Assembly: GCA_002104905.1 (NCBI GenBank)
Contig: MCFE01000138.1
Span: 93,486-157,485, forward strand
Length of the DNA stretch: 64,000 nt
DNA from: Basidiobolus meristosporus CBS 931.73
Lineage: Eukaryota > Basidiobolomycota > Basidiobolomycetes > Basidiobolales > Basidiobolaceae
Reading direction: 5' to 3'
In this document: positions 1 to 64,000 of the stretch, in pieces
How positions within the stretch are numbered: the stretch's first letter is position 1
Layout: every line of letters starts with the position of its first letter
Position numbers and translations under genes: made by a program
The notes under the pieces: model-generated
What the model saw: the letters and a program-made list of their open reading frames with translations, nothing else
The model's database searches: none
What the model was told of the DNA's origin: nothing

Positions 1-77
1 CTCAATGGTATTTCACTTTTCTACATCCCCTTGTGCAATTCATATATTCCACTGTAGAATCACCTTTCTTTATTTGC

Positions 78-2790
78 TTACCCACTACTACCTTGGGTAT
101 TCCACATATAGTTTGAATCAAAAAAAACTATGGCCTCCTGCTTACTAACCTCTACAAACGCGCACACCTGCCGCAATTGACATACTTCTATCACCTCAAC
201 TTTACTGCTTTTTAGTGTGAAACTTGCAAAGTTGCCATATACCTTGTACTGCTGGTAGCATATACATCTTGCAAACATATGCTTGGTTATTGCCACTTCT
301 GCCCTGAATACCTCCTGAATATTGGCAAAGAACTTCTTGGTATTTAGCCAATATATTCCTCCTCCCTGCTGGATTCTAGTCCCCCTTATAGGTGCGCTCT
401 GGCTTTTGTTTGTGTGAATTCTGTATTGAATGATGTAGAAGTTGGCTTATGACCACAAGAAATCCAGCATATCTTGGTGGAGTTTCCTGATAAAAGTTAG
501 TTGCTTGTTGCACCCAACCTAACTTTGCATTACTTAACTGATTACCCACGCATTGGGGCTGCTTAGCTTCTTAATGCCATAGGCATAGGTGTCTCCATGT
601 GCACATTTGTCCTCAGTGTTTTCCAACTCTTTCTGGCTGCCCTTCATGTGCCAACTCATCACATCCATGATGTACTTGAAGGTAATACTCTTGATGAGAT
701 TGGGATATGGTAGTACCTGCAACTTGACTTGTCTTCCTAGCTCCCTGCACATCTGCTCTATAGGAAACTCCCAAAAGGTGAAGCAAGGCCCAATATTCTC
801 CACACACTGTGCAAGATGGAGTAGAGAATGGATACAGTAGTGGCAGAGATCTACATGTTCAGCTTTATGTTTGTAGTATAGCCACTCAAATCCCATCACA
901 AGCTCCTCACACCACAGCTGTAGATGCGTCAAGTTGGCATTGGTGATCTGCTTCTGGATAAATATTCCTACAATGTCCACATATGACTCCCAATGCTTCC
1001 AATGTACTCTTGGTAGGAATAGCTTCAGATCACCACTTGAATAAATACATATCCAGATCATCCAGTCTTTGCATTTGTATTGTTGCATATGCGTATGAAT
1101 ATTAATTGTAGCCCGTGAGAAGTACTTAGGGTAGCGGATACTCTGTAATATCTTGCCAATTTTTTCAAATTTCTCCGGTATCTCAAAGGGCTCATTTAGC
1201 TTGCAATGCCCCATGTACAACTTGGTCATCAGTATAGGGATATTATTGAAAAGCAAATGCATTGCTCCTAGTGGAAAGCTTTTGCTCCAACAGATACCCT
1301 CTATCTTAAGTATCTCTGGTTTCCAATTGATACCATATTCTGGCCAATGGCTTATAGCTTGCCAACTTTGCTGCAATTGCATGCTTACTTCTGTACGTTC
1401 TCTCTGTGGAAAGATGATGTTCTTAGTGCTGGTGTTTGGGTAATAATAATGTGTGTGAGTTCTGGAGTAAATCCCCTGGATCTCACACATTTGACAGCAA
1501 TACCATCCATTGTGCCTGGAAAAACCTGCTATCTTGCTGATGGCTGGGGTATCTCCAATGCAGATAATAATATGCACTTTTACATGATGGCCATTCACCA
1601 TTATCCTGCTGGAAAGCATACAAAATACATTAAGCAATGGATACAGGTAGCTATCTGGGTTGGATGGTGATTTAGGCCCAGATACCAGTGAGACTACCAT
1701 CAGATTATTGCTCTGATACTGTAAGATGGGTGGCAGATTCAGATTGACAAGAATCAGTGGCCAGTAGGATTTGCTGGATGAGTACTTGCTTAATGAGAAT
1801 CCTTCCAGTGCTAAAGCAAAGGCATGGTCATACATACCTTCAAAGTAGCCCTTGCTTCTTAGCTGTTTGTAATGTTTGCCATTGAATATACTGGATATGT
1901 TTGCGCATGATTGATACTGAGTGTGGTGCTGTATAGCTTTGCAATATTTGTTGGGCTGCATCAGCTTCCTCAGACGGGGTATGACTGGAATATACCCGGA
2001 GTGTGAACAATGTTTTCCCTCAATGGTGGTGGATTCCTGACAATTTGGACATGTTGCAATGGTAGCATTTTTGGATATGAATGCCATGCAACTGTTAACA
2101 CATGCTGGAATTAGGACAGTCTCTGGATCATATGTTGCCAGCAGCATGACGGTTGTCCACTTGTACCATGTACATGGTAAGTTGCATCCTGTTATGATTT
2201 TGGCAAGAAGCAGTAATAATTCTCAAAGCCCCCATTACTGATATTAGTGAAAACGCACTACTTCTCTAGCCACAACATCACATCATTCACCAGTAAATGA
2301 ATTACTGGGCTCACTTGGCTCCATAAAGTATCCTTGGCATTTGTCTCAATGGGTGTTGTCTCATCGCATATAGGGATTTGACCGGGCTCATACATGGTAC
2401 TGTTGTTAGGGGAGATAGGCTCAAAATCCATCAGGGAACCTTCTTTGTCAGAGCTATCACTCTGCATGCCATATTCAGAAGGCTGAGGTGAGCCTAAAGG
2501 TGTCACAAACTCACCTGACTCAGTTTGCACAAGTTGACAAAGATGGCCAGGTGCCAATATAGAAGTATCACTGGCTGGCAAGATAATGTTGGTACAGTAG
2601 TGACCAATGAATGGTCAAATATGACTTAGGTGGCAAAACACTGGTGGTGATCATTGTAATACTTCCTATGCTGTCTGCATGCTTCATGGCTGAGAGGCTT
2701 GCCACAATAGCCACATGGTCTTTTTTCTCTTCTCTTACGGCATTGAGTCAAAGTAGTCTTGTCCATGGGGCAAACAGTTGACCTTCAACA
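78..2790 (-). pseudogene. Tnp2-type (CACTA/KDZ-like) transposase, degenerate copy 1
   Basis: Transposase of a cut-and-paste DNA transposon. The longest open piece (2147 to 534) carries the Tnp2 signature: a block with SYWPLILVNLNLPP, then SGPKSPSNPDSYLYPLLN, then IICIGDTPA and a HNGWYCCQMC Cys pair. The amino-terminal part (2581-2258) is acidic, and upstream of it (about 2750-2650) translated codons show a Cys-x2-Cys / His-Cys cluster typical of the amino-terminal zinc finger of these proteins. A carboxy-terminal piece (296-78) matches the usual KVYG...AFVEV tail. An intron with GTAATC donor, CTAAC branch and TTTTATCAG end fits about 535-491. The gene is broken: stop after MLWLEK, frameshift near 2200-2150, another break near 370. 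The usual Asp-Gly before the SYWP block reads Glu-Gly here. Family is clear; exact exon limits are inferred. Confidence 0.8.
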
Positions 2791-2987
2791 ACGTAATGCT
2801 ATTATATCAATTTTTGGTCAATACTCATGTGAACTTAAGACAGTCTTGTATTTGAGACACTACACCTTCATGAATGTAAGATTCAATGATGACCCGCCAT
2901 AGTAAGCATTACAAATAAAGTTGTGGCACCGCATACACATGTATATGTTACACTATTTCCCCTTTGGTTTGACTCACTTCCATATAT

Positions 2988-4194
2988 ATGCCGCCAAAAA
3001 ATAAAGCAAAGTCATTTGGTTCTCAACCAAACTGCACCACTGACAGCAACAGAAGAACGGTTGGACAACAGCTTGCTTTGACATTCAGTGCAACAAGTGG
3101 GGCTACATCCAAAACAGGCCCTGCGGACAGTGTGCCCACTGAAGGTATTAATGCGGACTCCGCAGGCTCTCAGTCAAGTAGGCAATTGAGAACCTCTGCA
3201 GAGCCACAAGCTGACTGTTAAGCTCAGGCAGATGAGAATGTAGCAAATGCAGTACCCTCTGTTGAAGATCAGCAAGTGGCCATGATAACATCACCACCAC
3301 CCATATTAGCAAGTATGTTTTCAGCTCATACTAAAGCATTAATGAAGCAATTAGGTGCAGTGGCTGATAGGATAGATGCAATGGCCCAGAAAATCAGGAA
3401 GTAGCTCAGAAACAGGATGAGCGGATAATACATGTAGAGCAATCAATATCCCAGGTAGAGAAAGCAGTATATTTGCTGAAAAGAAGGAGCTCAAGTAGCT
3501 CAATGTCACAGCCAAGAATTGAGCCATTTCCTGATGTAACAGCAGAGGAACACTGTACAGTCTTTGAAGCACAACAACAGTGCCCAAAGATAAAGCCCAC
3601 AGAAAAACCTATCACAGCATGGGAGGGAGATAATGTGGTGCTTATACCAAAGCCTAAAAATCAAAAGACATTGAAGATCTGTGAAGCCGTTGAGTGCAAT
3701 AATGAAGAGCGGGCTAATATACAAGAGGCTGTCAGAAGTCTAGCACACCATCACCTTAAGGCCAGCATACCATGGGACCATCAAGAACTCAAGGCCAAGC
3801 AGAATGCACTTGACTTGTTCCATGAGCATTATCCTGGATTCAAACGGGCAAACAGATTTTGGGCCAGCATTGGTATCCTAAGAAAGTATCTTAAGAATAG
3901 CAGAAACTATCAAAGGCAGAAGAACAACTGACAGACAAGGCTACAATGTCAACAGCTCAAAAGACTATCACAATGCCTTCAGTGGAGTTTTGGAACATTA
4001 ATAGGCACACCAAGAGGTTGCAGCACTTCTTTAAGAGCAGTGCTCAAGAAAACGCACTGGAATATTGCAAGGATTTATTGCAAAGACTGGCAGATGAGGA
4101 GCTAGACCTTGCAGTACCAGCTGAAGACCAGGACATGTGGGAACCAGTGAATGAACAGTGGCATAAAGCTGTTGGGTTCCCACCAAAGTTGTGA
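2988..4194 (+). pseudogene. Accessory ORF of the Tnp2 element, copy 1 (coiled-coil protein)
   Basis: Divergently transcribed from the transposase, sharing the 2.79-2.99 kb gap as a probable bidirectional promoter. Translation gives a Ser/Thr/Gln-rich amino end starting MPPKNKAKS (2988), a conserved SPPPILASMFSAH block, a charged coiled-coil stretch (about 3385-3485), and a tail with two Trp residues (WEPVNEQW) ending at 4194. Three lesions break it: TAA at 3219, a one-base loss near 3380, and a frameshift near 3930. The second, inverted copy at 4.7-5.0 kb keeps the amino part in frame across the first stop, so these are real lesions rather than introns. No function recognised; the pairing with a Tnp2 gene suggests a second element-encoded protein. 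Confidence 0.65.
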
Positions 4195-4657
4195 AACCAG
4201 AGCGTTACAGCAGAAATACTTATTGAGTGGTGGATTTTAATGGAGTTACTTGTTGAGTGTGGGGTTGGACTTAATGTTAGTGTAGGGAATAGAGACTTGT
4301 ATAGGTCAATACAGTTGGCAATTGAAGTACAACTGAAGTTTCAACGGAAATAAATCAATTTGTAAGCATGAAAAGTAAGAAAAGCGGCTGAGTCAGGAAG
4401 TAAGGAGTGTGAAAAAGAGGCAATAGCCAATCAATTCACACAAACATAGGAGGCAATAGAGTGTCCGGGTCAGAAAGTGAGCAAATTGGCAGGGAACCAA
4501 TCAAAAGCCACTTACACATTGTTGTGATGAAAAATTTTGACAAAGTTTTTGTGAAATCTGGGGTGCAATTATTTTCAATTGTCTCTGGACGGAGTCCTGA
4601 CAAGATCAGTACCTCTCAGTCATGGGACATTAACTTTGTGATGGCCTTTTGATGGGA
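4195..4657. other. Non-coding junction between the two inverted Tnp2 elements
   Basis: AT-rich sequence downstream of the accessory ORF. It should contain the end of element copy 1, but I could not identify terminal inverted repeats or a target duplication by eye. The inverted copy 2 sequence begins at about 4660 inside the accessory ORF, so the boundary is a rearrangement point or nested insertion rather than a clean element end. Confidence 0.4.
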
Positions 4658-5060
4658 TCATCTCAATAATTTTTCATAGGGACCTAATTGCCTCATTAAG
4701 GCTTTGATATGAGCTGACAACATACTTGCTAATACAGGTGGTGGTGATGTTGTAACAGCCATTTGCTGGTCTTCAACTAAAGATACTGCATTTGATACAT
4801 TCTCATTTACCTGAGCATTATGGTCAGCTTGCGGCTCTGTAGAGATTCTAAATTGCATACTTGACTGAGAGGCTGAGGAGTCCACATTATAGCCTTCAGT
4901 GGGCACACCATCAATATGGCCTTTTTTGGATATGGCCCTACTTGTTGCACTGTATGTCAAAGTAAGCTGTTGTCTGACTGTTCTACCGCAGTGGTCAGCA
5001 GTTGGGTATGGTTAGGAACAAGATGACTTTGCTTTATCTCATGGCAGCATATCTATGGAA
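4658..5060 (-). pseudogene. Accessory ORF of the Tnp2 element, copy 2 (5' fragment)
   Basis: Inverted relative of the 2988-3400 segment. The 100-residue open piece (4960-4658) carries the same SPPPVLASMLSAH and EDQQMAV blocks as copy 1. It is cut at 4658, so the coiled coil and carboxy half are missing. The start region (about 5060-4960) is decayed. It diverges from transposase copy 2, reproducing the divergent layout of copy 1. Confidence 0.6.
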
Positions 5061-5239
5061 GTGAGTCAAACCAAAGGGGAATAATTTTACATATATGTAT
5101 GTATGTGGTTCCACAACTTTATTTACAATGCTCACTATGGTGGGTCATCATTGAATCTTACATTTACGTAGATGTAATGTCTCAAATACAAGACTCTCTT
5201 AGACTCACACAAGTATTGACAAAAAAATGATATAATAGC

Positions 5240-6410
5240 ATTATGTTGTTGAGTATCAAACTGTTTGCCCCATGGACAAGACTACCTTTATTCAACACCA
5301 TAAAAGAAGAGAAAAAGGACCATGTGGCTATTGAAGCAAGTCTCTCAGCCATGAAGCACTCAGATGGCATAGGAAGTATTACAAGGATCACAGCCAGTGT
5401 TTTGCCACACAAGTCATATTTGAGCATTCATTAGTCACTACTTTACCAATAATATCTTGACAGCCACTTGATACTTCTATAACCGCATCCAGCAGTACTT
5501 GTCTCCTTGTGCTAACTGAGTCTGGTGAGTTTGTGACACCTTTAGGCACACCTGGGCCTTCTGAATATGGCATGCAGAGTGATAATGCTGAAGAAGAAGA
5601 ATCATTGATGGTTTGTGAGCCTATCTCCCCTTACAACTGTACTCCACATGAGCCTGGCAAAATCCCAATATGAGATGAGACAACACCGGTGGAAAAAACT
5701 GCCAAGGATATCTTATGGAGCCAAGTGAGCACAATAATTCATGTACTTGTTAATGATGAGATGTTGTGGCTAGAGAAGTGGCATATCACCACTAATATCA
5801 GCAATGGGGGCTTTGAGGATTTACTACTACTTCTTGCAAAAAGCATTCTGGGATGCAACTTACCAGGTACATGGTACAAGTGCACAACCATCATGCAGCT
5901 GGCAACATACAACCCAGAGACTGTCCAGATACTAGCATGTGCTAATAGTTGCATGGCATTCACATCAAAAATGCCACCATTGCAAGGTGTCCAACTTGTC
6001 AGGAATCCATCATCATTGGGGGAAAACTGTATTCACACTCCAGATGTACTCCAGTAATACCCCATTTAAAGAAGCTTATGCAGTCCAACAAACATTGTGA
6101 AGGTATTGAGTACCACACTTGATACCAATCAAGCACATACATTTTCAATGTAGATAATGACAAACATTACAAACAACTAAGAAGTAAGGGCTACTTCTAA
6201 GGTATGTGTGACCATGCCTTTGCCTTGACACTGGATGGGTTTCCATTGAACAAGTACTCTACCAGCAAATTCAGCCAGCCAATGCATATGGTACCAATGG
6301 TATGCTGAATCTGGGAGCTTAGCAAGCATCAGGCTGGAGTACAAGTTTGTGAGTGTAACATAAGTGCGCTAGTTGTGGCAGGTATAAGCATAGGTTCAGG
6401 TAAATCAAGA
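5240..6410 (+). pseudogene. Tnp2-type transposase, degenerate copy 2 (5' part only)
   Basis: Second, inverted copy of the transposase. The open piece 5689-6057 matches the amino-terminal third of copy 1 (LWSQVS..IH.LVND.MLWLEK, NISNGGFE, GCNLPGTWYK, LATYNPETV). In copy 2 this stretch is uninterrupted, which shows that the stop and frameshift at the same place in copy 1 are damage. Copy 2 has its own lesion: a TGA upstream of the VEKTAKD stretch (about 5671) where copy 1 has Cys. Homology continues with breaks to about 6240-6410 (codons for the Y.HAFAL segment) and then stops, so the catalytic region is gone. Confidence 0.7.
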
Positions 6411-7446
6411 AGAAGCAATAGTTCAGTTATATTTTAACCATGTTTGGATTATCAATGGTATAAATGGGTAAATAAAGGGGAAATGCTCATATTTCTAATA
6501 TATTATCAGTACAGTGGGTACCTAATGGAACAAAACAATTTGGGCCATTTTATGGAGTTGGTAGCATATAGTGACCATTAGATAGCAAACTAAAATAATA
6601 TTAAGACCATAACAAGGCTGTGATAAGGCTATGGAAGCACTGCTGATGTACCTTTAAGTTTTTCTCCAACAAAAGGATTTCGGATGGTGAAGACTGTTGA
6701 AAGTGCTGTAAGATTTGTAGTTACACCTAGTTATTCACCTAACCTAGTCACTTAGATCATTACCCACAAGTCTTGAAGAACACTGACCAAATTTCTTGCA
6801 AGTATTTGCTTTGAATATTTTCACCAAAACATCAGGTACCCAGAACATGAAATTCTGATGAGTAGTCCAAGCAGCCCCAAGCTTAGCCTATGTGCTCTGG
6901 AGACCTTCCTAAGCATATTCTGTATGCTTGTCTTGCCTATAACTTGTAAAAGTATAAATACTACTTTGACATTCAATAAATCACCAAGTGAATATCACAC
7001 AGTCTACTTATTCACCTGATCACTTCCAATATCTCCCAACTCTCACAGCTAAGAGTACCCAGACTCTATGGTAAGGCTGTATTCAGACTACTGAGTAACC
7101 ATTGGAGCATCATTAACTTCTCATCAGAAATGGATTCCTTTGCAGTATAGATTAGAAAAATACCAGGAATCTGTGATGAGACTGCTTAGATACTTACAAG
7201 AAGCTGCCAAGACTTCATGAGGAAAAAAGCTTGCAATTAGCATTATAAGGCTGTCAAGACATCAAGATGAGTTGGCTGAAATCTAAGCTAGCCGGATTTG
7301 TATGGAGATAGTGCAAAATCTTCACCAAGTGATTCAGATCCAATCCATCTGAATTCCAAGATTCTTTTATAGGGAACTTGACTTAGTTGTACCTTAGCAA
7401 GTGTCCCCATTAGCTCTCCACAATACACATATGCATATTCTTTAGC
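6411..7446. other. AT-rich gap with an old LTR-like remnant
   Basis: No gene is visible. The 6860-7040 part resembles the repeat at 38.3-38.6 kb and more weakly those at 22.0-22.3 and 50.4-50.7 kb: a TTCCTAAGCATAT block, then a TATA-like AAGTATAAATACTAC and AATAAAT signal within 40 bases. A promoter and polyadenylation signal this close together suggest the R region of a decayed LTR. Confidence 0.4.
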
Positions 7447-7818
7447 ATGGCTGTTACAGAATCTCTTCAGTGCTTCGTTATCATATGCTTTAATACAAAA
7501 TTCAGCAATGCCAACAATGAACCATTAAAATCATGTGCACCAACATACTATGAACTAAAGTCCCCAGACGCCTATCGATTGCCAGACAACGCTCACACAA
7601 ATTCTGCGCAGAACACTGAGACACTTTCCAACCAGAATCAGTACGACCAGGTGCAGCAAGTGGATCAAACATTGTACCAACCAACTGCGCCGACATTTGT
7701 GCAATCGTTTACTCCCGACGAGGATGACACTCATGACTCGAGTGACGACGACGATCAACCATCGTGTAAACGTTGTCAACGACGCTACTGTAGACGTGGA
7801 TACAGAGGCGGCTATTGA
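7447..7818 (+). pseudogene. Secreted protein family C, copy C1 (5'-truncated)
   Basis: Carries the family C body: the ALSNxNQY-type block (TLSNQNQYDQVQQVDQTLYQP), then an acidic run TPDEDDTHDSSDDDDQ, one Cys pair, and an Arg-rich tail ending RGYRGGY. Homology to intact C4 begins at about 7500; the first 18 codons of the open frame are unrelated and give no good signal peptide, so the original start and secretion signal were lost by rearrangement. The reading frame from 7500 to the TGA at 7816 remains open, and an AATAAA follows at about 7831. It may still be transcribed from a foreign 5' end, but I treat it as a truncated copy. Confidence 0.55.
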
Positions 7819-8480
7819 TATGAATAAGTTTAATAAATAAGATAATGTAATATATAACCGACATCACTCCAGTTTCTGACAATTGACACTAGGAAAAGTC
7901 ACAAAAGAGACATGACCACAGGGATGGGTGGAACAATGGCGAGTATGAACAGATGTTGAAGTAAGGGAAAGAGCCGATCAAGCGCCAATTTGCACAATTA
8001 CAATAGGGATGCATATTAGTTATGTGCTGGTAATGGTAGTGAGCAATAGTTGGGCTTTGGTATTTTCTCACTCTGCTGATACCAATAAGTATGAGTCAAA
8101 AGTTCCAGATTATTGGACTTGACACGCACCGAATTCTCCTTACATTATGATGGATTCTACCCTCTATAATAGCTGATTCTAGCTTGGAATGGCGATACAC
8201 TCAAGGAGACCCAATTTCCATATTGACTAAACCCATAGAAAACTTATTGAATAAGCTACCCATTACCTTCCAGCAGTACTTCAAGACGTTTCTCACCCCT
8301 CTCCTGGATTAGTCGATGGACTTTGGGTCATCAGAGGGAAGTGCGGAAATTGGCATGGTGATGAGTTTGTCAAATACCCTTGTTTTCATGATGGTAACGA
8401 CTATATTTCTGTTATCACGTAAAAGGCGAAAAACAAAATGAATAATGGGACTTTATTGGATTTGGGCTCAAGTGCAGTCG
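7819..8480. other. Intergenic, copy of 12.25-12.75 kb
   Basis: No gene seen. The segment GGGATGGGTGGAACAATGG...AAGTAAGGGAAAG is shared with about 12360-12420, part of the larger tandem duplication of the A-B-C unit. Short open frames here are not conserved between the two copies. Confidence 0.5.
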
Positions 8481-8566
8481 GTGTGTCATTGAGTGTCTTC
8501 CATGGGCTCAGTATACTGTGAGTCCTGATCAGCACAGTCATCGCCACATTGAACATCTTCCATGGG

Positions 8567-9064
8567 CTATGTGTACTGTGTATCTTGGTCAGAGCATCCT
8601 TCAACGCATTGGGTGTCTACTACTGGTGTGGAGTATGTCTCATCTTGTGCAGGCTGAACCATAACAATGGGGTAACCAGAGCCATCTTCGGAGTGTTCAG
8701 CACCCTTCTGTTTGGCGTACTCGGATGCGCTGGCTGAGCCTTCTACTTCGAGACTAGGGCCTGCTTGAAACTGAACATCGAGAATCTTGTCACTGTTGGC
8801 GTTGGCAGTGTTCAGATTGTCATGCTTTCTGGTCACGGTGGTGAACACCTGACGCAACAATGGCACTTGGACGTTTAGCGTTTCAACAGAGGGCTGAGCC
8901 TGGGCTTGCTGGTAGCAGTTGCTTGCTTGGTCCGAGCATGAATACCTGCGATAACGGACTCTTCTATGCTCACGGTTGCATGATTCGGAGCATGGGACTG
9001 GAGCAGAAATGGTGGCTTGAAGTGAAGCAAGGCCCAAGATCAATGATACAATAAATGTACGCAT
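8567..9064 (-). CDS. Small secreted protein family A, copy A1
   Basis: A 165-residue protein with a clean signal peptide (MRTFIVSLILGLASLQATISA, cut before PVPC). The mature part has four early cysteines, a conserved block LLRQVFTTVTRKHDNLN..NANS, then QAGPSLEVEG, and a carboxy end with a Cys-x3-Cys pair. A TATATA lies at 9106-9111, about 42 nt upstream of the start. Its length equals intact copy A3. Downstream of the TAG (8566-8480) the sequence still encodes another QC...DQDSQYTEPMED unit in frame, which copy A2 retains, so the stop shortens a repeat tail. Neighbour B1 lies 320 bp upstream in the same direction, the constant A-B pairing of this window. Function unknown; secretion is inferred. 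Confidence 0.75.
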   Translation of the reverse strand: MRTFIVSLILGLASLQATISAPVPCSESCNREHRRVRYRRYSCSDQASNCYQQAQAQPSVETLNVQVPLLRQVFTTVTRKHDNLNTANANSDKILDVQFQAGPSLEVEGSASASEYAKQKGAEHSEDGSGYPIVMVQPAQDETYSTPVVDTQCVEGCSDQDTQYT

Positions 9065-9384
9065 CTTTGAGAACTACTGAGTTCATTGCTGAATTCACTC
9101 TGGAATATATAGCATGGGAACCATCATAACACGGTTACTACATTGATGGTAGCAATAGTTAGTTAACTTTGATCAGATCTTAAATTAGCATTCCCTCTAC
9201 CATCATCGACTCAATCGCATTGATATCGCGTGGTTTCCATGATTACAGTACGATAAATACACCAATATATACACATATGCTTTTGATAATATTTCACCTG
9301 TAGTAGGGTAATTCACGAATCACGGCTGATGATGTTTCATATTAATATAGGGTGACCAAATGAAATGTTTATTTAATCAATGTA

Positions 9385-9927
9385 TCAATTCCCACTGAAA
9401 TATCTGATCTTGAAGTACTTATGTGCCGACCTCTTGTACTTCTTCTGGCCTCCGCCATAGCTATGGGCGGCTGGCTGGGTGATGATGATCCGGGGCTGTT
9501 GCTGCTTAGGCTGATAGAGGGTCTGGTCGATAACCTGCGCTTGGTCAAACTGATTGGAGTTTGACAGAGCATCAGCATCACTGGATGAGTGAGCGTTCAC
9601 TCTGTCCAACAATGCCTTTCTTGGCTGCATGTCGGCTATATTGAAGTTAGGCATGTTGTAGGATGACTCTGGCTGAGTTGAAGTGTCATCCATTGAGTCT
9701 TCACCTTCGCCTTCATCTTCACCCCCATTCTCACCCATATAGTCATCACCCTCGTCCTGTTCCGGCTGATAGTCATCTGCAGGCGATTGAGTTTCTTGGT
9801 AGCAAGGACTTACTTGCTCCCCGCACAAACTGTCACCATAGCTAACCTGAGAAGAGGTATCTTCTGTGGCAGGGAATGCATGGATAGAAGCAAGGTACAC
9901 TGCGAGTAAAGTCAGAGTAAGCTGCAT
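9385..9927 (-). CDS. Small secreted protein family B, copy B1
   Basis: A 180-residue secreted protein: signal peptide MQLTLTLLAVYLASIHA, two early cysteines (SLCGEQ, SPCYQE), a strongly acidic stretch (residues about 50-80, rich in Glu, Asp and Gly), a central block RKALLDRVNAHSS, then ALSNSNQFDQAQVIDQTLYQP, a QQQPRIIITQPAA segment and a basic tail. The tail follows a Lys-Arg at YKRSA, a possible Kex2 site releasing a peptide of about 14 residues ending FSGN. A TATAAAG on the minus strand is at 9961-9968. Intact relatives B3 and B5 show the same order. No known domain recognised. Confidence 0.78.
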   Translation of the reverse strand: MQLTLTLLAVYLASIHAFPATEDTSSQVSYGDSLCGEQVSPCYQETQSPADDYQPEQDEGDDYMGENGGEDEGEGEDSMDDTSTQPESSYNMPNFNIADMQPRKALLDRVNAHSSSDADALSNSNQFDQAQVIDQTLYQPKQQQPRIIITQPAAHSYGGGQKKYKRSAHKYFKIRYFSGN

Positions 9928-10865
9928 TTTGATGAATAGCGTAAAACCAGTCGTAAGCTCACTTTATAGTGGTAGTTGGCATAGTCTACTATACTACACC
10001 CTATATCTGACTCACTTGAGGCCATGAATTCACATGCTATGTCCTGCTTCTGTTGCCCATCAACTAACGACTTGTGAAGATATGAGCTCACAAAGATAGA
10101 CAAAGGTAGTCCCTTAATCAACCAATGGTGTTTATTTTGTTCTATTACAATATAGTGTTTCTCCAGTTGTAGGACGTTCATCCTTGGCCCTATTAGTCGG
10201 TGATCATTGATTCAAACAACCATTTAGATATTGGCATGGTTTAGTTATTAGCAATCAAGTTAGATTAGCTTTAAGAACAAATGGTATGGATAATCGAGAT
10301 TTATTGAATTAAGTGCGGTTGTCGGTACATTGAGTGTCTTCCATAACGTCAGCATATGCCAGCAAAGTGATGGCGACTTGAGGTGGTTGATGCAATGCAT
10401 GATGCTAAATCGTAAATCTAGCTCAGTATACTACCAAATGATGACTGGTAAAATATCAATTCATTCATAATCCCAAAACACTCACTAAGATTGCTACAGG
10501 TTACTATATAACAAGAGTAGCTTAGCGCCCTTCGACAATGAAATCAAGAACTACATAAGAACGAAGCCATTCCTGTGTGCTCACCTCAAGCCATTCCTGT
10601 GTGCTCACATTTTGGTTTGTCCCTTCACTACCGCATATGTCATTCCAAAGTGGTATAGCAAGCCCAGAATTGAAGAGGAATGTACTGAAGTGATTGGTCG
10701 CCTGGATTACGGTTTCAATCAACCCCTATTCACTGATGATTAACTTTACTCACCTTTGCTTCATAATTTAGTAAACTGGGTTTGGTAGCTGATGATCGTT
10801 GATGAATCTAGCAAACCATACATAAAAGCAGCTGCTTGCCTTCCAGTGTGTCATCAAAAGCCAAT
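9928..10865. other. Intergenic between B1 and C2, duplicated at 14.1-14.8 kb
   Basis: No gene supported. The stretch 10360-10760 matches 14290-14730 (GGTTGATGCAATGCAT, GCTAAATCGTAAATC, TGGTCGCCTGGATTACGG). A 24-bp direct duplication, AAGCCATTCCTGTGTGCTCAC, occurs at 10564-10610; a single copy stands at 14.47 kb, and the core GCCATTCCTGTGTGC recurs at 34.65 and 51.70 kb. It could be a regulatory word, but this is only a pattern. Confidence 0.45.
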
Positions 10866-11272
10866 ATGCAGCGCACTTTCCGCATTCTATCCGCCTTTGT
10901 ATTCCTATTCGGTGTATCTTATGCATCGCCCATTGCAACGTATGACAACTAGCAAATAGACCAATGGACTTTGGTGGCAATGCCGACAATGGACCATTAG
11001 TGTCATATGCACCAACATACTGTCAACTAGAGTACCCAAACGCCTATCCATTGTTGGACAACGCTCAGACGAATTCCGCACAGAACGCTCAGGCACTTTC
11101 CAACCAGAATCAATATGAGCAAGTGCAGCAAGTAGATCAGACATTGTACCAACCATCTGCATCGACATATGTGCAATCATTTACTCCCGATGAGGATGAC
11201 ACTCAAGACTCGAGTGACGACGACGATCAGCCATCGTGTGAACGTAGACGTAGATACAGAGGCGGCTTTTGA
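10866..11272 (+). pseudogene. Secreted protein family C, copy C2 (stop and frameshift)
   Basis: The ATG at 10866 opens a signal peptide nearly identical to C4 (MQRTFRILSAFVFLFGVSYA). After 28 codons a TAG (10950-10952) replaces the Gln codon of C4, and a short deletion follows that shifts the frame. The downstream part (10970-11272) is intact in another frame: ALSNQNQYEQVQQVDQTLYQP, the acidic run and the CERRRRYRGGF tail. Without a corrective intron it is a dead gene. The 3' UTR holds three copies of a 28-bp unit with AATAAA (see repeat entry). Confidence 0.7.
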
Positions 11273-11300
11273 CTCAATCGGATCATGTAAACACTAGTTT

Positions 11301-11378
11301 GGCATTCATAATAAATCCTATCGTATATGGCATTCATAATAAATCCTATCGTATATGGCATTCATAATAAATCCTATA
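11301..11378 (+). repeat. 28-bp tandem repeat, three copies, each with AATAAA
   Basis: Unit TGGCATTCATAATAAATCCT plus ATCGTATA, repeated almost perfectly two and a half to three times just after the stop of C2. The intact paralogue C4 has one copy in the same place (about 15237-15257). Each unit contains a polyadenylation signal, so the repeat triples the 3'-end signal. Confidence 0.85.
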
Positions 11379-11780
11379 AAATAATCGCTACTTCTGTAAA
11401 CTATCCAACACACACATTTCTTCTGCAAACAAGATTACACCAACTGACATCAGAGGAGACGTGACCACAGGGATGTGTGGAATGAGCATCACGAACATTT
11501 TGGTTTTGTTCTCACCAATTTGCGAACAATAATGATTAAACTACTAAAATGGAAGTGACAAGCAATCTACATAAATGAATGATGGTATAGGTAATGAAGT
11601 GCGTAGATCGATGATACATCGGTTTAATTGGCTGTGAATTGTTTATATACATATTTTTGTGGTTTGATGATTGGCCACATAGAATAGCTATCAACTTACT
11701 CAGCTGGGCTTCGGTTGCTGATGATTGCAGATAAACACAAAAGCAACTTTTTGCATCCCAGTGTGTAACTAAGTGCCAAT

Positions 11781-12166
11781 ATGCAACGTAATTTCCGCAT
11801 TTTATCCACGCATTTTATCCACCTTGGTACTCCTATTCGGAGTATCCTATGCATCGCCTATTGCTACATATGGCAACCAATAGGTAGACCTGGGTGTCCA
11901 AGTGGACTATGAGACTGAACCATCGATGCCATATGCGCCGACAGGTTACCAGCTGGAGTCCCCGATCACCTATCCCTTGTTGGACAATGTTGAAACTAAT
12001 TTCGTACAGAATGCTCGGGCACTTTCCAACCATCTACGTCGACATATGTGCAATCATTTACCCCAGACGAGGATGAAAACCAAGACTTGGGTAACCACGA
12101 TGATCAGCCATCGTGTAGACGTTGTCAACGACGCCACCGTAGACGTAGATACAGAGACAGCTATTG
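11781..12166 (+). pseudogene. Secreted protein family C, copy C3 (decayed)
   Basis: Begins with an ATG at 11781 and a family C signal peptide that carries an internal 13-bp duplication (CGCATTTTATCCA twice), which shifts the frame. A TAG follows about 100 bp later, and the DQTLYQP region is deleted. The tail is of C1 type: RRCQRR-like codons ending in a Gly/Asp-Ser-Tyr tail and TGA at 12164. AATAAA is at about 12221. It is the counterpart of C1 in the second unit of the tandem array. Confidence 0.6.
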
Positions 12167-12833
12167 ATGAAAACAGGTTGTTGGTATTTCTACATTTTAT
12201 AACTGTTGTGATACCAGCATAATAAATGGGGTAATGTATCATATAATCGATGTCACACCAGTTTCCCTATTCATGTAGACTATCAAGTACACACAATTAT
12301 CGTGCAAATAAGCTTTCAAATATGAACACTGAAAAAAATGTTACATAAGAGATGTGCCTACAGGGATGGGTGGAATAACGGCGAGTATCAACAGAGGTTG
12401 AAGTAAGGGAAAGTGCCGATCAAGCGCTAGTTTGCATAATTATAACACGAATCGCTCGTCTGTGGTGCATATAATATGTGCTCTCAGGATACCATGTTTT
12501 CTGGTAATGGTAGTGAGTAGTAGTTGGAATTCTTGAGATAGCGATACACTCTAGGATGCCCGATCTCCATATTGACTAAGCCCTCGTTGAGCTTATTAAA
12601 TAAGCCACTCACTACCTTCAAGCAGTACTTCAAGACGTTTCTTACCCTTCTCCTGAATTGGTGACTGGACTTCGGATCATCAGAGCGAAGTGTGGAAATA
12701 GGCTTGGTTTTAAGTTTGTCAAACGCTCTTTGCTCCCATGCTGTTAATGGCTATATTTCTGCTCACATATGAGGCGAAAAATAAAATGAATAATGGAACT
12801 TTATTGGATTTGGGCTCAAGTGCAGTCGTTGGT

Positions 12834-13412
12834 TCATTGAGTGTCTTCCATGGGCTCAGTATACTGTGAGTCCTGATTAGCACAGTCATCACCACATTGA
12901 GCATCTTTCATGGGCTCAGTGTACTGTGTATCTTGGTCAAAGCATCCTTCGATGCATTGGTTGTCCACTACTGGTGTGGAGTATGTCTCATCTTGTGCAG
13001 GCTGAACCATAACAATGGGGTAACCAGAGCCATCTTCGGAGTGTTCAGCACCCTTCTGTTTGGCATACTCGGATGCGCTGGCTGAGCCTTCTACTTCGAG
13101 GCTAGGGCCTGCTTGAAACTGAGCATTGAGACTCTTGTCATTGTTGGCGTTGGCAGTGTTCAGATTGTCATGCTTTCTGGTCACGGTGGTGAACACCTGA
13201 CGCAACAATGGCACTTGGACGTTTGGCGTTTCAACAGTGGGCTGAACCTGGACTTACGGGTAGCAGTTGCTTGCTTGGTTGGAGCATGAATACCTGCGAT
13301 AACGGACTCTTCTATGCTCACGGTTGCATGATTCGGAGCATGGGACTGGGGCAGCAATGATGGCTTGAAGAGAGGCAAGGCCCAAGATCAATGATACAAT
13401 GAATGAACGCAT
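12834..13412 (-). pseudogene. Secreted protein family A, copy A2 (nonsense)
   Basis: Full-length relative of A1. The start at 13412 opens a family A signal peptide (MRSFIVSLILGLASLQA). A TAA sits at about codon 53, where A1 has CAG codons for Gln. The remaining 126 residues are open: MPLLRQVFTTVTRKHDNLN, the QAGPSLEVEG block, and a longer carboxy tail with two Cys-containing repeat units (QC.EGC.DQDTQYTEPM and QCGDDC.NQDSQYTEPM). The tail shows the ancestral repeat structure that A1 lost through its TAG. The base before the stop reads GTAAGT, so a cryptic donor is possible, but no matching acceptor in frame is obvious. Confidence 0.65.
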
Positions 13413-13756
13413 ATTTGAGAACTACTGAGTCCATTGCCAAGTACACTCGGGAATATATAGCATGGGAGCCATTATAACATGGTTGCAACATTGATGGTAG
13501 CAATAGTTAGTTAACTTTGATGAACTCACGCTTTATCAGATTGAAAATCAGCATTCTCTCTAATATCGTCGACTCCATCGCATTGATATTGCGTAGTCTA
13601 CATGATCAATGTACGATAAATAAACCGATACATACACCAATAAATACATATATACTTATGATATTTCAGCCGTAGTATGGTGATTCACGAATCACGGCTG
13701 ATGATGTTTCATATTGATTTAAGGTGGCCAAATGGCATGTGTATTTATTCAATGTA

Positions 13757-14095
13757 TCTGTTCTTGAAGTACTTATGCGCAGATCTCTTGTACTTCTGGC
13801 ATCCACCACGGCTACGGGTGGCTGGCTGGATGATGATGATCTAGGGGCTGTTGCTGCTCAGGCTGATAGAGGGTTTGGTCGACTACCTGCGCTTGGTCAA
13901 ACTGATTAGAGTTCGACAGGGCATCAGCATCACTGGATGAGTGAGCGCTCACTCTATCCAACAAGGCCTGTCTTGGCTGCATGTCGGCTATATTGAAGTT
14001 GGGCATATTGTAGGATGACTCTGGCTGAGTTGAAGTGTTATCCATTGAGTCCTGACCTTCGCCTTCATTGCCGCCCTCATTCACATCCATATAGT
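13757..14095 (-). pseudogene. Secreted protein family B, copy B2 (5'-truncated, frameshifted)
   Basis: Retains the acidic segment, the RQALLDRVSAHSSS block and ALSNSNQFDQAQVVDQTLYQP. The signal peptide and first 50 residues are absent beyond about 14095, and the frame shifts at QQQP near 13838, before the ITQPAA motif. The basic tail codons are still recognisable at 13760-13810. Counterpart of B1 in the second array unit, paired with A2. Confidence 0.65.
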
Positions 14096-14805
14096 TGTGA
14101 TAATCTTATAATGAATATACATTGATACCCTTGACTATCACTACTCCTATGACTCTATAATTTCAAAGCAACACAACACTCGGTTAATGTTACGACTTGA
14201 AGATTTATCTGGTGCAATAGAGGCCAATTGGGTATAGGCGATGTATGAAGCCTGTGAAGTGATGGTGAGTTGCGTTTTTGCTAAACCTACCCAAGGTGGT
14301 TGATGCAATGCATAATGCTAAATCGTAAATCAGGCTCAGTATACTATTGACTGATGGCTGGTGAAGATGTTAATTCATTCGTAATCCCATAACACTCACA
14401 AAGATTGCTACAGGTTGCTATATAACCAGAGTAGCTTAGCATTCTAAAACTATGAAATCAAGAAGACCGAAGCCATTCCTGTGTGCTCACCTCAAGCCAT
14501 GAGTCACTTTCGCTTGTCCCTTTGCTACCGCATATGTCATTCCAAAGTGGTATAGTAAGACCAGTATTGAAGAGGATTGTTTATTTATTTTTCTTGATGT
14601 ACTAACGTGATTGGTCGCCTGGATTACGGTGTTAATCAACTCTTACTCACTGATCATTGCAATGAAAGTGAAATGGTGATTAACTTTACTCACCTTTGCT
14701 TCATAATTTAGTAAACGGGGTTTGGTAGCTGATGCGCGCTGATGAATCTAGCAAAGCATACATAAAGGCAACTGTTTGCCTTTCAGTGTGGCATCACAAG
14801 CCAAC
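14096..14805. other. Intergenic upstream of C4
   Basis: No gene. Mostly the duplicate of 10.33-10.86 kb. A CATAAAGG at about 14761, roughly 45 nt before the C4 start, is a plausible weak TATA element. Confidence 0.4.
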
Positions 14806-15210
14806 ATGCAACGCACTTTCCGCGTTCTATCATCCTTGGTATTCCTATTCGGTGCATCTTATGCATCGCCCATTGCAACCTATGACAACCAACAAGTAGA
14901 CCAGGGCATCCCAGTGGACTTCGACAATGAGCCATTAATGTCATACACACCAACATACTATCAACTAGAGTCTCCAGACGACTATCCATTGTTGGACAAC
15001 GCTCAGACTCATTCTGCACAGAACGCTGAGGCGCTTTCCAACCAGAATCAATATGAGCAAGTGCAGCAAGTCGATCAGACATTGTACCAACCATCTGCAC
15101 CGACATATGTGCCATTGTTTACTCCCGACGAGGATGACACTCAAGACTCAAGCGACAACGACGATCAGCCATCGTGTGAACGTAGACGTGGATACAGAGG
15201 CGGCTTTTGA
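14806..15210 (+). CDS. Small secreted protein family C, copy C4 (intact)
   Basis: A 134-residue protein starting at the second in-frame ATG, because MQRTFRVLSSLVFLFGASYA is a textbook signal peptide and is conserved as the start in C2 and C3. Mature part: PIATYDNQQVDQG, a Tyr-rich stretch, LLDNAQTHSAQNAEALSNQ, NQYEQVQQVDQTLYQP, an acidic run (TPDEDDTQDSSDNDD), a single Cys, then CERRRGYRGGF. The acidic run followed by a basic tail is like family B, and the NQ(F/Y)xQxQxxDQTLYQP motif is shared with B. The only intact C copy in this window. Function unknown; probably secreted. Confidence 0.75.
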   Translation: MQRTFRVLSSLVFLFGASYASPIATYDNQQVDQGIPVDFDNEPLMSYTPTYYQLESPDDYPLLDNAQTHSAQNAEALSNQNQYEQVQQVDQTLYQPSAPTYVPLFTPDEDDTQDSSDNDDQPSCERRRGYRGGF

Positions 15211-15510
15211 CTCAATCCGATCATGTAAACACTTGTTTGGCATTCATAATAAATCCCATCATAAAATCGCTATTTCTGTAAGCTATCCAACATATACAAA
15301 CAAGATTACACCAACTGATATCAAGAAGAAACAGCGTAGACGTGACCACATGACAAGCAATAAGAATACTTCTGTCAGGCATATTGGACGGCAAAACCTA
15401 TATGCTCACAGCATCATGAACATTCTTTTAATGACTCCTCACATGATTCATTTTCGCTTTGTTCCCACAAAACTACGAATAATAACAAATAAACTACTAA
15501 AATGGAATGG

Positions 15511-15562
15511 TGGTGAGCAATCGTGGTGAGCAATCCTGGTGAGCAATCGTGGTGAGCAATAG
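15511..15562 (+). repeat. 13-bp tandem repeat, four copies
   Basis: Unit TGGTGAGCAATCG, copies two to four differing by at most two bases. The last copies run into codons with no conserved protein. It lies between C4 and the C5 fragment and is absent from the corresponding part of the first array unit. Confidence 0.85.
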
Positions 15563-15649
15563 ATGGAAGATTGTTGATCAATGGTACATAGGTTCAATTG
15601 GCTGGGGATTGTTTGATGATTGGGCACCTACAAGAGCTATCAACATAAG

Positions 15650-15737
15650 GAAAACTTTACTTAATGAAAACCAAGACTCGAATGAAGATGACAATCAGAC
15701 ATCATGTTACCGTAGACGTAGATACAGAGACAGCTAA
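15650..15737 (+). pseudogene. Family C, copy C5 (3' fragment)
   Basis: Only the carboxy end survives: codons for NEN-QDSNEDDNQ, a Cys, and an Arg-rich YRRRRYRDS tail, ending at the TAA at 15735. It marks the start of a third, truncated unit of the array. Confidence 0.5.
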
Positions 15738-16119
15738 TGATATGAACAGGCCTAATACTATTGTGATCCCACTACAATAAATAGGTCAATGGATCATGTA
15801 GTCATTACTACTCCTATTCATGTAAGCAATTAGCAAGTAGAGCAGTCTCCGTACAATGCCATATATGCCGAACTACTGGAGTCCATTGCTTTACAGCTCT
15901 CAGGAACTTGACCAGATATTGTATCAACTATCTGCGCCAGCTGACTTATCCATTTTGACTACTCAGAAAGGTACTACTGGCTGATATTGCGGGACTGCTT
16001 TATTCTGCTCTAACCTTACTCTTGTTCCTGTGCTGGCATGGATCATACTTCTGCTATTACATATTAAGCAAGCAATATATAATCAACGCAAATCTAATGG
16101 CTTTAAGGTCATTCCCCAG

Positions 16120-16345
16120 ACTCAATATAGTGCTCATTTTGTTTAGCACACTCATTGCCATATTGGGCATCTTCCATGGGCTCTGTGAACTGTGTATCTT
16201 GGTTAGAGCATCCATCAATATAACAGGTGTCTTCATCTGCTATGGAGTATGTCCTATATTGCACAGGCTGATCCATAACAATGAGGAAATATTTGTCATA
16301 CCTGAATGAACTGTCTTTACCTTCTTACTCAGGCCAGGGCCTGCC
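16120..16345 (-). pseudogene. Family A, copy A7 (3' remnant)
   Basis: Read on the minus strand, the segment keeps the order of the A1 3' end: PMED-type codons, a Cys-containing DQDTQ unit, and the CAGGCTGATCCATAACAATG stretch matching the VMVQPAQ coding region. It is full of substitutions and is cut near 16345. It follows C5 exactly as A1 follows C1, so it is the last recognisable part of the array. Confidence 0.5.
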
Positions 16346-18747
16346 TGGAACCTGACATCAGCTCTTCTGTCTATCCCCAAGAGTTAAAGGCTGGGATCTG
16401 TATCCTTAGGCTCATAACTACCTACAATTGCCATATAAGTCTCTTATTTGTTGCAAACAACAATACTGCTCTCTATGCAGCCAAGATACATAGCCTCAGG
16501 CTGTGGCCTTCAGAGGTCTTCAGCCTGAGGCTTCAATATGTCTATAGTCTGCAAGCACAAACCTCAGTGACTAAAAGATCCCAATGGAGACCCTTTTATG
16601 CTGAAATCTAACTTCAGGCTTCCATCCACCAAGGGCCTGAATGTGAGGCTTTTACTTGCAAAAGTAGTTATTGGAGGTGCCTGTCCAATGATAGCCTTGG
16701 CTTGATGTCTGTATTTGCAAAAGCCATCAGTCTAGCATTCCTCTCCATAGGTGTCTCAACTTGAGGCACTCATTTATCAAGTACTGCAGCTCACTGATTA
16801 CATTAGAAAAAGCCTTGACATTGAGCTTGTAATGGCCAAACCTGTATTTGTGGCTCTCTCAGACTAAAATCAAGGCCTGAAGCTCTAATCATCTGAAACC
16901 TGAGTTCAAGGCCTTGCAGAAACAAGCCTTGACTTAATGTCCTTGGAGGTTGACAATCTGAAACCAAGGCTCTTTCCAAATGGATATCTTGGCATGAGAC
17001 TCACACTACCCACTACTCTGAGTTGCTACCCCTAAATGTTGAAACACTCATGCCATCTTGTTGCCTGACTGAAAGTCTTCAAGCCTTTCAATGGTGCAAT
17101 GATTTGCAATCTACTCAAAACAAATTTCTCCCTCAACCAAGACCTTTCAGCTAATACCATCCCTAGTAGACATCCCAGTAGTTTTGCTGCAAGGAAGAAT
17201 TACAAGTGGTACTGTGATGCTATTTTTTTACCTAACAATGCATGAGATTTGCATATTCTTTTGGGTGAGACAATGTGGCCATAAATTAAGCACATAGAAG
17301 TGCTTATCACAGCAATGGGGCTTGAGGCTATGAAGCATATATCAAGACCCCAACTTGAAGACAACAGTGATATAAGAAGCTGTAAATATTTTAAAGCTAA
17401 GTGTACCAATATATAAGATGCCATCAAGTATCTGCCATGTCATAGTCTTGCAGCAAGTGTACTCTTAGATTATCAGGACCCAAAGCCAGGTGATTTATAT
17501 GCAACCTGCTCTTTATGCAATATACAGGAGCCAGGCAAGTAGGTGAATGTCAGTTTATAATTGATACACTAAGGTAATATATTGGCAATGCCATAAACTC
17601 TCAGTCACTAAATGGCAGGGATGTTAAACCAAAGGCAATAGACCTCTCAAGAGCATGTTGATAGTCAGCCAGGGAGCCATGAGTACAAAGCTGGAAGACA
17701 TCAAGTATCAGGAAGGGCACTACCCAAGCAGTAGCTGCATTGTGGTACTCATAAAGAAATGGGCAAAGAACCATATTCAGAATTAATGATACTGGCAGCA
17801 GTGAAGTTATGAGAGAATAGTTAGCTAGGCCAAATCATCAAGGTTCTAGTTATTGCTCAGTGTATCCATACAAGTAGACATCCATAACAGGGATGGTTAT
17901 GGACCACTAAGAGGAGTGAATAAACAAATAATAGTCCAACCTTAAATACATGAGCGCCACTGCAAAGAATTCCTGCTTATGTACTGTACAACTGAGTGAT
18001 TGTGGCTTTATAGTGCCATACTGTGCCACACAGTGCAGTATGCTCCCAGGTTCTAGTATGCTTAGTCTTTTCCAAGAGATTCTTTGTCATTGGGTGAAGG
18101 AAGTGAAGGTAGCTAGCATTCAGAACTTTGACAATTAAACTCCACTTGTGGATGTCAGGCATGTTTTAGGGCCAAGTTTGCAACCTACTTTGACCATGTA
18201 AAAAGTAATTTGTTGCTGCAGGAGGATCCAATCCGTGTTTGCCACCAGGACCCCACATTGATGCCACTGCAATACTAGCAAGTACTACTTGTGCTGCTCT
18301 CAATTGAGTTATGGAGGCGTTGTAATAGCATTGCTGACTAGACTTCTGATGTGGTACAGAACTTGGCAGTGCTTTGCAGTGGTTACAGTCATAATACCAC
18401 AAACATGTGGCTTGTCAGTGTAGTACTTATAAACTTACTGTATGAGTTGCATTGCTGGTAAAATATGCCTTTCACAAATGTACATCTAGCTGCCATCACT
18501 TGGCAAAGAGTATCTGCTTAATATCTCAAAATACTCCCAGACTCCTGGCTAATAAACTTCCTTTCCCTACTCCATACTGGTCCTCTGTATGAGTGTAATG
18601 CCATTCCTTTTTGTGTAAATTGCTTTCAAAAGGTATTCAAGTTGGCTTGCATGCAAAAGTTACCTGACATACTTTGATATAGTTGTCTTCAGAAGTGATA
18701 CTTTGTTGTTGTGCCAAGCCAGGCCTTGCCTTATTTGACTTACTACA
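16346..18747. other. CpG-poor gene-free stretch
   Basis: No gene, RNA or element recognised. 16330-17100 is peculiar in repeating short words such as GGCCTGAA, AAGGCCTT and GCCTTGA many times without a fixed period. 17170-18740 is ordinary AT-rich sequence with almost no CpG, consistent with old transposon debris. Confidence 0.4.
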
Positions 18748-19442
18748 TGTTGTGCATCAACATTTAAAACTTAGCCAATTTTACTCCGTCTGAAAATCTA
18801 GTACCCTGACTGATTTTCCCTAACCCAAACATAACAAATTCCAGTTACAGTCTATTTTATCCCACCTCAGAATCTATTTTTAGCTATCACACCTGATCTA
18901 TTTTCAAATGGTCATTATGTTATCAACTTATCTGCCAAGCCTTCCCAGGTGATTAGTCATCTGAGATCTATCCAACCACTGTGCAGTTGCCAAGACATCA
19001 GTTGATTGTTGATGTAATTTTCATTTATCTTATGCACCTATGAACACCCAAATTGATTTCAATCAATCCAGTCCCTTGGCGCTTACTAATTCAACTTGAT
19101 CAGAAAAGTATAAATAAAGTTTACTGAACCTTTTGGTTTAGTGTGTGTCTCAACAAAATTAAGATTCTGTCTCAGCAAATATAAGAATCCAACAATTCCA
19201 TTCTAGTCTCTATCCAAGCCTAGTATATCTAGCACTCCAAAGAACACCAAGCCTAGCCTGCCTAGCAAACAAATATCATTGTCTTTATAGCCAACCCAGC
19301 TATATCCAAGACCAATATTGGATTGGAATCTTTCTGCTAATATTTTGCCACTCTCTGACAATTCTAAGATTCCGCACTTAATTGTCCCTTTGGTTCAGTT
19401 AAACCATTCAAGAGTTTATTACACTTTCTCTTGGATACAACA
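18748..19442 (+). mobile_element. Solo LTR of a Gypsy-type retrotransposon, copy 1
   Basis: 695 bp, begins TGTTGTGCATCAACA and ends GGATACAACA (TG...CA with TGTTGT/ACAACA inverted ends). It is flanked on both sides by CTACA (18743-18747 and 19443-19447), a 5-bp target duplication as made by Ty3/Gypsy integrases. Inside lie AAAAGTATAAATAAAG (TATA and polyadenylation signals, about 19105-19120). No internal sequence remains, so LTR-LTR recombination removed it. The family is assigned to Gypsy from the gag fragment next to copy 4. Confidence 0.88.
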
Positions 19443-20375
19443 CTACACATTTACTGAGGCTATTGTGCATTTCAATGCCAAAGGGATATCTGCTTACTTC
19501 TTGTCCACTGTACTTGATGTTCCTCCATCAGTCACTCTGTGGATTGCAGATGTACTTGAATGTAGTATTTCTCATGGGACTTGCATATGGCAGAACCTGT
19601 AATTTTTTTTGCTTCCTATCTCCTTACATATCCACACCTTAGGAGACTCTAGGCAAACATACATCTGTGTTCTCTAAGCATCTAGTAGAAAGTAGAGTAA
19701 CCATACATCAGAGATTTATATATTCATACTTATGCTTGCAGCAAAACCTCCCAGGTCTTGTTGAAAGCTCTTTACATAAAATCAATAAATGAATCAAATT
19801 ACCATTGGTTGGCAGCTTTTTGGCACTTTCTCCTACACTGTCAACATATGATGCTCAATGCTTCCAATGAACCCAGAGTAAAGTAGCTTTAAATGGCTAG
19901 TGAGATGAATATGTATGTAGCATCTCCAAAAGAGTTAAGTGCCTTGTGGATAATAATGGACTTTGCCACACATATATGTATCTTAACTGAAATATTCTGT
20001 AGCTAGTAGTAAGTATTAGATGTACCTACTGCTCTGACATTTATAGCAATTAGATAGAACATGTTTGGCCAGAACTGCATCCAGTACCTCAGTACCTGAG
20101 CTTCAACTCAAGGGACAGTCACTGAGAGTACACAAGGATACAAGTGTGCCCCTGTAACAAGCAACAAAAGAGGCATTATCATCAGGTGTTTAACTTTGCT
20201 TGTCACAAAGCTTAGTTGAATGCAATCTAGCAATCAGGTATATGACTAAAGACAAAATATCACCTAGAGATGCTCTCTCAGCTCAGTACCAAAGATATAA
20301 TCATAATATAGTAATATTGCTCTATTAGTAGCCTACAACATGGTATCAAGCAACTCTACTGATAAAGTAAGTCAG
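19443..20375. other. Tnp2 transposase remnant and AT-rich debris
   Basis: About 19820-20000 is related to the transposase at 960-1110 (shared words CACATATGA, CAATGCTTCCAATG, followed by a CATATGTAT segment), so it is a fragment of another Tnp2 element in the same orientation as copy 1. Too decayed to define ends. The rest shows nothing recognisable. Confidence 0.45.
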
Positions 20376-21071
20376 TGTTGTGTTTAAGAGAGAGGTGTGA
20401 TAAGACTCTTGAATGGTTTAACCAAACCTAAGTGACAACTAAGTGCAGAATCTTAGAATTGTCATAGAGTGGTGGAAATATTAGCAGAGAAGTTCTGGTC
20501 TGATATTGGTCTTGTATATAGCTGGGTTTGGCTATAAAGACAACAGAGTTGGTTTGCTATGCAGGCTAGGCTTGGTGTTCTTGAAAGTGCTAGATACGCT
20601 AGGCTTGGGTAGAAACTTGCACAGATTTGTTGAATTCTTGATTTTGCTGAGACACAATCTTAAATTTGTTGGGACACAAACTAAACCAAAATGTGCAGTA
20701 AGATTTGATTATATTTTTCTGATCAAGCTGAAATAGTAAGTGAAAAGAGACTGGACTAGTTGATATCAGTATGGATGTTGACAGGTGCATAAAATAAATG
20801 AAAATTGCATCATTGATCAGCTGATGTCTTGGCAACTGCTGAGTTAGATAGATCTCAGAAGACTAATCACTTGGAAAGGCTTAGTAGATCAATTGAGGAC
20901 ACAATGTCCACAAGAAAATTGATCAGGTGTGACAGCTAAAAATAGATTCTGAGAAGTGATAAAATAAACCATAACAGGGATTAGTTATGCTTGGGTTAGG
21001 GAAAATTGGTTAGGGTCCTAGATTTTCTAATAAGGTAAAATTGGCTAAGTTTTAATTGTTGATGCACAGCA
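20376..21071 (-). mobile_element. Solo LTR of the same Gypsy family, copy 2
   Basis: 696 bp, inverted relative to copy 1: starts TGTTGTGTTTAAGAG and ends GATGCACAGCA. Flanked by GTCAG at 20371-20375 and 21072-21076, a perfect 5-bp target duplication. The terminal bases differ slightly from the consensus, so it is somewhat older or more mutated than copies 1 and 3. Confidence 0.86.
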
Positions 21072-21439
21072 GTCAGTACTATAGAGTACCTGAGATATTG
21101 CAGAGGCACTGATGCATTGACCATTGGCTTCCTTTGTTTCCAGCCATGCACTCTGAATGTATCCTCTATCTCATTCACTAGCCCAGGTCAAGTACATCAT
21201 TGACTAAGTGTAACAAATTAAACAGTGGAAGTATAAAGCTGGTGTGCAATACTTAAACTGGTAATATGGTATTACTTGCATGCACTCAACATATCTTTGG
21301 CACAGCTGTATGCATTACTCTCTGAGCAGAGGGAGCAAAGTGCAGCTACAGCAAAAGGAGCACTACTTTGCTGTTGTAATTCACTGATATGCAGCTATAA
21401 TCACCCTATTATGCTTGCATTGAGGTATATAGGGTGACC

Positions 21440-22360
21440 TTGTTGGCAGTAAGTGTATACATATGGAGGTCATTAGGGGTCTGTTGACCAGCATAAGCAC
21501 TTAGTGTAAGCCCATTTGGTATTGCTCTTAAACTCCAGTACAGCAATTTGTTCACAATGAAAAATAGCTACCAGAGAGCTTAGTTGGATAATGTACACAA
21601 TTGTTGGTGCCTTTTGCATCCTTCTCATCCTAGTTATAGTATTAATGCTTTGAGAAAAAGAACAAGAAAGGACCATCTGAGTACCATAACATTTCAGCTG
21701 AGTACAAAGTCTCACTTAACTTACAGTGGTCACCATGTAAGATACTAGCTATTTGGCAGACATACTTTTCAGGTGGAAACAAAACCAACTAGAATTAATA
21801 CCAAATCCAATCATCAGCTACTCTCTACTTGCTACTATAGTTGCAGCTAGAAATCTAAAGGAAAAACACCAGCAGAATGCCAGCAAAATATCATTGGAAT
21901 GCCAGTAGAATACCGGCTGATTATCAGATGAGTTCCAGGTCTGGGATATCTCATAGCAATGTGACATCTATGCTTTCTTTACACCTAGGTTGTTATTTAC
22001 AAATCTTTGAGAGCTCTAGCCATTGATCTTGTATAGAGTCACTCAGCAAAAGTATCAGATATCTAAGACATGAAATATCTGAGAGTTGACATAACAGCTG
22101 CAAGCTTTGCACACATGTTCTTAGAACCATCATCATTGAATTCTTCATGTTTGCATTGCCAAGACCATGTTGAAGCAAAGATAATACTCTTACGTTTGAT
22201 GAATGATTAGGAGCAGACCACAAGTTTTACTTGTTCTCCCATTCACTTCCAGTATCTCTGAGACTCTTGAAATATTACACTCTATAATCTGCACAACCAC
22301 TCTTATTTTCATCAAATTTGCTTATGTTCAACTATTTGTGTCCTCACAAGAGCCCAAGTA
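21440..22360. mobile_element. Dispersed repeat R2, copy 1 (possible LTR family)
   Basis: About 920 bp shared with 49860-50770 (blocks GGTCAT.AGGGGTCTGT, AGAGCTTAGTTGGATAATGTA, GAGAGCTCTAGCCATTG, ACATGAAATATCTGAGAGTTG, TCACTTCCAGTATCTCTGAG). Partial relatives lie at 6.86-7.04 and 38.29-38.59 kb. No conserved frame. A promoter-like and polyadenylation-like core in the partial copies suggests an LTR, but I found no target duplication. Confidence 0.5.
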
Positions 22361-22819
22361 CTTCTTCAGCCTACACACCGGTGCTTTTACTTTGCAAGTT
22401 ATATCACTACACCTTTGACATCTTGAGTTTGTTGCTTAGTTTAATTCCTAGACTTTTGAATAGTGTTGGTTTTGCCATTGTTGCCTTGCCTGAAGTCAAA
22501 CAAGTCATCTTATTAGCCATATAGATGCTGTTGTTCAAGGCTGCACAACTGAGTACTATTGGAGTGACCAATGTGAGCTACCAAAGGTTCACTATGTGTT
22601 CCTCAGGTGCCCAAGCCAACTAAGCAGTATGAAGTGCTGTGATAGCAGCACTGAGCACAGTTGTCTGGTTAATAGAACTTCTCCATTATATGGATTGACA
22701 AGTACTCATCATTGTCAGAATTAAAGTCATTGTCCTAGTCAAAGCACATCATTTATTCAATCAGGCCATCAGTCTATACTTCAAAGCTGGAACTTTCAAG
22801 TTGTTCAAGTCTCTAAAGT
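22361..22819. other. Gene-free, CpG-poor
   Basis: Nothing recognised. It is the border between the transposon zone and the secreted-gene block; CpG becomes common from about 22.85 kb on. Confidence 0.4.
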
Positions 22820-22824
22820 GTTGC

Positions 22825-23260
22825 GTCAGCTGTGGGCTAAGTATTGGCATTGTAGGTGCAGTGACAAGCTGAGATGATAGATCCAGATTGAGGATGCAAT
22901 CACTGCAACGGTGGGAAGAAAACTGAAAGCAATGTCAGTACATCTGACACGGCAGGTTTGTTCATTCACTTCAATGAAGCCTTGTTGGATGAGGAATAGA
23001 TGTACGGTAACACTACGCATCCTCAATATTTCAGTGTCTGCGTTCATATGCTAGGCAAACTCCATACATTCTGATGAATCATCGTGTAGATCTTCTATGC
23101 TACTCCGTCATAAGATGAGCTATAGAAAATTGAGTTGGTAATCTCCAGTATAACGGTGTCAAACACTTTTCTTCCGGATTGCGCATTTTCTTTGGAGCAT
23201 CTACTTACCCATTGGCCATAGTTATTGAGATGGGATTGTGGTATACAGCATTTTATGCAA
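22825..23260 (-). pseudogene. Gene family G, copy G1 (decayed)
   Basis: On the minus strand, codons for SRCSKENAQSGRKVFDTVILEI and SSSYDG are shared with copy G2 at 33.1-33.3 kb. Stops and shifts occur after this block. The protein is unrecognised; retention of the ENAQSGR(K/R)VFDTVILEI segment in both copies suggests a former coding exon. Confidence 0.4.
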
Positions 23261-23484
23261 AGTTGTGTGCCCACTTAAACATTCAGTTATGTGATCCCAC
23301 TCTTGATTTAGCCTGAGTGTTGCTATTTCTTAAAAATGAACCTTATGCCTAGCTGGTGATTCTCGTAAGTGAGACAGTGCATACACGAAATAGTAATCAG
23401 CATTTAATGTCAACCAAATGCTTTATAGTATAAAGCTAGAAGTAGATCTGAAAAAAGAGAAAGGCGACGTTGGCGATAGTGATG

Positions 23485-24200
23485 CTTAGATGTTCTTGGC
23501 GCAACAGTTCGAGTCCTTAGTACGTGTCTGATATTCGGAGCCACTACAACATGACTTAAGCGTTAGTAAGAGTGGCCGAATGATACTTATATGCTGCCCT
23601 TGTATATTGTTGATGTGACACCACTTTGTGCTGCATATCCAATACTATACGAGATAATCCCTACTCCACCATGCCACTAAATTCCTTGAAAGTTACTGTT
23701 TCCGCACTTGCTCCTCTCCCGCAGCAATCTTTGTTACAACCGCAAATATCATTACCGCCCTTTTGCTGGGTAACCCCACAGACTAGGCTTAAGTTCTCCA
23801 GGCTTTTTCTGTCTTCTAAAAGCGACCCAGGGCGACAAAAAATACGTCAATCCCATTAGTTGCATCAAGAACACGCTTTGCCACGCTTCCACTCTGTGTA
23901 CCTAGGCTTTGAGAAAGCTCCTGGATCATCCTCACGCATTCTGCGAACCTTACTTCCTGTCCAGAATGAAGATGCAAATTCTTCACTACACGTCTTTACG
24001 TTTTTATATAGCTCTACATACTCGGGGGTTGCCGTAGTATTGGGTCGGTTGCGTTCAAGAGGAGCGGCAAAAGAGGATGCAAGTATCATAGCACTGGCTA
24101 AGAGGATATCTTGAGTAGACACTCCTCTACAGCCTTTATATTCGTTATTATATCTTCTTGGTTTGTAAGTCACACAACATGCAACTTTAATATTAATCAC
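23485..24200 (-). pseudogene. Cys-rich multi-exon secreted protein family F, copy F1
   Basis: Assembled from minus-strand exons. The first (about 24115-23866) has a hydrophobic stretch ILLASAMILASSFAAP suggesting a signal peptide, then NVKTCSEEFASSFW. Next come codons for CGVTQQKGGNDICGCNKDCCGRG (23775-23712), then HGGVGIISYSIGYAAQSGV, then GSEYQTRTKDSNCCAKNI and a stop near 23487. The last intron has a perfect CTTACTAAC branch and TTGTAG end (23544). The upstream intron (23677-23711) is only 35 nt with a GC donor, 18 nt shorter than in F2. A stop at 23866 and loss of a Cys relative to F2 indicate decay. Function unknown. Confidence 0.5.
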
Positions 24201-24645
24201 GCTTGGGAAGAACCCAGGGATGATTTAAACAGTCTAGTTCATCCGGTATAAAGTAGCACTTTTCTAGGATTGGATTCATTACTAAGCCGTATCTCTTACA
24301 TTTGTGCATCGATAACAACAGTGTCGTGAACGACCATTACTCACTACTCAGTATCATCTAGACAATTGCTCCGTTTACAACTGGTTTATTGACCATTACA
24401 TAGGAAAAGATCTATGTACTTCGTCTTTGAGGCATCCATTGAATTTCAGTTTAATTTAGTCTGCCAAACCCGGGATTTTGTATTTATTGATCGTAAATTC
24501 AATTGCCATATCTTCATTATGAAAAGACACTGATGGGTAACGACAAAACAATAGGTAAAGATACTTTATGCTGCTTGCTTCGAGTGATGGTAGTACTTCA
24601 AGAATATTTCCTTTCAAACTCTTTCGTATGGACTAAGTACAAGCT
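24201..24645. other. Intergenic upstream of tRNA-Leu
   Basis: No gene. Parts (GTCTAGTT.ATCCGG at about 24231) recur at 52617, showing that the duplication carrying the tRNA began here. Confidence 0.4.
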
Positions 24646-24727
24646 GGTGAGGTGGCCGAGTGGTCTAAGGCGCTGCGTTCAGGTCGCAGTCTCTTCGGAG
24701 GCGTGGGTTCGAACCCCACCCTCATCA
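24646..24727 (+). tRNA. tRNA-Leu (anticodon CAG)
   Basis: 82 nt cloverleaf. Acceptor GGTGAGG pairs with CCTCATC (one G-U), D stem GCC/GGC with AGTGGTCTAA loop, anticodon stem CTGCG/CGCAG with loop TTCAGGT giving CAG, a short variable arm TCTCTTCGGAGGC typical of class II tRNA-Leu, T arm GTGGG-TTCGAAC-CCCAC, discriminator A. No intron. A short TTTT terminator follows at about 24732. A and B box internal promoter sequences (TGGCCGAGTGG; GGTTCGAAC) are intact. Confidence 0.95.
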
Positions 24728-25097
24728 TCTATTTTACTCTTAGCTTGCACAAAAATGATAAGAGGAAATATCACAATGCTAACAGTCACTGAGCAGTCTG
24801 TCAATCTCGAATCTTTGTGTTACCTAAGTCAATCCGGTAACCCTGCCAGACACACTCTCTAATATCAAACTTTTCGGTGGAGGGCAGCATCACTAAAGAC
24901 TGAGGGTGAGTATGTTAGTACGTAAGCGAAAATCTAATATTAATGCCCGCAGCTCTGATCATGATACAGGTGTGTGCAAGTAAAAAGCTAATCACAAGTA
25001 ACAACAAGTATAAGAATGTCATTTGGATTTTATTGATTGAGAATTTTCAGTTGTAGCGTGGTGATGACTACCTACATCTTCAGCTCATGTCATCGCA

Positions 25098-25595
25098 CTA
25101 ATTGTATTGAACGTTTTGCTCTGGACAATCTTCTACGCATTGCATCTCTGCCACAGGGGTTGTGTATTGTATATCTTGGGTGGGCTGCATCAGGACGTAG
25201 GGAGAGAAAGAACTATCTTCCAAGTGTTCCGCTCCCTTTTGCTTAGCATATTCTAATGCATTGGCCCTACCCTCCAGTTCGAGACTGGGCCCTGCTTGAT
25301 ACTTGACATTGAAGCCTTTGTTGCTGTTGGCGTTAGCAATGTTCAGGTTATCGTGCTTTCTGGTCACCGTGGTGAAAACCTGGCGCAATAACGGGGATTC
25401 GACATTCGTCGTCTTAACGACAGGCAAAACTCGAGCGTTTTGGTAGCAACCGCTCGCATACTGTGCACATGGTAAGCTGCGATAATGAACCCCTCTATAC
25501 TCGCGAGTACATGGAGAAGAACAGCCGATTGGGGCAGCAACGGCAACTTGAAGAGCGGCAAGGCTTAGAATCACTGCTACGGTAGTAGAGCGCAT
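25098..25595 (-). CDS. Small secreted protein family A, copy A3 (intact)
   Basis: 165 residues. Signal peptide MRSTTVAVILSLAALQVAVAA, then PIGCSSPCTREYRG with paired cysteines, two more cysteines (SLPCAQY, SGCYQN), the block SPLLRQVFTTVTRKHDNLN, QAGPSLELEG, EYAKQKGAEHLED, and a final CVEDC pair before the stop. TATATA at 25637-25642, about 42 nt upstream of the start, in a conserved ATATAGCATGGGA context also seen before A1 and A2. B3 lies 375 bp upstream on the same strand. Differs widely from A1 in the Cys-flanking regions while the central block is almost unchanged. Confidence 0.8.
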   Translation of the reverse strand: MRSTTVAVILSLAALQVAVAAPIGCSSPCTREYRGVHYRSLPCAQYASGCYQNARVLPVVKTTNVESPLLRQVFTTVTRKHDNLNIANANSNKGFNVKYQAGPSLELEGRANALEYAKQKGAEHLEDSSFSPYVLMQPTQDIQYTTPVAEMQCVEDCPEQNVQYN

Positions 25596-25969
25596 GCTGA
25601 AGAATAGCTGAGAAATAAGCTAGTTGCATAGGCCGCTATATAGCATGGGAGGCTATATAATAAGGTTAAGTCGAGGGCATAAAGTGAGTCTTGTTAGATT
25701 GCGCATGTTTTCCATTCTGTTATTGACTTTATCGAGGAAGCCTGTAACATATAAAACACATGCACTGGAATGACAGCCTCTGTATATATATATATGGTTC
25801 TATCACCGCTGCCCATACTTCTCTTCAATACTCACAATGACATTGTGTACAACGATAAGTGCCACTGTTTCTGTGTGTGCATATCAGAAAATTCTTGAGT
25901 ACTTGTACATCATCAGCATACCGAGTAATATGTTGCTCATTTTATTTCGTAAGTTTACTTTTACTAGAC

Positions 25970-26515
25970 TTAATGTCTGTTTCCACTGAAATATCTAACT
26001 TTGAAGTGGCGACGAGCAGATCTCTTATACTTCTTGTACCCACCTCTAAGCGCACGCGCTGCTGGCTGAGTGATGATAATTTGTGGCTGTTGCTGCTTGG
26101 GCTGGTACAGGGTTTGATCAATGACCTGCGCTTGGTCGAACTGGTTTGAGTTGGACAAGGCATTGGCTTTACTGGAGGAATGGCCATTGATTTTGTCCAG
26201 CAAAGCTTGGGATGGTTGAAGATTGGAAATATCGAACCCTTGCAACCCAGAGAATCCTGGCTGCTCACCCGAAGTCTCGCTTGTCTGCATTGGCTCACTC
26301 ATCTCCGAATCATCCCCCTCCTCAGTTGACGGCTGGTATTCTTGACTGGGGGCCGAAGTGTCCTGATAACAAGCACCCTGTTGTTCGACGCATGGCTCAT
26401 TGGTGAAGGCTACCTGGGAGTCACCGAGTGGGGTAGCGGAGATTGCTTGCAACGAAGCGATGGCGGAAGCTAGCAAGAGGAAGGAAAGCTGCATGACTGG
26501 CTGGTGGAGTCTCAT
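25970..26515 (-). CDS. Small secreted protein family B, copy B3
   Basis: 181 residues. The first ATG (26515) gives MRLHQPVMQLSFLLLASAIASLQAISA; the Met at residue 8 (MQLSFLLLA) aligns with the start of B1 and may be the real start. Mature part has two cysteines (NEPCVEQQGACYQD), an acidic middle, FDISNLQPSQALLDKINGHSS, ALSNSNQFDQAQVIDQTLYQP, QPQIIITQPAARALRGG and a basic tail KKYKRSARRHFKVRYFSGNRH with a conserved Lys-Arg. The duplicate B5 at 45.9 kb is about 95% identical. Kex2 cleavage at YKR-SA would release a cationic peptide of about 17 residues (inference). Confidence 0.8.
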   Translation of the reverse strand: MRLHQPVMQLSFLLLASAIASLQAISATPLGDSQVAFTNEPCVEQQGACYQDTSAPSQEYQPSTEEGDDSEMSEPMQTSETSGEQPGFSGLQGFDISNLQPSQALLDKINGHSSSKANALSNSNQFDQAQVIDQTLYQPKQQQPQIIITQPAARALRGGYKKYKRSARRHFKVRYFSGNRH

Positions 26516-27752
26516 GCGAATTTTGACGATTTATATCACCTCGATCCCACTCAATTAGGCTTTGTTCATAGCACTAGCTTTATGCGAGCTAGATTGATTT
26601 AACCTTTGCTACTTTACCTCTTCGTACCAAGGCTTCAAAGTGTGAAGAATGAGGGAGATCTGGTCAATGATATCCTTAATATCGTTCAAAATTCTCTCAG
26701 TTTTTGCAATAACTATCCGTGTTAGTAAGGACTTTGGTAATTTTTTACTAATGAGCTTGAGGGTTACCGTCGAGAAAGTCCAAGGTCATTGCGGTCAATT
26801 TCAATGGGGTTTGGTACTCCTTTGTATCAGTGTAGTACTGTAAGCTTAACATGCACTTTTGGTATTGTTATTCCATCTTTAAGGCAAGTATCTCTTACGA
26901 TAGTCCTGTCATTGCCTGGAAGGTATTGTCCTTTGGTAGTGCTGTTTTCTTGCTATACACATGCTTAAATATATTGCTGATCTGACCCTGCCTCAACTGG
27001 AGAGCAGCCACCACAGTCAAGCTTTGGGGCAGGCTTATTAAATTAACCTGTTATTACAAGAACCTAGGGTTGTCGCTGATTGGTGAACAATACGACTGTC
27101 ATGGGGTGTACAGCACAGTACAGGCGAGAATAAATTGATCAGCTGTTTGCCAAGAGTTGGGGATATTGAGTGGATAGTGCTTGGGATAGTTGAGGCTGCC
27201 TTGGAATTTCTTGTTGTAGTACACGCGTTTTCAATTAGTTATTTGTCAAGAAACAAGCCAAATGTGACTGTTCACTTTATTCGTGTTACGCTTTATCTAT
27301 GCTGCTACAATCGATAGCTTGGATGGCGATGCTTTCTTGCAAGACACATGCACTTATCTATTGCAAACTTTACCCTGCCACAGATGGAGTACAGCGTCGG
27401 ATTAAGAGCTCAGCCACCGACTACCACGGTCATTCTTTTGGGCAGGTCGATTATTTAACCTGTTATTTCAAGAACAGACTCATTGCTGATTGGTGCAAAT
27501 CCTTGTCACCAATGACCGGCATGGTGCATAGAGACGGTGCCGGCAAGAAGGAAATATTCATGGATGTGTTTAGCTAGTACTGGTTTCCTCAGGTAATGTT
27601 GCAGATTTGGCCTCAACTGTAACCATTCATGATTTCTGGATCATTTCTCCAAGCTTGGCCTAAGACTCAGCACTTTAGGTGGGAAGCCGCTATACTTAGT
27701 AGAAAAGGGCACATGAAGCAGCCAACACTAAGCCACCACCTGGATAAGGTGA
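26516..27752. other. Intergenic between B3 and H1, possible small gene remnants
   Basis: Almost identical to 46441-47719, so conservation alone says little. On the minus strand about 26640-26860 encodes a helical stretch (KLPKSL..R..IAKTERILNDIKDIID) kept in both copies. On the plus strand 27299-27577 is open for 92 residues with several cysteines. The segment at 26990-27100 is repeated at 27395-27510 (shared TAACCTGTTATT.CAAGAAC and GCTGATTGGTG). None is firm enough to call. Confidence 0.35.
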
Positions 27753-27758
27753 TATAAA
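27753..27758 (+). promoter_or_regulatory. TATA box of H1
   Basis: GATATAAAGCAGCAG lies 56 nt before the H1 start. The same GATATAAAGCAGCAG stands before H2 (47720-47725) and H3 (ATATAAAGCAGCAG, 48709-48714), making it the best-conserved promoter element of the window. Confidence 0.7.
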
Positions 27759-27813
27759 GCAGCAGGTGTGGGCTTGTCAGTCTCAAGACTTATTGCACTC
27801 CACTTTCTCAGCC

Positions 27814-28032
27814 ATGGTATCCGATCAAGAAGCCCGTTTGTATTCTGCCGATGTCAGAGAAGAAATTGCCAGAGCCAAGAGAGCTAACAACGGGAACTAC
27901 GCCTCAGTCACAGTCAAAGGGATTCGCTGGACTTGGAGAGGACCCGGAACTGGCGAGCTGTCCTTCAAGCAGATCCTCGAAGGAAGAAAGGGGACCGCCT
28001 GCGTGGATAGCCAGACATGGGTAATCTCGTAG
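27814..28032 (+). CDS. 72-aa basic protein family H, copy H1
   Basis: Starts at ATG 27814 (MVSDQEARLYS), because the frame upstream is not conserved and this ATG follows the TATA box and a CAGCC context shared by all three copies. Charged helical first half (ADVREEIARAKRANNGN), then a strand-like SVTVKGIRWTWRGPGTGELSFKQ segment and a single Cys near the end. No signal peptide or membrane segment, so cytosolic or exported by another route. H2 is nearly identical; H3 has a different end. No family recognised. Confidence 0.6.
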   Translation: MVSDQEARLYSADVREEIARAKRANNGNYASVTVKGIRWTWRGPGTGELSFKQILEGRKGTACVDSQTWVIS

Positions 28033-29108
28033 GGTTTGGTTGGTGCCTACTTAGCCGGTGGACTCTTGGAGATATTGCTGTTATGGATATTTAGCTGAAG
28101 CATTGTGAAATAAATGAGTTCAAATCCGCGTTCCTTTGACCCAGCTGTATTATGCTCATTGCACTGTGAGCATCTAACATATGTGTGAACTGCTACTTTG
28201 ATCAGATATACGTGTACAACTGCCGTGTACAGGCATCCGTTCCAGCAATCAGTATCGTGTTGCACGCTCCGCACTTCTGAAGACAATCCTTTTCTGTTGC
28301 GGTCAATATGATATGGCACCCCTGAGGTCTTTGCTTTTGCCTTAGTAGCGTTGGCTTCCTTTAGAAAAGGCTTTGTTTAATTTCTGTTACCAAACAACCT
28401 AGAACTCAACGTATATCCTAAATAACCTTGAGACCGTTAAGCATCTATCAGCCGGACGCCACTTTGAATCTGCAACAGCTATTGCGCTGATCTTTGTAAG
28501 TGCTGAAGAAATCAACGTGTTTCTAAGCAGGAAACATAGATTATCTAGAACTCTTATTTTGAGTACTCCTGCAGCCATATAGGTATTTTGCTAGATTTGT
28601 TTTACCCTGATATCACGCAAATACTGTCTATTGGCAGTTTATGTATTTGGGAGCTTGCCTGTAGTCTAAGTGATCCTAATAGGGTGAATAGGGTGAGTAG
28701 GGTGAATAGGGTGAATAGGGTGAATAACCTTTCACAAGATTTGGTAATATGCTATCATGAAATTCACACACAAGTATTACTGTTGGAAGCACTAGTCTAG
28801 GTTGATGATTCTATAAACAGAATAGCAAGCATCAAACAGAAGCACTAAGACTAATTAGTGATTATAATGGGATCCCAGGCCCTGACCTTATGGGAATAAA
28901 TAGTCACATACATCTACTAGTGTATTTATACTTATTGTCCAGCATCCACCAGAGGTTTTTGACAGAGTAGCACTTTTATTTATACCGTTGTAAATGATGT
29001 GTAGCATGTATGGTTAGAATACCCCAACATACACTGTTTACTTCTTTATCCAGCTACTTTGTATACTTGCATTATTTCTAGCATTCAACATTGAACGTAT
29101 TGGATTTA
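28033..29108. other. Intergenic with a 9-bp minisatellite
   Basis: No gene supported. 28050-28200 and 28800-29108 recur at 48.0-49.15 and 49.6-49.85 kb. Contains the minisatellite listed separately. Confidence 0.4.
28681..28725 (+). repeat. 9-bp tandem repeat (AGGGTGAAT)5
   Basis: Five units, one with a G for A change. The paralogous place at about 49211 has only one or two units (GGGGGTGAATAGGCTGAAT), so the repeat expanded after the duplication. Confidence 0.85.
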
Positions 29109-29291
29109 TTAATCATCAGATACAGCATCTTTGGCCAGACTTGCATCCAGTGTCCCAGAACACGGATCTCCAACGCACAAGGAGCCTCTTGAGTTCCCTT
29201 GGGCTTGGCACGAGAGAGCATCTACGGAGCCGGAACTGGAGCTGGCCACAAGGAAGGCGACCATCAAGGAGACTGCAAATTTCTTCATCAT
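29109..29291 (-). pseudogene. Six-Cys secreted peptide family D, copy D1 (22-bp deletion)
   Basis: The signal peptide and first two cysteines equal D2 (MMKKFAVSLMVAFLVASSSS..., LSCQAQGNSRGSLC). Then 22 bp present in D2 and D3 (the GGTGGGGCAGCTACCGG region) are missing at about 29175, shifting the frame so that the last three cysteines are lost and the end reads TLDASLAKDAVSDD. The original CCI and stop codons can still be read in another frame at 29115-29130. TATATA at 29346-29351 is intact, so a truncated secreted product could still be made. Confidence 0.65.
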
Positions 29292-29763
29292 TGTTTTGAT
29301 TGAGAGCTTAGTGTGTGAATGATGTCTAGCAGCAAGGTTAGCTCAATATATAGGCGTCATTTCCCCATTGTTGCACATACTTTCGTCGATAGTCGCTGTG
29401 GCTAGCTCTACATATGGTTGTGCAAGAGAAGAAGGTTACCTGGGTAATGTAAACCAGCTCAGAAGGTTACCTTGGTAATGTAAACCAGTTCCAGGAAATT
29501 ATATGTATTGATGGCCAACATCAAAAGAGCAGTAGCATTGAAATGGTATTTCTCGTATGGCATAGTGTCACCTCTTTATTCAAACATATAAATGATGCGG
29601 CAATAATATGCAAAATCAAAGGTAGCAATCCTTGAACTGGGCTGCTCATCACATTTTGTGCCACACAGCTTTTGCCGTGCAATACACTCATCTACAAAGA
29701 ATGTTCTAAATGCAGTACCACACGGCTGAAAGTAAGCCTTCCCTGTTAGTTTCAAGTGTAGAA

Positions 29764-30004
29764 CTACTTTGCCGATAGTTCATTAGATAATTTATTAGGT
29801 AGATACAACATCTTTGGTGTCCCGGAATACCAACCTTTGACCAATACCTGAAGGGCGCAAGTAGAGAGTGTCAGCACAGCTGGCCTCAATAATAGCAGGT
29901 AAGGAGAGTTGCAACATGTAAAGTAACCAAGTACTCTTGAAGCATGTGCAATATAGGTCATTACGTACACTGCTAATTATCCTTCCTCTGTGCAAAGCAC
30001 TCAC
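29764..30004 (-). pseudogene. Family D relative D'1 (decayed)
   Basis: The 3' part (GGTTGGTATTCCGGGACACC, then GATGTTGTATCTACC) aligns with the end of D2 (GGTTGGAGATCCGTG..., GATGCTGTATCTGATG), but with a deletion of about 20 bp and a shifted frame. An open frame of 69 codons exists and is also open in D'2, although its protein does not match D. Interpreted as a decayed copy between D1 and D2. Confidence 0.4.
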
Positions 30005-30389
30005 TCAACGGTTGTTGTGGCTAGGCAGTCTGTAACAATGGAATATGTAAACCAGCTCTATACACGAATAACAATGTAATGGTTACATTCACTCTACTTA
30101 TTGACAGTTATAGCAATCATGATATACAGCATTGTTGCTTATACAGTGTAAATGATATATAGCACTGTGGCAAACAACAGTTCAATAGATGGTTCCCAAT
30201 ACAGTTGCACATATTAAGCCCCAAAGATGAGACCAGCATATTTTGCTATACTATTGACTCCCATTATACTGCTATATAGTTGCTTCTTGCTTCTTAAGCA
30301 CTAATCTCCGTATATACAATACGGCTTGTCTCTAGCATCTGCATTGTCATGTGTACGTTCCACATTGAACGTACTGGATTTATTAATCA

Positions 30390-30587
30390 TCAGATACAGC
30401 ATCTCTGGCCGGACTTGCATCCGGTATCCCAGAGCACGGATCTCCAACCGGTGGGGCAGCTACCGGAAACGCACAAGGAGCCTCTTGAGTTCCCTTGGGC
30501 TTGGCACGAGAGAGCATCTACGGAGCCGGAACTGGAGCTGGCCACAAGAAAGGCGACCATCAGGGAGACTGCAAATTTCTTCATCAT
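30390..30587 (-). CDS. Six-Cys secreted peptide family D, copy D2
   Basis: 65 residues. Signal peptide MMKKFAVSLMVAFLVASSSS-GSVDA, predicted cleavage after Ala25, mature part of about 40 residues. Cysteines are spaced C-x10-C-x4-C-x12-C-x5-C-C, ending CCI. Six cysteines with a terminal CC pair resemble the beta-defensin layout, except for a longer first loop; homology is not claimed. TATATA at 30643-30648, AATAAA just after the stop. Part of a tandem array with a period of about 1.28 kb (D1, D2, D3). Likely a secreted disulfide-stabilised peptide; target unknown. Confidence 0.78.
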   Translation of the reverse strand: MMKKFAVSLMVAFLVASSSSGSVDALSCQAQGNSRGSLCVSGSCPTGWRSVLWDTGCKSGQRCCI

Positions 30588-30839
30588 TGTTTTGATTGAG
30601 AGCTTAGTGTGTGAATGATGTCTAGCAGCAGGGTTGGCTCAATATATAGGCGTCATTTCCACATTGTTGTACATACTTTCGTCGATAGTCGCTGTGGCTA
30701 GCTCTACAAATGGTTGTACATGAGAAGAAGGCTACCTGGGTAATGTAAACCAGTTCCACAGAGCTGCAGCATTGAGATGATGTTAATACACAAAAACAAA
30801 TTGGCAATCCATGAACCGGGTTGCTCATCAGACATGCTA

Positions 30840-30922
30840 TTGTGTAGTGGTAGTCCTACACCAATAAAGCATCTTTGGCCTCTAACTGGAAAGTAAATCA
30901 AGACCTCAAGATGCATAGACAA
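30840..30922 (-). pseudogene. Family D relative D''1 (fragment)
   Basis: Codons for V-RGQRCFI match the GQRCCI end of D2, in an otherwise unrelated frame. A second copy (RDQRCLI) lies at about 32160-32243. Both sit at the same offset from D2 and D3, so they belong to the repeating unit. Confidence 0.3.
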
Positions 30923-31302
30923 TCTCGATAATTACGTTTACTGTAACATGTACATTCCATGACTGTTGTGGCTAAGCAGTCTGTGACAACGGAATGAGTG
31001 TGGGTACATTGATTACAGTCAAATCTACCATTTGAGACTTAAAGCGGTAATGATATTCAATCGGGATATGCAAAGTCCTAGGTAACACTGTCGCTTATAA
31101 AGCATAAATGAATCTTGATTTTTAGGCCTAGATGCTGCTATTTGCAATAACACGCAAGTATTTGATATAACTTTAGTGTTTGTAACGATTTGCATTGATT
31201 TTGCTACAAGTAAATATAGATATGAGATTGCTGTCCCACTTGGGAATTGAAATATGTTGTGTTCTTTACGACGACTTAGCCGATAATTCATTAGATAATT
31301 TA

Positions 31303-31512
31303 TTACGTAGATACAACATCTTTGGTGTTCCGGAATATCAAACTTTGACTTACGCCTGAAGGGCGCAAGTAGAGAGTGTCAACACAACTGGCCTCCATAA
31401 TGGCAGGTAAGGAAAGTTGTAATATGTAAAGTAAGCAAGTCCTCTTGACGCATGAGCAATACAGGACATCATGTACACTGTTACTTATCCTTCCTCTGTG
31501 CAAAACACTCAC
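31303..31512 (-). pseudogene. Family D relative D'2 (decayed)
   Basis: Duplicate of D'1. The 69-codon frame is open here as well (SVLHRGRISNSVHD..., ending TKDVVST) with about a quarter of residues changed. The open frame in both copies leaves a small chance that it is a real gene on its own. Confidence 0.4.
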
Positions 31513-31664
31513 TCACATAAAGAGGAGGCTAGCATATTTTGCTACACTTTGGCCATAGTTACTGCTTGCTTCTTAAGCGCCAATCTCCGAATACTCTGTC
31601 CTGTTTCTAGCATCTGCATTATTGTGTGTAAATTCAACATTGAACATATTGGATTTATTAACTA

Positions 31665-31862
31665 TCAGATACAGCATCTTTGGCCAGACTTGCATCCAGT
31701 ATCCCAGAACACGGATCTCCAACCGGTGGGGCAGCTACCGGAAACGCACAAGGAGCCTCTTGAGTTTCCTTGGGCTTGGCACGAGAGAGCATCTACGGAG
31801 CTGGAACTGGAGCTGACCACAAGGAAGGCGACCATCAAGGAGACAGCAAATTTCTTCATCAT
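31665..31862 (-). CDS. Six-Cys secreted peptide family D, copy D3
   Basis: 65 residues, identical in length and cysteine spacing to D2, with a few substitutions: one Val for Ala and one Ser for Gly in the signal region, Phe for Leu in the long loop (SVFWDTGC). TATATA at 31918-31923. A second 30-bp direct repeat upstream (AGGCTACCTGGGTAATGTAAACC twice at 32000-32060) also occurs upstream of D1 but is single upstream of D2. Confidence 0.78.
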   Translation of the reverse strand: MMKKFAVSLMVAFLVVSSSSSSVDALSCQAQGNSRGSLCVSGSCPTGWRSVFWDTGCKSGQRCCI

Positions 31863-32640
31863 TGTTTTGATTGAGAGCTTAGTGTGTGAATGATGTCTAG
31901 CAGCAAGGTTAGCTCAATATATAGGCGTCATTTCCCCATTGTTGCACATACTTTTGTCAATAGTCGCTGTGGCTAGCTCTACAAATGGTTATGCAAGAGA
32001 AGAAAGTTACCCGGGTAATGTAAACCAGCTCAGAAGGCTACCTGGGTAATGTAAACCAGTTCCACAAAGCTGCAGCATTATGGCATAGTGGTACAGAGTT
32101 AATGTGGTATTAATACACAAAATCAAAATCCATAAACCGGGTTGCTCATCAGATATGCTATTGTGTAGGGGTAGTTCTACACCAATAAGGCATCTTTGGT
32201 CTCTAACGGGAAAGTAAATCAGGACCTCGAGATGCATAGACAATGTTGATAATTACGTTTACTGTAGCATGTACATTCTATGGCTGTTGTGGCTAAGCAG
32301 TCTGTAACAATGGAATGAGAGTGAATACCGTTTGAGACTTAAAGCGGTAATGATATTCAATCAACATATGCAACGCCCTAGGTAGCACTGTCGCTTATAA
32401 AGTATAAATGATATATAACATTGTTGCACATGGTCTGCGATAAACACTAGCTAGAGAACCCCAAAAATACCGATGAATCTTGATTTTAAATCTAGATGCC
32501 GCTATTTGCAATAACACGCAAGTGTTTGTTGGATGACTCTTTGATTTTTCGTCATTCCACATACAAGTAAATATAGATATGACTAAGTGGTATGCAATGG
32601 CTTTGTGGATAAGAAGCTTACTACTTTTCATTCATTAAAG

Positions 32641-33690
32641 TAGTGACTAGTGGTGAAGTTTATCCACAGCTTACATTAATAAGACTTTACCCGTGGAAAT
32701 ACACACTGAAGATTAAGATATTTACCATCTGGGCACTAACTGCCTGATCCTCTTTCCCTCATATCCCGACATGTGCTTGTGCATACAAGTGCGTTGTTAG
32801 ACTTGGTATTGCCACTATTGCCCTACTTAGAGTTGAACCAAGAGTACTGGTGAAATGAGCGAAGTGCAATTTAATGAATCAATCAGTGCTGTTCATTGTC
32901 CTTGTCAAGCCATAACAAAATATTCGGTTAGGCCATCAATCCATTCAAATTGTTCATGTCTCTAGAGCGGGCTAAGTCTTGGCATAGTGGTGGGCTGAGA
33001 TGATAGACCCGAATCGAGGCTACATTCACTGCGTTGGTGGCAAGAAAACTGAGTATGTAACACCGCAGGTTTGTTCATTCATTTCAATGAAGCCTTTTTG
33101 GATGAGAAATAGAAGTACGATAACAGCCATGCATCCTCAATACTTCGGTGCATGCGTTGGTATGCCGGCCAAACTCCGCACTTCCCATTGTAAGATGAGC
33201 TATGAGGAATCAAGTCGGCAATCTCCAGAATAACCGTGTCAAACACTCTTCTTCCGGATTGAGCGTTTTCTTTGGCGCATTTGTCTACCCATAGACCATG
33301 GTTACTGAGATGTGAGTGTAATATACAACAATGCAAGGCATATTTTAAGAGAACACGTACGCTTTTGGACCTGACTTACCGGAGTAAGGACTTCACCTTT
33401 GAAACAGTGTCTGTGGTACTAGGGGATCGAGCTAGAAGCGAGATAAATAGATTGATAATTACAATGCCTCTCTGTACCCCCCCCACTGGCAATATGCCCC
33501 AGCACAGATAGCTATTGCCCGAAATCATTACGCAGGAGTGTCACCATACAGTCATTCCTGAGGTATGTGAGTGTGGTATGGGTCTACTAAGGAACAGTAA
33601 AGGTAACCTAAAGCGATGGTAATGAATATCAAAGTATTGTAATAAATAATCTCAATCCCATAACTCTTAGCCCCTTCATTCTATCTTTCG
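32641..33690 (-). pseudogene. Intergenic plus gene family G, copy G2
   Basis: 32641-32940 holds nothing recognised. 32940-33336 (minus) is the relative of G1: an open frame of 85 codons, KCAKENAQSGRRVFDTVILEIADLIPHSSSYNGKCGVW followed by PAYQRMHRSIEDAW. Three cysteines; no signal peptide in frame, so any amino-terminal exon lies above 33336. Less damaged than G1 but still probably a fragment. 33340-33690 shows nothing. Confidence 0.4.
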
Positions 33691-35320
33691 CTAAATTTCG
33701 ATTTTCGAACAAGTGAGCAGTTGGGTAGAGTGGCGTCTATCTGTAGCTCAAGCTTCTGGAGAACTGGTTGGGTGAAGGCTTGAGTAGTGGGTCCCTGCTG
33801 ATGATTTCGATCCATGTCGAGGGCGTTGTCCTCTGGAGCCTAGTGTTGACATTGGCATCTTCAAGTAATTGCGAGATGGCAAGGTTATTAAAGACTTGGG
33901 GAACGCGTGAGGCTGGCAACAGAGCAACGAAAACCAAGCGCACTGGAGCAGTCAGAGGTTGGCAAGTCTGAGTGGATGGTCACCAGTAGCCGCTACAATA
34001 AAGTTCGACTACCGACTTACTCTTTTCCGTTTTTTATGCAAAGTTGTGTGCCCGCTTAAACATTCAGCTATGAGTTTTGATTTTAAAGATCAGAAAACTG
34101 TAATCGTAATCATACAAGTATGTCATTTTGCAAACAAAATTTTAAGTATTTTTCTTTTCTTTGCTTGCTGATTTTCAATATGAATATGTAGCGAGAGAGA
34201 TTGGTATTTTGATTTGATTTTTGAATGATATTTGGTTAACAACAAGCTGTCAGAATGTGCAGACCGTCCTCGCCAGGCTGTTGGAATAATCAACCGGCAA
34301 GTTCATCAACTGAACAGGTCCTAAGGTCCCGAAAGACCGATCGGCCACTGTTCACACTTCCCTTTACGGACAGCGCACTACGTCTCATCTACCAGCTTGG
34401 TATTAGTGTCTTTGTTGGGAAACAAAGACTGGGAATGTACTATATACATAATCCTGTAAAGTACAGTCGTAACGATACCAAACGACAGATGCCCCCTATT
34501 TATAGGGAAAAAATCGATAAAAATTTTCACTCATTTCGTGGCCAAATCCCATAATATTGAAATCGATGAAAATAACAGTATTATATATACTACTCCGGAC
34601 TAGAGTAATTGACTATGAAATAACCAACTACGTAAGAACAGTGCCATTCCTGTGTGCACGCTTCAAGCCCTTGCTTGAGAAATCGTAGTATGAGTCGTTT
34701 TGCGTCTCACGAATAATGCAATCGTATGTTGACTTGAACCAAAAATCACATTTACGGCAATTTAACCCCCAATATCGATACAACTATTTACAGATCGATG
34801 GAATGAGTACACAAACATTGAAACTGGCGCTAAATAGAGCTCACTGACATCTTAAGGTAGGAGCCCACCAGTTCTCCAAATGCGGTAGTTGATACACAAC
34901 GCTGATTGAGCTTCTCTACCCGGCTATGTTGCATGCACTATTTACCCTTGTACCAACCAAATGTAAAGTGTCCCTGTTCCTCCGGTGTGTGTCGTTGTGG
35001 GGAATTGCCAAATGTCGATTCTTTTTGGACTAGTACACCGTGTCTACCGCGGATTGATAGTCTATGATACTGTGAGAGTAGGGTAGTCGCGCAAAGAGGG
35101 CTTATTTGTCTTGCATACTCAATATTCTCAGTTAAGGCTGATATATCTATTAGGCGCAATTGTCAGCACAATGAGTGTATTGAATATTTTGTTCTTTCAC
35201 ACATTATGTCTCTGTTACTGGGGTTGTGTACTGTACATCTTGGGTGGGCTGCATCAGAACGTAGGGAGAGAAAGAACTATAGTCCTTTTGCTCGGCATAT
35301 TCTAATGCGTTGCCCCGACC
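33690..35320. repeat. Segmental duplication K, copy 1 (with 50780-52313)
   Basis: About 1.6 kb matched at about 95% by eye. Contains an open frame of 99 codons at 34255-34554 (MCRPSSPGCWNNQPASSS...) that is open in both copies (51309-51608) with a handful of changes, and a frame at 33943-33737 (minus, MRLVFVALLPASRVPQVF...) also open in both. Neither is recognised. The block ends in the 3' end of a family A gene. Confidence 0.65.
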
Positions 35321-35640
35321 CTCCAGTTCAAGACTGGGCCCTGCTTGCTACTTGACATTGAAGCCCTGATTGCTGTTGGCATTAGCAATGTTCAGGCTAT
35401 CTTGCTTTCTGGTCACGGTGGTGAAAACCTGACGCAATAACGGGGATCGGACATTGGGTGTCTTAAAAACAGGCAAAACTCGAACGTTTTGGTGGTAATC
35501 GGTCGCATACTGTACACATGGTAAACTACGATAATGAACCCTTCTATACTCGCGAGTGCATGGAGAAGAACAGACGATTGGGGCAGCAACGGCAACTTGA
35601 TTCGCGGCAAGGCCTACAGGGATAAAGCGCATGTGGAACG
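35170..35640 (-). pseudogene. Secreted protein family A, copy A4
   Basis: Retains CSSPCTREYRR, LLRQVFTTVTRKQDSLN and the codons for QAGPSLELEG, but an in-frame TAG replaces the Tyr codon just before QAGPSLE (about 35348), the signal peptide is disrupted, and the 3' end has a deletion around 35283. Paired with B4, as in the other modules. Confidence 0.65.
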
Positions 35641-35839
35641 AATAACGTATTTGTGGCTGTTGTATAGCATACAACATGGGTTAGCTGGTAAAATTGCTAT
35701 TATATATTTCATGGATTAATCAGGTCATTACTCACACAATTATTATACTTTTCGAGTACCATCGGTATTTTGCATTCCCTTCACTCGTTATTTTTTCAAT
35801 TTTCTTCCATTATTTTGTGGAACTCACGATGATTTTCTG

Positions 35840-36300
35840 GAGTATCTTTGAAGTGGCGACGAGCAGAGCTAAAATACTTCTTGTACCCACCTCTACTGCT
35901 GGCTGAGTGATGATAATTTGTAGAGGGTTTGATCAATGACTTGCGCCTGATCGAACTGATTTGAGTTGGACAAGGCATTGGCTTTACTGGCAGAATGGCC
36001 ATTGATGTTGTCCAGTAAGGCTTGGGATGGTTGTAAATTTGAAATGTCAAACCCTTGCAACCCGAAGTCTGGCTCGTTTGCATTGGCCCACTCATCTCCG
36101 AATCATCCACCTCCTCAGTTGACGGCTGGTGTTCTTGACTGGGGGGCTAAGTGTCCTGATAATAAGCACCCCGTTGTTCGACGCATGGCTCATTGGTTGA
36201 GGCTACCTGGGAGCCACCAAGTGGGGTAGCGGAGATTGCTTGCAGTGAAGCGATGGCGGAAACTAGCAACAGGAAGGAAGGCTGCATGACTGATTGGTGA
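35840..36300 (-). pseudogene. Secreted protein family B, copy B4
   Basis: All parts of B3 are recognisable (signal region near 36290, CVEQ cysteine, acidic segment, QALLDNINGHSA-type block, NQFDQAQVIDQTLY) but with frameshifts, a TTA/TAG near 36150 and deletions of the QQQPQ and ARAL segments. The Lys-Arg before the tail is lost (YKKYFSSARRHF). Confidence 0.65.
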
Positions 36301-36506
36301 AGTCATGCGGACTCTCTCGATCCCACACAATTAGCTTAATGCGAGCTAGATTGATTTAACCTGAGTGCCTCGCCGTTTGCTACTTCTCAAAAAATGTGAG
36401 ACAGTGCATACACGAAATAGTAATCAGCATTTAATTTCAACCAAGTGCTTTATAGTATAAAGCTAGCAGTAGACAATGAGAATGTAGACATTGGGAAGAG
36501 TGATGC

Positions 36507-36900
36507 TTAAAAGAGGGCACAGTAGTTCTTGGCGCAATTAGTGTTGTCAAAAACGCAGTCCGAGTCCTTGGTGCATGTCTGATATTCGGAGCCACTGCAA
36601 AAAGACTTTAGCGTCAGTAAGAATGCAAACTTACTAAACCTTTGAATATTGTTGATGTAACACCACTCTGGTGCACTTTGCTACATATCCAATGCCAAAC
36701 GAGATAATCGCTACTCCTCCATGGCACTGAATACCTTGTAAGTTACTGTTTCTGTACAGAAAACTCCATGGCAACTTACCCTTCTCCAGCAGTAGCCTTT
36801 GTTACATATCCTTGCCGCCTTTTTGCTTAGTAATCCCACAGACGAGGTTTGAGCTTTTTGCTGTCTGCTCAAAGCGATCCAGCTAAGAGGATATTTATGA
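36507..36900 (-). pseudogene. Cys-rich secreted protein family F, copy F2 (5'-truncated)
   Basis: Well-formed exons at the 3' end: last exon 36594-36507 codes GSEYQTCTKDSDCVFDNTN, then CAKNYCALF and TAA. Intron 36634-36595 is 40 nt with GTAAGT, CTGAC branch and TTTTTGCAG. Exon 36726-36635 codes CHGGVAIISFGIGYVAKC. Intron 36779-36727 is 53 nt, GTAAGT to ATTCAG. Before it, KGYCWRR and further Cys codons match F1. The first exon with the signal peptide (as at 23.87-24.11 kb) is missing, replaced by other sequence near 36.9 kb. The exon frames join correctly, which supports the splice model. Confidence 0.55.
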
Positions 36901-37490
36901 AAAGCATTTTGTCGTTAAGTGTTTCTTGAATGGTCACTCCTAACAACTAGCGGATATTGCTTTGCTTTTTTGAGGATGGTTCTTGTTTGCACCCATAATT
37001 GCAATAATCCTTTGATTGGTCGTAAAGCTGGTTCAGTCGTTGATATACAATCTTCTACGCATCTACGCGGAGCTTTCCCGATTTATTAAACCTTCTCAAT
37101 CCCATTCAATTAGGCTTCGTTCATAGCATTATGCAAGATAGATTGATTTAACCCGGTTGGCTTAGAGTACTCGTGTGAATAAATTTATTTGTTGTTTGTC
37201 AAGAGTCGACAATATTGAGTGGATAGTACAGGGATTAGTTGAGGTTACCTTGGGCTTTCTTGTTGCGATATACGCACTTTTGATTAGTTATATGTGTTCG
37301 GCATTGACTGTGCCAATACACTCGAAAACCTGGATTCCCACAATTGATTTATCAGTGTAGCTTGCCTGAATGAAGGTTTGATATACGAGCCCTTTGGTAC
37401 CCATGTTCCATCTCTAAGCAGGGAAGGCGCCACACTCTTTGCCTCTGGCAAGTCGTTGAATAAATGACATAGCTTCTCCCCATGAAATAA
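36901..37490. other. Intergenic, partial copy of 27.0-27.3 kb
   Basis: 37075-37300 is related to 26540-26600 and 27130-27250 (TTAGGCTTCGTTCATAGC, GATATTGAGTGGATAGT-like, TTTTGATTAGTTAT). No gene. Confidence 0.45.
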
Positions 37491-37492
37491 GT

Positions 37493-37735
37493 TTATACGG
37501 CACAGGTAGCATATCCTCCTGATGCAGAGGTATCAGCCTCATCCAAGATAGCTAGATTGACTCTGTGGTTGAGGCCTTCATTCTTGCCTTGGTTGGCGGC
37601 ATTGAAAGTCAGGGTAATGAAGTCAATCTTGGCCAATTTCTTGATGTAAAGGCCCGCAGTATGTTCCTTCACTCCTTGTTCAGGATTGCATTTTAGACTC
37701 TCTTGGGGAGGCAAGGGCACTGCATTGGTACCGCT
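37493..37735 (-). pseudogene. Alpha/beta-hydrolase (dienelactone-hydrolase-like) fragment
   Basis: 75-codon frame resembling the amino part of YcjY/DLH-type alpha/beta hydrolases: GVKEHTAGLYIKKLAKIDF, then ITLTFNAANQGKNEG (usual FDAAYQGESxG), then LNHRVNLAI and SASGGYATC. The last motif is the nucleophile-elbow region (usually GICASGGY) and should lie about 40 residues further on, so an internal deletion joined two parts. The expected catalytic Asp and His region is absent. A decayed gene of metabolic type, unlike its neighbours. Confidence 0.55.
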
Positions 37736-38285
37736 TCACCGGGGTCACTTGAGTTGAGTTAGCACTTAGAGGTCAACATTTTGCATTTACCATTACCATG
37801 ATGAGACAATGAACCTATTAAAAGATTTTGACTCTGTTAATCAGTTCTAACCATATGTGAATAATTAAGTAACTGTAATTAAGTTTTGACAGTGATAATG
37901 CTTATCATTCAGGTACACAGCATTTTCTTCACCATCTCTCTGCCTCAACCAGACATTTGCTAGACCAGAAGCTTGGGAGCTTATATAGTCAAGATTGGAC
38001 TGAACCAAAAGGCATTAGAAGAGAATAGGATAAGGTAATATCAAGAACCAAAGGGAGGGCTGGGTGTACTATTTATGTGCTTTTTGGTTGGATCACTGAA
38101 GCTGGGGTTATACTCCTGGCAAAGTATACTGGGGCCAGAGCTTGATGCATATTTTTGTATTTTCTAATGTATGCTCAAGATAATGAACTAGATATGCAAG
38201 CACACAAAACCATTGTTTACAGCAAATACATTATATGGTGAATTTTGTAATTACACCTAGAGATCCACCCATCATGATTACTTGG
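37736..38285. other. Gene-free, CpG-poor
   Basis: Nothing recognised; composition returns to the transposon type. Confidence 0.4.
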
Positions 38286-38289
38286 ATAT

Positions 38290-38590
38290 AGTCCACAGGC
38301 CTAAGAGAGCTCTGACTAAGCTCCTTGTTGGGGTTTACTTGGAATAGCTCCACCCAAAAGTACAGGCACTTAAGAAATGAAATATCTCAAAGTTGCCAAT
38401 ACAATCCCAAGCTTTGCACATATACTCTTGGGACATTCCTAAGCATATTTCATGTGCCTGTCTTGCAAAGAGTATACAAAAGTGCACATACTACTTTAAC
38501 TTACAACATATCATTAAGTGAATGCCAAATAATCTACTTACTCTCTTGGTAAACTTGAATACCTCCAAGACTCCCACAACAAACTGATAG
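38290..38590 (+). mobile_element. R2-type LTR-like remnant
   Basis: Related to 6860-7040 (CATTCCTAAGCATAT, GTGCCTGTCTTGC, ACTACTTTAACTTACA, AAGTGAATGCCAAATAATCTACTTA) and to R2 at 22.05-22.2 kb (GAAATATCTCAAAGTTG). No internal sequence. Confidence 0.45.
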
Positions 38591-38769
38591 CTTGTATCAA
38601 AACAGCTCACATAAAGTTTAGCTGCCATTGTCTACTAAATTAGCCATTCCTTCAACACTAACCATGAATATTACTAATACATAGCAGCCACTTATCATTA
38701 CTCATAAAAGCTAGCCAATCCATATTAGGGTGCATCCAATGTATCCTTGAGAATCGCAATGGTGCATAA

Positions 38770-39060
38770 GGAATGTGTACCAATACAACCTGGGGAATTA
38801 GGCATGTTGTATTCAGAGTAGGGCTTCTTTAGGATGCCAAGCACTCCTAGATTGTAGATAAACTTGCAATGAATGAGATTCTTTAGTTGGAGAGCATGTT
38901 GGAAATGCTTTTCAGAATATGTGTATGCTGACTACAAGTGATCTATGTATATCATAAATAAAACCATATTGATCAAACTATAAATAGTCACCAATATATA
39001 CCAACAATAGTAGAACTGTATTGCTTGGTCATGAACCAATAGTTTCAATCTACAATGCAA
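38770..39060 (-). pseudogene. Copia-type reverse transcriptase remnant
   Basis: Minus-strand codons read VLFMIYIDHL, then after a stop ALQLKNLIHCKFIYNLGVLGIL. This matches the order in Ty1/Copia RT: a YVDD box (here YIDH, catalytic Asp lost) followed by LK..L...F...DLG....LG. Upstream codons WYILVTIYSLINM are hydrophobic. Strongly decayed. Confidence 0.45.
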
Positions 39061-39540
39061 GTATTCAATGCAGAGGAAAGCTACTATGCCACTATAGCTA
39101 CCCAATCACACTTTGGTAAATAAAAACAATATTTGAAGCAAAACATATACACCAGTATGAACTTGGGAATTACAAGCTGACTCCTTGATGTGGCTTAGAG
39201 GTGCTATATATGGGTGCATAGGCCAGATGAGAACTGCTGGAAATCCTGCCTTCCAAGCTCTCTGTATATGCATGTAGTGGTAGATTTGAATGTGCATTCA
39301 CAATGTTGATATCTTAGCTGTGCTTGCTGCCTTCATTCCTGTGTGTGATTGGTATGAAACTCAGTTGTTTACTCACTTATGAAAGGAGCAAAAGCTGGCT
39401 AATAGCACACAGTAACATGAAGCCATATTGAGGTGCATTGTTCTATGTAATACTCAACAATGGTTCTTAATGACTTCGAAGCACATGAGGCTGGCATGTT
39501 AGAGTATAACCACCAAGCAAATCTCTTACATTCATGATGG

Positions 39541-39870
39541 GTAGATAGAGGGTCTAATTGATGACCTATGCTTTGTCAAACTACTTAGGGTTTAGTAATG
39601 CATTGGCCTCACTGGAAAAGCAGCCTTTAAAAATGCCGATTCTTTGCAACTTTACTTTTTAGAATTCAATCTCTCAAATCTAAGTCGCCTTCATTGTCAG
39701 TCAATGATAGGTCTTTGTTGTTGGAAGCCAGTGCCTCCTGATAACAAGCTCCCAACTGCTCAGCACATAGGTTGTTGATGTGAGATACCTGAGATTGACA
39801 AAGATGTGATTGCCGCAACAAGCAAGAGGAAGGAAAGCTGCGTGACTGGATGGCGGAATCCCTCAGAAAG
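39541..39870 (-). pseudogene. Secreted protein family B, copy B6 (remnant)
   Basis: From 39850 down, the B3 order can be followed: CAAGAGGAAGGAAAGCTGC (signal peptide codons), the CCTGATAACAAGCTCCC cysteine region, the NALS/QALL region and TAGAGGGTCTAATTGATGACC for IDQTLY. Mutated throughout, no long frame. No A partner is visible nearby. Confidence 0.55.
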
Positions 39871-40458
39871 TTGCCGTACTTCCATTACTTTCTCTACGCC
39901 ACTCAAGTTACCATTTATTTATTTGTGACATTAACTTCATGCTAGTCGAGCAACAGATATCATATATCGCATAAAATTAGTTTCAGTCATCCATTGGTCA
40001 ATTGTACGTAGCCATGATAAAATGATCAACAGTGACACTCTCCAAGTAGTGAAATTCAGAGAACTATAGTTGGCAAACTCAAAAGTCTGACAAACAGGCT
40101 CCTTAAGATAAACGCACGCTGCAAGTGTGAGAGTATGTTGTGCTTTACACCACAACTGGTCATATCCATGGACTCCAAATAATGATAGCATTGATGATGT
40201 CTTGTGGCTCCTTTGCTAGAGTCATCTCTATAAAATCCTTTAGAAAGACTGGGAAAAGTCTTTAACTTTCACAGTATCTCAGCTCTCCGATTACACATGA
40301 CATTTCCGCTAGTCCTCTCTGCATTGTAGAAAATGCAAAAGTACAACGCGGCAACAAGAAGCCAGAGGATTTTTTTTGGTACTCCATAGCATCCAATAGT
40401 TTTACCATCACCAGATGCATGAAGTACCAATGTAGACAGTATTGAGAGTTAATTAAGG
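39871..40458. other. Intergenic downstream of Hsp31 copy 1
   Basis: No gene. AATAAA (minus strand) for the Hsp31 gene at about 40459-40464. Confidence 0.4.
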
Positions 40459-40502
40459 AATTTATTGAATGCCTATCTACTTCTATACACAGATATTGCC
40501 CT

Positions 40503-41231
40503 TTAGAGGCTCGAGAACACCTTGATGGCATCCTCAGCGGTGGATCGTGCGCTTGCTGGGTTAGCTCCAGTGACAACTCGGCCGTCAGTTTGTGTAAAAT
40601 CGGCAAACGGAGTGGGGGGTGCCACATACTCGGCTCCAACAGCGGCCGCTCCTTCTTCGATTGTAGCCACATTGGCTGATTTGATAATATCAAGCAGGCT
40701 GAGCATCACCTCACCCTCCGTGGTGAACCCGGTGACCTTCTTGCCAGCAATGATGGATTTGCCTGTGGTGCTGTCAACGATGCCTGGGAGAATGGCTGGT
40801 CCATGACACACAGCTGAAACAACACCTCCACGCTTGTATATGTCCTCGGCAATATGCTGTAGGCCACGAGCCGTAGGGTAATCCCACAAGGTCGCGTGCC
40901 CGGCAGAGGCAAAGAATAGGCCATAGTCAGCAGGGTTGAGGTCCGACGCCTTGCGAAGATGTGAGTTCAGTTTGACATTGAATGGATGTGAAGGGTCGTT
41001 CAGCACCTTTTGATCATCCTCGGAGAGAAAGTCTTTCGACAAGGAGTGCTCATCGACTCCGTAGGTACCAGTCTCGGAGGCGAAGTCAACCTCGAACCCG
41101 GCCTCAACAAGCGCTTCGTAAGGATGCAATGCTTCCGTATAGAAAAGTCCAGTCTTACTACCATTGGCGTAGAAGGGCTCGTTATAGCTGGTGATGGCTA
41201 GTAGTGCTCTGCGTGGAAGGTTGGCTGGCAT
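40503..41231 (-). CDS. Hsp31/DJ-1 family protein (glyoxalase III-like), copy 1
   Basis: 242 residues, the usual length of fungal Hsp31-type proteins, which convert methylglyoxal to lactate without glutathione and act as holdase chaperones. Nucleophile elbow SAVCHGPAILPG gives Cys142-His143; Glu33 (FYTEALHP) is the conserved acidic residue next to the Cys, and Glu172 fits the third member of the triad in VTGFTTEGE. Intronless. TATATAA (minus) at 41275-41282. Cytosolic; no signal peptide. Higher G+C and frequent CpG set it apart from the transposon zones. Copy 2 at 43 kb is about 95% identical. Confidence 0.95.
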   Translation of the reverse strand: MPANLPRRALLAITSYNEPFYANGSKTGLFYTEALHPYEALVEAGFEVDFASETGTYGVDEHSLSKDFLSEDDQKVLNDPSHPFNVKLNSHLRKASDLNPADYGLFFASAGHATLWDYPTARGLQHIAEDIYKRGGVVSAVCHGPAILPGIVDSTTGKSIIAGKKVTGFTTEGEVMLSLLDIIKSANVATIEEGAAAVGAEYVAPPTPFADFTQTDGRVVTGANPASARSTAEDAIKVFSSL

Positions 41232-41871
41232 TGTAATTTAGTTCTGAATACCAAACCAGGTTCATCGAGTCACGTTATATAATGGGCTCGTGCAACTGGA
41301 TGACAAATTGATCGAAATTTCTGGCAAATGATCATTTTTTTTTGATGATGATTGCTTATCAAGTAGTTGAGATACTGACCATTTTTGGTTAGAACTACGA
41401 TGGCTTTCATGGTGTGTCATGTAATATACATCAAGCAGCGGGGGATAGACATGACCGCCTATGCTTTGATTATCTTTACGTTCTAGTTACGAATCTAATT
41501 TTGGGCTGAGTGTCTTCGGCGAGATGAAGGATTCAAATACGTTGCTTCCGTGTCTTTAGAAAGTCACTTATCGAGGTACAGTGCTTCGTTTACTGTCAGA
41601 CTAGTTAGATTTCAGCTTACATGTACGTTACCTGTCGTCTGGCTATTTACGTAGCTAAATATTCGTGAAGCCGTATAGACTGCCACTTGGAAGAATCGAA
41701 TCGTGATTGAGCACGCAAAATTTTATTGACACGTGATGCAATCACGGAGGTATTACAAAGGCTGGAACAGGTAATGCTGTGGATGTCAGATCTGAGATAA
41801 TACCACATTTCACTCAGTGCTTAGACCCACAGAGTAAATTCCCAACCGGGTAGGTTTCATGTAGCGATCCA
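41232..41871. other. Intergenic upstream of Hsp31 copy 1
   Basis: No gene. The stretch AAAGGCTGGAACAGGTAATG (41758-41777) resembles AAAAGCTGGACCAGGTAATG (43799-43818), the sequence at which copy 2 of Hsp31 loses similarity to copy 1. The two may be recombination end points. Confidence 0.45.
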
Positions 41872-42701
41872 CTAGCTTGGATCAGCTTGTGGGTCTTCCC
41901 TCCAATAAGATACAACCTCTTGGGCTTTTGGCAAACTCGATTCCATACGTAATTCAAGATGTGATAGAAACATCTTCGTCGACTTCAACAACGCAGTGAT
42001 TCTCACGTAAAGCAGGAAATCCCTTCGAACATTCCAAAATTCTGCCAAGTCTGCCAACCAATCTTGTATAAGTGGTACTTTATCCCGATTGCAAACGAAA
42101 TCCAACCCAGTGCTTATGCCGGGGATGAGCAACTGCAGGAGGAGTTGTAGAAGTTTTCGGAAAAGTTGGTGAAAGCGAAGGTTTCTGTATAAAAGATGTA
42201 AACAAGCCAATTAACCATTAAAATATTAATGGAGTAACTACCATAGATGTGTAATAGCGTAATTCCTCAGAGTTATGAGCCACTAATTGACTTCTGACAT
42301 CCTTGGTACCTGAACAAAGCAGGCCTGTCTATCAATCTGTTGATGATATTATTCTTATCTTCTACAGGGAACACATTCCATACAATTTGCATGCATGCAT
42401 ATACAACTCTTGTCTTACATGGCCAACTGAATCCGAAAGATACACCTCGTAGTCTCCCTTGGAAGGCAATCTTCACAACCTTCTTCAGCATGCTGACACA
42501 GTAGCACAAAAGCCAAACCAGTATTTTACCCGATATCCAGTGGATTGCTAGGTAGGATGCAATTGTGAACAACAAACATATTGTCAGCCGCAATCCCGTA
42601 TACAAACCGTGCCGATAAAAATCATTCTTAGCATTATGTTGATGCCGAGTATTCTTCAACATGCAACTAGTCATGCCGTGGCTTTTTAGCTTCTGCTTCA
42701 A
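41872..42701 (-). CDS. Putative two-exon membrane protein
   Basis: Exon 1 from ATG 42701 (MKQKLKSHGMTSCML) to about 42309; it has two hydrophobic helices (LRLTICLLFTIASYLAIHW and ILVWLLCYCVSML) and a basic loop. A GTACCA donor after RPALF and an acceptor TTTTATACAG near 42193 would join in phase to NLRFHQLFRKLLQLLLQLL in exon 2, which ends at 41872. Without splicing, both frames end nearby, so the intron is inferred from frame compatibility. Product about 235 residues. No family recognised; could be a decayed copy of a larger protein. Confidence 0.4.
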
Positions 42702-42702
42702 A

Positions 42703-43071
42703 TTAAGTAACGAGAAAACGAATAAAGATTGTCATTCCTGAGTCTGAGCATATCGAGGGTTTGTTTATTGTCAATAAATAAGTGGGGAATGATAATATTT
42801 GAAAAGTCCATTGATATGAGGCACAGATACGTGAATAGTTAGGTCTGCTAGATATATCTATCAAACTATTCAGTGCTGAAATTGTTACTGAACAGGAGTA
42901 GCAATCTGTGGAGCTTTCATGGTTAGGGTAAACAAAGCTATAGCCCCCAATGGTAGTACTTAGGGTTAGTTCACCTACAAATACAATGACTATGTACGTT
43001 ATATTTGCATAGAAGGTTGTTGCTCTCTTTACAATGAACAAGGATTACATATTATACACATGGACAGCCTC
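42703..43071. other. Intergenic downstream of Hsp31 copy 2
   Basis: A 112-codon minus frame exists (43041-42703), but with no conserved feature and AT-driven composition I do not call it a gene. Confidence 0.35.
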
Positions 43072-43887
43072 TCAAAGACTCGAGAACACTTTGATAGCAT
43101 TCACCGCAGTAGATTTGGCACTTGCAGGGTTAGCGCCAGTGACCACACGACCATCAGTCTGAGTAAAGTCGGCAAAAGGAGTAGGGGGTGCCACATACTC
43201 TGCCCCGACCGCCGCTGCTCCTTCCTCGATTGTAGCCACATTGGCCGATTTGATCAGCTCAAGCAGATTTAGCATTTCCTCACCCTCAGTGGTGAACCCA
43301 GTAACCGTTTTGCCAGCAATGATGGACTTACCAGTGGTACTGTCCATAATACCTGGGAGAATGGCGGGTCCATGACATACAGCCGAAACCACACCCCCGC
43401 GCTTATAAATGTCTTCAGCAATATGCTGCAGGTGACGAGCTGTAGGATAATCCCACAGGGTTGCGTGGCCAGCAGAGGCAAAGAACAGCCCGTAGTCAGC
43501 AGGGTTGAGATCTTCCGCCTTGTAAAGCTGCGAGTTCAGCTTGACATTGAAAGGATGTGAAGGGTCGGCCAGCACCTTTTGATCATCTTCGGACAGGAAA
43601 TCCTTAGAGAGGGAGTGCTCATCCACTCCGTAGGTACCAGTCTCGGACGCAAAATCGACCTCAAACCCGGCCTCAACAAGCGCTTCGTAAGGATGCAATG
43701 CTTCGGTGTAAAACAGTCCGGTTTTACTGCCGTTGGCGTAGAAGGGCTCGTTATAGCTGGTGATGGCTAGTAGTGCTCTGCGTGGAAGGTTGGCTGCAAA
43801 AGCTGGACCAGGTAATGTGAGATAATACTGATTCGTCCGGCGCTTGCATTGTTTGTAAGTATAGATGAACTGATTCCATATCGACAT
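43072..43887 (-). CDS. Hsp31/DJ-1 family protein, copy 2 (altered start)
   Basis: From residue 32 (ANLPRRALLAITSYNEPF) it equals copy 1 with about 13 changes in 240, all outside the active site; Cys171-His172 in SAVCHGP and the matching Glu residues are kept. The sequence differs abruptly before ANLP: the copy 1 ATG-Pro is absent, and the open frame runs on to an ATG at 43887, giving 29 extra residues (MSIWNQFIYTYKQCKRR...) unlike any family amino end. TTTTGCAG directly before the homologous codons could be a splice acceptor, so a short upstream exon is the alternative. The gene may use a new promoter or be poorly expressed. Confidence 0.85.
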   Translation of the reverse strand: MSIWNQFIYTYKQCKRRTNQYYLTLPGPAFAANLPRRALLAITSYNEPFYANGSKTGLFYTEALHPYEALVEAGFEVDFASETGTYGVDEHSLSKDFLSEDDQKVLADPSHPFNVKLNSQLYKAEDLNPADYGLFFASAGHATLWDYPTARHLQHIAEDIYKRGGVVSAVCHGPAILPGIMDSTTGKSIIAGKTVTGFTTEGEEMLNLLELIKSANVATIEEGAAAVGAEYVAPPTPFADFTQTDGRVVTGANPASAKSTAVNAIKVFSSL

Positions 43888-44186
43888 TGACTGCCAATGT
43901 CATTAACTGGCGTGACACTGCAAGTCACTATACCTGCTAGTAGTTCACGCTTGGACGATTATCGCATAATTTTGGTTAAATAGCACTTACTTCACTTAAG
44001 CTGAGTATTCAACCATGGTATTATTAACTACGTTAGTCTTGAAAGTTACATTGTGTGTAGTGTACAGGGTATTGGGTCATGGATGTTGGTTATCGTTAAG
44101 ATAACTGTCGTTTGCTATTGCTTCGGTGCATGTGGGATTTCATTTGCTGTTTATTGATTATCTATATGTTGGTGCTAGTCTTTACT
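43888..44186. other. Intergenic
   Basis: Nothing seen except a minus-strand AATAAA at about 44148-44153 serving the next gene. Confidence 0.4.
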
Positions 44187-44885
44187 TCAGCACTGGCTCC
44201 TCTCAAGATGGGTGTTGGGAGGGTTAATCACACTACATAGTGGTGAAACATATCCATCTGCTGGCTTGGGAGACAAAGCCAAGGTACTGAGGATTCCGTT
44301 GCTTAGCATATTGGTAGTTGCTGGGACAATCAATCCATCTGAGCTAGGATTTGATAGGCTTCGGTAGACACACACACGCTCTCCACGGCAGTTAGCCTCA
44401 CTGAAGAAGCAGAAAGTATTCTCAGCGAAAGGACTGAAATTCATGACTCCCACATTGGGTTTGGGCGATATGTTGTAGCATTGGTTGATCTTTGGATAAT
44501 ACAACTGATAGGTAGATCCATAGGCGCCATCCTCTCCGTTACAATAGCCCATGACTCCGTTGGGAATGGAGTTAGGGGACACAGAGGTCTCGCTATCATC
44601 AACCTGGTAGTTAGTTTCGTTCATTGGATACTCCCAGTCTAGGAACTGCAAGTCTGCTTCGGAGGAAAGCACGGCCGAATACCAAGTGGGATAGTTCATA
44701 CTATTGATCAGGCATTGATGTGTTACACTTGTGAATGGCAGGTTAGGCGGAAACTCCTCCACAATAGGGGAGTATGTCAAGGGAGGAAGTAATCCGTTTG
44801 TGCCAATCTTAGGGTCCAGAGGCTTGCTTGTTACAGAGGCGGCAAGTACACCCAGAATAGCGAGGTCAGTTATACGGAAAAGCAT
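44187..44885 (-). CDS. Secreted protein, 232 aa, eight cysteines
   Basis: Signal peptide MLFRITDLAILGVLAASVTS, then KPLDPKIGTNG. Eight cysteines in the mature part, and potential N-glycosylation sites (MNETNY, YNIS). The segment FCFFSEANCRGERVCVY has the F-x4-C-x-G look of a Greek-key (beta/gamma-crystallin-like) strand, but one such motif is weak evidence. TATAAAAG (minus) at 44916-44925 lies about 35 nt upstream, and AATAAA follows the stop at about 44150. Single copy here, frame intact, codon use like Hsp31. Probably a real extracellular protein of unknown role. Confidence 0.75.
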   Translation of the reverse strand: MLFRITDLAILGVLAASVTSKPLDPKIGTNGLLPPLTYSPIVEEFPPNLPFTSVTHQCLINSMNYPTWYSAVLSSEADLQFLDWEYPMNETNYQVDDSETSVSPNSIPNGVMGYCNGEDGAYGSTYQLYYPKINQCYNISPKPNVGVMNFSPFAENTFCFFSEANCRGERVCVYRSLSNPSSDGLIVPATTNMLSNGILSTLALSPKPADGYVSPLCSVINPPNTHLERSQC

Positions 44886-45519
44886 TGTTATGGCAGCACA
44901 CCATGCTACGTTTCTCTTTTATATTGGTTCCCCAAACCTCAGTTACTAGTAGGAAAATTTTTGGAAGAATTGTCTATCTCAAAGTATTCCAAAGAGAAGG
45001 TTTAGTGCTGGTAATTGCCTATCAGAAAGTGTTCCAAAGAGAAGGCTTATTACTGGTGGAAGCTTGTCTGATAGCGGAATCTGATTGCGCTCGAAGTCTT
45101 GAGTTCGATTTTCCTGGGTTTTTTCTTTGTGTCGAGCAAGTTTATCCGAGGGAACATAGTGGCTGAAGTAATATGGTAATTACCAACTAGTAACAGCAAT
45201 AACTTTCCAGTGTTTTGGCTTCCAGATCCATACACCAATTACAAAACGTCTCTGGTTAATGCGATTTCGCCCCCGCAACATTCGCCAAGATGGAAAGTGC
45301 CGGAATTAAGTTACGAGTAGTTCCTGCTTATAGTAATGTCGTGTGTAGCTAAATCAATTTACCTCAATATGGAGATATCCTACACTTAGCACACACCGGT
45401 TCGGCTATTTATGGTTGGATGGTGTCAATACGAAAAATAAGGTAACAGGGATTAAGGCACGGGGGTAGTAAAAAACTCTGAAAGAGATTTACTGATTTAT
45501 ATGGTCAATTATTGCGACT
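44886..45519. other. Intergenic with a 40-bp direct duplication
   Basis: 44970-45060 holds two copies of a roughly 42-bp unit (AGT.TTCCAAAGAGAAGG.TTA). Otherwise nothing recognised. Confidence 0.4.
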
Positions 45520-45780
45520 AAGCTGCTACCTTCATTACTGTGCACATGGTGAGCTGCGATAATGAGCCCTTCTATACTCGCGAGTGCGTGGAAAAGAACA
45601 GGGGCAGCAACGGCTACATGGTTCGTGGCAAGGCCTGGAATCACTGCTACGGTAACAAAGCGCATGTGGAGAAACAGTTAAATAATGAATTTGTGTACTG
45701 GGTAAATTACTATTATGTATAGCATAGCTCACCTTTCCTTGACTAATCAGGTCATTACTCATACCCTCAGTATTTTGCAA
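45520..45780 (-). pseudogene. Secreted protein family A, copy A6 (5' remnant)
   Basis: Codons for the TREYRRAHYRSSPCAQ segment, equal to A3/A4 (CTREYRGVHYRSLPCAQ), survive at about 45600-45535, with a damaged signal peptide region above. The rest of the gene is missing. Paired with the intact B5. Confidence 0.55.
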
Positions 45781-45888
45781 ACGTTTCCATAGTTTCTTAT
45801 TTTTTCAATTTCCTTCCATTATTTTGTGGAGCTCATCATGACTAAACCTGATATGTGTAGTTACATGGCTTTTGCCTTTATTCTATTG

Positions 45889-46440
45889 CTAATCCCAGTA
45901 TCTGTTTCCACTGAAATATCTAACTTTGAAGTGGCGACGAGCAGATCTCTTATACTTCTTGTATCCCCCTCTAAGCGCACGCGCTGCTGGCTGAGTGATG
46001 ATAATTTGTGGCTGTTGCTGCTTGGGCTGGTACAGGGTTTGATCAATGACTTGCGCTTGGTCGAACTGGTTTGAGTTGGACAAGGCATTGGCTTTACTGG
46101 CAGAATGGCCATTGATGTTGTCCAACAAGGCTTGGGACGGTTGAAGATTGGAAATGTCGAACCCTTGCAACCCAGAGAATCCTGGCTGCTCACCCGGAGT
46201 CTCGCTTGTCTGCATTGGAGCACTCATCTCCGAATCATCCCCCTCCTCAGTTGACGGCTGGTATTCTTGACTGGGGACCGAAGTGTCCTGATAACAAGCA
46301 CCCTGTTGTTCGACGCATGGCTCATTGGTGAAGGCTACCTGGGAGTCACCGAGTGGGGTAGCGGAGATTGCTTGCAACGAAGCGATGGCGGAAACTAGCA
46401 AGAGGAAGGAAAGCTGCATGACTGGCTGGTGGAGTCTCAT
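45889..46440 (-). CDS. Small secreted protein family B, copy B5
   Basis: 183 residues, near-identical to B3 through the signal peptide, Cys pair, acidic stretch, ALSNSNQFDQAQVIDQTLYQP and KKYKRSARRHFKVRYFSGN, but with a different last part (RYWD instead of RH) because a few bases at the stop changed. Lies in the duplicated block with H2. The second Met (MQLSFLLLV) is the likely start, as for B3. Confidence 0.8.
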   Translation of the reverse strand: MRLHQPVMQLSFLLLVSAIASLQAISATPLGDSQVAFTNEPCVEQQGACYQDTSVPSQEYQPSTEEGDDSEMSAPMQTSETPGEQPGFSGLQGFDISNLQPSQALLDNINGHSASKANALSNSNQFDQAQVIDQTLYQPKQQQPQIIITQPAARALRGGYKKYKRSARRHFKVRYFSGNRYWD

Positions 46441-47719
46441 GCGAATTTTGCCGATTTATATCACCTCGATCCCACTCAATTAGGCTTCGTTCATAGCGCT
46501 AGCTTTATGCGAGCTAGATTGATTTAACCTTTGCTACTTTACCTCTTCGTACCAAGGCTATACAGTATAGGCTGCACTTCAAAGCGTAAAGAATGAGGGC
46601 GATCCGGTCAATGATACCCTTAATATCATTCACAATTCTCTCAGTTTTTGCAATAGCTATCCATATTGGTAAGGACTTTGGTAATTGTTCACTAATGAGC
46701 CTAAACATTACCGTCGATAGCTCCAAGGTGATTTCGGTCAATTTCAATGGGTTTTGGTACTCCCTTTGTATCAGTGTAGCTTTTCTGGATGGTACTTTGT
46801 CCTGTGAGCTTGGTATCTTTGTTACATCTTTAAGGCAAGTATCTCTTACGATAGTCCTATTATTACCTGGAAGGTATTGTCCTTTGGTAGTGTTGTTTTC
46901 TTGCTATACATATGCTTATAAATATTGCTGAACTGACCCTGCCGCAACTGGAGAGCAGCCACCACAGTCAAGCTTTGGGGCAGGCGTATCAAATTAACCT
47001 GTTATTACAAGAACCTAGGGCTGTTGCTGATTGGTGAACAATACGACTGTCCTGGGGTGTACAGCACAGTACAAGCAAGAATAAATTGGTCAGTTGTTTG
47101 CCAAGAGTTGGGGATATTGAGTGGATAGTGCTCGGGATAGTTGAGGCTGCCTTGGAATTTCTTGTTGTAGTACACGCGTTTTCAATTAGTTATTTGTCAA
47201 GAAACAAGCCAAATGTGACTGTTCACTTTATTTGTGTTACGCTTTATCTATGCTGCTACAATCAATAGCTTGGATGGCGATGCTTTCTTGCAAGACACAT
47301 GCACTTATCTATTGCAAACTTTACCCTGCCACAGATGGAGTACAGCGTCGGATTAAGAGCTCAGCCACCGACTACCACGGTCATTCTTTTGGGCAGGTTG
47401 ATTACATAACCTGTTATTTCAAGAACAGACTCATTGCTGATTGGTGCAAATCCTTGTCACCAATGACCGGCATGGTGCATAGAGACGGTGCCGGCATGAA
47501 GGAAATATTCATGGATGTGTTTAGCTAGTACTGGTTTCCTCAGGTAATGTTGCAGATTTGGCCTCAACTGTAACCATTCATGATTTCTGGATCATTTCTA
47601 CAAGCTTGGCCTAAGACTCAGCACTTTAGGTGGGAAGCCGCTATACTTAGTAGAAATGGGCACATGAAGCAGCCATTAGCATAATGACACAACACTAAGC
47701 CACCACCTGGATAAGGTGA
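46441..47719. other. Intergenic between B5 and H2
   Basis: Duplicate of 26516-27752. The minus-strand frame 46747-46514 (IAKTERIVNDIKGIIDR) stays open over 77 codons here, longer than in copy 1; still not called. Confidence 0.35.
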
Positions 47720-47780
47720 TATAAAGCAGCAGGTGTGGGCTTGTTAGTCTCAAGACTTATTGCACTCCACTTCCTCAGCC

Positions 47781-47999
47781 ATGGTATCCGATCAAGAAGC
47801 CCGTTTGTATTCTGCCGATGTCAGAGAAGAAATTGCCAGAGCCAAGAGAGCTAACAACGGAAACTACGCCTCAGTCACAGTCAAAGGGATTCGCTGGACT
47901 TGGAGAGGACCCGGAACTGGCGAGCTGTCCTTCAAGCAGATCCTCGAAGGGAGAAAGGGGACCGCCTGCGTGGATAGCCAGACTTGGATAATCTCGTAG
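47781..47999 (+). CDS. 72-aa basic protein family H, copy H2
   Basis: Same start context and TATA (47720-47725) as H1. Differs from H1 only near the end (TWIIS for TWVIS), plus silent changes. In H1 the codons after QTW read GTAATC, which could be a splice donor, but here it is ATAATC, so the simple 72-residue reading is preferred. Confidence 0.6.
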   Translation: MVSDQEARLYSADVREEIARAKRANNGNYASVTVKGIRWTWRGPGTGELSFKQILEGRKGTACVDSQTWIIS

Positions 48000-48069
48000 G
48001 GTTCGGTTGGTGCTTGCGTAGCCGGTGGACTCTTGGAGATGTTACTGTTAAGGATATTTAGCTGAAACA

Positions 48070-48708
48070 TTGCGAAATAAATTCATCCAAATCCGCATTC
48101 CTTTGACCTAGCTGTGATATGCTCAATGATGCAAAAAGAATTGCATTACAAACATCCAGCACATTTGCTACCTCAAGTCCACATAACAGTGACATTTGGT
48201 ACCTTAAGCCTTGCACTTCCACAGTTTTCAACGATATATTACAAGTCACTGGAATATCCAATCCTCAATGCGTATTTTCTAAATCGTTGCATTATTAAGT
48301 CGGTGTGAATCTTCTCTTTAATAACTTATTGCATGGTTAAGCCGTGTACGTGTAACCATCAGTCCATGGAGATGTTGGGGCTGCACCGTCTTGGCAGTAT
48401 AACTTACTGAGTGTCATTGTTGCAAGAGATAACAAGTGTGGATATAAGATAATATATACTGATTGTTGTGGGTGTCTTTGGCTTCACCACAGTTGGCCAT
48501 CCAGTCTTTGCATCTGGTTCATGCCATGCTTGACCAATCCACTCAATATAAGCAACTATTCATCTGGAAGGTGCGTGGATGGTGTGTGGATGGTTTGTTA
48601 CCAGTGCACAGTCAATCTGGATTGCTTGCTATAAATTGTTGCGGGCTGTATGGAAGAAGTGAGGCGTCAAAATGCCGTAGTATTGAGTCACCGTCTGGGC
48701 GGGATAGA
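48070..48708. other. Intergenic between H2 and H3
   Basis: No gene supported. The final part from about 48700 repeats the H promoter. Confidence 0.4.
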
Positions 48709-48769
48709 TATAAAGCAGCAGTTGTGGACTTGTCTGTCTTAAAACTTATTGCACTCCACTTCCTCAGCC

Positions 48770-48994
48770 ATGATACCTGATCAAGAAGCCCGTTTGTACT
48801 CTGCTGATGTCAGAGAAGAAATTGCCAGAGCCAAGAGAGCTAACAACGGAAACTACGCCTCAGTCACAGTGAAAGGGATTTGCTGGACTTGGAGAGGACT
48901 CGGAACTGGCGAACTGTCCTTCAAGCAGATCCTCAAAGGGAGAAAGGGGACCGCCTGCGTGGATAGGTTTGGTTGGTGCCTACGTAGCCGGTAG
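48770..48994 (+). CDS. 72-aa protein family H, copy H3 (altered end)
   Basis: ATG at 48770 reading MIPDQEARLYSADVREE; TATA at 48709-48714. The body is kept with Arg-to-Cys (GICWTWRG), Pro-to-Leu (RGLGTG) and Glu-to-Lys (ILKGRKG) changes. A deletion after CVD removes the SQTW end, and the frame runs on as RFGWCLRSR. It lies about 1 kb after H2 as a local tandem copy. May be functional or an early pseudogene. Confidence 0.5.
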   Translation: MIPDQEARLYSADVREEIARAKRANNGNYASVTVKGICWTWRGLGTGELSFKQILKGRKGTACVDRFGWCLRSR

Positions 48995-49599
48995 ACTCTT
49001 GGAGATGTTGCTGTTAAGGATATTTAGCTGAAGCATTGTGAAGTAATAAACATTCCTTTGACCCAGCTGTATTATGCTCATTGCACTTTATCAAATATAT
49101 GTGAATTGCTATTTTGATTGTCTAAGTGTACAACTGCCATGTACAGGCTAAACTTACAGCTCTCAGTATCTCAGGTTCTATTGTTTTTACAGACAAGGAT
49201 AAATATTTTCTCGGGGGTGAATAGGCTGAATATCCTTTCCACAAGACTTGGTAATATGTTATCGTGAAATTCACACCTACCAGGTGTGGGACAAGTATTA
49301 CTGTTGTCCAAGGTTGATGATTCTGTGAACAGAATAGGAAATTTCAAAGGCGCCTCCATTATATCTTTTTCGAATAACTGTCATACAGATACAACACGCT
49401 TTACAATACAGTTGAAAGATAAAGATGCGATATTGAAGAGTGTTATTGTAGGGATGTGTAGAGTTCAAGATTTAATGGCAACTACTTCAACGAATATTCC
49501 TGGCGTTTTTTAGTTGCAGTGGAGAGTATTTCTTCAGATACCGGGAGCAAAAACGGATATTTTGAATAAACATTAAAGTGATTTAATGGTATCACGGGC
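48995..49599. other. Intergenic, copy of about 28.05-28.85 kb
   Basis: Shares the post-H sequence (GGACTCTTGGAGAT, GACCCAGCTGTATTATGCTCATTGCAC) with the H1 region, and GGTGAATAGGCTGAAT replaces the minisatellite. No gene. Confidence 0.45.
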
Positions 49600-49848
49600 C
49601 CTGATCTTGGGGGAATAAATAGTCACATACGTCTACTAATGTATTTATACTTATTGTCCAGCATCCACCGGAGGTTTTTGACAGAGTAGCACTGTTATTT
49701 ATACCGTTGTAAATGATGTGTAGCATGTATGGTTAGAATACCCCAACATATACTGTTTACTTCTTTATACAGCTACTTTGTATACTTGCATTATTTCTAG
49801 CATTCAGCATTGAACGTATTGGATTTATTGATTATCAGATACAAAGAA
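49600..49848 (-). pseudogene. Family D, copy D4 (3' end only, cut by R2)
   Basis: 49600-49845 is the downstream flank of D1 (28860-29110 kb region) almost base for base, ending in GGATTTATTGATTATCAGATACA, the complement of the D stop codon and last codons. Right there the sequence switches to repeat R2 (49850 on). The rest of the gene is gone. Confidence 0.65.
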
Positions 49849-49849
49849 G

Positions 49850-50775
49850 ACCCTTTGGCAGTATGTGCTTACATACAGAGGTCATCAGGGGTCTGTCGGC
49901 CAGCATAAGCACCTACTGTAAGCCCATTTGGTGCTGCTCTTGAACTCTAGTACAGAAACTTGTTCACAATGACAAATAGCTGCCAGAGAGCTTAGTTGGA
50001 TAATGTATACTATTGTTGATGCTTTTTGTATCCTTCTCATCTTACTGATAGTGTTCATGCTTTGAGAAAAAGAACAAGAAAGGACCTTCTGATTACCATT
50101 ACATATCAGTTGAGTTCCAGGTCTCACTAAGCTTACAGCTGTCAGCTTATACAGTAATAGCTATCTGGCAGACTTACTTCTCAGGTGGAGACAAGACTAG
50201 CTAGCATTCATACCAAATCTGATCATCAACCACTCTCTACTTGCCCCTAAAGTGCAGCTAGAAATCTAAAGGAAAAGCAACAGCAGAATGCCTGCAAAAT
50301 ATCATTGGAATACCAACAGAATACCAGCTGATTATTAGATGAATTCTAGGTCTGAGATATCCCATAGGGATGCAACATCTGTGCTTTCTGTACACCTAGG
50401 TTGTGATTTACAAATCTTTGAGAGCTCTAGCCATTGGCCTTGTATAGAGTCACTCAGCACAAGTATCAGATACCTAAGACATGAAATATCTGAGAGTTGT
50501 CATAACAGCCCCAAACTTTGCACACATATTCTTGGAACCATCATAATTGTATTTTTCATGTTTGCACTGTTAAGACCATGTTGAAGTAAAGATGATACTC
50601 TTATATTTGATGAATGATTAGGAGCAGACCGCAAATTCTATTTGTTCTCCCATTCACTTCCAGTATCTCTGAGACTCTTGAAACATTATACTATAAAATC
50701 TGCACAACCACTCTTATTTTCATCAAATTTGCTTATGCTCAGCTATTTGTGTCCTCACAAGAGCCTAAAGCCTTC
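49850..50775. mobile_element. Dispersed repeat R2, copy 2
   Basis: Relative of 21440-22360, same orientation. Its left edge lies inside the D4 carboxy codons and its right edge (CCTCACAAGAGCC, about 50765) abuts segmental block K. So it either inserted at D4 or marks a recombination joint between the D and K blocks. Confidence 0.5.
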
Positions 50776-50779
50776 TGAG

Positions 50780-52313
50780 TTTGACTTTCAAATAAGTTAA
50801 CAGTTGGGTAGAGTGGCATCTTTCTGTATCTCAAGCTTCTGGAGAACTGATTAGTTGAAGGCTTCAGTAGTGGGTCACTGCTGATGATTTCTATCCATGT
50901 CTTTTGGAGCCTAGTGTAGACATGGGCATCTTCAAGTAATTGCGAGATGGCAAGGTTATTGAAGACTTGGGGAACGCGTGAGGCTGGCAACAGAGCAACG
51001 AAAACCAAGCGCACTGGAGCAGTCTGAGTGGATGGTCATCAGTAGGCGCTACAACAAAGTGAGACTATCGACTTACTCTTTTCCTATTTTATGCAAAGTT
51101 GTGTGCCCGCTTAAACATTCAATTATGAATTTGATTTTAATGATCAGAAAACTGTAATCGTAATCAAACAAGTATGTCATTTTGCAAACAAAATTTTAAG
51201 TATTTTTCTTTTCTTTACTTGCTGGTTTTCAATATGAATATGTAGCGAGAGAGATTGGTATTTTGATTTGATTTTTCAATGATAGTTGGGTAACAACAAG
51301 CTGTCAGAATGTGCAGACCGTCCTCGCCAGGCTGTTGGAATAATCAGCCGGCAAGTTCATCAACTGAACAGGTCCTATGGTCCCGAAAGACCGATCGGTC
51401 ACTGCTCACACTTCCCTTTACGGACAGCGCACTACATGTCATCTACCAGCTTGGTATTAGTGTCTTTGTTGGGAAACAAAGACTGGGAATGTACTATATA
51501 CATAATCCTGTAAAGTACAGTCGTAACGATACCAAACAACAGATGCTTCCTATTTATAGGAGAAAAATCGATAAAAATTTTCACTCATTTGGTGGACAAA
51601 TCCCATAATATTGAAATCGACGAAAATAACAGTATTATATATACTACTCCGGACCAGATTAATTGACTATGAAATAACTAACTACGTGAGAACAGTGCCA
51701 TTCCTGTGTGCACGCTTCAAGCCCTTGCTTGAAAAATCGTAGTATGAGTCGTTTTGCGTCTCACGAATAATGCAATCGTATGTTGACTTAAACCAAAAGT
51801 CACATTTACGCCCCCCAATATCGATGCAACTATTTACAGTTCGATGGAATGAGTACACAAACATTGAAACTGGCGCTAAATAGGGCTCACTGACATCTCA
51901 AGGTAGGAGCCCACCAGTTCTCCAAATGCGGTAGTTGATACACAATGCTGATTGAGCTTCTCTACCCGGCTATGTTGCATGCACTATTCACCCTTACACC
52001 AACCAAATGTAAAGTGTCCCTGTTCCTCCGGTGTGTGTCGTTGTGAGGTATTGCCAAATGTCGATTCTTTTTGGACTGGTACACTGTGTCTACCGTGGAT
52101 TGATAGTCTATGATACTGTGAGAGTAGGGTAGTCGCGCAAAGAGGGCTTATTTGTCTTGCATACTGATTATTCTCAGTTTAGGTTGATTTATCTGTTAGG
52201 CGCAATTGTCGGCACAATGAGTGTATTGAATATTTTGCTCTTTCATGCATTGTGTCACTATTACTGGGGCTGTGTACTGTGCATCTTGGGTGGGCTGCAT
52301 CAGAACGTAGGGA
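50780..52313. repeat. Segmental duplication K, copy 2, ending in a family A 3' remnant
   Basis: Counterpart of 33690-35320. A 16-bp deletion removes GAGGGCGTTGTCCTCT relative to copy 1, and GGCAATTTAA is lost near 51810. Its right end (52200-52313) is the 3' part of a family A gene, as in copy 1, but here the rest of A and B is absent. Confidence 0.65.
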
Positions 52314-53045
52314 CAATCTTCCCATTTTTACATAGTATTTCCTTCTTCGGCAAGTGTCTCCTTAGTCTTTGAAGCTCAGCATCCTCTCTCATTAGATAAT
52401 ATGGCTTGCCAAATGACTGGCAAGGGAGCAGTCACGTCCCTGCGATAAATAAAATGAGTAGGGGAGAGTAAGAGTAGCTGTTCCATATCGATAGAATCAT
52501 AAAGGCAAAAAGCGAGAGATTGAAGTGATTGTAGACAAACATGACCTCAGGAAGAACTTCAAGCACGCTTAGGAACAACACAACTCGGTCAGAGCACATT
52601 CTAAAAGTTTGAATAGTCTAGTTTATCCGGCATCGAGCATATAAATATGGCTTACCTTACCTTATCCATGTTTTGACCTGATTGGGTGAATTATCATTGA
52701 AACAGTTGTTACGTACTTAAAGAGTAATGTCCTTTAGAGAGTACGAAAAGGGATAACGTGTATGTTATCTTGTAGATTCGACGGGGTAGTGTAAGAATAT
52801 CTCTTTAAAAGGTTGGGGTGGTGACTTTGTAGAAATATATTCAAGCTAATATTCGTTCCTACTACGCTTTTCTGCCTATAACCAAAACTCCCTTTTATTT
52901 AGTTGCTTGTTTGGTATTTATACCTTATTGTGAGTCTGGTGATTTGTCTTTGATTTGCTTTTCCCTGGCTACTAAGTCGTCTTTGTATGCGTTGATGTCA
53001 GTTAACATCGAGTGCCTCTTTACTCTGTAACACAGTGTCCAAATT
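52314..53045. other. Intergenic before the tRNA copy
   Basis: No gene. Shares short blocks with 24.2-24.6 kb, the sequence before the first tRNA. Confidence 0.4.
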
Positions 53046-53127
53046 GTTGAGGTAGCCGGGTGGTCTGAGGCGCTGCGTTCAGGCCGCAGTCTCTTCGGAG
53101 GCGTGGGTTCGAACCCCGCCCTCATCA
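53046..53127 (+). tRNA. tRNA-Leu (CAG), second copy, possibly defective
   Basis: Same 82-nt layout as the tRNA at 24646 with anticodon CAG in loop TTCAGGC and an identical anticodon stem and variable arm. The acceptor stem starts GTTGAGG, so position 2 is a T facing T in CCTCATC, an unpaired site, and the T stem has a G-U (GTGGG/CCCGC). The A box is altered (TAGCCGGGTGG). It could be a pseudogene or a weak tRNA. TTTT follows at about 53132. Confidence 0.75.
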
Positions 53128-53444
53128 TCTGTTTTACCAAAAAATAATGGCAGCAACTATAAGAGGAAGTATCACATTCCTAACAGTTATTGAGCAGTCT
53201 AACCATTTCGAGTACGGTGACACCAAGATCAATCCATTAACAGTGATATGGTTATGTTCGGCTAGAAGCGCTGCCAGTTGAATATAACGATACATTATAT
53301 TTGACCCCTCCTACATCATAGGCTCCAGTGGAGGATAGAGTTATTAAACCCTGAGGCTTAGTAGTTAAGTATGTAAGCAAGCATGCAGTACTAGCGCTTG
53401 CAGTTGTTATGTTGACTATTTTGCTCTGCTCAATGTTCTACACA

Positions 53445-53900
53445 TTATGTCGCTACTACAGGGGTTTTATATTGTACATCCTGAGAGGACTGCGTCAGAA
53501 CGTAGGGATATGAAGAACTATCGCCCGAGTTTTCCGTTCCCCTTTGCTTAGCATATTCTAATGTGTTGGCCCCACCCTCCAGTTCGAGACTAGGTCCTGC
53601 TTGATACTTGACGCTGAAGTCTTCATTGCTGTTGGCATTAGCAATGCTCAGGCTATGATACTTTTCGGTCACGGTGGTGATAACCTGGCGTAATAACAGT
53701 AATTGGACATTCGACATCCTAACGACAGGTAATACTCGGGCGTTTTGGTAGCAATCCTTGGCTTGTTGTGCATATGGTGAGCTATGATAATGGTCCTTTA
53801 TATACTCAAGAGTGCATAGGGAAGAACAGCCGCTTGGGGCAGCAACAGTCACTTAATTCGTGGCAAGGCTTAGAATCACTGCTACGGTAGTAAAGCGCAT
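53445..53900 (-). pseudogene. Secreted protein family A, copy A5 (nonsense in signal peptide)
   Basis: Start at 53900 gives MRFTTVAVILSLATN, then TAA where A3 has a codon in its signal peptide. The following 135 codons are open to the end (CSSLCTLEY, LLLRQVITTVTEKYHSLS, QAGPSLELEGG, final VVAT). The usual TRKHDNLN has become TEKYHSLS and the final Cys pair is missing. As at 25.1 kb it stands about 0.4 kb from the tRNA. Confidence 0.65.
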
Positions 53901-53969
53901 GCCGAAGAATAGCTAGGCAATATGAAAATTGCACAGGCCACTATGTACTATAGGATGCTATATAACAAG

Positions 53970-54145
53970 TTTTAACCGAGGGCAATGGCGGAAATACTGA
54001 TGGTAATAGAAGTGGTTTCAGCAATTGCAGCAATGTAAATGGTGAAGATGATTTGTGTGCTTATGGCACTGGTCATGGTGGAGCTGGCAACGGTGGGATA
54101 ACAAAAATAACGGTAGCAGCAACGGTGAGAATAGCACCTGAATGC
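53970..54145 (+). pseudogene. Asn/Gly-rich protein tail, fragment 1
   Basis: Plus-strand codons NGGNTDGNRSGFSNCSNVNGEDDLCAYGTGHGG, then GNGG and, after a one-base shift, DNKNNGSSNGENST and TGA. The low-complexity tail and repeated NG/GN suggest the end of a larger protein that is not present here. Fragment 2 at 56380-56474 is shorter. Confidence 0.35.
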
Positions 54146-54383
54146 CAACCACTATATGACGTTTGAGTACATGTAGCCTTACCACAGTATCAGCAACTTG
54201 CTTAGCATGCTGATGACTCAAATACGGACTGCTTGGGTGTTTACCTTGCCCCACCGCGTGCACACATGGCCAAGAAACGTCAATACGGAAATTCACTCTG
54301 GCTAAACATGTGGGTTGAACAAGCCTGATGACAGCATCAGGCTCTTTATTTAATTATCCAAGAGTGATATGTTGCTTATCCCA

Positions 54384-54587
54384 TCACGCGTTTCTCCAAA
54401 CGGTGACTACCTTGCTGGCAATCATCGCCGACCGTGAGCTACCGACAGGCATGTCCCAGATACTCTCGAAAGTGTGGTATGGTCCTGCTGAGCTGTTGTT
54501 GCTCCAGGAGAAGTTTCTTCCTTCGTAGTCTTCATTTCCTTCGTCTGAGTCCTTCACCCGATCGTAGAGCCAGCTTGCAAAAGACAT
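54384..54587 (-). CDS. 67-aa protein family E, copy E1
   Basis: Starts MSFASWLYDRVKDSDEGNEDY, acidic and Trp/Tyr-containing, no signal peptide, ends VVTVWRNA. TATAAAAAG (minus) at 54623-54631, 36 nt upstream, and an AATAAA near 54345 frame the gene. Frame is kept in the duplicate E2. Differences between the copies concentrate in a short middle stretch (SAGPYHTFES against PAGPYYSYEK), while flanking DNA is almost unchanged. Function unknown. Confidence 0.6.
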   Translation of the reverse strand: MSFASWLYDRVKDSDEGNEDYEGRNFSWSNNSSAGPYHTFESIWDMPVGSSRSAMIASKVVTVWRNA

Positions 54588-54929
54588 GGTGTATTCTTGC
54601 CAATATCCAGGCGTTGGCTAATCTTTTTATACGTGGAAATTATCCTGGTCACACTTGCTTGTGCTACTATGTGTTGCTCTTTTGCTACTGCTGTGCCATG
54701 CCTCTGAAGCCACCAAGCATAGCCCATCCAAAAGCCGTAATAGTTGTAGTTGCACTTCTAAATTATCACTGCCATCTATTTCAGGATCTAGCTGGTTCCA
54801 ACCAAGATCCGCCCTAACAGTTTTTGTAGCAATATAGTTTAATCTAGCGTATTGCATATCCCGGATTGATGCTGTCAAGATAGATACTCTATGTGGCTTA
54901 GACCTTATCAAAGTGCCACACTGGTTTGA

Positions 54930-56292
54930 TGCTCATCATCATGCTTGGCTCACTTGCAATACATGCGTAAGGATTGATGCTTGAGAATTACATGTATATC
55001 AGATATTCGATAGAGATGTCATATAGACTTACTTAATCCAGCACGTGCCCATTGATGCCATAGCCATGAGTAGTCTTTCTAGACTTGCTCTACACTGAAT
55101 CCAGAGCCTGTAGAGCTTCAGCTGTTTGTAATTTATTCTCAATTCCGGACCCTGTGCAACCTATCACTGTACGGGTTGCCCAGGAGTATCTCAAATAACG
55201 CATGTTGCTGCTAACCCCTAAACTCAAGAATCTGCGAAGCAAACTCTTCAAGGGTGGTTGACAGTGTTGAAAGTTTTTTGATTTTCGCTGACATTCAGAT
55301 TGGGCTTGGGTTGATGTCTACACATATTGCTACTCGGATGATTGATGATGAAAGGAATCATACAAATATCCGTGAAGCCGTGCAATTTTCTAAGAAGCCT
55401 AAGGAGAATCATAAGCAGACCTCCCGGCTGATCAAGAAATACTGCGAATGACAGGTCTGAGATAACGGCTAATTTGGCACACCAAAATCCGATTTCCCAT
55501 CGATATTTAAAAACAAATTTACATATGTAGGATTATCAAGCACACACATTTCAATTCTTCGATGTAGATATCTTGAATCGAAAGCTTGCTAACCCTATAA
55601 AGTAATACAGCCAGTACGAAATGACGTATTTAGGAACAACAGATTTTGTCGAAAATTCACTCAATTTTATCCTAAAAAACCTTTGGACCATTACCCATAT
55701 CCGGATAGAATCTGGTTAGTACGTTCATCAAGTGCCAGGTTTTTTATTACGCATCACTGTATAATGGGCTAAACCTTTCGTATAAGCTGATGTATTTGAC
55801 TTGGGCTTTACTGAGCAATTCCTCTAAGGGAAAGTTGTGTTTTCGAAAGGCTTTGGATTATTACCAATCATGGCATGGTGGCTCATCCGTAGTAAACAAT
55901 AACATCCTCTGAGCCAGCTGGTATACTCATAGCAATGGCTGTGACATTCAAATGGACAAAGCCGCATGCTTCAAGATTTTTTGCTTATTCCGAGGCAGGA
56001 TGGAGCTTCATCAATGCACAAGTTGGTATCAATTAGAGGCATGAATGGGTGACTGAATATGTAGTGATCAGATAGTTGTTGCAACCAAATTCACAATCGA
56101 CTACAAATCCTACCAGCTGGGAAAGGGCAAGAACCCCAACTAAACTGTCCATCGTTGACGAAGACTTCACATCAATGTCCGTGAATCCTTCGTGAGCCTA
56201 CAAGAGAATTGTGTTGATATCATCAGTATTCATATGTGGGATCATACAGCCTCCATGGACACACCATATCCACGATACTCTAGCATGGGTGT
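54930..56292. other. Intergenic, single-copy
   Basis: One 65-codon frame (55254-55451) without homologue or promoter is the only candidate and I do not call it. Otherwise nothing recognised. Confidence 0.35.
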
Positions 56293-56715
56293 TTAGCACT
56301 GCAAATTATCCGGCAAGACACCTTTCAGTATTTGCCAGGGATGATGGAATATTCTACACTGGGATTTTGATTTGCGGCAATGTAAATGGTGAAGATGATT
56401 TGTGTGTTTATGGCACTGGTCACGGTGGGATAACAAAAATAACGGTAGCAGCAACGGTGAGAATAGCACCTGAATGCCAACCACTATATGACGTTTGAGT
56501 ACATGTAGCCTTACCACAGTATCAGCAACTTGCTTAGCATGCTGATGACTCAAATACGGACTGCTTGAGTGCTCACCTTGCCACAATGCATGCACACATG
56601 GCCAAGAAATGTCAATGCGGAAATTCACTCTGGCTAAACATGTGGGTTGAACAAGCCTGATGACAGCATCAGGCTCTTTATTTAATTATCCAAGAGTGAT
56701 ATGTTGCTTATCCCA

Positions 56716-56919
56716 TCACGCGTTTCTCCAAACGGTGACTACCTTGCTAGCAATTGTTGCTGGACGTGAGCTACCGACAGGCATGTCCCAGATTTTCTCG
56801 TAGCTGTAGTATGGTCCTGCAGGGCTGTTGTTGCTCCAGGAGAAGTTTCTTCCTTCGTAGTCTTCATTTCCTTCGTCTGAGTCCTTCACCCGATCGTAGA
56901 GCCAGCTTGCAAAAGACAT
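56716..56919 (-). CDS. 67-aa protein family E, copy E2
   Basis: As E1, with TATAAAAAG at 56955-56963. About eight residue changes: NSP, PYYSYEKIW, RPATIAS. Upstream and downstream flanks match E1 over about 0.9 kb (segment 54030-54930 with 56380-57260), with one deletion of about 20 bp near 56420. Confidence 0.6.
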   Translation of the reverse strand: MSFASWLYDRVKDSDEGNEDYEGRNFSWSNNSPAGPYYSYEKIWDMPVGSSRPATIASKVVTVWRNA

Positions 56920-57262
56920 GGTGTATTCTTGCCAATATCCAGGCGTTGGCTAATCTTTTTATACGTGGAAATTATCCTGGTCACACTTGCTTGTGCTACT
57001 ATGTGTTGCTCTTTTGCTACTGCTGTGCCATGCCTCTGAAGCCACCAAGCATAGCCCATCCAAAAGCCGTAATAGTTGTAGTTGCACTTCTAAATTATCA
57101 CTGCCATCTATTTCAGGATCTAGCTGGTTCCAACCAAGATCCGCCCTAACAGTTTTTGTAGCAATATAGTTTAATCTAGCGTATTGCATATCCCGGATTG
57201 ATGCTGGCAAGATAGATACTCTATGTGGCTTAGACCTTATCAAAGTGCTATATTGGCTTGAT

Positions 57263-57828
57263 GCTCATATTACGCTTCCGCTCACTTGCGAGAGATTCTG
57301 GCATATGATAATATGATTAGCTGGTTTGTTCAATCTGGTGTTGATGATTAATCTGCCTAATAATCGTCAGCAACTATATATCACTACAAAAATCCCAACT
57401 CCAGAATTGTAATATTTCAGCCCAAGATATGATGGTATTCAGTTAATACACTGATACATTGTGAATCTTTTCACACGGCTGCGTTTTTGAGCTCTCATGG
57501 TTTTGAAAATAGTTACAATCTATGCGTAGATATCAAATACATACCATGCATAGTAGGACCTGCCATGATGGATTATAACTAGCTCTTAAAGTGACTGTAA
57601 CTGCCCTAGCGCAAAATTCTCCTTTGAAGCAAGTTAATAAAGTTAAAGATAAGCTATATATAATAAGTCAGCTCTCAACATTGTCTTTCAGGGATATATA
57701 CTGAAATGTTCTCTTGATTCCTAGAATAAGTGATAATAGCTACTTTATAAAATGCGTAGTAAGCAGTCTTAAGGGTATTGCAGAGTGTGGTGCTGGTTTT
57801 TGGCGGGTTTTGGAGCTATTTGAAATGA
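57263..57828. other. Gene-free border of the telomeric transposon zone
   Basis: No gene. From about 57.78 kb CpG nearly disappears. Confidence 0.4.
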
Positions 57829-59442
57829 CCAGGGGGGACATTGCCTGTAGGAGGGAGAAAGTCACCAATTGGTGAAATCTTTATTTTGGTTGAAACAAAG
57901 AAGCCAGTGCTACTGTTGTAGCCTTCATACAAGGATGGGTAGCTGAGGGGAATTGGTAGGTAAGTTAATAGGGAGAAATGATAGCTCTTCAGTGCTCAAG
58001 ATACTGCTCAGTGGGCAGGGGTGTAGCAAGAGACATGAGAATAGTTTATGAACAAAACTAATAAGGGGAATATGATATGGATTGATACAGATCATAAAGA
58101 GAGTGTGCTACTTAAGATATTACTGCCAAAGGTCTGTCAAGTATTTAGCTATGCCAACTTGGGTTTTTCTGACTACAGTATATATTGAGCAAACTACTTT
58201 AAATTAGAATCTCCAAGTATAGTTCTCCAGCAGGAGCCAGGTGTAGTGTGGTCAGTGCACTTTCAGACCTTGATCAGTGGGTTGTTGCAGTGGTGAAGGC
58301 TGAGATAGATTCTGGCTCTAAGGTAGAGAAGTTTCATCTTGTAGGGCATAAACCTAAAAGCATCAATAATAGCATATCTGTAGGGGCTGTTGTGCATCAA
58401 CATTTAAAACTTAGCCAATTTTACTCCATCTGAAAATCTAGTACCCTAACTGATTTTCCCTAACCCAAACATAACAAATCCCAGTTACAGTTTATTTTAT
58501 CCCACCTCAGAATCTATCTTTAGCTATCACACCTGATCTATTTTCAAATGGCCACTACATTATCAACCTATCTGCCAAGCCTTCCCAGGTGATTAGTCAT
58601 CTGAGATCTATCCAACCACTGTGCAGTTGCCAAGACATCAGTTGATTGATGATGTAATTTGCATTTATCTTATGCACCTTTGAACACCCAAATTGATTTC
58701 AATCAATCTAGTCCCTTGGCGCTTACTAATTCACCTTGATCAGAAAAGTATAAATAAAGTTTACTGAACCTTTTGGTTTAGTGTGTGTCTCAACAAAATT
58801 AAGATTCTGTCTCAGCAAAAATAAGAATCCAACAATTCAGTTCTAGTTTCTATCCAAGCCTAGTATATCTAGCACTCCAAAGAACACCAAGCCTAGCCTG
58901 CCTAGCAAACAAATATCATTGTCTTTATAGCCAACCCAGCTTATCCAAGACCAATATTAGATCAGAATCTTTCTGCTAATATTTCCGCCACTCTATGACA
59001 GTTGTAAGATTCTGCACTTAATTGTCCCTTTGGTTCAGTTAAACCATTCAAGAGTTTTATCACACTTTCTCTTGGATACAACAGGGGCATTCAGGCAGAT
59101 GATGTAATGCACCAAATGGAAAACTTGTCAAGCATAGTGCAGTTGCTAGAAGTAAGAAAAAGGAGTGGTGAGCCAAATTCCAAGACAGGGAAGACAAACT
59201 GCATATGTAGAAGCTGGCAGTTGGGGGCTGAAGTTGTTGGAGGATTGACAGCAAGTAGCTTGTAGAGTGCTTGTCTTTCCAGGGTGATTCTCTTCTTCAG
59301 GTGTGCTCCAGAGTCTATTCCAGTAGGAAGGAGTGGAAAGCCATGATATGTAAAGAAACTTGAGCCAGTAGAGTGCAGCTCTCTAGGTATATTGGACTAC
59401 CCAGAGGCACTGTCTTGGCAATGGAAGTCTGAAGATGATTTG
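57829..59442 (-). mobile_element. Non-LTR retrotransposon (LINE) copy A, interrupted by solo LTR 3
   Basis: The 3' end of the element is at the left: GGAGGGAGAAAG then the palindrome TCACCAATTGGTGA (57862-57875) and the complement of an AATAAAGATTT signal. It runs right through the carboxy-terminal coding region to 58387, is split by solo LTR 3, and continues at 59084 with codons matching 61590-61940 of copy B (for example HLPECP). Beyond 59442 the Gypsy LTR copy 4 begins. The frame is broken in many places. Unlike the other copies, no TTAGGG remains at its left edge. Confidence 0.75.
58388..59083 (+). mobile_element. Solo LTR of the Gypsy family, copy 3, inside LINE copy A
   Basis: 696 bp, TGTTGTGCATCAACA ... 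GGATACAACA, flanked by GGGGC at 58383-58387 and 59084-59088. The uninterrupted site is present in LINE copy B (TGTAGGGGCATTCAGG, about 61588), which has a single GGGGC. This is direct proof of the insertion and of the LTR limits. Confidence 0.93.
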
Positions 59443-60140
59443 AGTTGTCCATCAACATTTAAAACTTAGCCAATTTTACTCCATTAGAAAATTTAGTACC
59501 CTAACTGATTTTCCCTGATCCAAACATAATTAATCCCAGTTATGGTTTATTTTATCTCATTTCAGTATCTATCATTAGCTATTACACCTGATCAGCTCTC
59601 ATATGGCTTTTATGTTATCAAGTTATCTGCCAAGCCTTCCCAGGTGATTAGTCAACTGAGATCTATCCAACAACTTAGCGGTTGCCAAGACATCAGCTGA
59701 TTAATGAAGCAGTTTTAATTTATCTTATGCACTTATCAGCACCCCTACAGATTTGAATTAGTCCAGTCTCTTTGGGCTTACTAATTCAACTTGTCTAGAA
59801 AAGTATAAATAAGGTTTCCTGAACCATTTGGTTTAGTGTGTGTCTCAACAAAATTAAGATTGTATCTCTGCAAAATCAAGAACTCAACAATTACCTTCTA
59901 GCTTCCAACAAGCCTAGAATATCTAGCACTCCCAAGAACACCAAGCCTAAGCTGCATAGCAAACCAACTTGTTTGCCTTTATAGCCAAACCCAGCTATAT
60001 ACAAGACCAATATTACACCAGAACCTCTCTGCTAAAACTTCTGCCACTCTCTGACAATTCTAAAATTCTGCACTTAGTTGTCCCTTGGGTTCAGTTTGAC
60101 TACTCAGGAGCTTTATTACACTTTTCTCTTTGATACAACA
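59443..60140 (+). mobile_element. 5' LTR of a Gypsy element, copy 4
   Basis: 698 bp, about 85-90% like copies 1-3; first bases mutated (AGTTGTCCATCAACA), end TGATACAACA. No target duplication follows because an internal region with gag continues, so it is the left LTR of a broken element. TATAAATAAG about 59810. Confidence 0.8.
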
Positions 60141-60329
60141 CTTTCTTTAGTTGAGTCCATTACATTCTACTACTTTACCAGATATCCTCAGCAGCAAGTA
60201 ATCCAAATCTATCCATGTTGGAAGAAGCTCACAGAAATTGGCAAGTGCTTACTGTGCAAGTTGAGAGTATTGTGCATGAAAGAAACACCTTGATGCTTGA
60301 GCACTCAAAGCTTGCTTAGACAAGATCTG

Positions 60330-61049
60330 ACAATCATTGCAGCAATGAACTCCTTAAAGCTATTTCTGGTTACCAAGATGCAATTGGTATTATCAAAGAA
60401 GCTCTAGAGAATGTTGCTTTAGTAATTGACAGCATTGACAATCTGCCAAGCCTTACTCTGCATCAGCCACCAAGAAGTCATGCCTTTTGATGCTCCAGAT
60501 ATATGTCTCCCACTAGACCTGCCCCAGTGGTTGTCCCAAGATGCTTGCCTCTTTAGGCTGAAGGAGCCAATGACATAAAGAATCCTAGTGAGTTTCTTTA
60601 CAAGTTTGGCCATGTCTTAGCTGTGCACCAGCTAAACCCCAACATCAATTGGGCTAGACTTCTGCCTCTCTGTTTCACCATGCAAGATGCTGACTGGGTT
60701 TAAGTGAGCATTCCTTTGAATTGTACATGGAAAGTTGCCCAGAACCTCTTTTGCAGCCATTTTGAAGATCCCCTCAAGGAAGCGCATCTAAACTGCAACT
60801 TATGGAAAACTAAAATGCAAAAAGATAAATCAGTGCAACACTTCTGTCATAGATTCCAGAGACAAATGAGATTAGCTGGAGTTAGTGATGCCAATCCATT
60901 GCTTACTTCTCATTTTCTTTCAAACTTTTCATACCAGCTAGAGAGCAAAATTGCCATTGTCAAAGCATGTAACCCTGCACACACTTATGACAAAATCTCA
61001 GAGATATGTACACTTGCAATCACAATGACTGCAACTGTTAGCCAGGCTT
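60330..61049 (+). pseudogene. Gypsy gag, truncated by telomeric repeats
   Basis: Codons NPSEFLYKFGHVL..HQLNPNINWARLLPLCF.MQDADWV, a TAA at 60701-60703, then VAQNLFCSHFEDPLKEAHLN, KSVQHFCHRFQRQMRLAGV and LSNFSYQLES. This is the order of the fungal Ty3/Gypsy capsid region. The frame ends at SQA where TTAGGGTTAGGG begins (61048); zinc knuckle, protease, RT and integrase are all missing. The gag is thus cut by a former chromosome end. Confidence 0.8.
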
Positions 61050-61059
61050 AGGGTTAGGG
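61048..61059 (+). repeat. Internal telomere seed (TTAGGG)2
   Basis: Two exact TTAGGG units joined on the left to gag sequence and on the right to GGGGAGACAGTC, the 3' end of LINE copy B. It shows that a broken end was healed by telomere repeats and then received the LINE. Confidence 0.85.
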
Positions 61060-63017
61060 GGGAGACAGTCACCAACAGGTGAAATCTTTATTTCAGTTGA
61101 AACAAAGAAGCCAGCGCTACTGTTGTAGCTTTGATACAAGAGTGTGTAGCTGACGGGAATTTGTAGGTAAGTTGATAAGAAGTGATGATAGTTCTTCAGT
61201 GCTCAAGACACTGTTCAGTGGGAAGGGGGGTAGCAAGAGAGGTAAGAATGACTTGTGAACAACATTAATGAGGGGAATGTGATAAGGACTGATATACATC
61301 ATAAAGGCTGTGTGCTGCTGCAGATATTGCTGCCAAAGGTCTGTCAAGTACTTCAGGTAGGCCAGCTTGGGTTTTTCTGACTGCAGAATATAGTGAGCAA
61401 ACTTCTTGACTTCAGGATCTCCAGTATAGTTCTCCAGCAGGAGCCAGGTATTGGGTGGTGTGTTCTCTTCCAGGCCTTAATCAGTGGGTTGTTGCAGTTG
61501 TGAAGTCTGAGGTATAATATGGTTCTAAGGTAGAGAGGTCTGATCTTATAGGGCATAAACCCAAAAGCACCAAGAATAGCCTGTCTGTAGGGGCATTCAG
61601 GCAAATGAGGCACCAAGGAGGTAATGCACCATACTGCAAACTTGTCAAGCTTAGTGCAGTCTCTAGAAGTAAGAGAGAGAAGTGGTAAGCCAAATTCCAG
61701 GACAGGGAAGACAAACTGCTTGAGTAGAAGGAGGCAGCTGGGAGCTGAAGTTGTAGGAGGAGTAACAGCCAGTAGCTTGTGGAGTGCCTGTCTTGCTAGG
61801 ATAATTCTCTTCTTCAGGTGTGATCCAGAGTCTAGTCCAGTAGGAAGGAAAGGAAAGCCAAGATATGTAGCAGAAACCTGAGCAGGTAGAGTGGAGTTCT
61901 CCAAGCTGATGGGAGAGCCCAAAGGTACTGTCTTTGCAATGGAAAGCTGGAGATTATTCTTCTGCAGATACTGGTGGATGGTCTGGGAGTCTTGTTGCAA
62001 ATTGGAGGAGGATATTCTGATGTCATCAGCAAAGAGAGTAACCAGGCAGTCAGCTGAGAGTCTTGGGAAATCATTCAGGAAGATAGCAAACAGTATAGGA
62101 CCAAGCACAGAGCCTTGAACCACTCCATTAAGAACTGAGAACACAGCTGATTGCTCACTTGGGTACAGAATTCTTGCTTGTGGATCCAGAAACAGAGACC
62201 TGACAAGCAGGGTGAGAGAGGGACTGGAGAAGCATTGCAACTTGGACCAAAGAAGATTTCTGTCAACTGAATCAAAGGCCTTAGTAATATCAAACAGAAC
62301 AGAGGGATACTTGCACTGGAGAGAGTGATCTTGGCTAAGTATGATTGCATATTCTAAGGAGAGGCTAGGAACAAAGCCAAACTGTGCAGGGTGAAACTTG
62401 AGGGAGTCAGAGTAGAGCTCCTGAGTAAGCAGAAGCTCAAACACCTTTCTGCAGGTGGGCAGCAGAGATATTGGCTTGTAGGAGCTATGATCCAGGTGCT
62501 TTCCTTTACCCTTGTACAGTGGCAGAACATTTGCAAAGGACCATTCCCCAGGAGTAGAAAGCTGGGCTGAGCATTGCTGAAACAGTGGAAGCAGAAGTGC
62601 AGACATGGCCTTGGTACCAGTCTTCAGAAGCTCATAAGAGATTGTGTCCACACCAGGAGCAGTAGAGTTGGGAAGCCTCTTGAGCACATTATGGATTCTC
62701 CTTTGATCAAGTGCAAGTGGGATGGGCAGAGTCTTGAAGTCAGGATGAAAGCCAGGAGTTGAGTACTGCTTTGTAGAGAAGAAGATGTTAGCCAGCTGTT
62801 CTGTTGAAGGTAACTTCCTGGAAGAGGGCCTCATTGCCCTGTAGAGTCTTGATACTGCTCTTGTTATAGAGTTGGAAGATTGCAGAGGCAAGGAACTCAT
62901 AATATGATCCCAGAGCTGAGTATGCAGAGTGTGGTGAATTGCCTTGGAGTGGTGTATTGCTGTCAGGAGGAGTTTCTCTGTTTTTGGGTTAGGGAAACTC
63001 AGGTAGATTTGTTGCAG
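61060..63017 (-). mobile_element. LINE copy B (5'-truncated, 1.96 kb)
   Basis: 3' end at 61060 with hairpin TCACCAACAGGTGA (61069-61082); 5' end at 63017, where coding sequence stops at CAGGGTTAGGG. Contains the reverse transcriptase and the carboxy-terminal domain but no endonuclease or upstream ORF, so it is truncated at its 5' end like the others. Confidence 0.85.
61117..63017 (-). pseudogene. LINE reverse transcriptase, 5'-truncated with one frameshift
   Basis: The open piece (63041 to 61353) reads as 562 codons, but the first seven or eight come from telomeric/junction sequence and there is no ATG; the real coding part starts at QQIYLSFPN. RT motifs in order: NSTAPGVDTISYELLK (codons 125-140), YKPISLLPT (188-196), LFDITKAFDSVD with the catalytic Asp (249-260), GVVQGSVLGPILF (306-318), FADD (337-340). 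A single-base loss near 61475 moves the frame; the continuation, with YILQSEKPKLAY and LTDLWQQYLQ, ends at 61117. No endonuclease is visible. Family: non-LTR retrotransposon, clade undetermined. Confidence 0.88.
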
Positions 63018-63104
63018 GGTTAGGGGGAGGAAAGTCACCAAGTGGTGAAATCTTTATTTACTTATGACAAGTATCTAAAGTAGCCAAGTTAATCTGAAGT
63101 TAGG
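63016..63104 (-). mobile_element. LINE copy C (about 80-bp 3' stub)
   Basis: Starts after AGGGTTAGGGGG (63016-63027), hairpin TCACCAAGTGGTGA (63035-63048), AATAAAGATTT complement, then only some 50 bp of tail before the next GTTAGGGGG at 63099. Its tail differs from copies B and D, hence another subfamily. Confidence 0.75.
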
Positions 63105-63423
63105 GGGGGGAGACAGTCACCAACAGGTGAAATCTTTATTTCAGTTGAAACAAAGAAGCCAGCGCTACTGCTGTAGCTTTGATACAAGAATGAGTAGCTG
63201 AGGGGAATTTGTAGGTAAGTTAATAAGAAGTGATGATAGTTCTTCAGTGCTCAAGACACTGTTCAGTGGGAAGGGGGGTAGCAAGAGAGGTAAGAATGAC
63301 TTGTGAACAACATTAATGAGGGGAATGTGATAAGGATTGATATTCATCATAAAGGGAGTGTGCTGCTGCAGATATTGCTGCCAAAGATCTGTCAAGTACT
63401 TCTGGTAGGCCAGCTTGGGTTTT
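63099..63423 (-). mobile_element. LINE copy D (about 0.32-kb 3' piece)
   Basis: Junction GTTAGGGGGGGG at 63099-63110, hairpin TCACCAACAGGTGA (63117-63130), then sequence nearly identical to the 3' end of copy B including the last 76 codons of the protein (63395-63165, TDLWQQYLQQHTPF...). Stops at CAGCTTGGGTTTTT, inside what is coding sequence in copy B. Confidence 0.85.
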
Positions 63424-63799
63424 TAGGGGGGAGGGAAAGTCACCAAGTTGGTGAAATCTTTATTTGAGTTAAGAACTAATCTAAGTACAAATAAAGAAGC
63501 CAATTAAGAGGTCTAGAACCTCTCTAATAAGTAATCTAATCTATGTTTTGTTTCATCTCTAATGTTTGTTTCAATAAAGTAAAGCTCATTAGGGGTAAAT
63601 ATAAAATTCAGGGGTTTTGGGGGAAGTACAAATTGTAGGTGTTTCTGATCAATATAATCCAAGACTGGAACCCAGCCTGGGATTAGGTGTAGTAGGAAAG
63701 GTGTGTGGACTTGTAAGTAGCTCTGCCACATAGATCTTAGATGGTCCTGAGCCAGTAGTCTTGGTTTCTCAGCTTTTTGAAGTTTTGAAGCAAGCTCTG
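63424..63799 (-). mobile_element. LINE copy E (outermost, second subfamily)
   Basis: Junction TTTTAGGGGGGAGGG, hairpin TCACCAAGTTGGTGA (63440-63454). The 72-codon frame 63731-63513 (MWQSYLQVHTPFLLHLIPG...) is a diverged version of the copy B/D carboxy-terminal domain, with PP(K)PLNFIFTPNELYFIE in place of PPFPLNSVLSTEEL. The 5' end abuts the terminal TTAGGG tract directly. Confidence 0.82.
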
Positions 63800-64000
63800 T
63801 TAGGGTTAGGGTTAGGGTTAGGGTTAGGGTTAGGGTTGGGTTAGGGTTAGGGTTAGGGTTAGGGTTAGGGTTAGGGTTAGGGTTAGGGTTAGGGTTAGGG
63901 TTAGGGTTAGGGTTAGGGTTAGGGTTAGGGTTAGGGTTAGGGTTAGGGTTAGGGTTAGGGTTAGGGTTAGGGTTAGGGTTAGGGTTAGGGTTAGGTTAGG
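63800..64000 (+). repeat. Terminal telomere, TTAGGG repeats
   Basis: About 33 units running to the window edge, with one TTGGG variant (about 63836-63840) and TTAGG variants at the very end. Orientation (G-rich strand 5' to 3' toward the end) shows that the right side is the physical chromosome end. Confidence 0.98.

Follow-up and report, generated by a model that had tools for sequence, protein, structure and literature searches.

How does a chromosome end come to carry a row of retrotransposon pieces, all facing the same way and each set on a short telomeric tract? This question is raised by the right end of the window (64,000 nucleotides of Basidiobolus meristosporus CBS 931.73), which is the end of contig C356 in a genome of 89.0 Mb. 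The best reading, which we hold with good confidence, is that a community of telomere-specific non-LTR retrotransposons attaches to such ends by telomere-targeted, target-primed reverse transcription on the G strand, followed by capping by telomerase.

Layout of the chromosome end

The oldest insertion is a minus-strand LINE A-like copy, the 3' part of which (57843..58387; 82–85% identity to the later copy in three stretches) is parted from its continuation (59084..59445, minus strand; 86% identity to 61618–61869) by a solo LTR at 58388..59083, recognized by direct reading and from repeat families and bounded on both sides by the 5-bp duplication GGGGC. In the junction list, the 3' edge of this copy is without TTAGGG. 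A plus-strand LTR retrotransposon follows (59446..61047, from repeat comparison and direct reading), consisting of an LTR (59446–60140) and a 5' body that looks gag-like and is cut at 61047 by a telomeric junction.

From this junction outward, plus-strand telomere tracts alternate with minus-strand pieces. The first tract, TTAGGGTTAGGGGGG (61048..61062), has its last Gs in common with a LINE family A copy (61063..63019; RVT_1, 2.2e-24), for which mapping places the 5' truncation after ~1971 nt; the 566-aa stop-to-stop frame with the LINE reverse transcriptase (RT) in the ORF list (61353..63053, minus strand; RVT_1) has its first residues outside this truncated copy. The next three tracts, identified by direct reading and in the junction list, are (A)GGGTTAGGGGG (63016..63027), which leads into a 3' tail of ~79 nt mapped to the SINE-like element D (63026..63099), GTTAGGGGGGGG (63099..63110), which leads into a LINE A copy 5'-truncated after ~327 nt (63107..63424; 96% identity to 61057–61356), and TTTTAGGGGGG (63421..63431), which leads into a 3' piece of another LINE-type family (63430..63798), with a 3' tag carrying an AAGTTGG loop in the junction list. 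This last piece has a LINE-type C-terminus, its frame (63513–63995) resembling by eye the C-terminus of the homologue P0005. The piece adjoins the terminal TTAGGG tract, which runs from 63799/63800 to 64000 and was annotated by Tandem Repeats Finder as ~34 plus-strand repeats (63799..64000).

The 3'-end motif thus follows the tracts at 61048, 63016, 63099 and 63421, always in one orientation. The first-pass annotation had taken the four pieces for LINE copies; their common orientation and the TTAGGG at their left edges stand, but they represent three elements (LINE A, the element D tail and the other LINE-type family), and a single LINE family was rejected.

Position, polarity and truncation across the genome

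The 3'-end signature occurs 1527 times in the genome, and its reversed form, taken as a control, has no match there. Among the matches listed (contigs C1 to C96, compared by hand), TTAGGG lies at most 14 nt from the signature in 85 of the first 100, compared with a chance of ~0.4% in a 14-nt gap (15 x 4^-6); the other 15 of these 100 3' ends are without an exact TTAGGG. A first look for copies of the RT gave 1793 candidates in this genome, of which 77 matches were scored: 43 were left out as the length of their contig was not known, and of the 34 on contigs of known length, five on contigs shorter than 20 kb were set aside, giving 29 usable copies. The window copy and 26 others (27/29) lie within 7 kb of the contig end that their 5' side faces, and the remaining two, one in C558 and the second copy in C726, are internal. 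The serial, one-orientation arrangement on telomeric repeats, noted in the window, is borne out both there and genome-wide, as are the association with telomeres and the single polarity relative to the chromosome end; frequent internal copies or random orientation, named beforehand as evidence against the idea, were largely lacking, with these two copies as the exceptions. The elements have a LINE-type RT, are confined to ends in one polarity and have their 3' end on the telomere repeat, which places them among telomere-specific non-LTR retrotransposons. Such a polarity is what priming by the 3' end of the G strand could produce.

All of this evidence comes from one assembly, in which misjoins are possible. 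It is nonetheless very improbable that the arrays are repeat-rich contig ends wrongly joined: although telomere matches are strongly strand-biased (6978 vs 73) and C558 and C726 hold interior arrays, distinct junctions occur across dozens of contigs, many frames of 922 and 949 aa are open in the genome, and each end of contig C424 bears a telomere with elements that face outward. Among 26 contig ends measured, 18 terminate in TTAGGG repeats (17 scored by script plus L092), the live tracts measured at 17 of them being 144–236 bp long with a median of 206. Outside this set, L045, L048, L060, L062, L064 and L071 reach a contig end without a telomere; the contig end of L040 was counted within the set as L076.

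The expected variability of 5' truncation was confirmed by 23 different truncation points, identical ones having been collapsed. With 27 of 102 junction sites placeable for microhomology analysis, 21 of the 23 truncated ends overlap the telomere repeat by at least 1 nt, compared with 47% expected, and the ends are joined to it mostly through 1–4 nt of microhomology. The mean overlap of 1.70 nt, compared with 0.75 simulated (0 of 5000 runs as high), depends on the mapping, as a cruder script gave a mean of 1.43 (P 0.0012) with three of 26 rows dropped and ~0.73, no excess, with them kept, the low rows stemming either from positions that mismatch the reference or from the point where the reference is cut. 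Such microhomology also fits end-joining. Live telomere sits directly on several truncated copies, and also on a complete LINE A 5' end (L083) and a complete element D 5' end (L091). One candidate, the joining of a LINE A inner 5' motif to TTAGGG in 44 of 44 cases as a fixed-phase telomere junction, was rejected: in four fetched copies, TTAGGGTTAGGG is internal to the LINE A 5' region and is followed by a tandem repeat, so that this joining is no junction evidence.

A probable route of priming, attachment and capping

At least two LINE families and element D have one common 3' end, comprising AATAAA, a hairpin with an invariant stem and a C-rich run; on the G strand, this end comes next to TTAGGG and follows it. 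Folded in four tails, the hairpin gave z values against shuffles of -3.84, -1.55, -1.84 and -2.47, of which only one is strong. Element D, ~528 bp long and found in copies longer than the window tail, as in L065, has Pol III-type boxes (an exact B box and, 43 nt from it, an A box with a single mismatch) and a longest stop-to-stop frame of 49 aa; it is without TTTT, as were 3.9% of shuffles, and neither ARAGORN nor Rfam found a tRNA in it.

The LINE ORF2 has an RT (RVT_1, 2.6e-25, Pfam) with six solved-structure matches, four named LINE-1 ORF2p and one named 'RNA-directed DNA polymerase' over the same stretch. N-terminal to it is an APE-type domain, with Exo_endo_phos_2 matches in five of seven members up to E 0.1 (that in L070 being weak, below the curated cut-off) and a profile comparison of probability 90.6 and E 1.3e-6 over residues 3–158; the domain profile had no match among solved structures. 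No restriction-enzyme-like endonuclease was matched in ORF2 by Pfam up to E 0.1, nor any endonuclease besides the APE type. In four aligned sequences, Y93, D126/N128, D171 and D201/H202 are invariant and D33 replaces a Glu. A 100-bp tandem repeat lies near the LINE A 5' end. The codon differences between the window copy and L046, 11 synonymous and 22 non-synonymous, do not point to strong selection; the pairwise maximum of this comparison, and the minimum identity from the measurement of contig ends, were set aside as probably distorted by copies in the wrong orientation. A search of viral contigs gave no match.

In the reading that we prefer, element RNA would be held by its hairpin while the C-rich stretch at its 3' end base-pairs with GGG at the telomeric 3' end, and the element RT would extend that G-strand end in target-primed reverse transcription. 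Where synthesis stops early, the 3' end of the cDNA would itself become the chromosome end, to which telomerase may add fresh TTAGGG from a short match; repeated attachment and capping would build head-to-tail arrays. The genome encodes a TERT RNA-binding domain, a predicted telomerase component, and the final capping is presumably the work of telomerase, with any service to the host secondary.

A serious alternative, if a somewhat doubtful one, is insertion in the manner of TRAS/SART or MoTeR: the APE domain would make a G-strand nick inside TTAGGG, target-primed reverse transcription would follow, and the tract distal to the nick would be retained or lengthened again. Both LINE families, and the outside homologues covering the region, have the APE-type domain, and its conservation argues for nicking and against end-primed attachment. 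The architecture is also that of MoTeR, for which PMC7367193 describes one newly gained truncated MoTeR1 lying one TTAGGG from the tract base. However, nicks spread along a tract of ~34 repeats should leave long proximal tracts. Of 82 3' junctions (identical ones collapsed), 75 have at least one TTAGGG-like unit; 0, 1, 2, 3 and 4 repeats were scored at 7, 52, 16, 3 and 4 of them, so that one or two repeats account for 68 of 82, and one-repeat tracts are three times as common as two-repeat tracts. L067:3361, scored among the seven zero-repeat junctions, was misparsed and does carry TTAGGG. Genome-wide, three perfect repeats in a row occur at 58 internal places compared with 1527 3' ends. Against nicking, too, nine ordinary relatives all have Glu at the position that is Asp in the four aligned sequences. 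If long internal tracts are prone to break, as they are in MoTeR, the short ones could be what survives; we prefer attachment to ends that have eroded or broken down to about one repeat over mid-tract insertion.

It is unlikely that retrotransposition is rare and that the arrays spread mainly from end to end through recombination or break-induced replication. Of 40 complete 5' regions scored, 28 reach the top score with 100% identity, which speaks for recent activity as well, and a D-to-A junction with one repeat recurs across several contigs; the 23 truncation points, the varied lengths of G runs and the many neighbours at 3' junctions, on the other hand, indicate many independent events. Template jumping, in which one RT event copies several RNAs and the single TTAGGG stems from CCCUAA in the RNA 3' end, carried from the donor junction, would account for a mode of exactly one repeat (52/82), but we consider it distinctly improbable given G runs without TTA at four of 82 3' junctions, tracts of two to four repeats at 23 of 82, and live telomere directly on several truncated copies.

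As a more tentative and rather speculative extension of end-primed attachment, element D, transcribed by Pol III, may have taken over the 3' tail of an APE LINE, both attaching to near-bare ends with telomerase sealing the truncated cDNAs, and the Glu-to-Asp endonuclease change may have arisen as free-end priming took over.

Relation to known telomeric elements

MoTeR1 and MoTeR2 of Magnaporthe oryzae are described as lying head to tail, with their 5' ends towards the chromosome end, with TTAGGG tracts separating the copies and with 5' truncation, MoTeR2 being probably a non-autonomous partner (PMC7367193). FoTeR of Fusarium oxysporum is reported to have upstream tandem repeats and, like MoTeR1, a restriction-enzyme-like endonuclease, both grouping with CRE/SLACS (PMC12857005). 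The Basidiobolus elements have this outward-facing 5' end, the head-to-tail order, the TTAGGG spacing and the 5' truncation in common with MoTeR, and likewise come with a partner element; like FoTeR, LINE A has a tandem repeat, in its case near the 5' end. They differ in their N-terminal APE-type domain, without a restriction-enzyme-like match, and in their make-up, since two or more LINE families occur beside a partner that has Pol III-type boxes. The layout is thus MoTeR-like, whereas the APE lineage and the SINE-like partner appear new.

The endonuclease of the silkworm TRAS/SART elements is of the APE type. According to PMC4700185, these elements target telomere repeats, encode endonuclease and RT in ORF2, carry motifs in the 3' UTR for which pairing with the target has been proposed, and occur only as full-length copies at telomeres. 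The target and the APE-type domain in ORF2 are alike here, as is the proposed pairing of the 3' end, but truncated copies are common. As in HeT-A/TART/TAHRE of Drosophila, which have the 3' end inward, attachment to chromosome ends is serial with the 3' end inward. Drosophila telomeres are described as made of these elements alone (PMC10088271); in Basidiobolus, the ends still carry live TTAGGG tracts, the genome still encodes a TERT domain, and telomerase repeats are not replaced.

The analogy first drawn with endonuclease-lacking Penelope-like elements fails, since an APE-type endonuclease domain is present in ORF2 alongside a LINE-type RT, and Penelope-like identity was rejected on that domain. 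Coprina Penelope-like elements are telomere-associated. So are those named Athena (PMC10088271), and the class is endonuclease-deficient by the title of a reference cited in that paper. Athena and Coprina, with an RT close to TERT, differ from the present elements, which combine a LINE RT with an APE-type domain as judged by domain and structure matches. Zepp of Chlorella is L1-like. It and GilM/GilT of Giardia, the latter of the CRE clade, are also LINEs in telomeric repeats (PMC10088271), a likeness of description.

With these elements, the fungi would have a second type of telomere-seeking LINE, of the APE type and in an early-diverging fungus, together with a candidate telomere-only SINE. 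If the partnership of LINE and SINE is true, two cooperating reverse transcriptases would keep the chromosome ends. With more than 1500 3' ends in one genome, junction counts would offer a way to test whether attachment is nick-primed or end-primed, and how telomerase takes over.

The array at the chromosome end

Telomere-joined arrays of retroelements are real and genome-wide in Basidiobolus meristosporus. The window makes up the final 64,000 bases of contig C356 (157,485 bp). Direct reading places TTAGGG-like tracts at 61048, 63016, 63099 and 63421, each preceding one piece with a common 3' motif, and beyond the fourth piece lies the terminal telomere, about 34 repeats long. The first-pass annotation described one-oriented pieces that each start at TTAGGG-like sequence, the last lying on the telomere, and all four pieces bear this out. 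The single element that it placed behind all copies gives way to several: the pieces after 61048 and 63099 belong to LINE family A (LINE A), that after 63016 is the 3' tail of element D, a SINE-like companion of about 528 bp, and that after 63421 bears a 3' tag belonging to another family. At 57843-59445, an older LINE A-like copy is without a telomeric edge and holds a solo LTR (58388-59083) with the duplication GGGGC. At 59446 this copy was struck by a second LTR element, whose body breaks off at 61047, where telomere repeats take over, from which we infer that the chromosome formerly ended there.

Elsewhere in the window, SRP RNA (33720-34019 and 50803-51074), U3 (34245-34470 and 51299-51524) and tRNA-Leu(CAG) (24645-24729 and 53045-53129) each occur twice, probably because a segment close to the chromosome end was duplicated; SRP RNA and U3 are spaced alike in both copies. 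Similar copies of small secreted-looking proteins lie at 8567-9963, 12834-13253, 25098-26530, 45889-46455 and 53445-53852, and the two scanned had no Pfam match. There are also two DJ-1/PfpI genes (40503-41237 and 43072-43899). Against a database clustered at 90%, a DJ-1/PfpI-family gene of the window has matches of 79-97% to several B. meristosporus CBS 931.73 proteins and of 86% to B. ranarum.

Genome-wide occurrence and polarity

In the assembly used (89.0 Mb in 1311 contigs), the signature AGTCACCAAN{1,4}GGTGAAATCTTTA has 1403 forward and 124 reverse matches, versus 0 for the same signature read backwards as a control. With TTAGGG no more than 14 nt upstream, there are 1436 and 91 matches, some places being counted twice, and three perfect repeats precede the 3' motif at a minimum of 58 places, a lower bound because the narrower search gap overlooks long G runs. 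By hand comparison of the first 100 places among the matches listed, TTAGGG is present at 85 and absent at 15.

The reverse transcriptase (RT) frame of the window has 77 scored matches (93-100% identity) from 1793 first-look candidates; for 29 of the 77 the surrounding open frame is exactly 922 aa long, and a hand count found an internal stop in three. There is also a second LINE family, which shares 45% identity with family A across the 534 aa compared. Its search gave 83 matches out of 626 candidates, some of them copies of family A, with many in 949-aa open frames.

Polarity was counted on the 34 of 77 RT matches located on contigs of known size, less five on contigs shorter than 20 kb (n = 29). 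The expectation of one orientation at all ends stood for 27 copies, each less than 7 kb away from whichever contig end its own 5' side faces, and failed for one copy each in contigs C558 (96 kb inside) and C726 (57 kb inside). Arrays with terminal-type junctions occupy the contig interior at C558:94510-99474 (loci L007 and L043) and C726:57485-60784 (L005), and represent either misassembly or internalised chromosome ends. Contig C424 (312,558 bp; L091 and L092) has CCCTAA at its start and TTAGGG at its end with element D outward-facing at both, so polarity follows the chromosome end rather than the strand. Flanked by telomere repeats on either side, C424 is perhaps a very small complete chromosome. 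Telomere 30-mers number 6978 forward versus 73 reverse, the telomere being nearly always at the contig's high end, which is perhaps an assembler habit; at a roughly estimated 25 or so matches per tract, they correspond to about 280 telomeric ends.

Anatomy of LINE A and element D

LINE A measures about 4.6 kb by arithmetic from two copies at L070 and the 5' end at L083, and its 5' region holds a 100-bp tandem repeat and internal TTAGGGTTAGGG. At L070:7004-7788 and other ends, TTAGGGTTAGGG is followed by a further end-associated block that belongs to none of the families described here and has its own TTAGGG motifs. Single TTAGGG motifs in the LINE A and D bodies are all in the telomere G-strand sense. 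ORF1 (L070:2087-3131), spread over two frames in L070, has a Cys-rich N-terminus beginning with a CxxC...CxC zinc-ribbon-like stretch, as well as a coiled-coil-like region; its Pfam matches are weak and all below cut-off. ORF2, the 922-aa frame, matches RVT_1 (2.6e-25) and, weakly and under the curated cut-off, Exo_endo_phos_2 at its N-terminus (3.3e-4), the latter recurring, up to E 0.1, in 5/7 relatives of the alignment. Against nine ordinary APE LINEs, profile comparison gave a probability of 90.6 (E 1.3e-6, residues 3-158). Across four aligned sequences, Tyr93, Asp126/Asn128, Asp171 and Asp201/His202 of this endonuclease-like region are invariant, and a Glu invariant in 9/9 ordinary relatives is Asp33 in 4/4; we take these positions to be catalytic.

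In all five 3' tags inspected, AATAAA lies 33-48 nt ahead of the cut piece's end; TCACC...GGTGA with a variable loop and then a C-rich run follow it in the 3' tags. The TCACC...GGTGA stretch folds as a hairpin in 4/4 tails tried (z-scores -3.84, -1.55, -1.84 and -2.47). Element D (at least 61 matches among 402 first-look candidates, 40 scored) has no frame longer than 49 aa and, scored against the box consensus, carries near its 5' end an exact B box and an A box with one mismatch, 43 nt apart. TTTT is absent from its RNA strand, as in 3.9% of shuffles.

Junctions and mode of attachment

Across 82 3' junctions taken from the window and other loci, each distinct junction being counted once, TTAGGG-like units numbered zero in 7, one of which is a parsing error, one in 52, two in 16, three in 3 and four in 4. 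Live tracts spanned 144-236 bp (median 206) at 17 of 26 ends measured by script, which overlooked an eighteenth (L092). G runs commonly total 6-7 in family A, 5-6 in D and 4 with the AGGGAAAG tag; they follow TTA, so the join falls within the G run. Uniform insertion along a tract of about 34 repeats fails to yield the observed excess of one-repeat tracts. That one repeat is three times as common as two favours, not decisively, attachment mainly to nearly bare ends. The other reading is that longer internal tracts were lost through breakage, as reported for MoTeR arrays of three or more repeats (PMC7367193).

Of 102 5' junction sites inspected, 27 could be assigned to positions on LINE A or D once duplicates were merged, and of these four complete or nearly complete D 5' ends were left out. 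The remaining 23 truncation points fall at 23 different positions, supporting the variable 5' truncation raised earlier. Overlap between truncated end and telomere repeat averages 1.70 nt versus 0.75 for random joins (0/5000 runs as high), and reaches at least 1 nt at 21/23 points versus 47% expected; a cruder earlier mapping gave a weaker microhomology result.

The partners in each join, its direction and the tract lengths are observed directly. As the likely route, the C-rich end of the element RNA would pair with telomeric GGG, the element RT would then extend the G strand, and early-stopped cDNA may offer a 3' end extendable by telomerase, which would account for the microhomology. A TERT RNA-binding domain is encoded on contig C880 in two pieces above the curated cut-off, one containing a TAG that is perhaps within an intron.

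MoTeR is described in PMC7367193 with a polarity identical to that of the arrays here, and its tracts there range between half a repeat and over 20 repeats. According to PMC12857005, FoTeR and MoTeR have a common restriction-enzyme-like endonuclease and cluster with CRE/SLACS. One of the telomeric elements named in the available part of PMC10088271 is fungal, MoTeR1, and nowhere does that paper's text use the word SINE. Among the titles and abstract openings listed from mainly open-access literature on Basidiobolus telomeres, chromosomes and retrotransposons, Zoopagomycota subtelomeres and telomeric SINEs, none matches the system. The system is a variety of telomere-targeted LINEs, new as such, and not a separate category.
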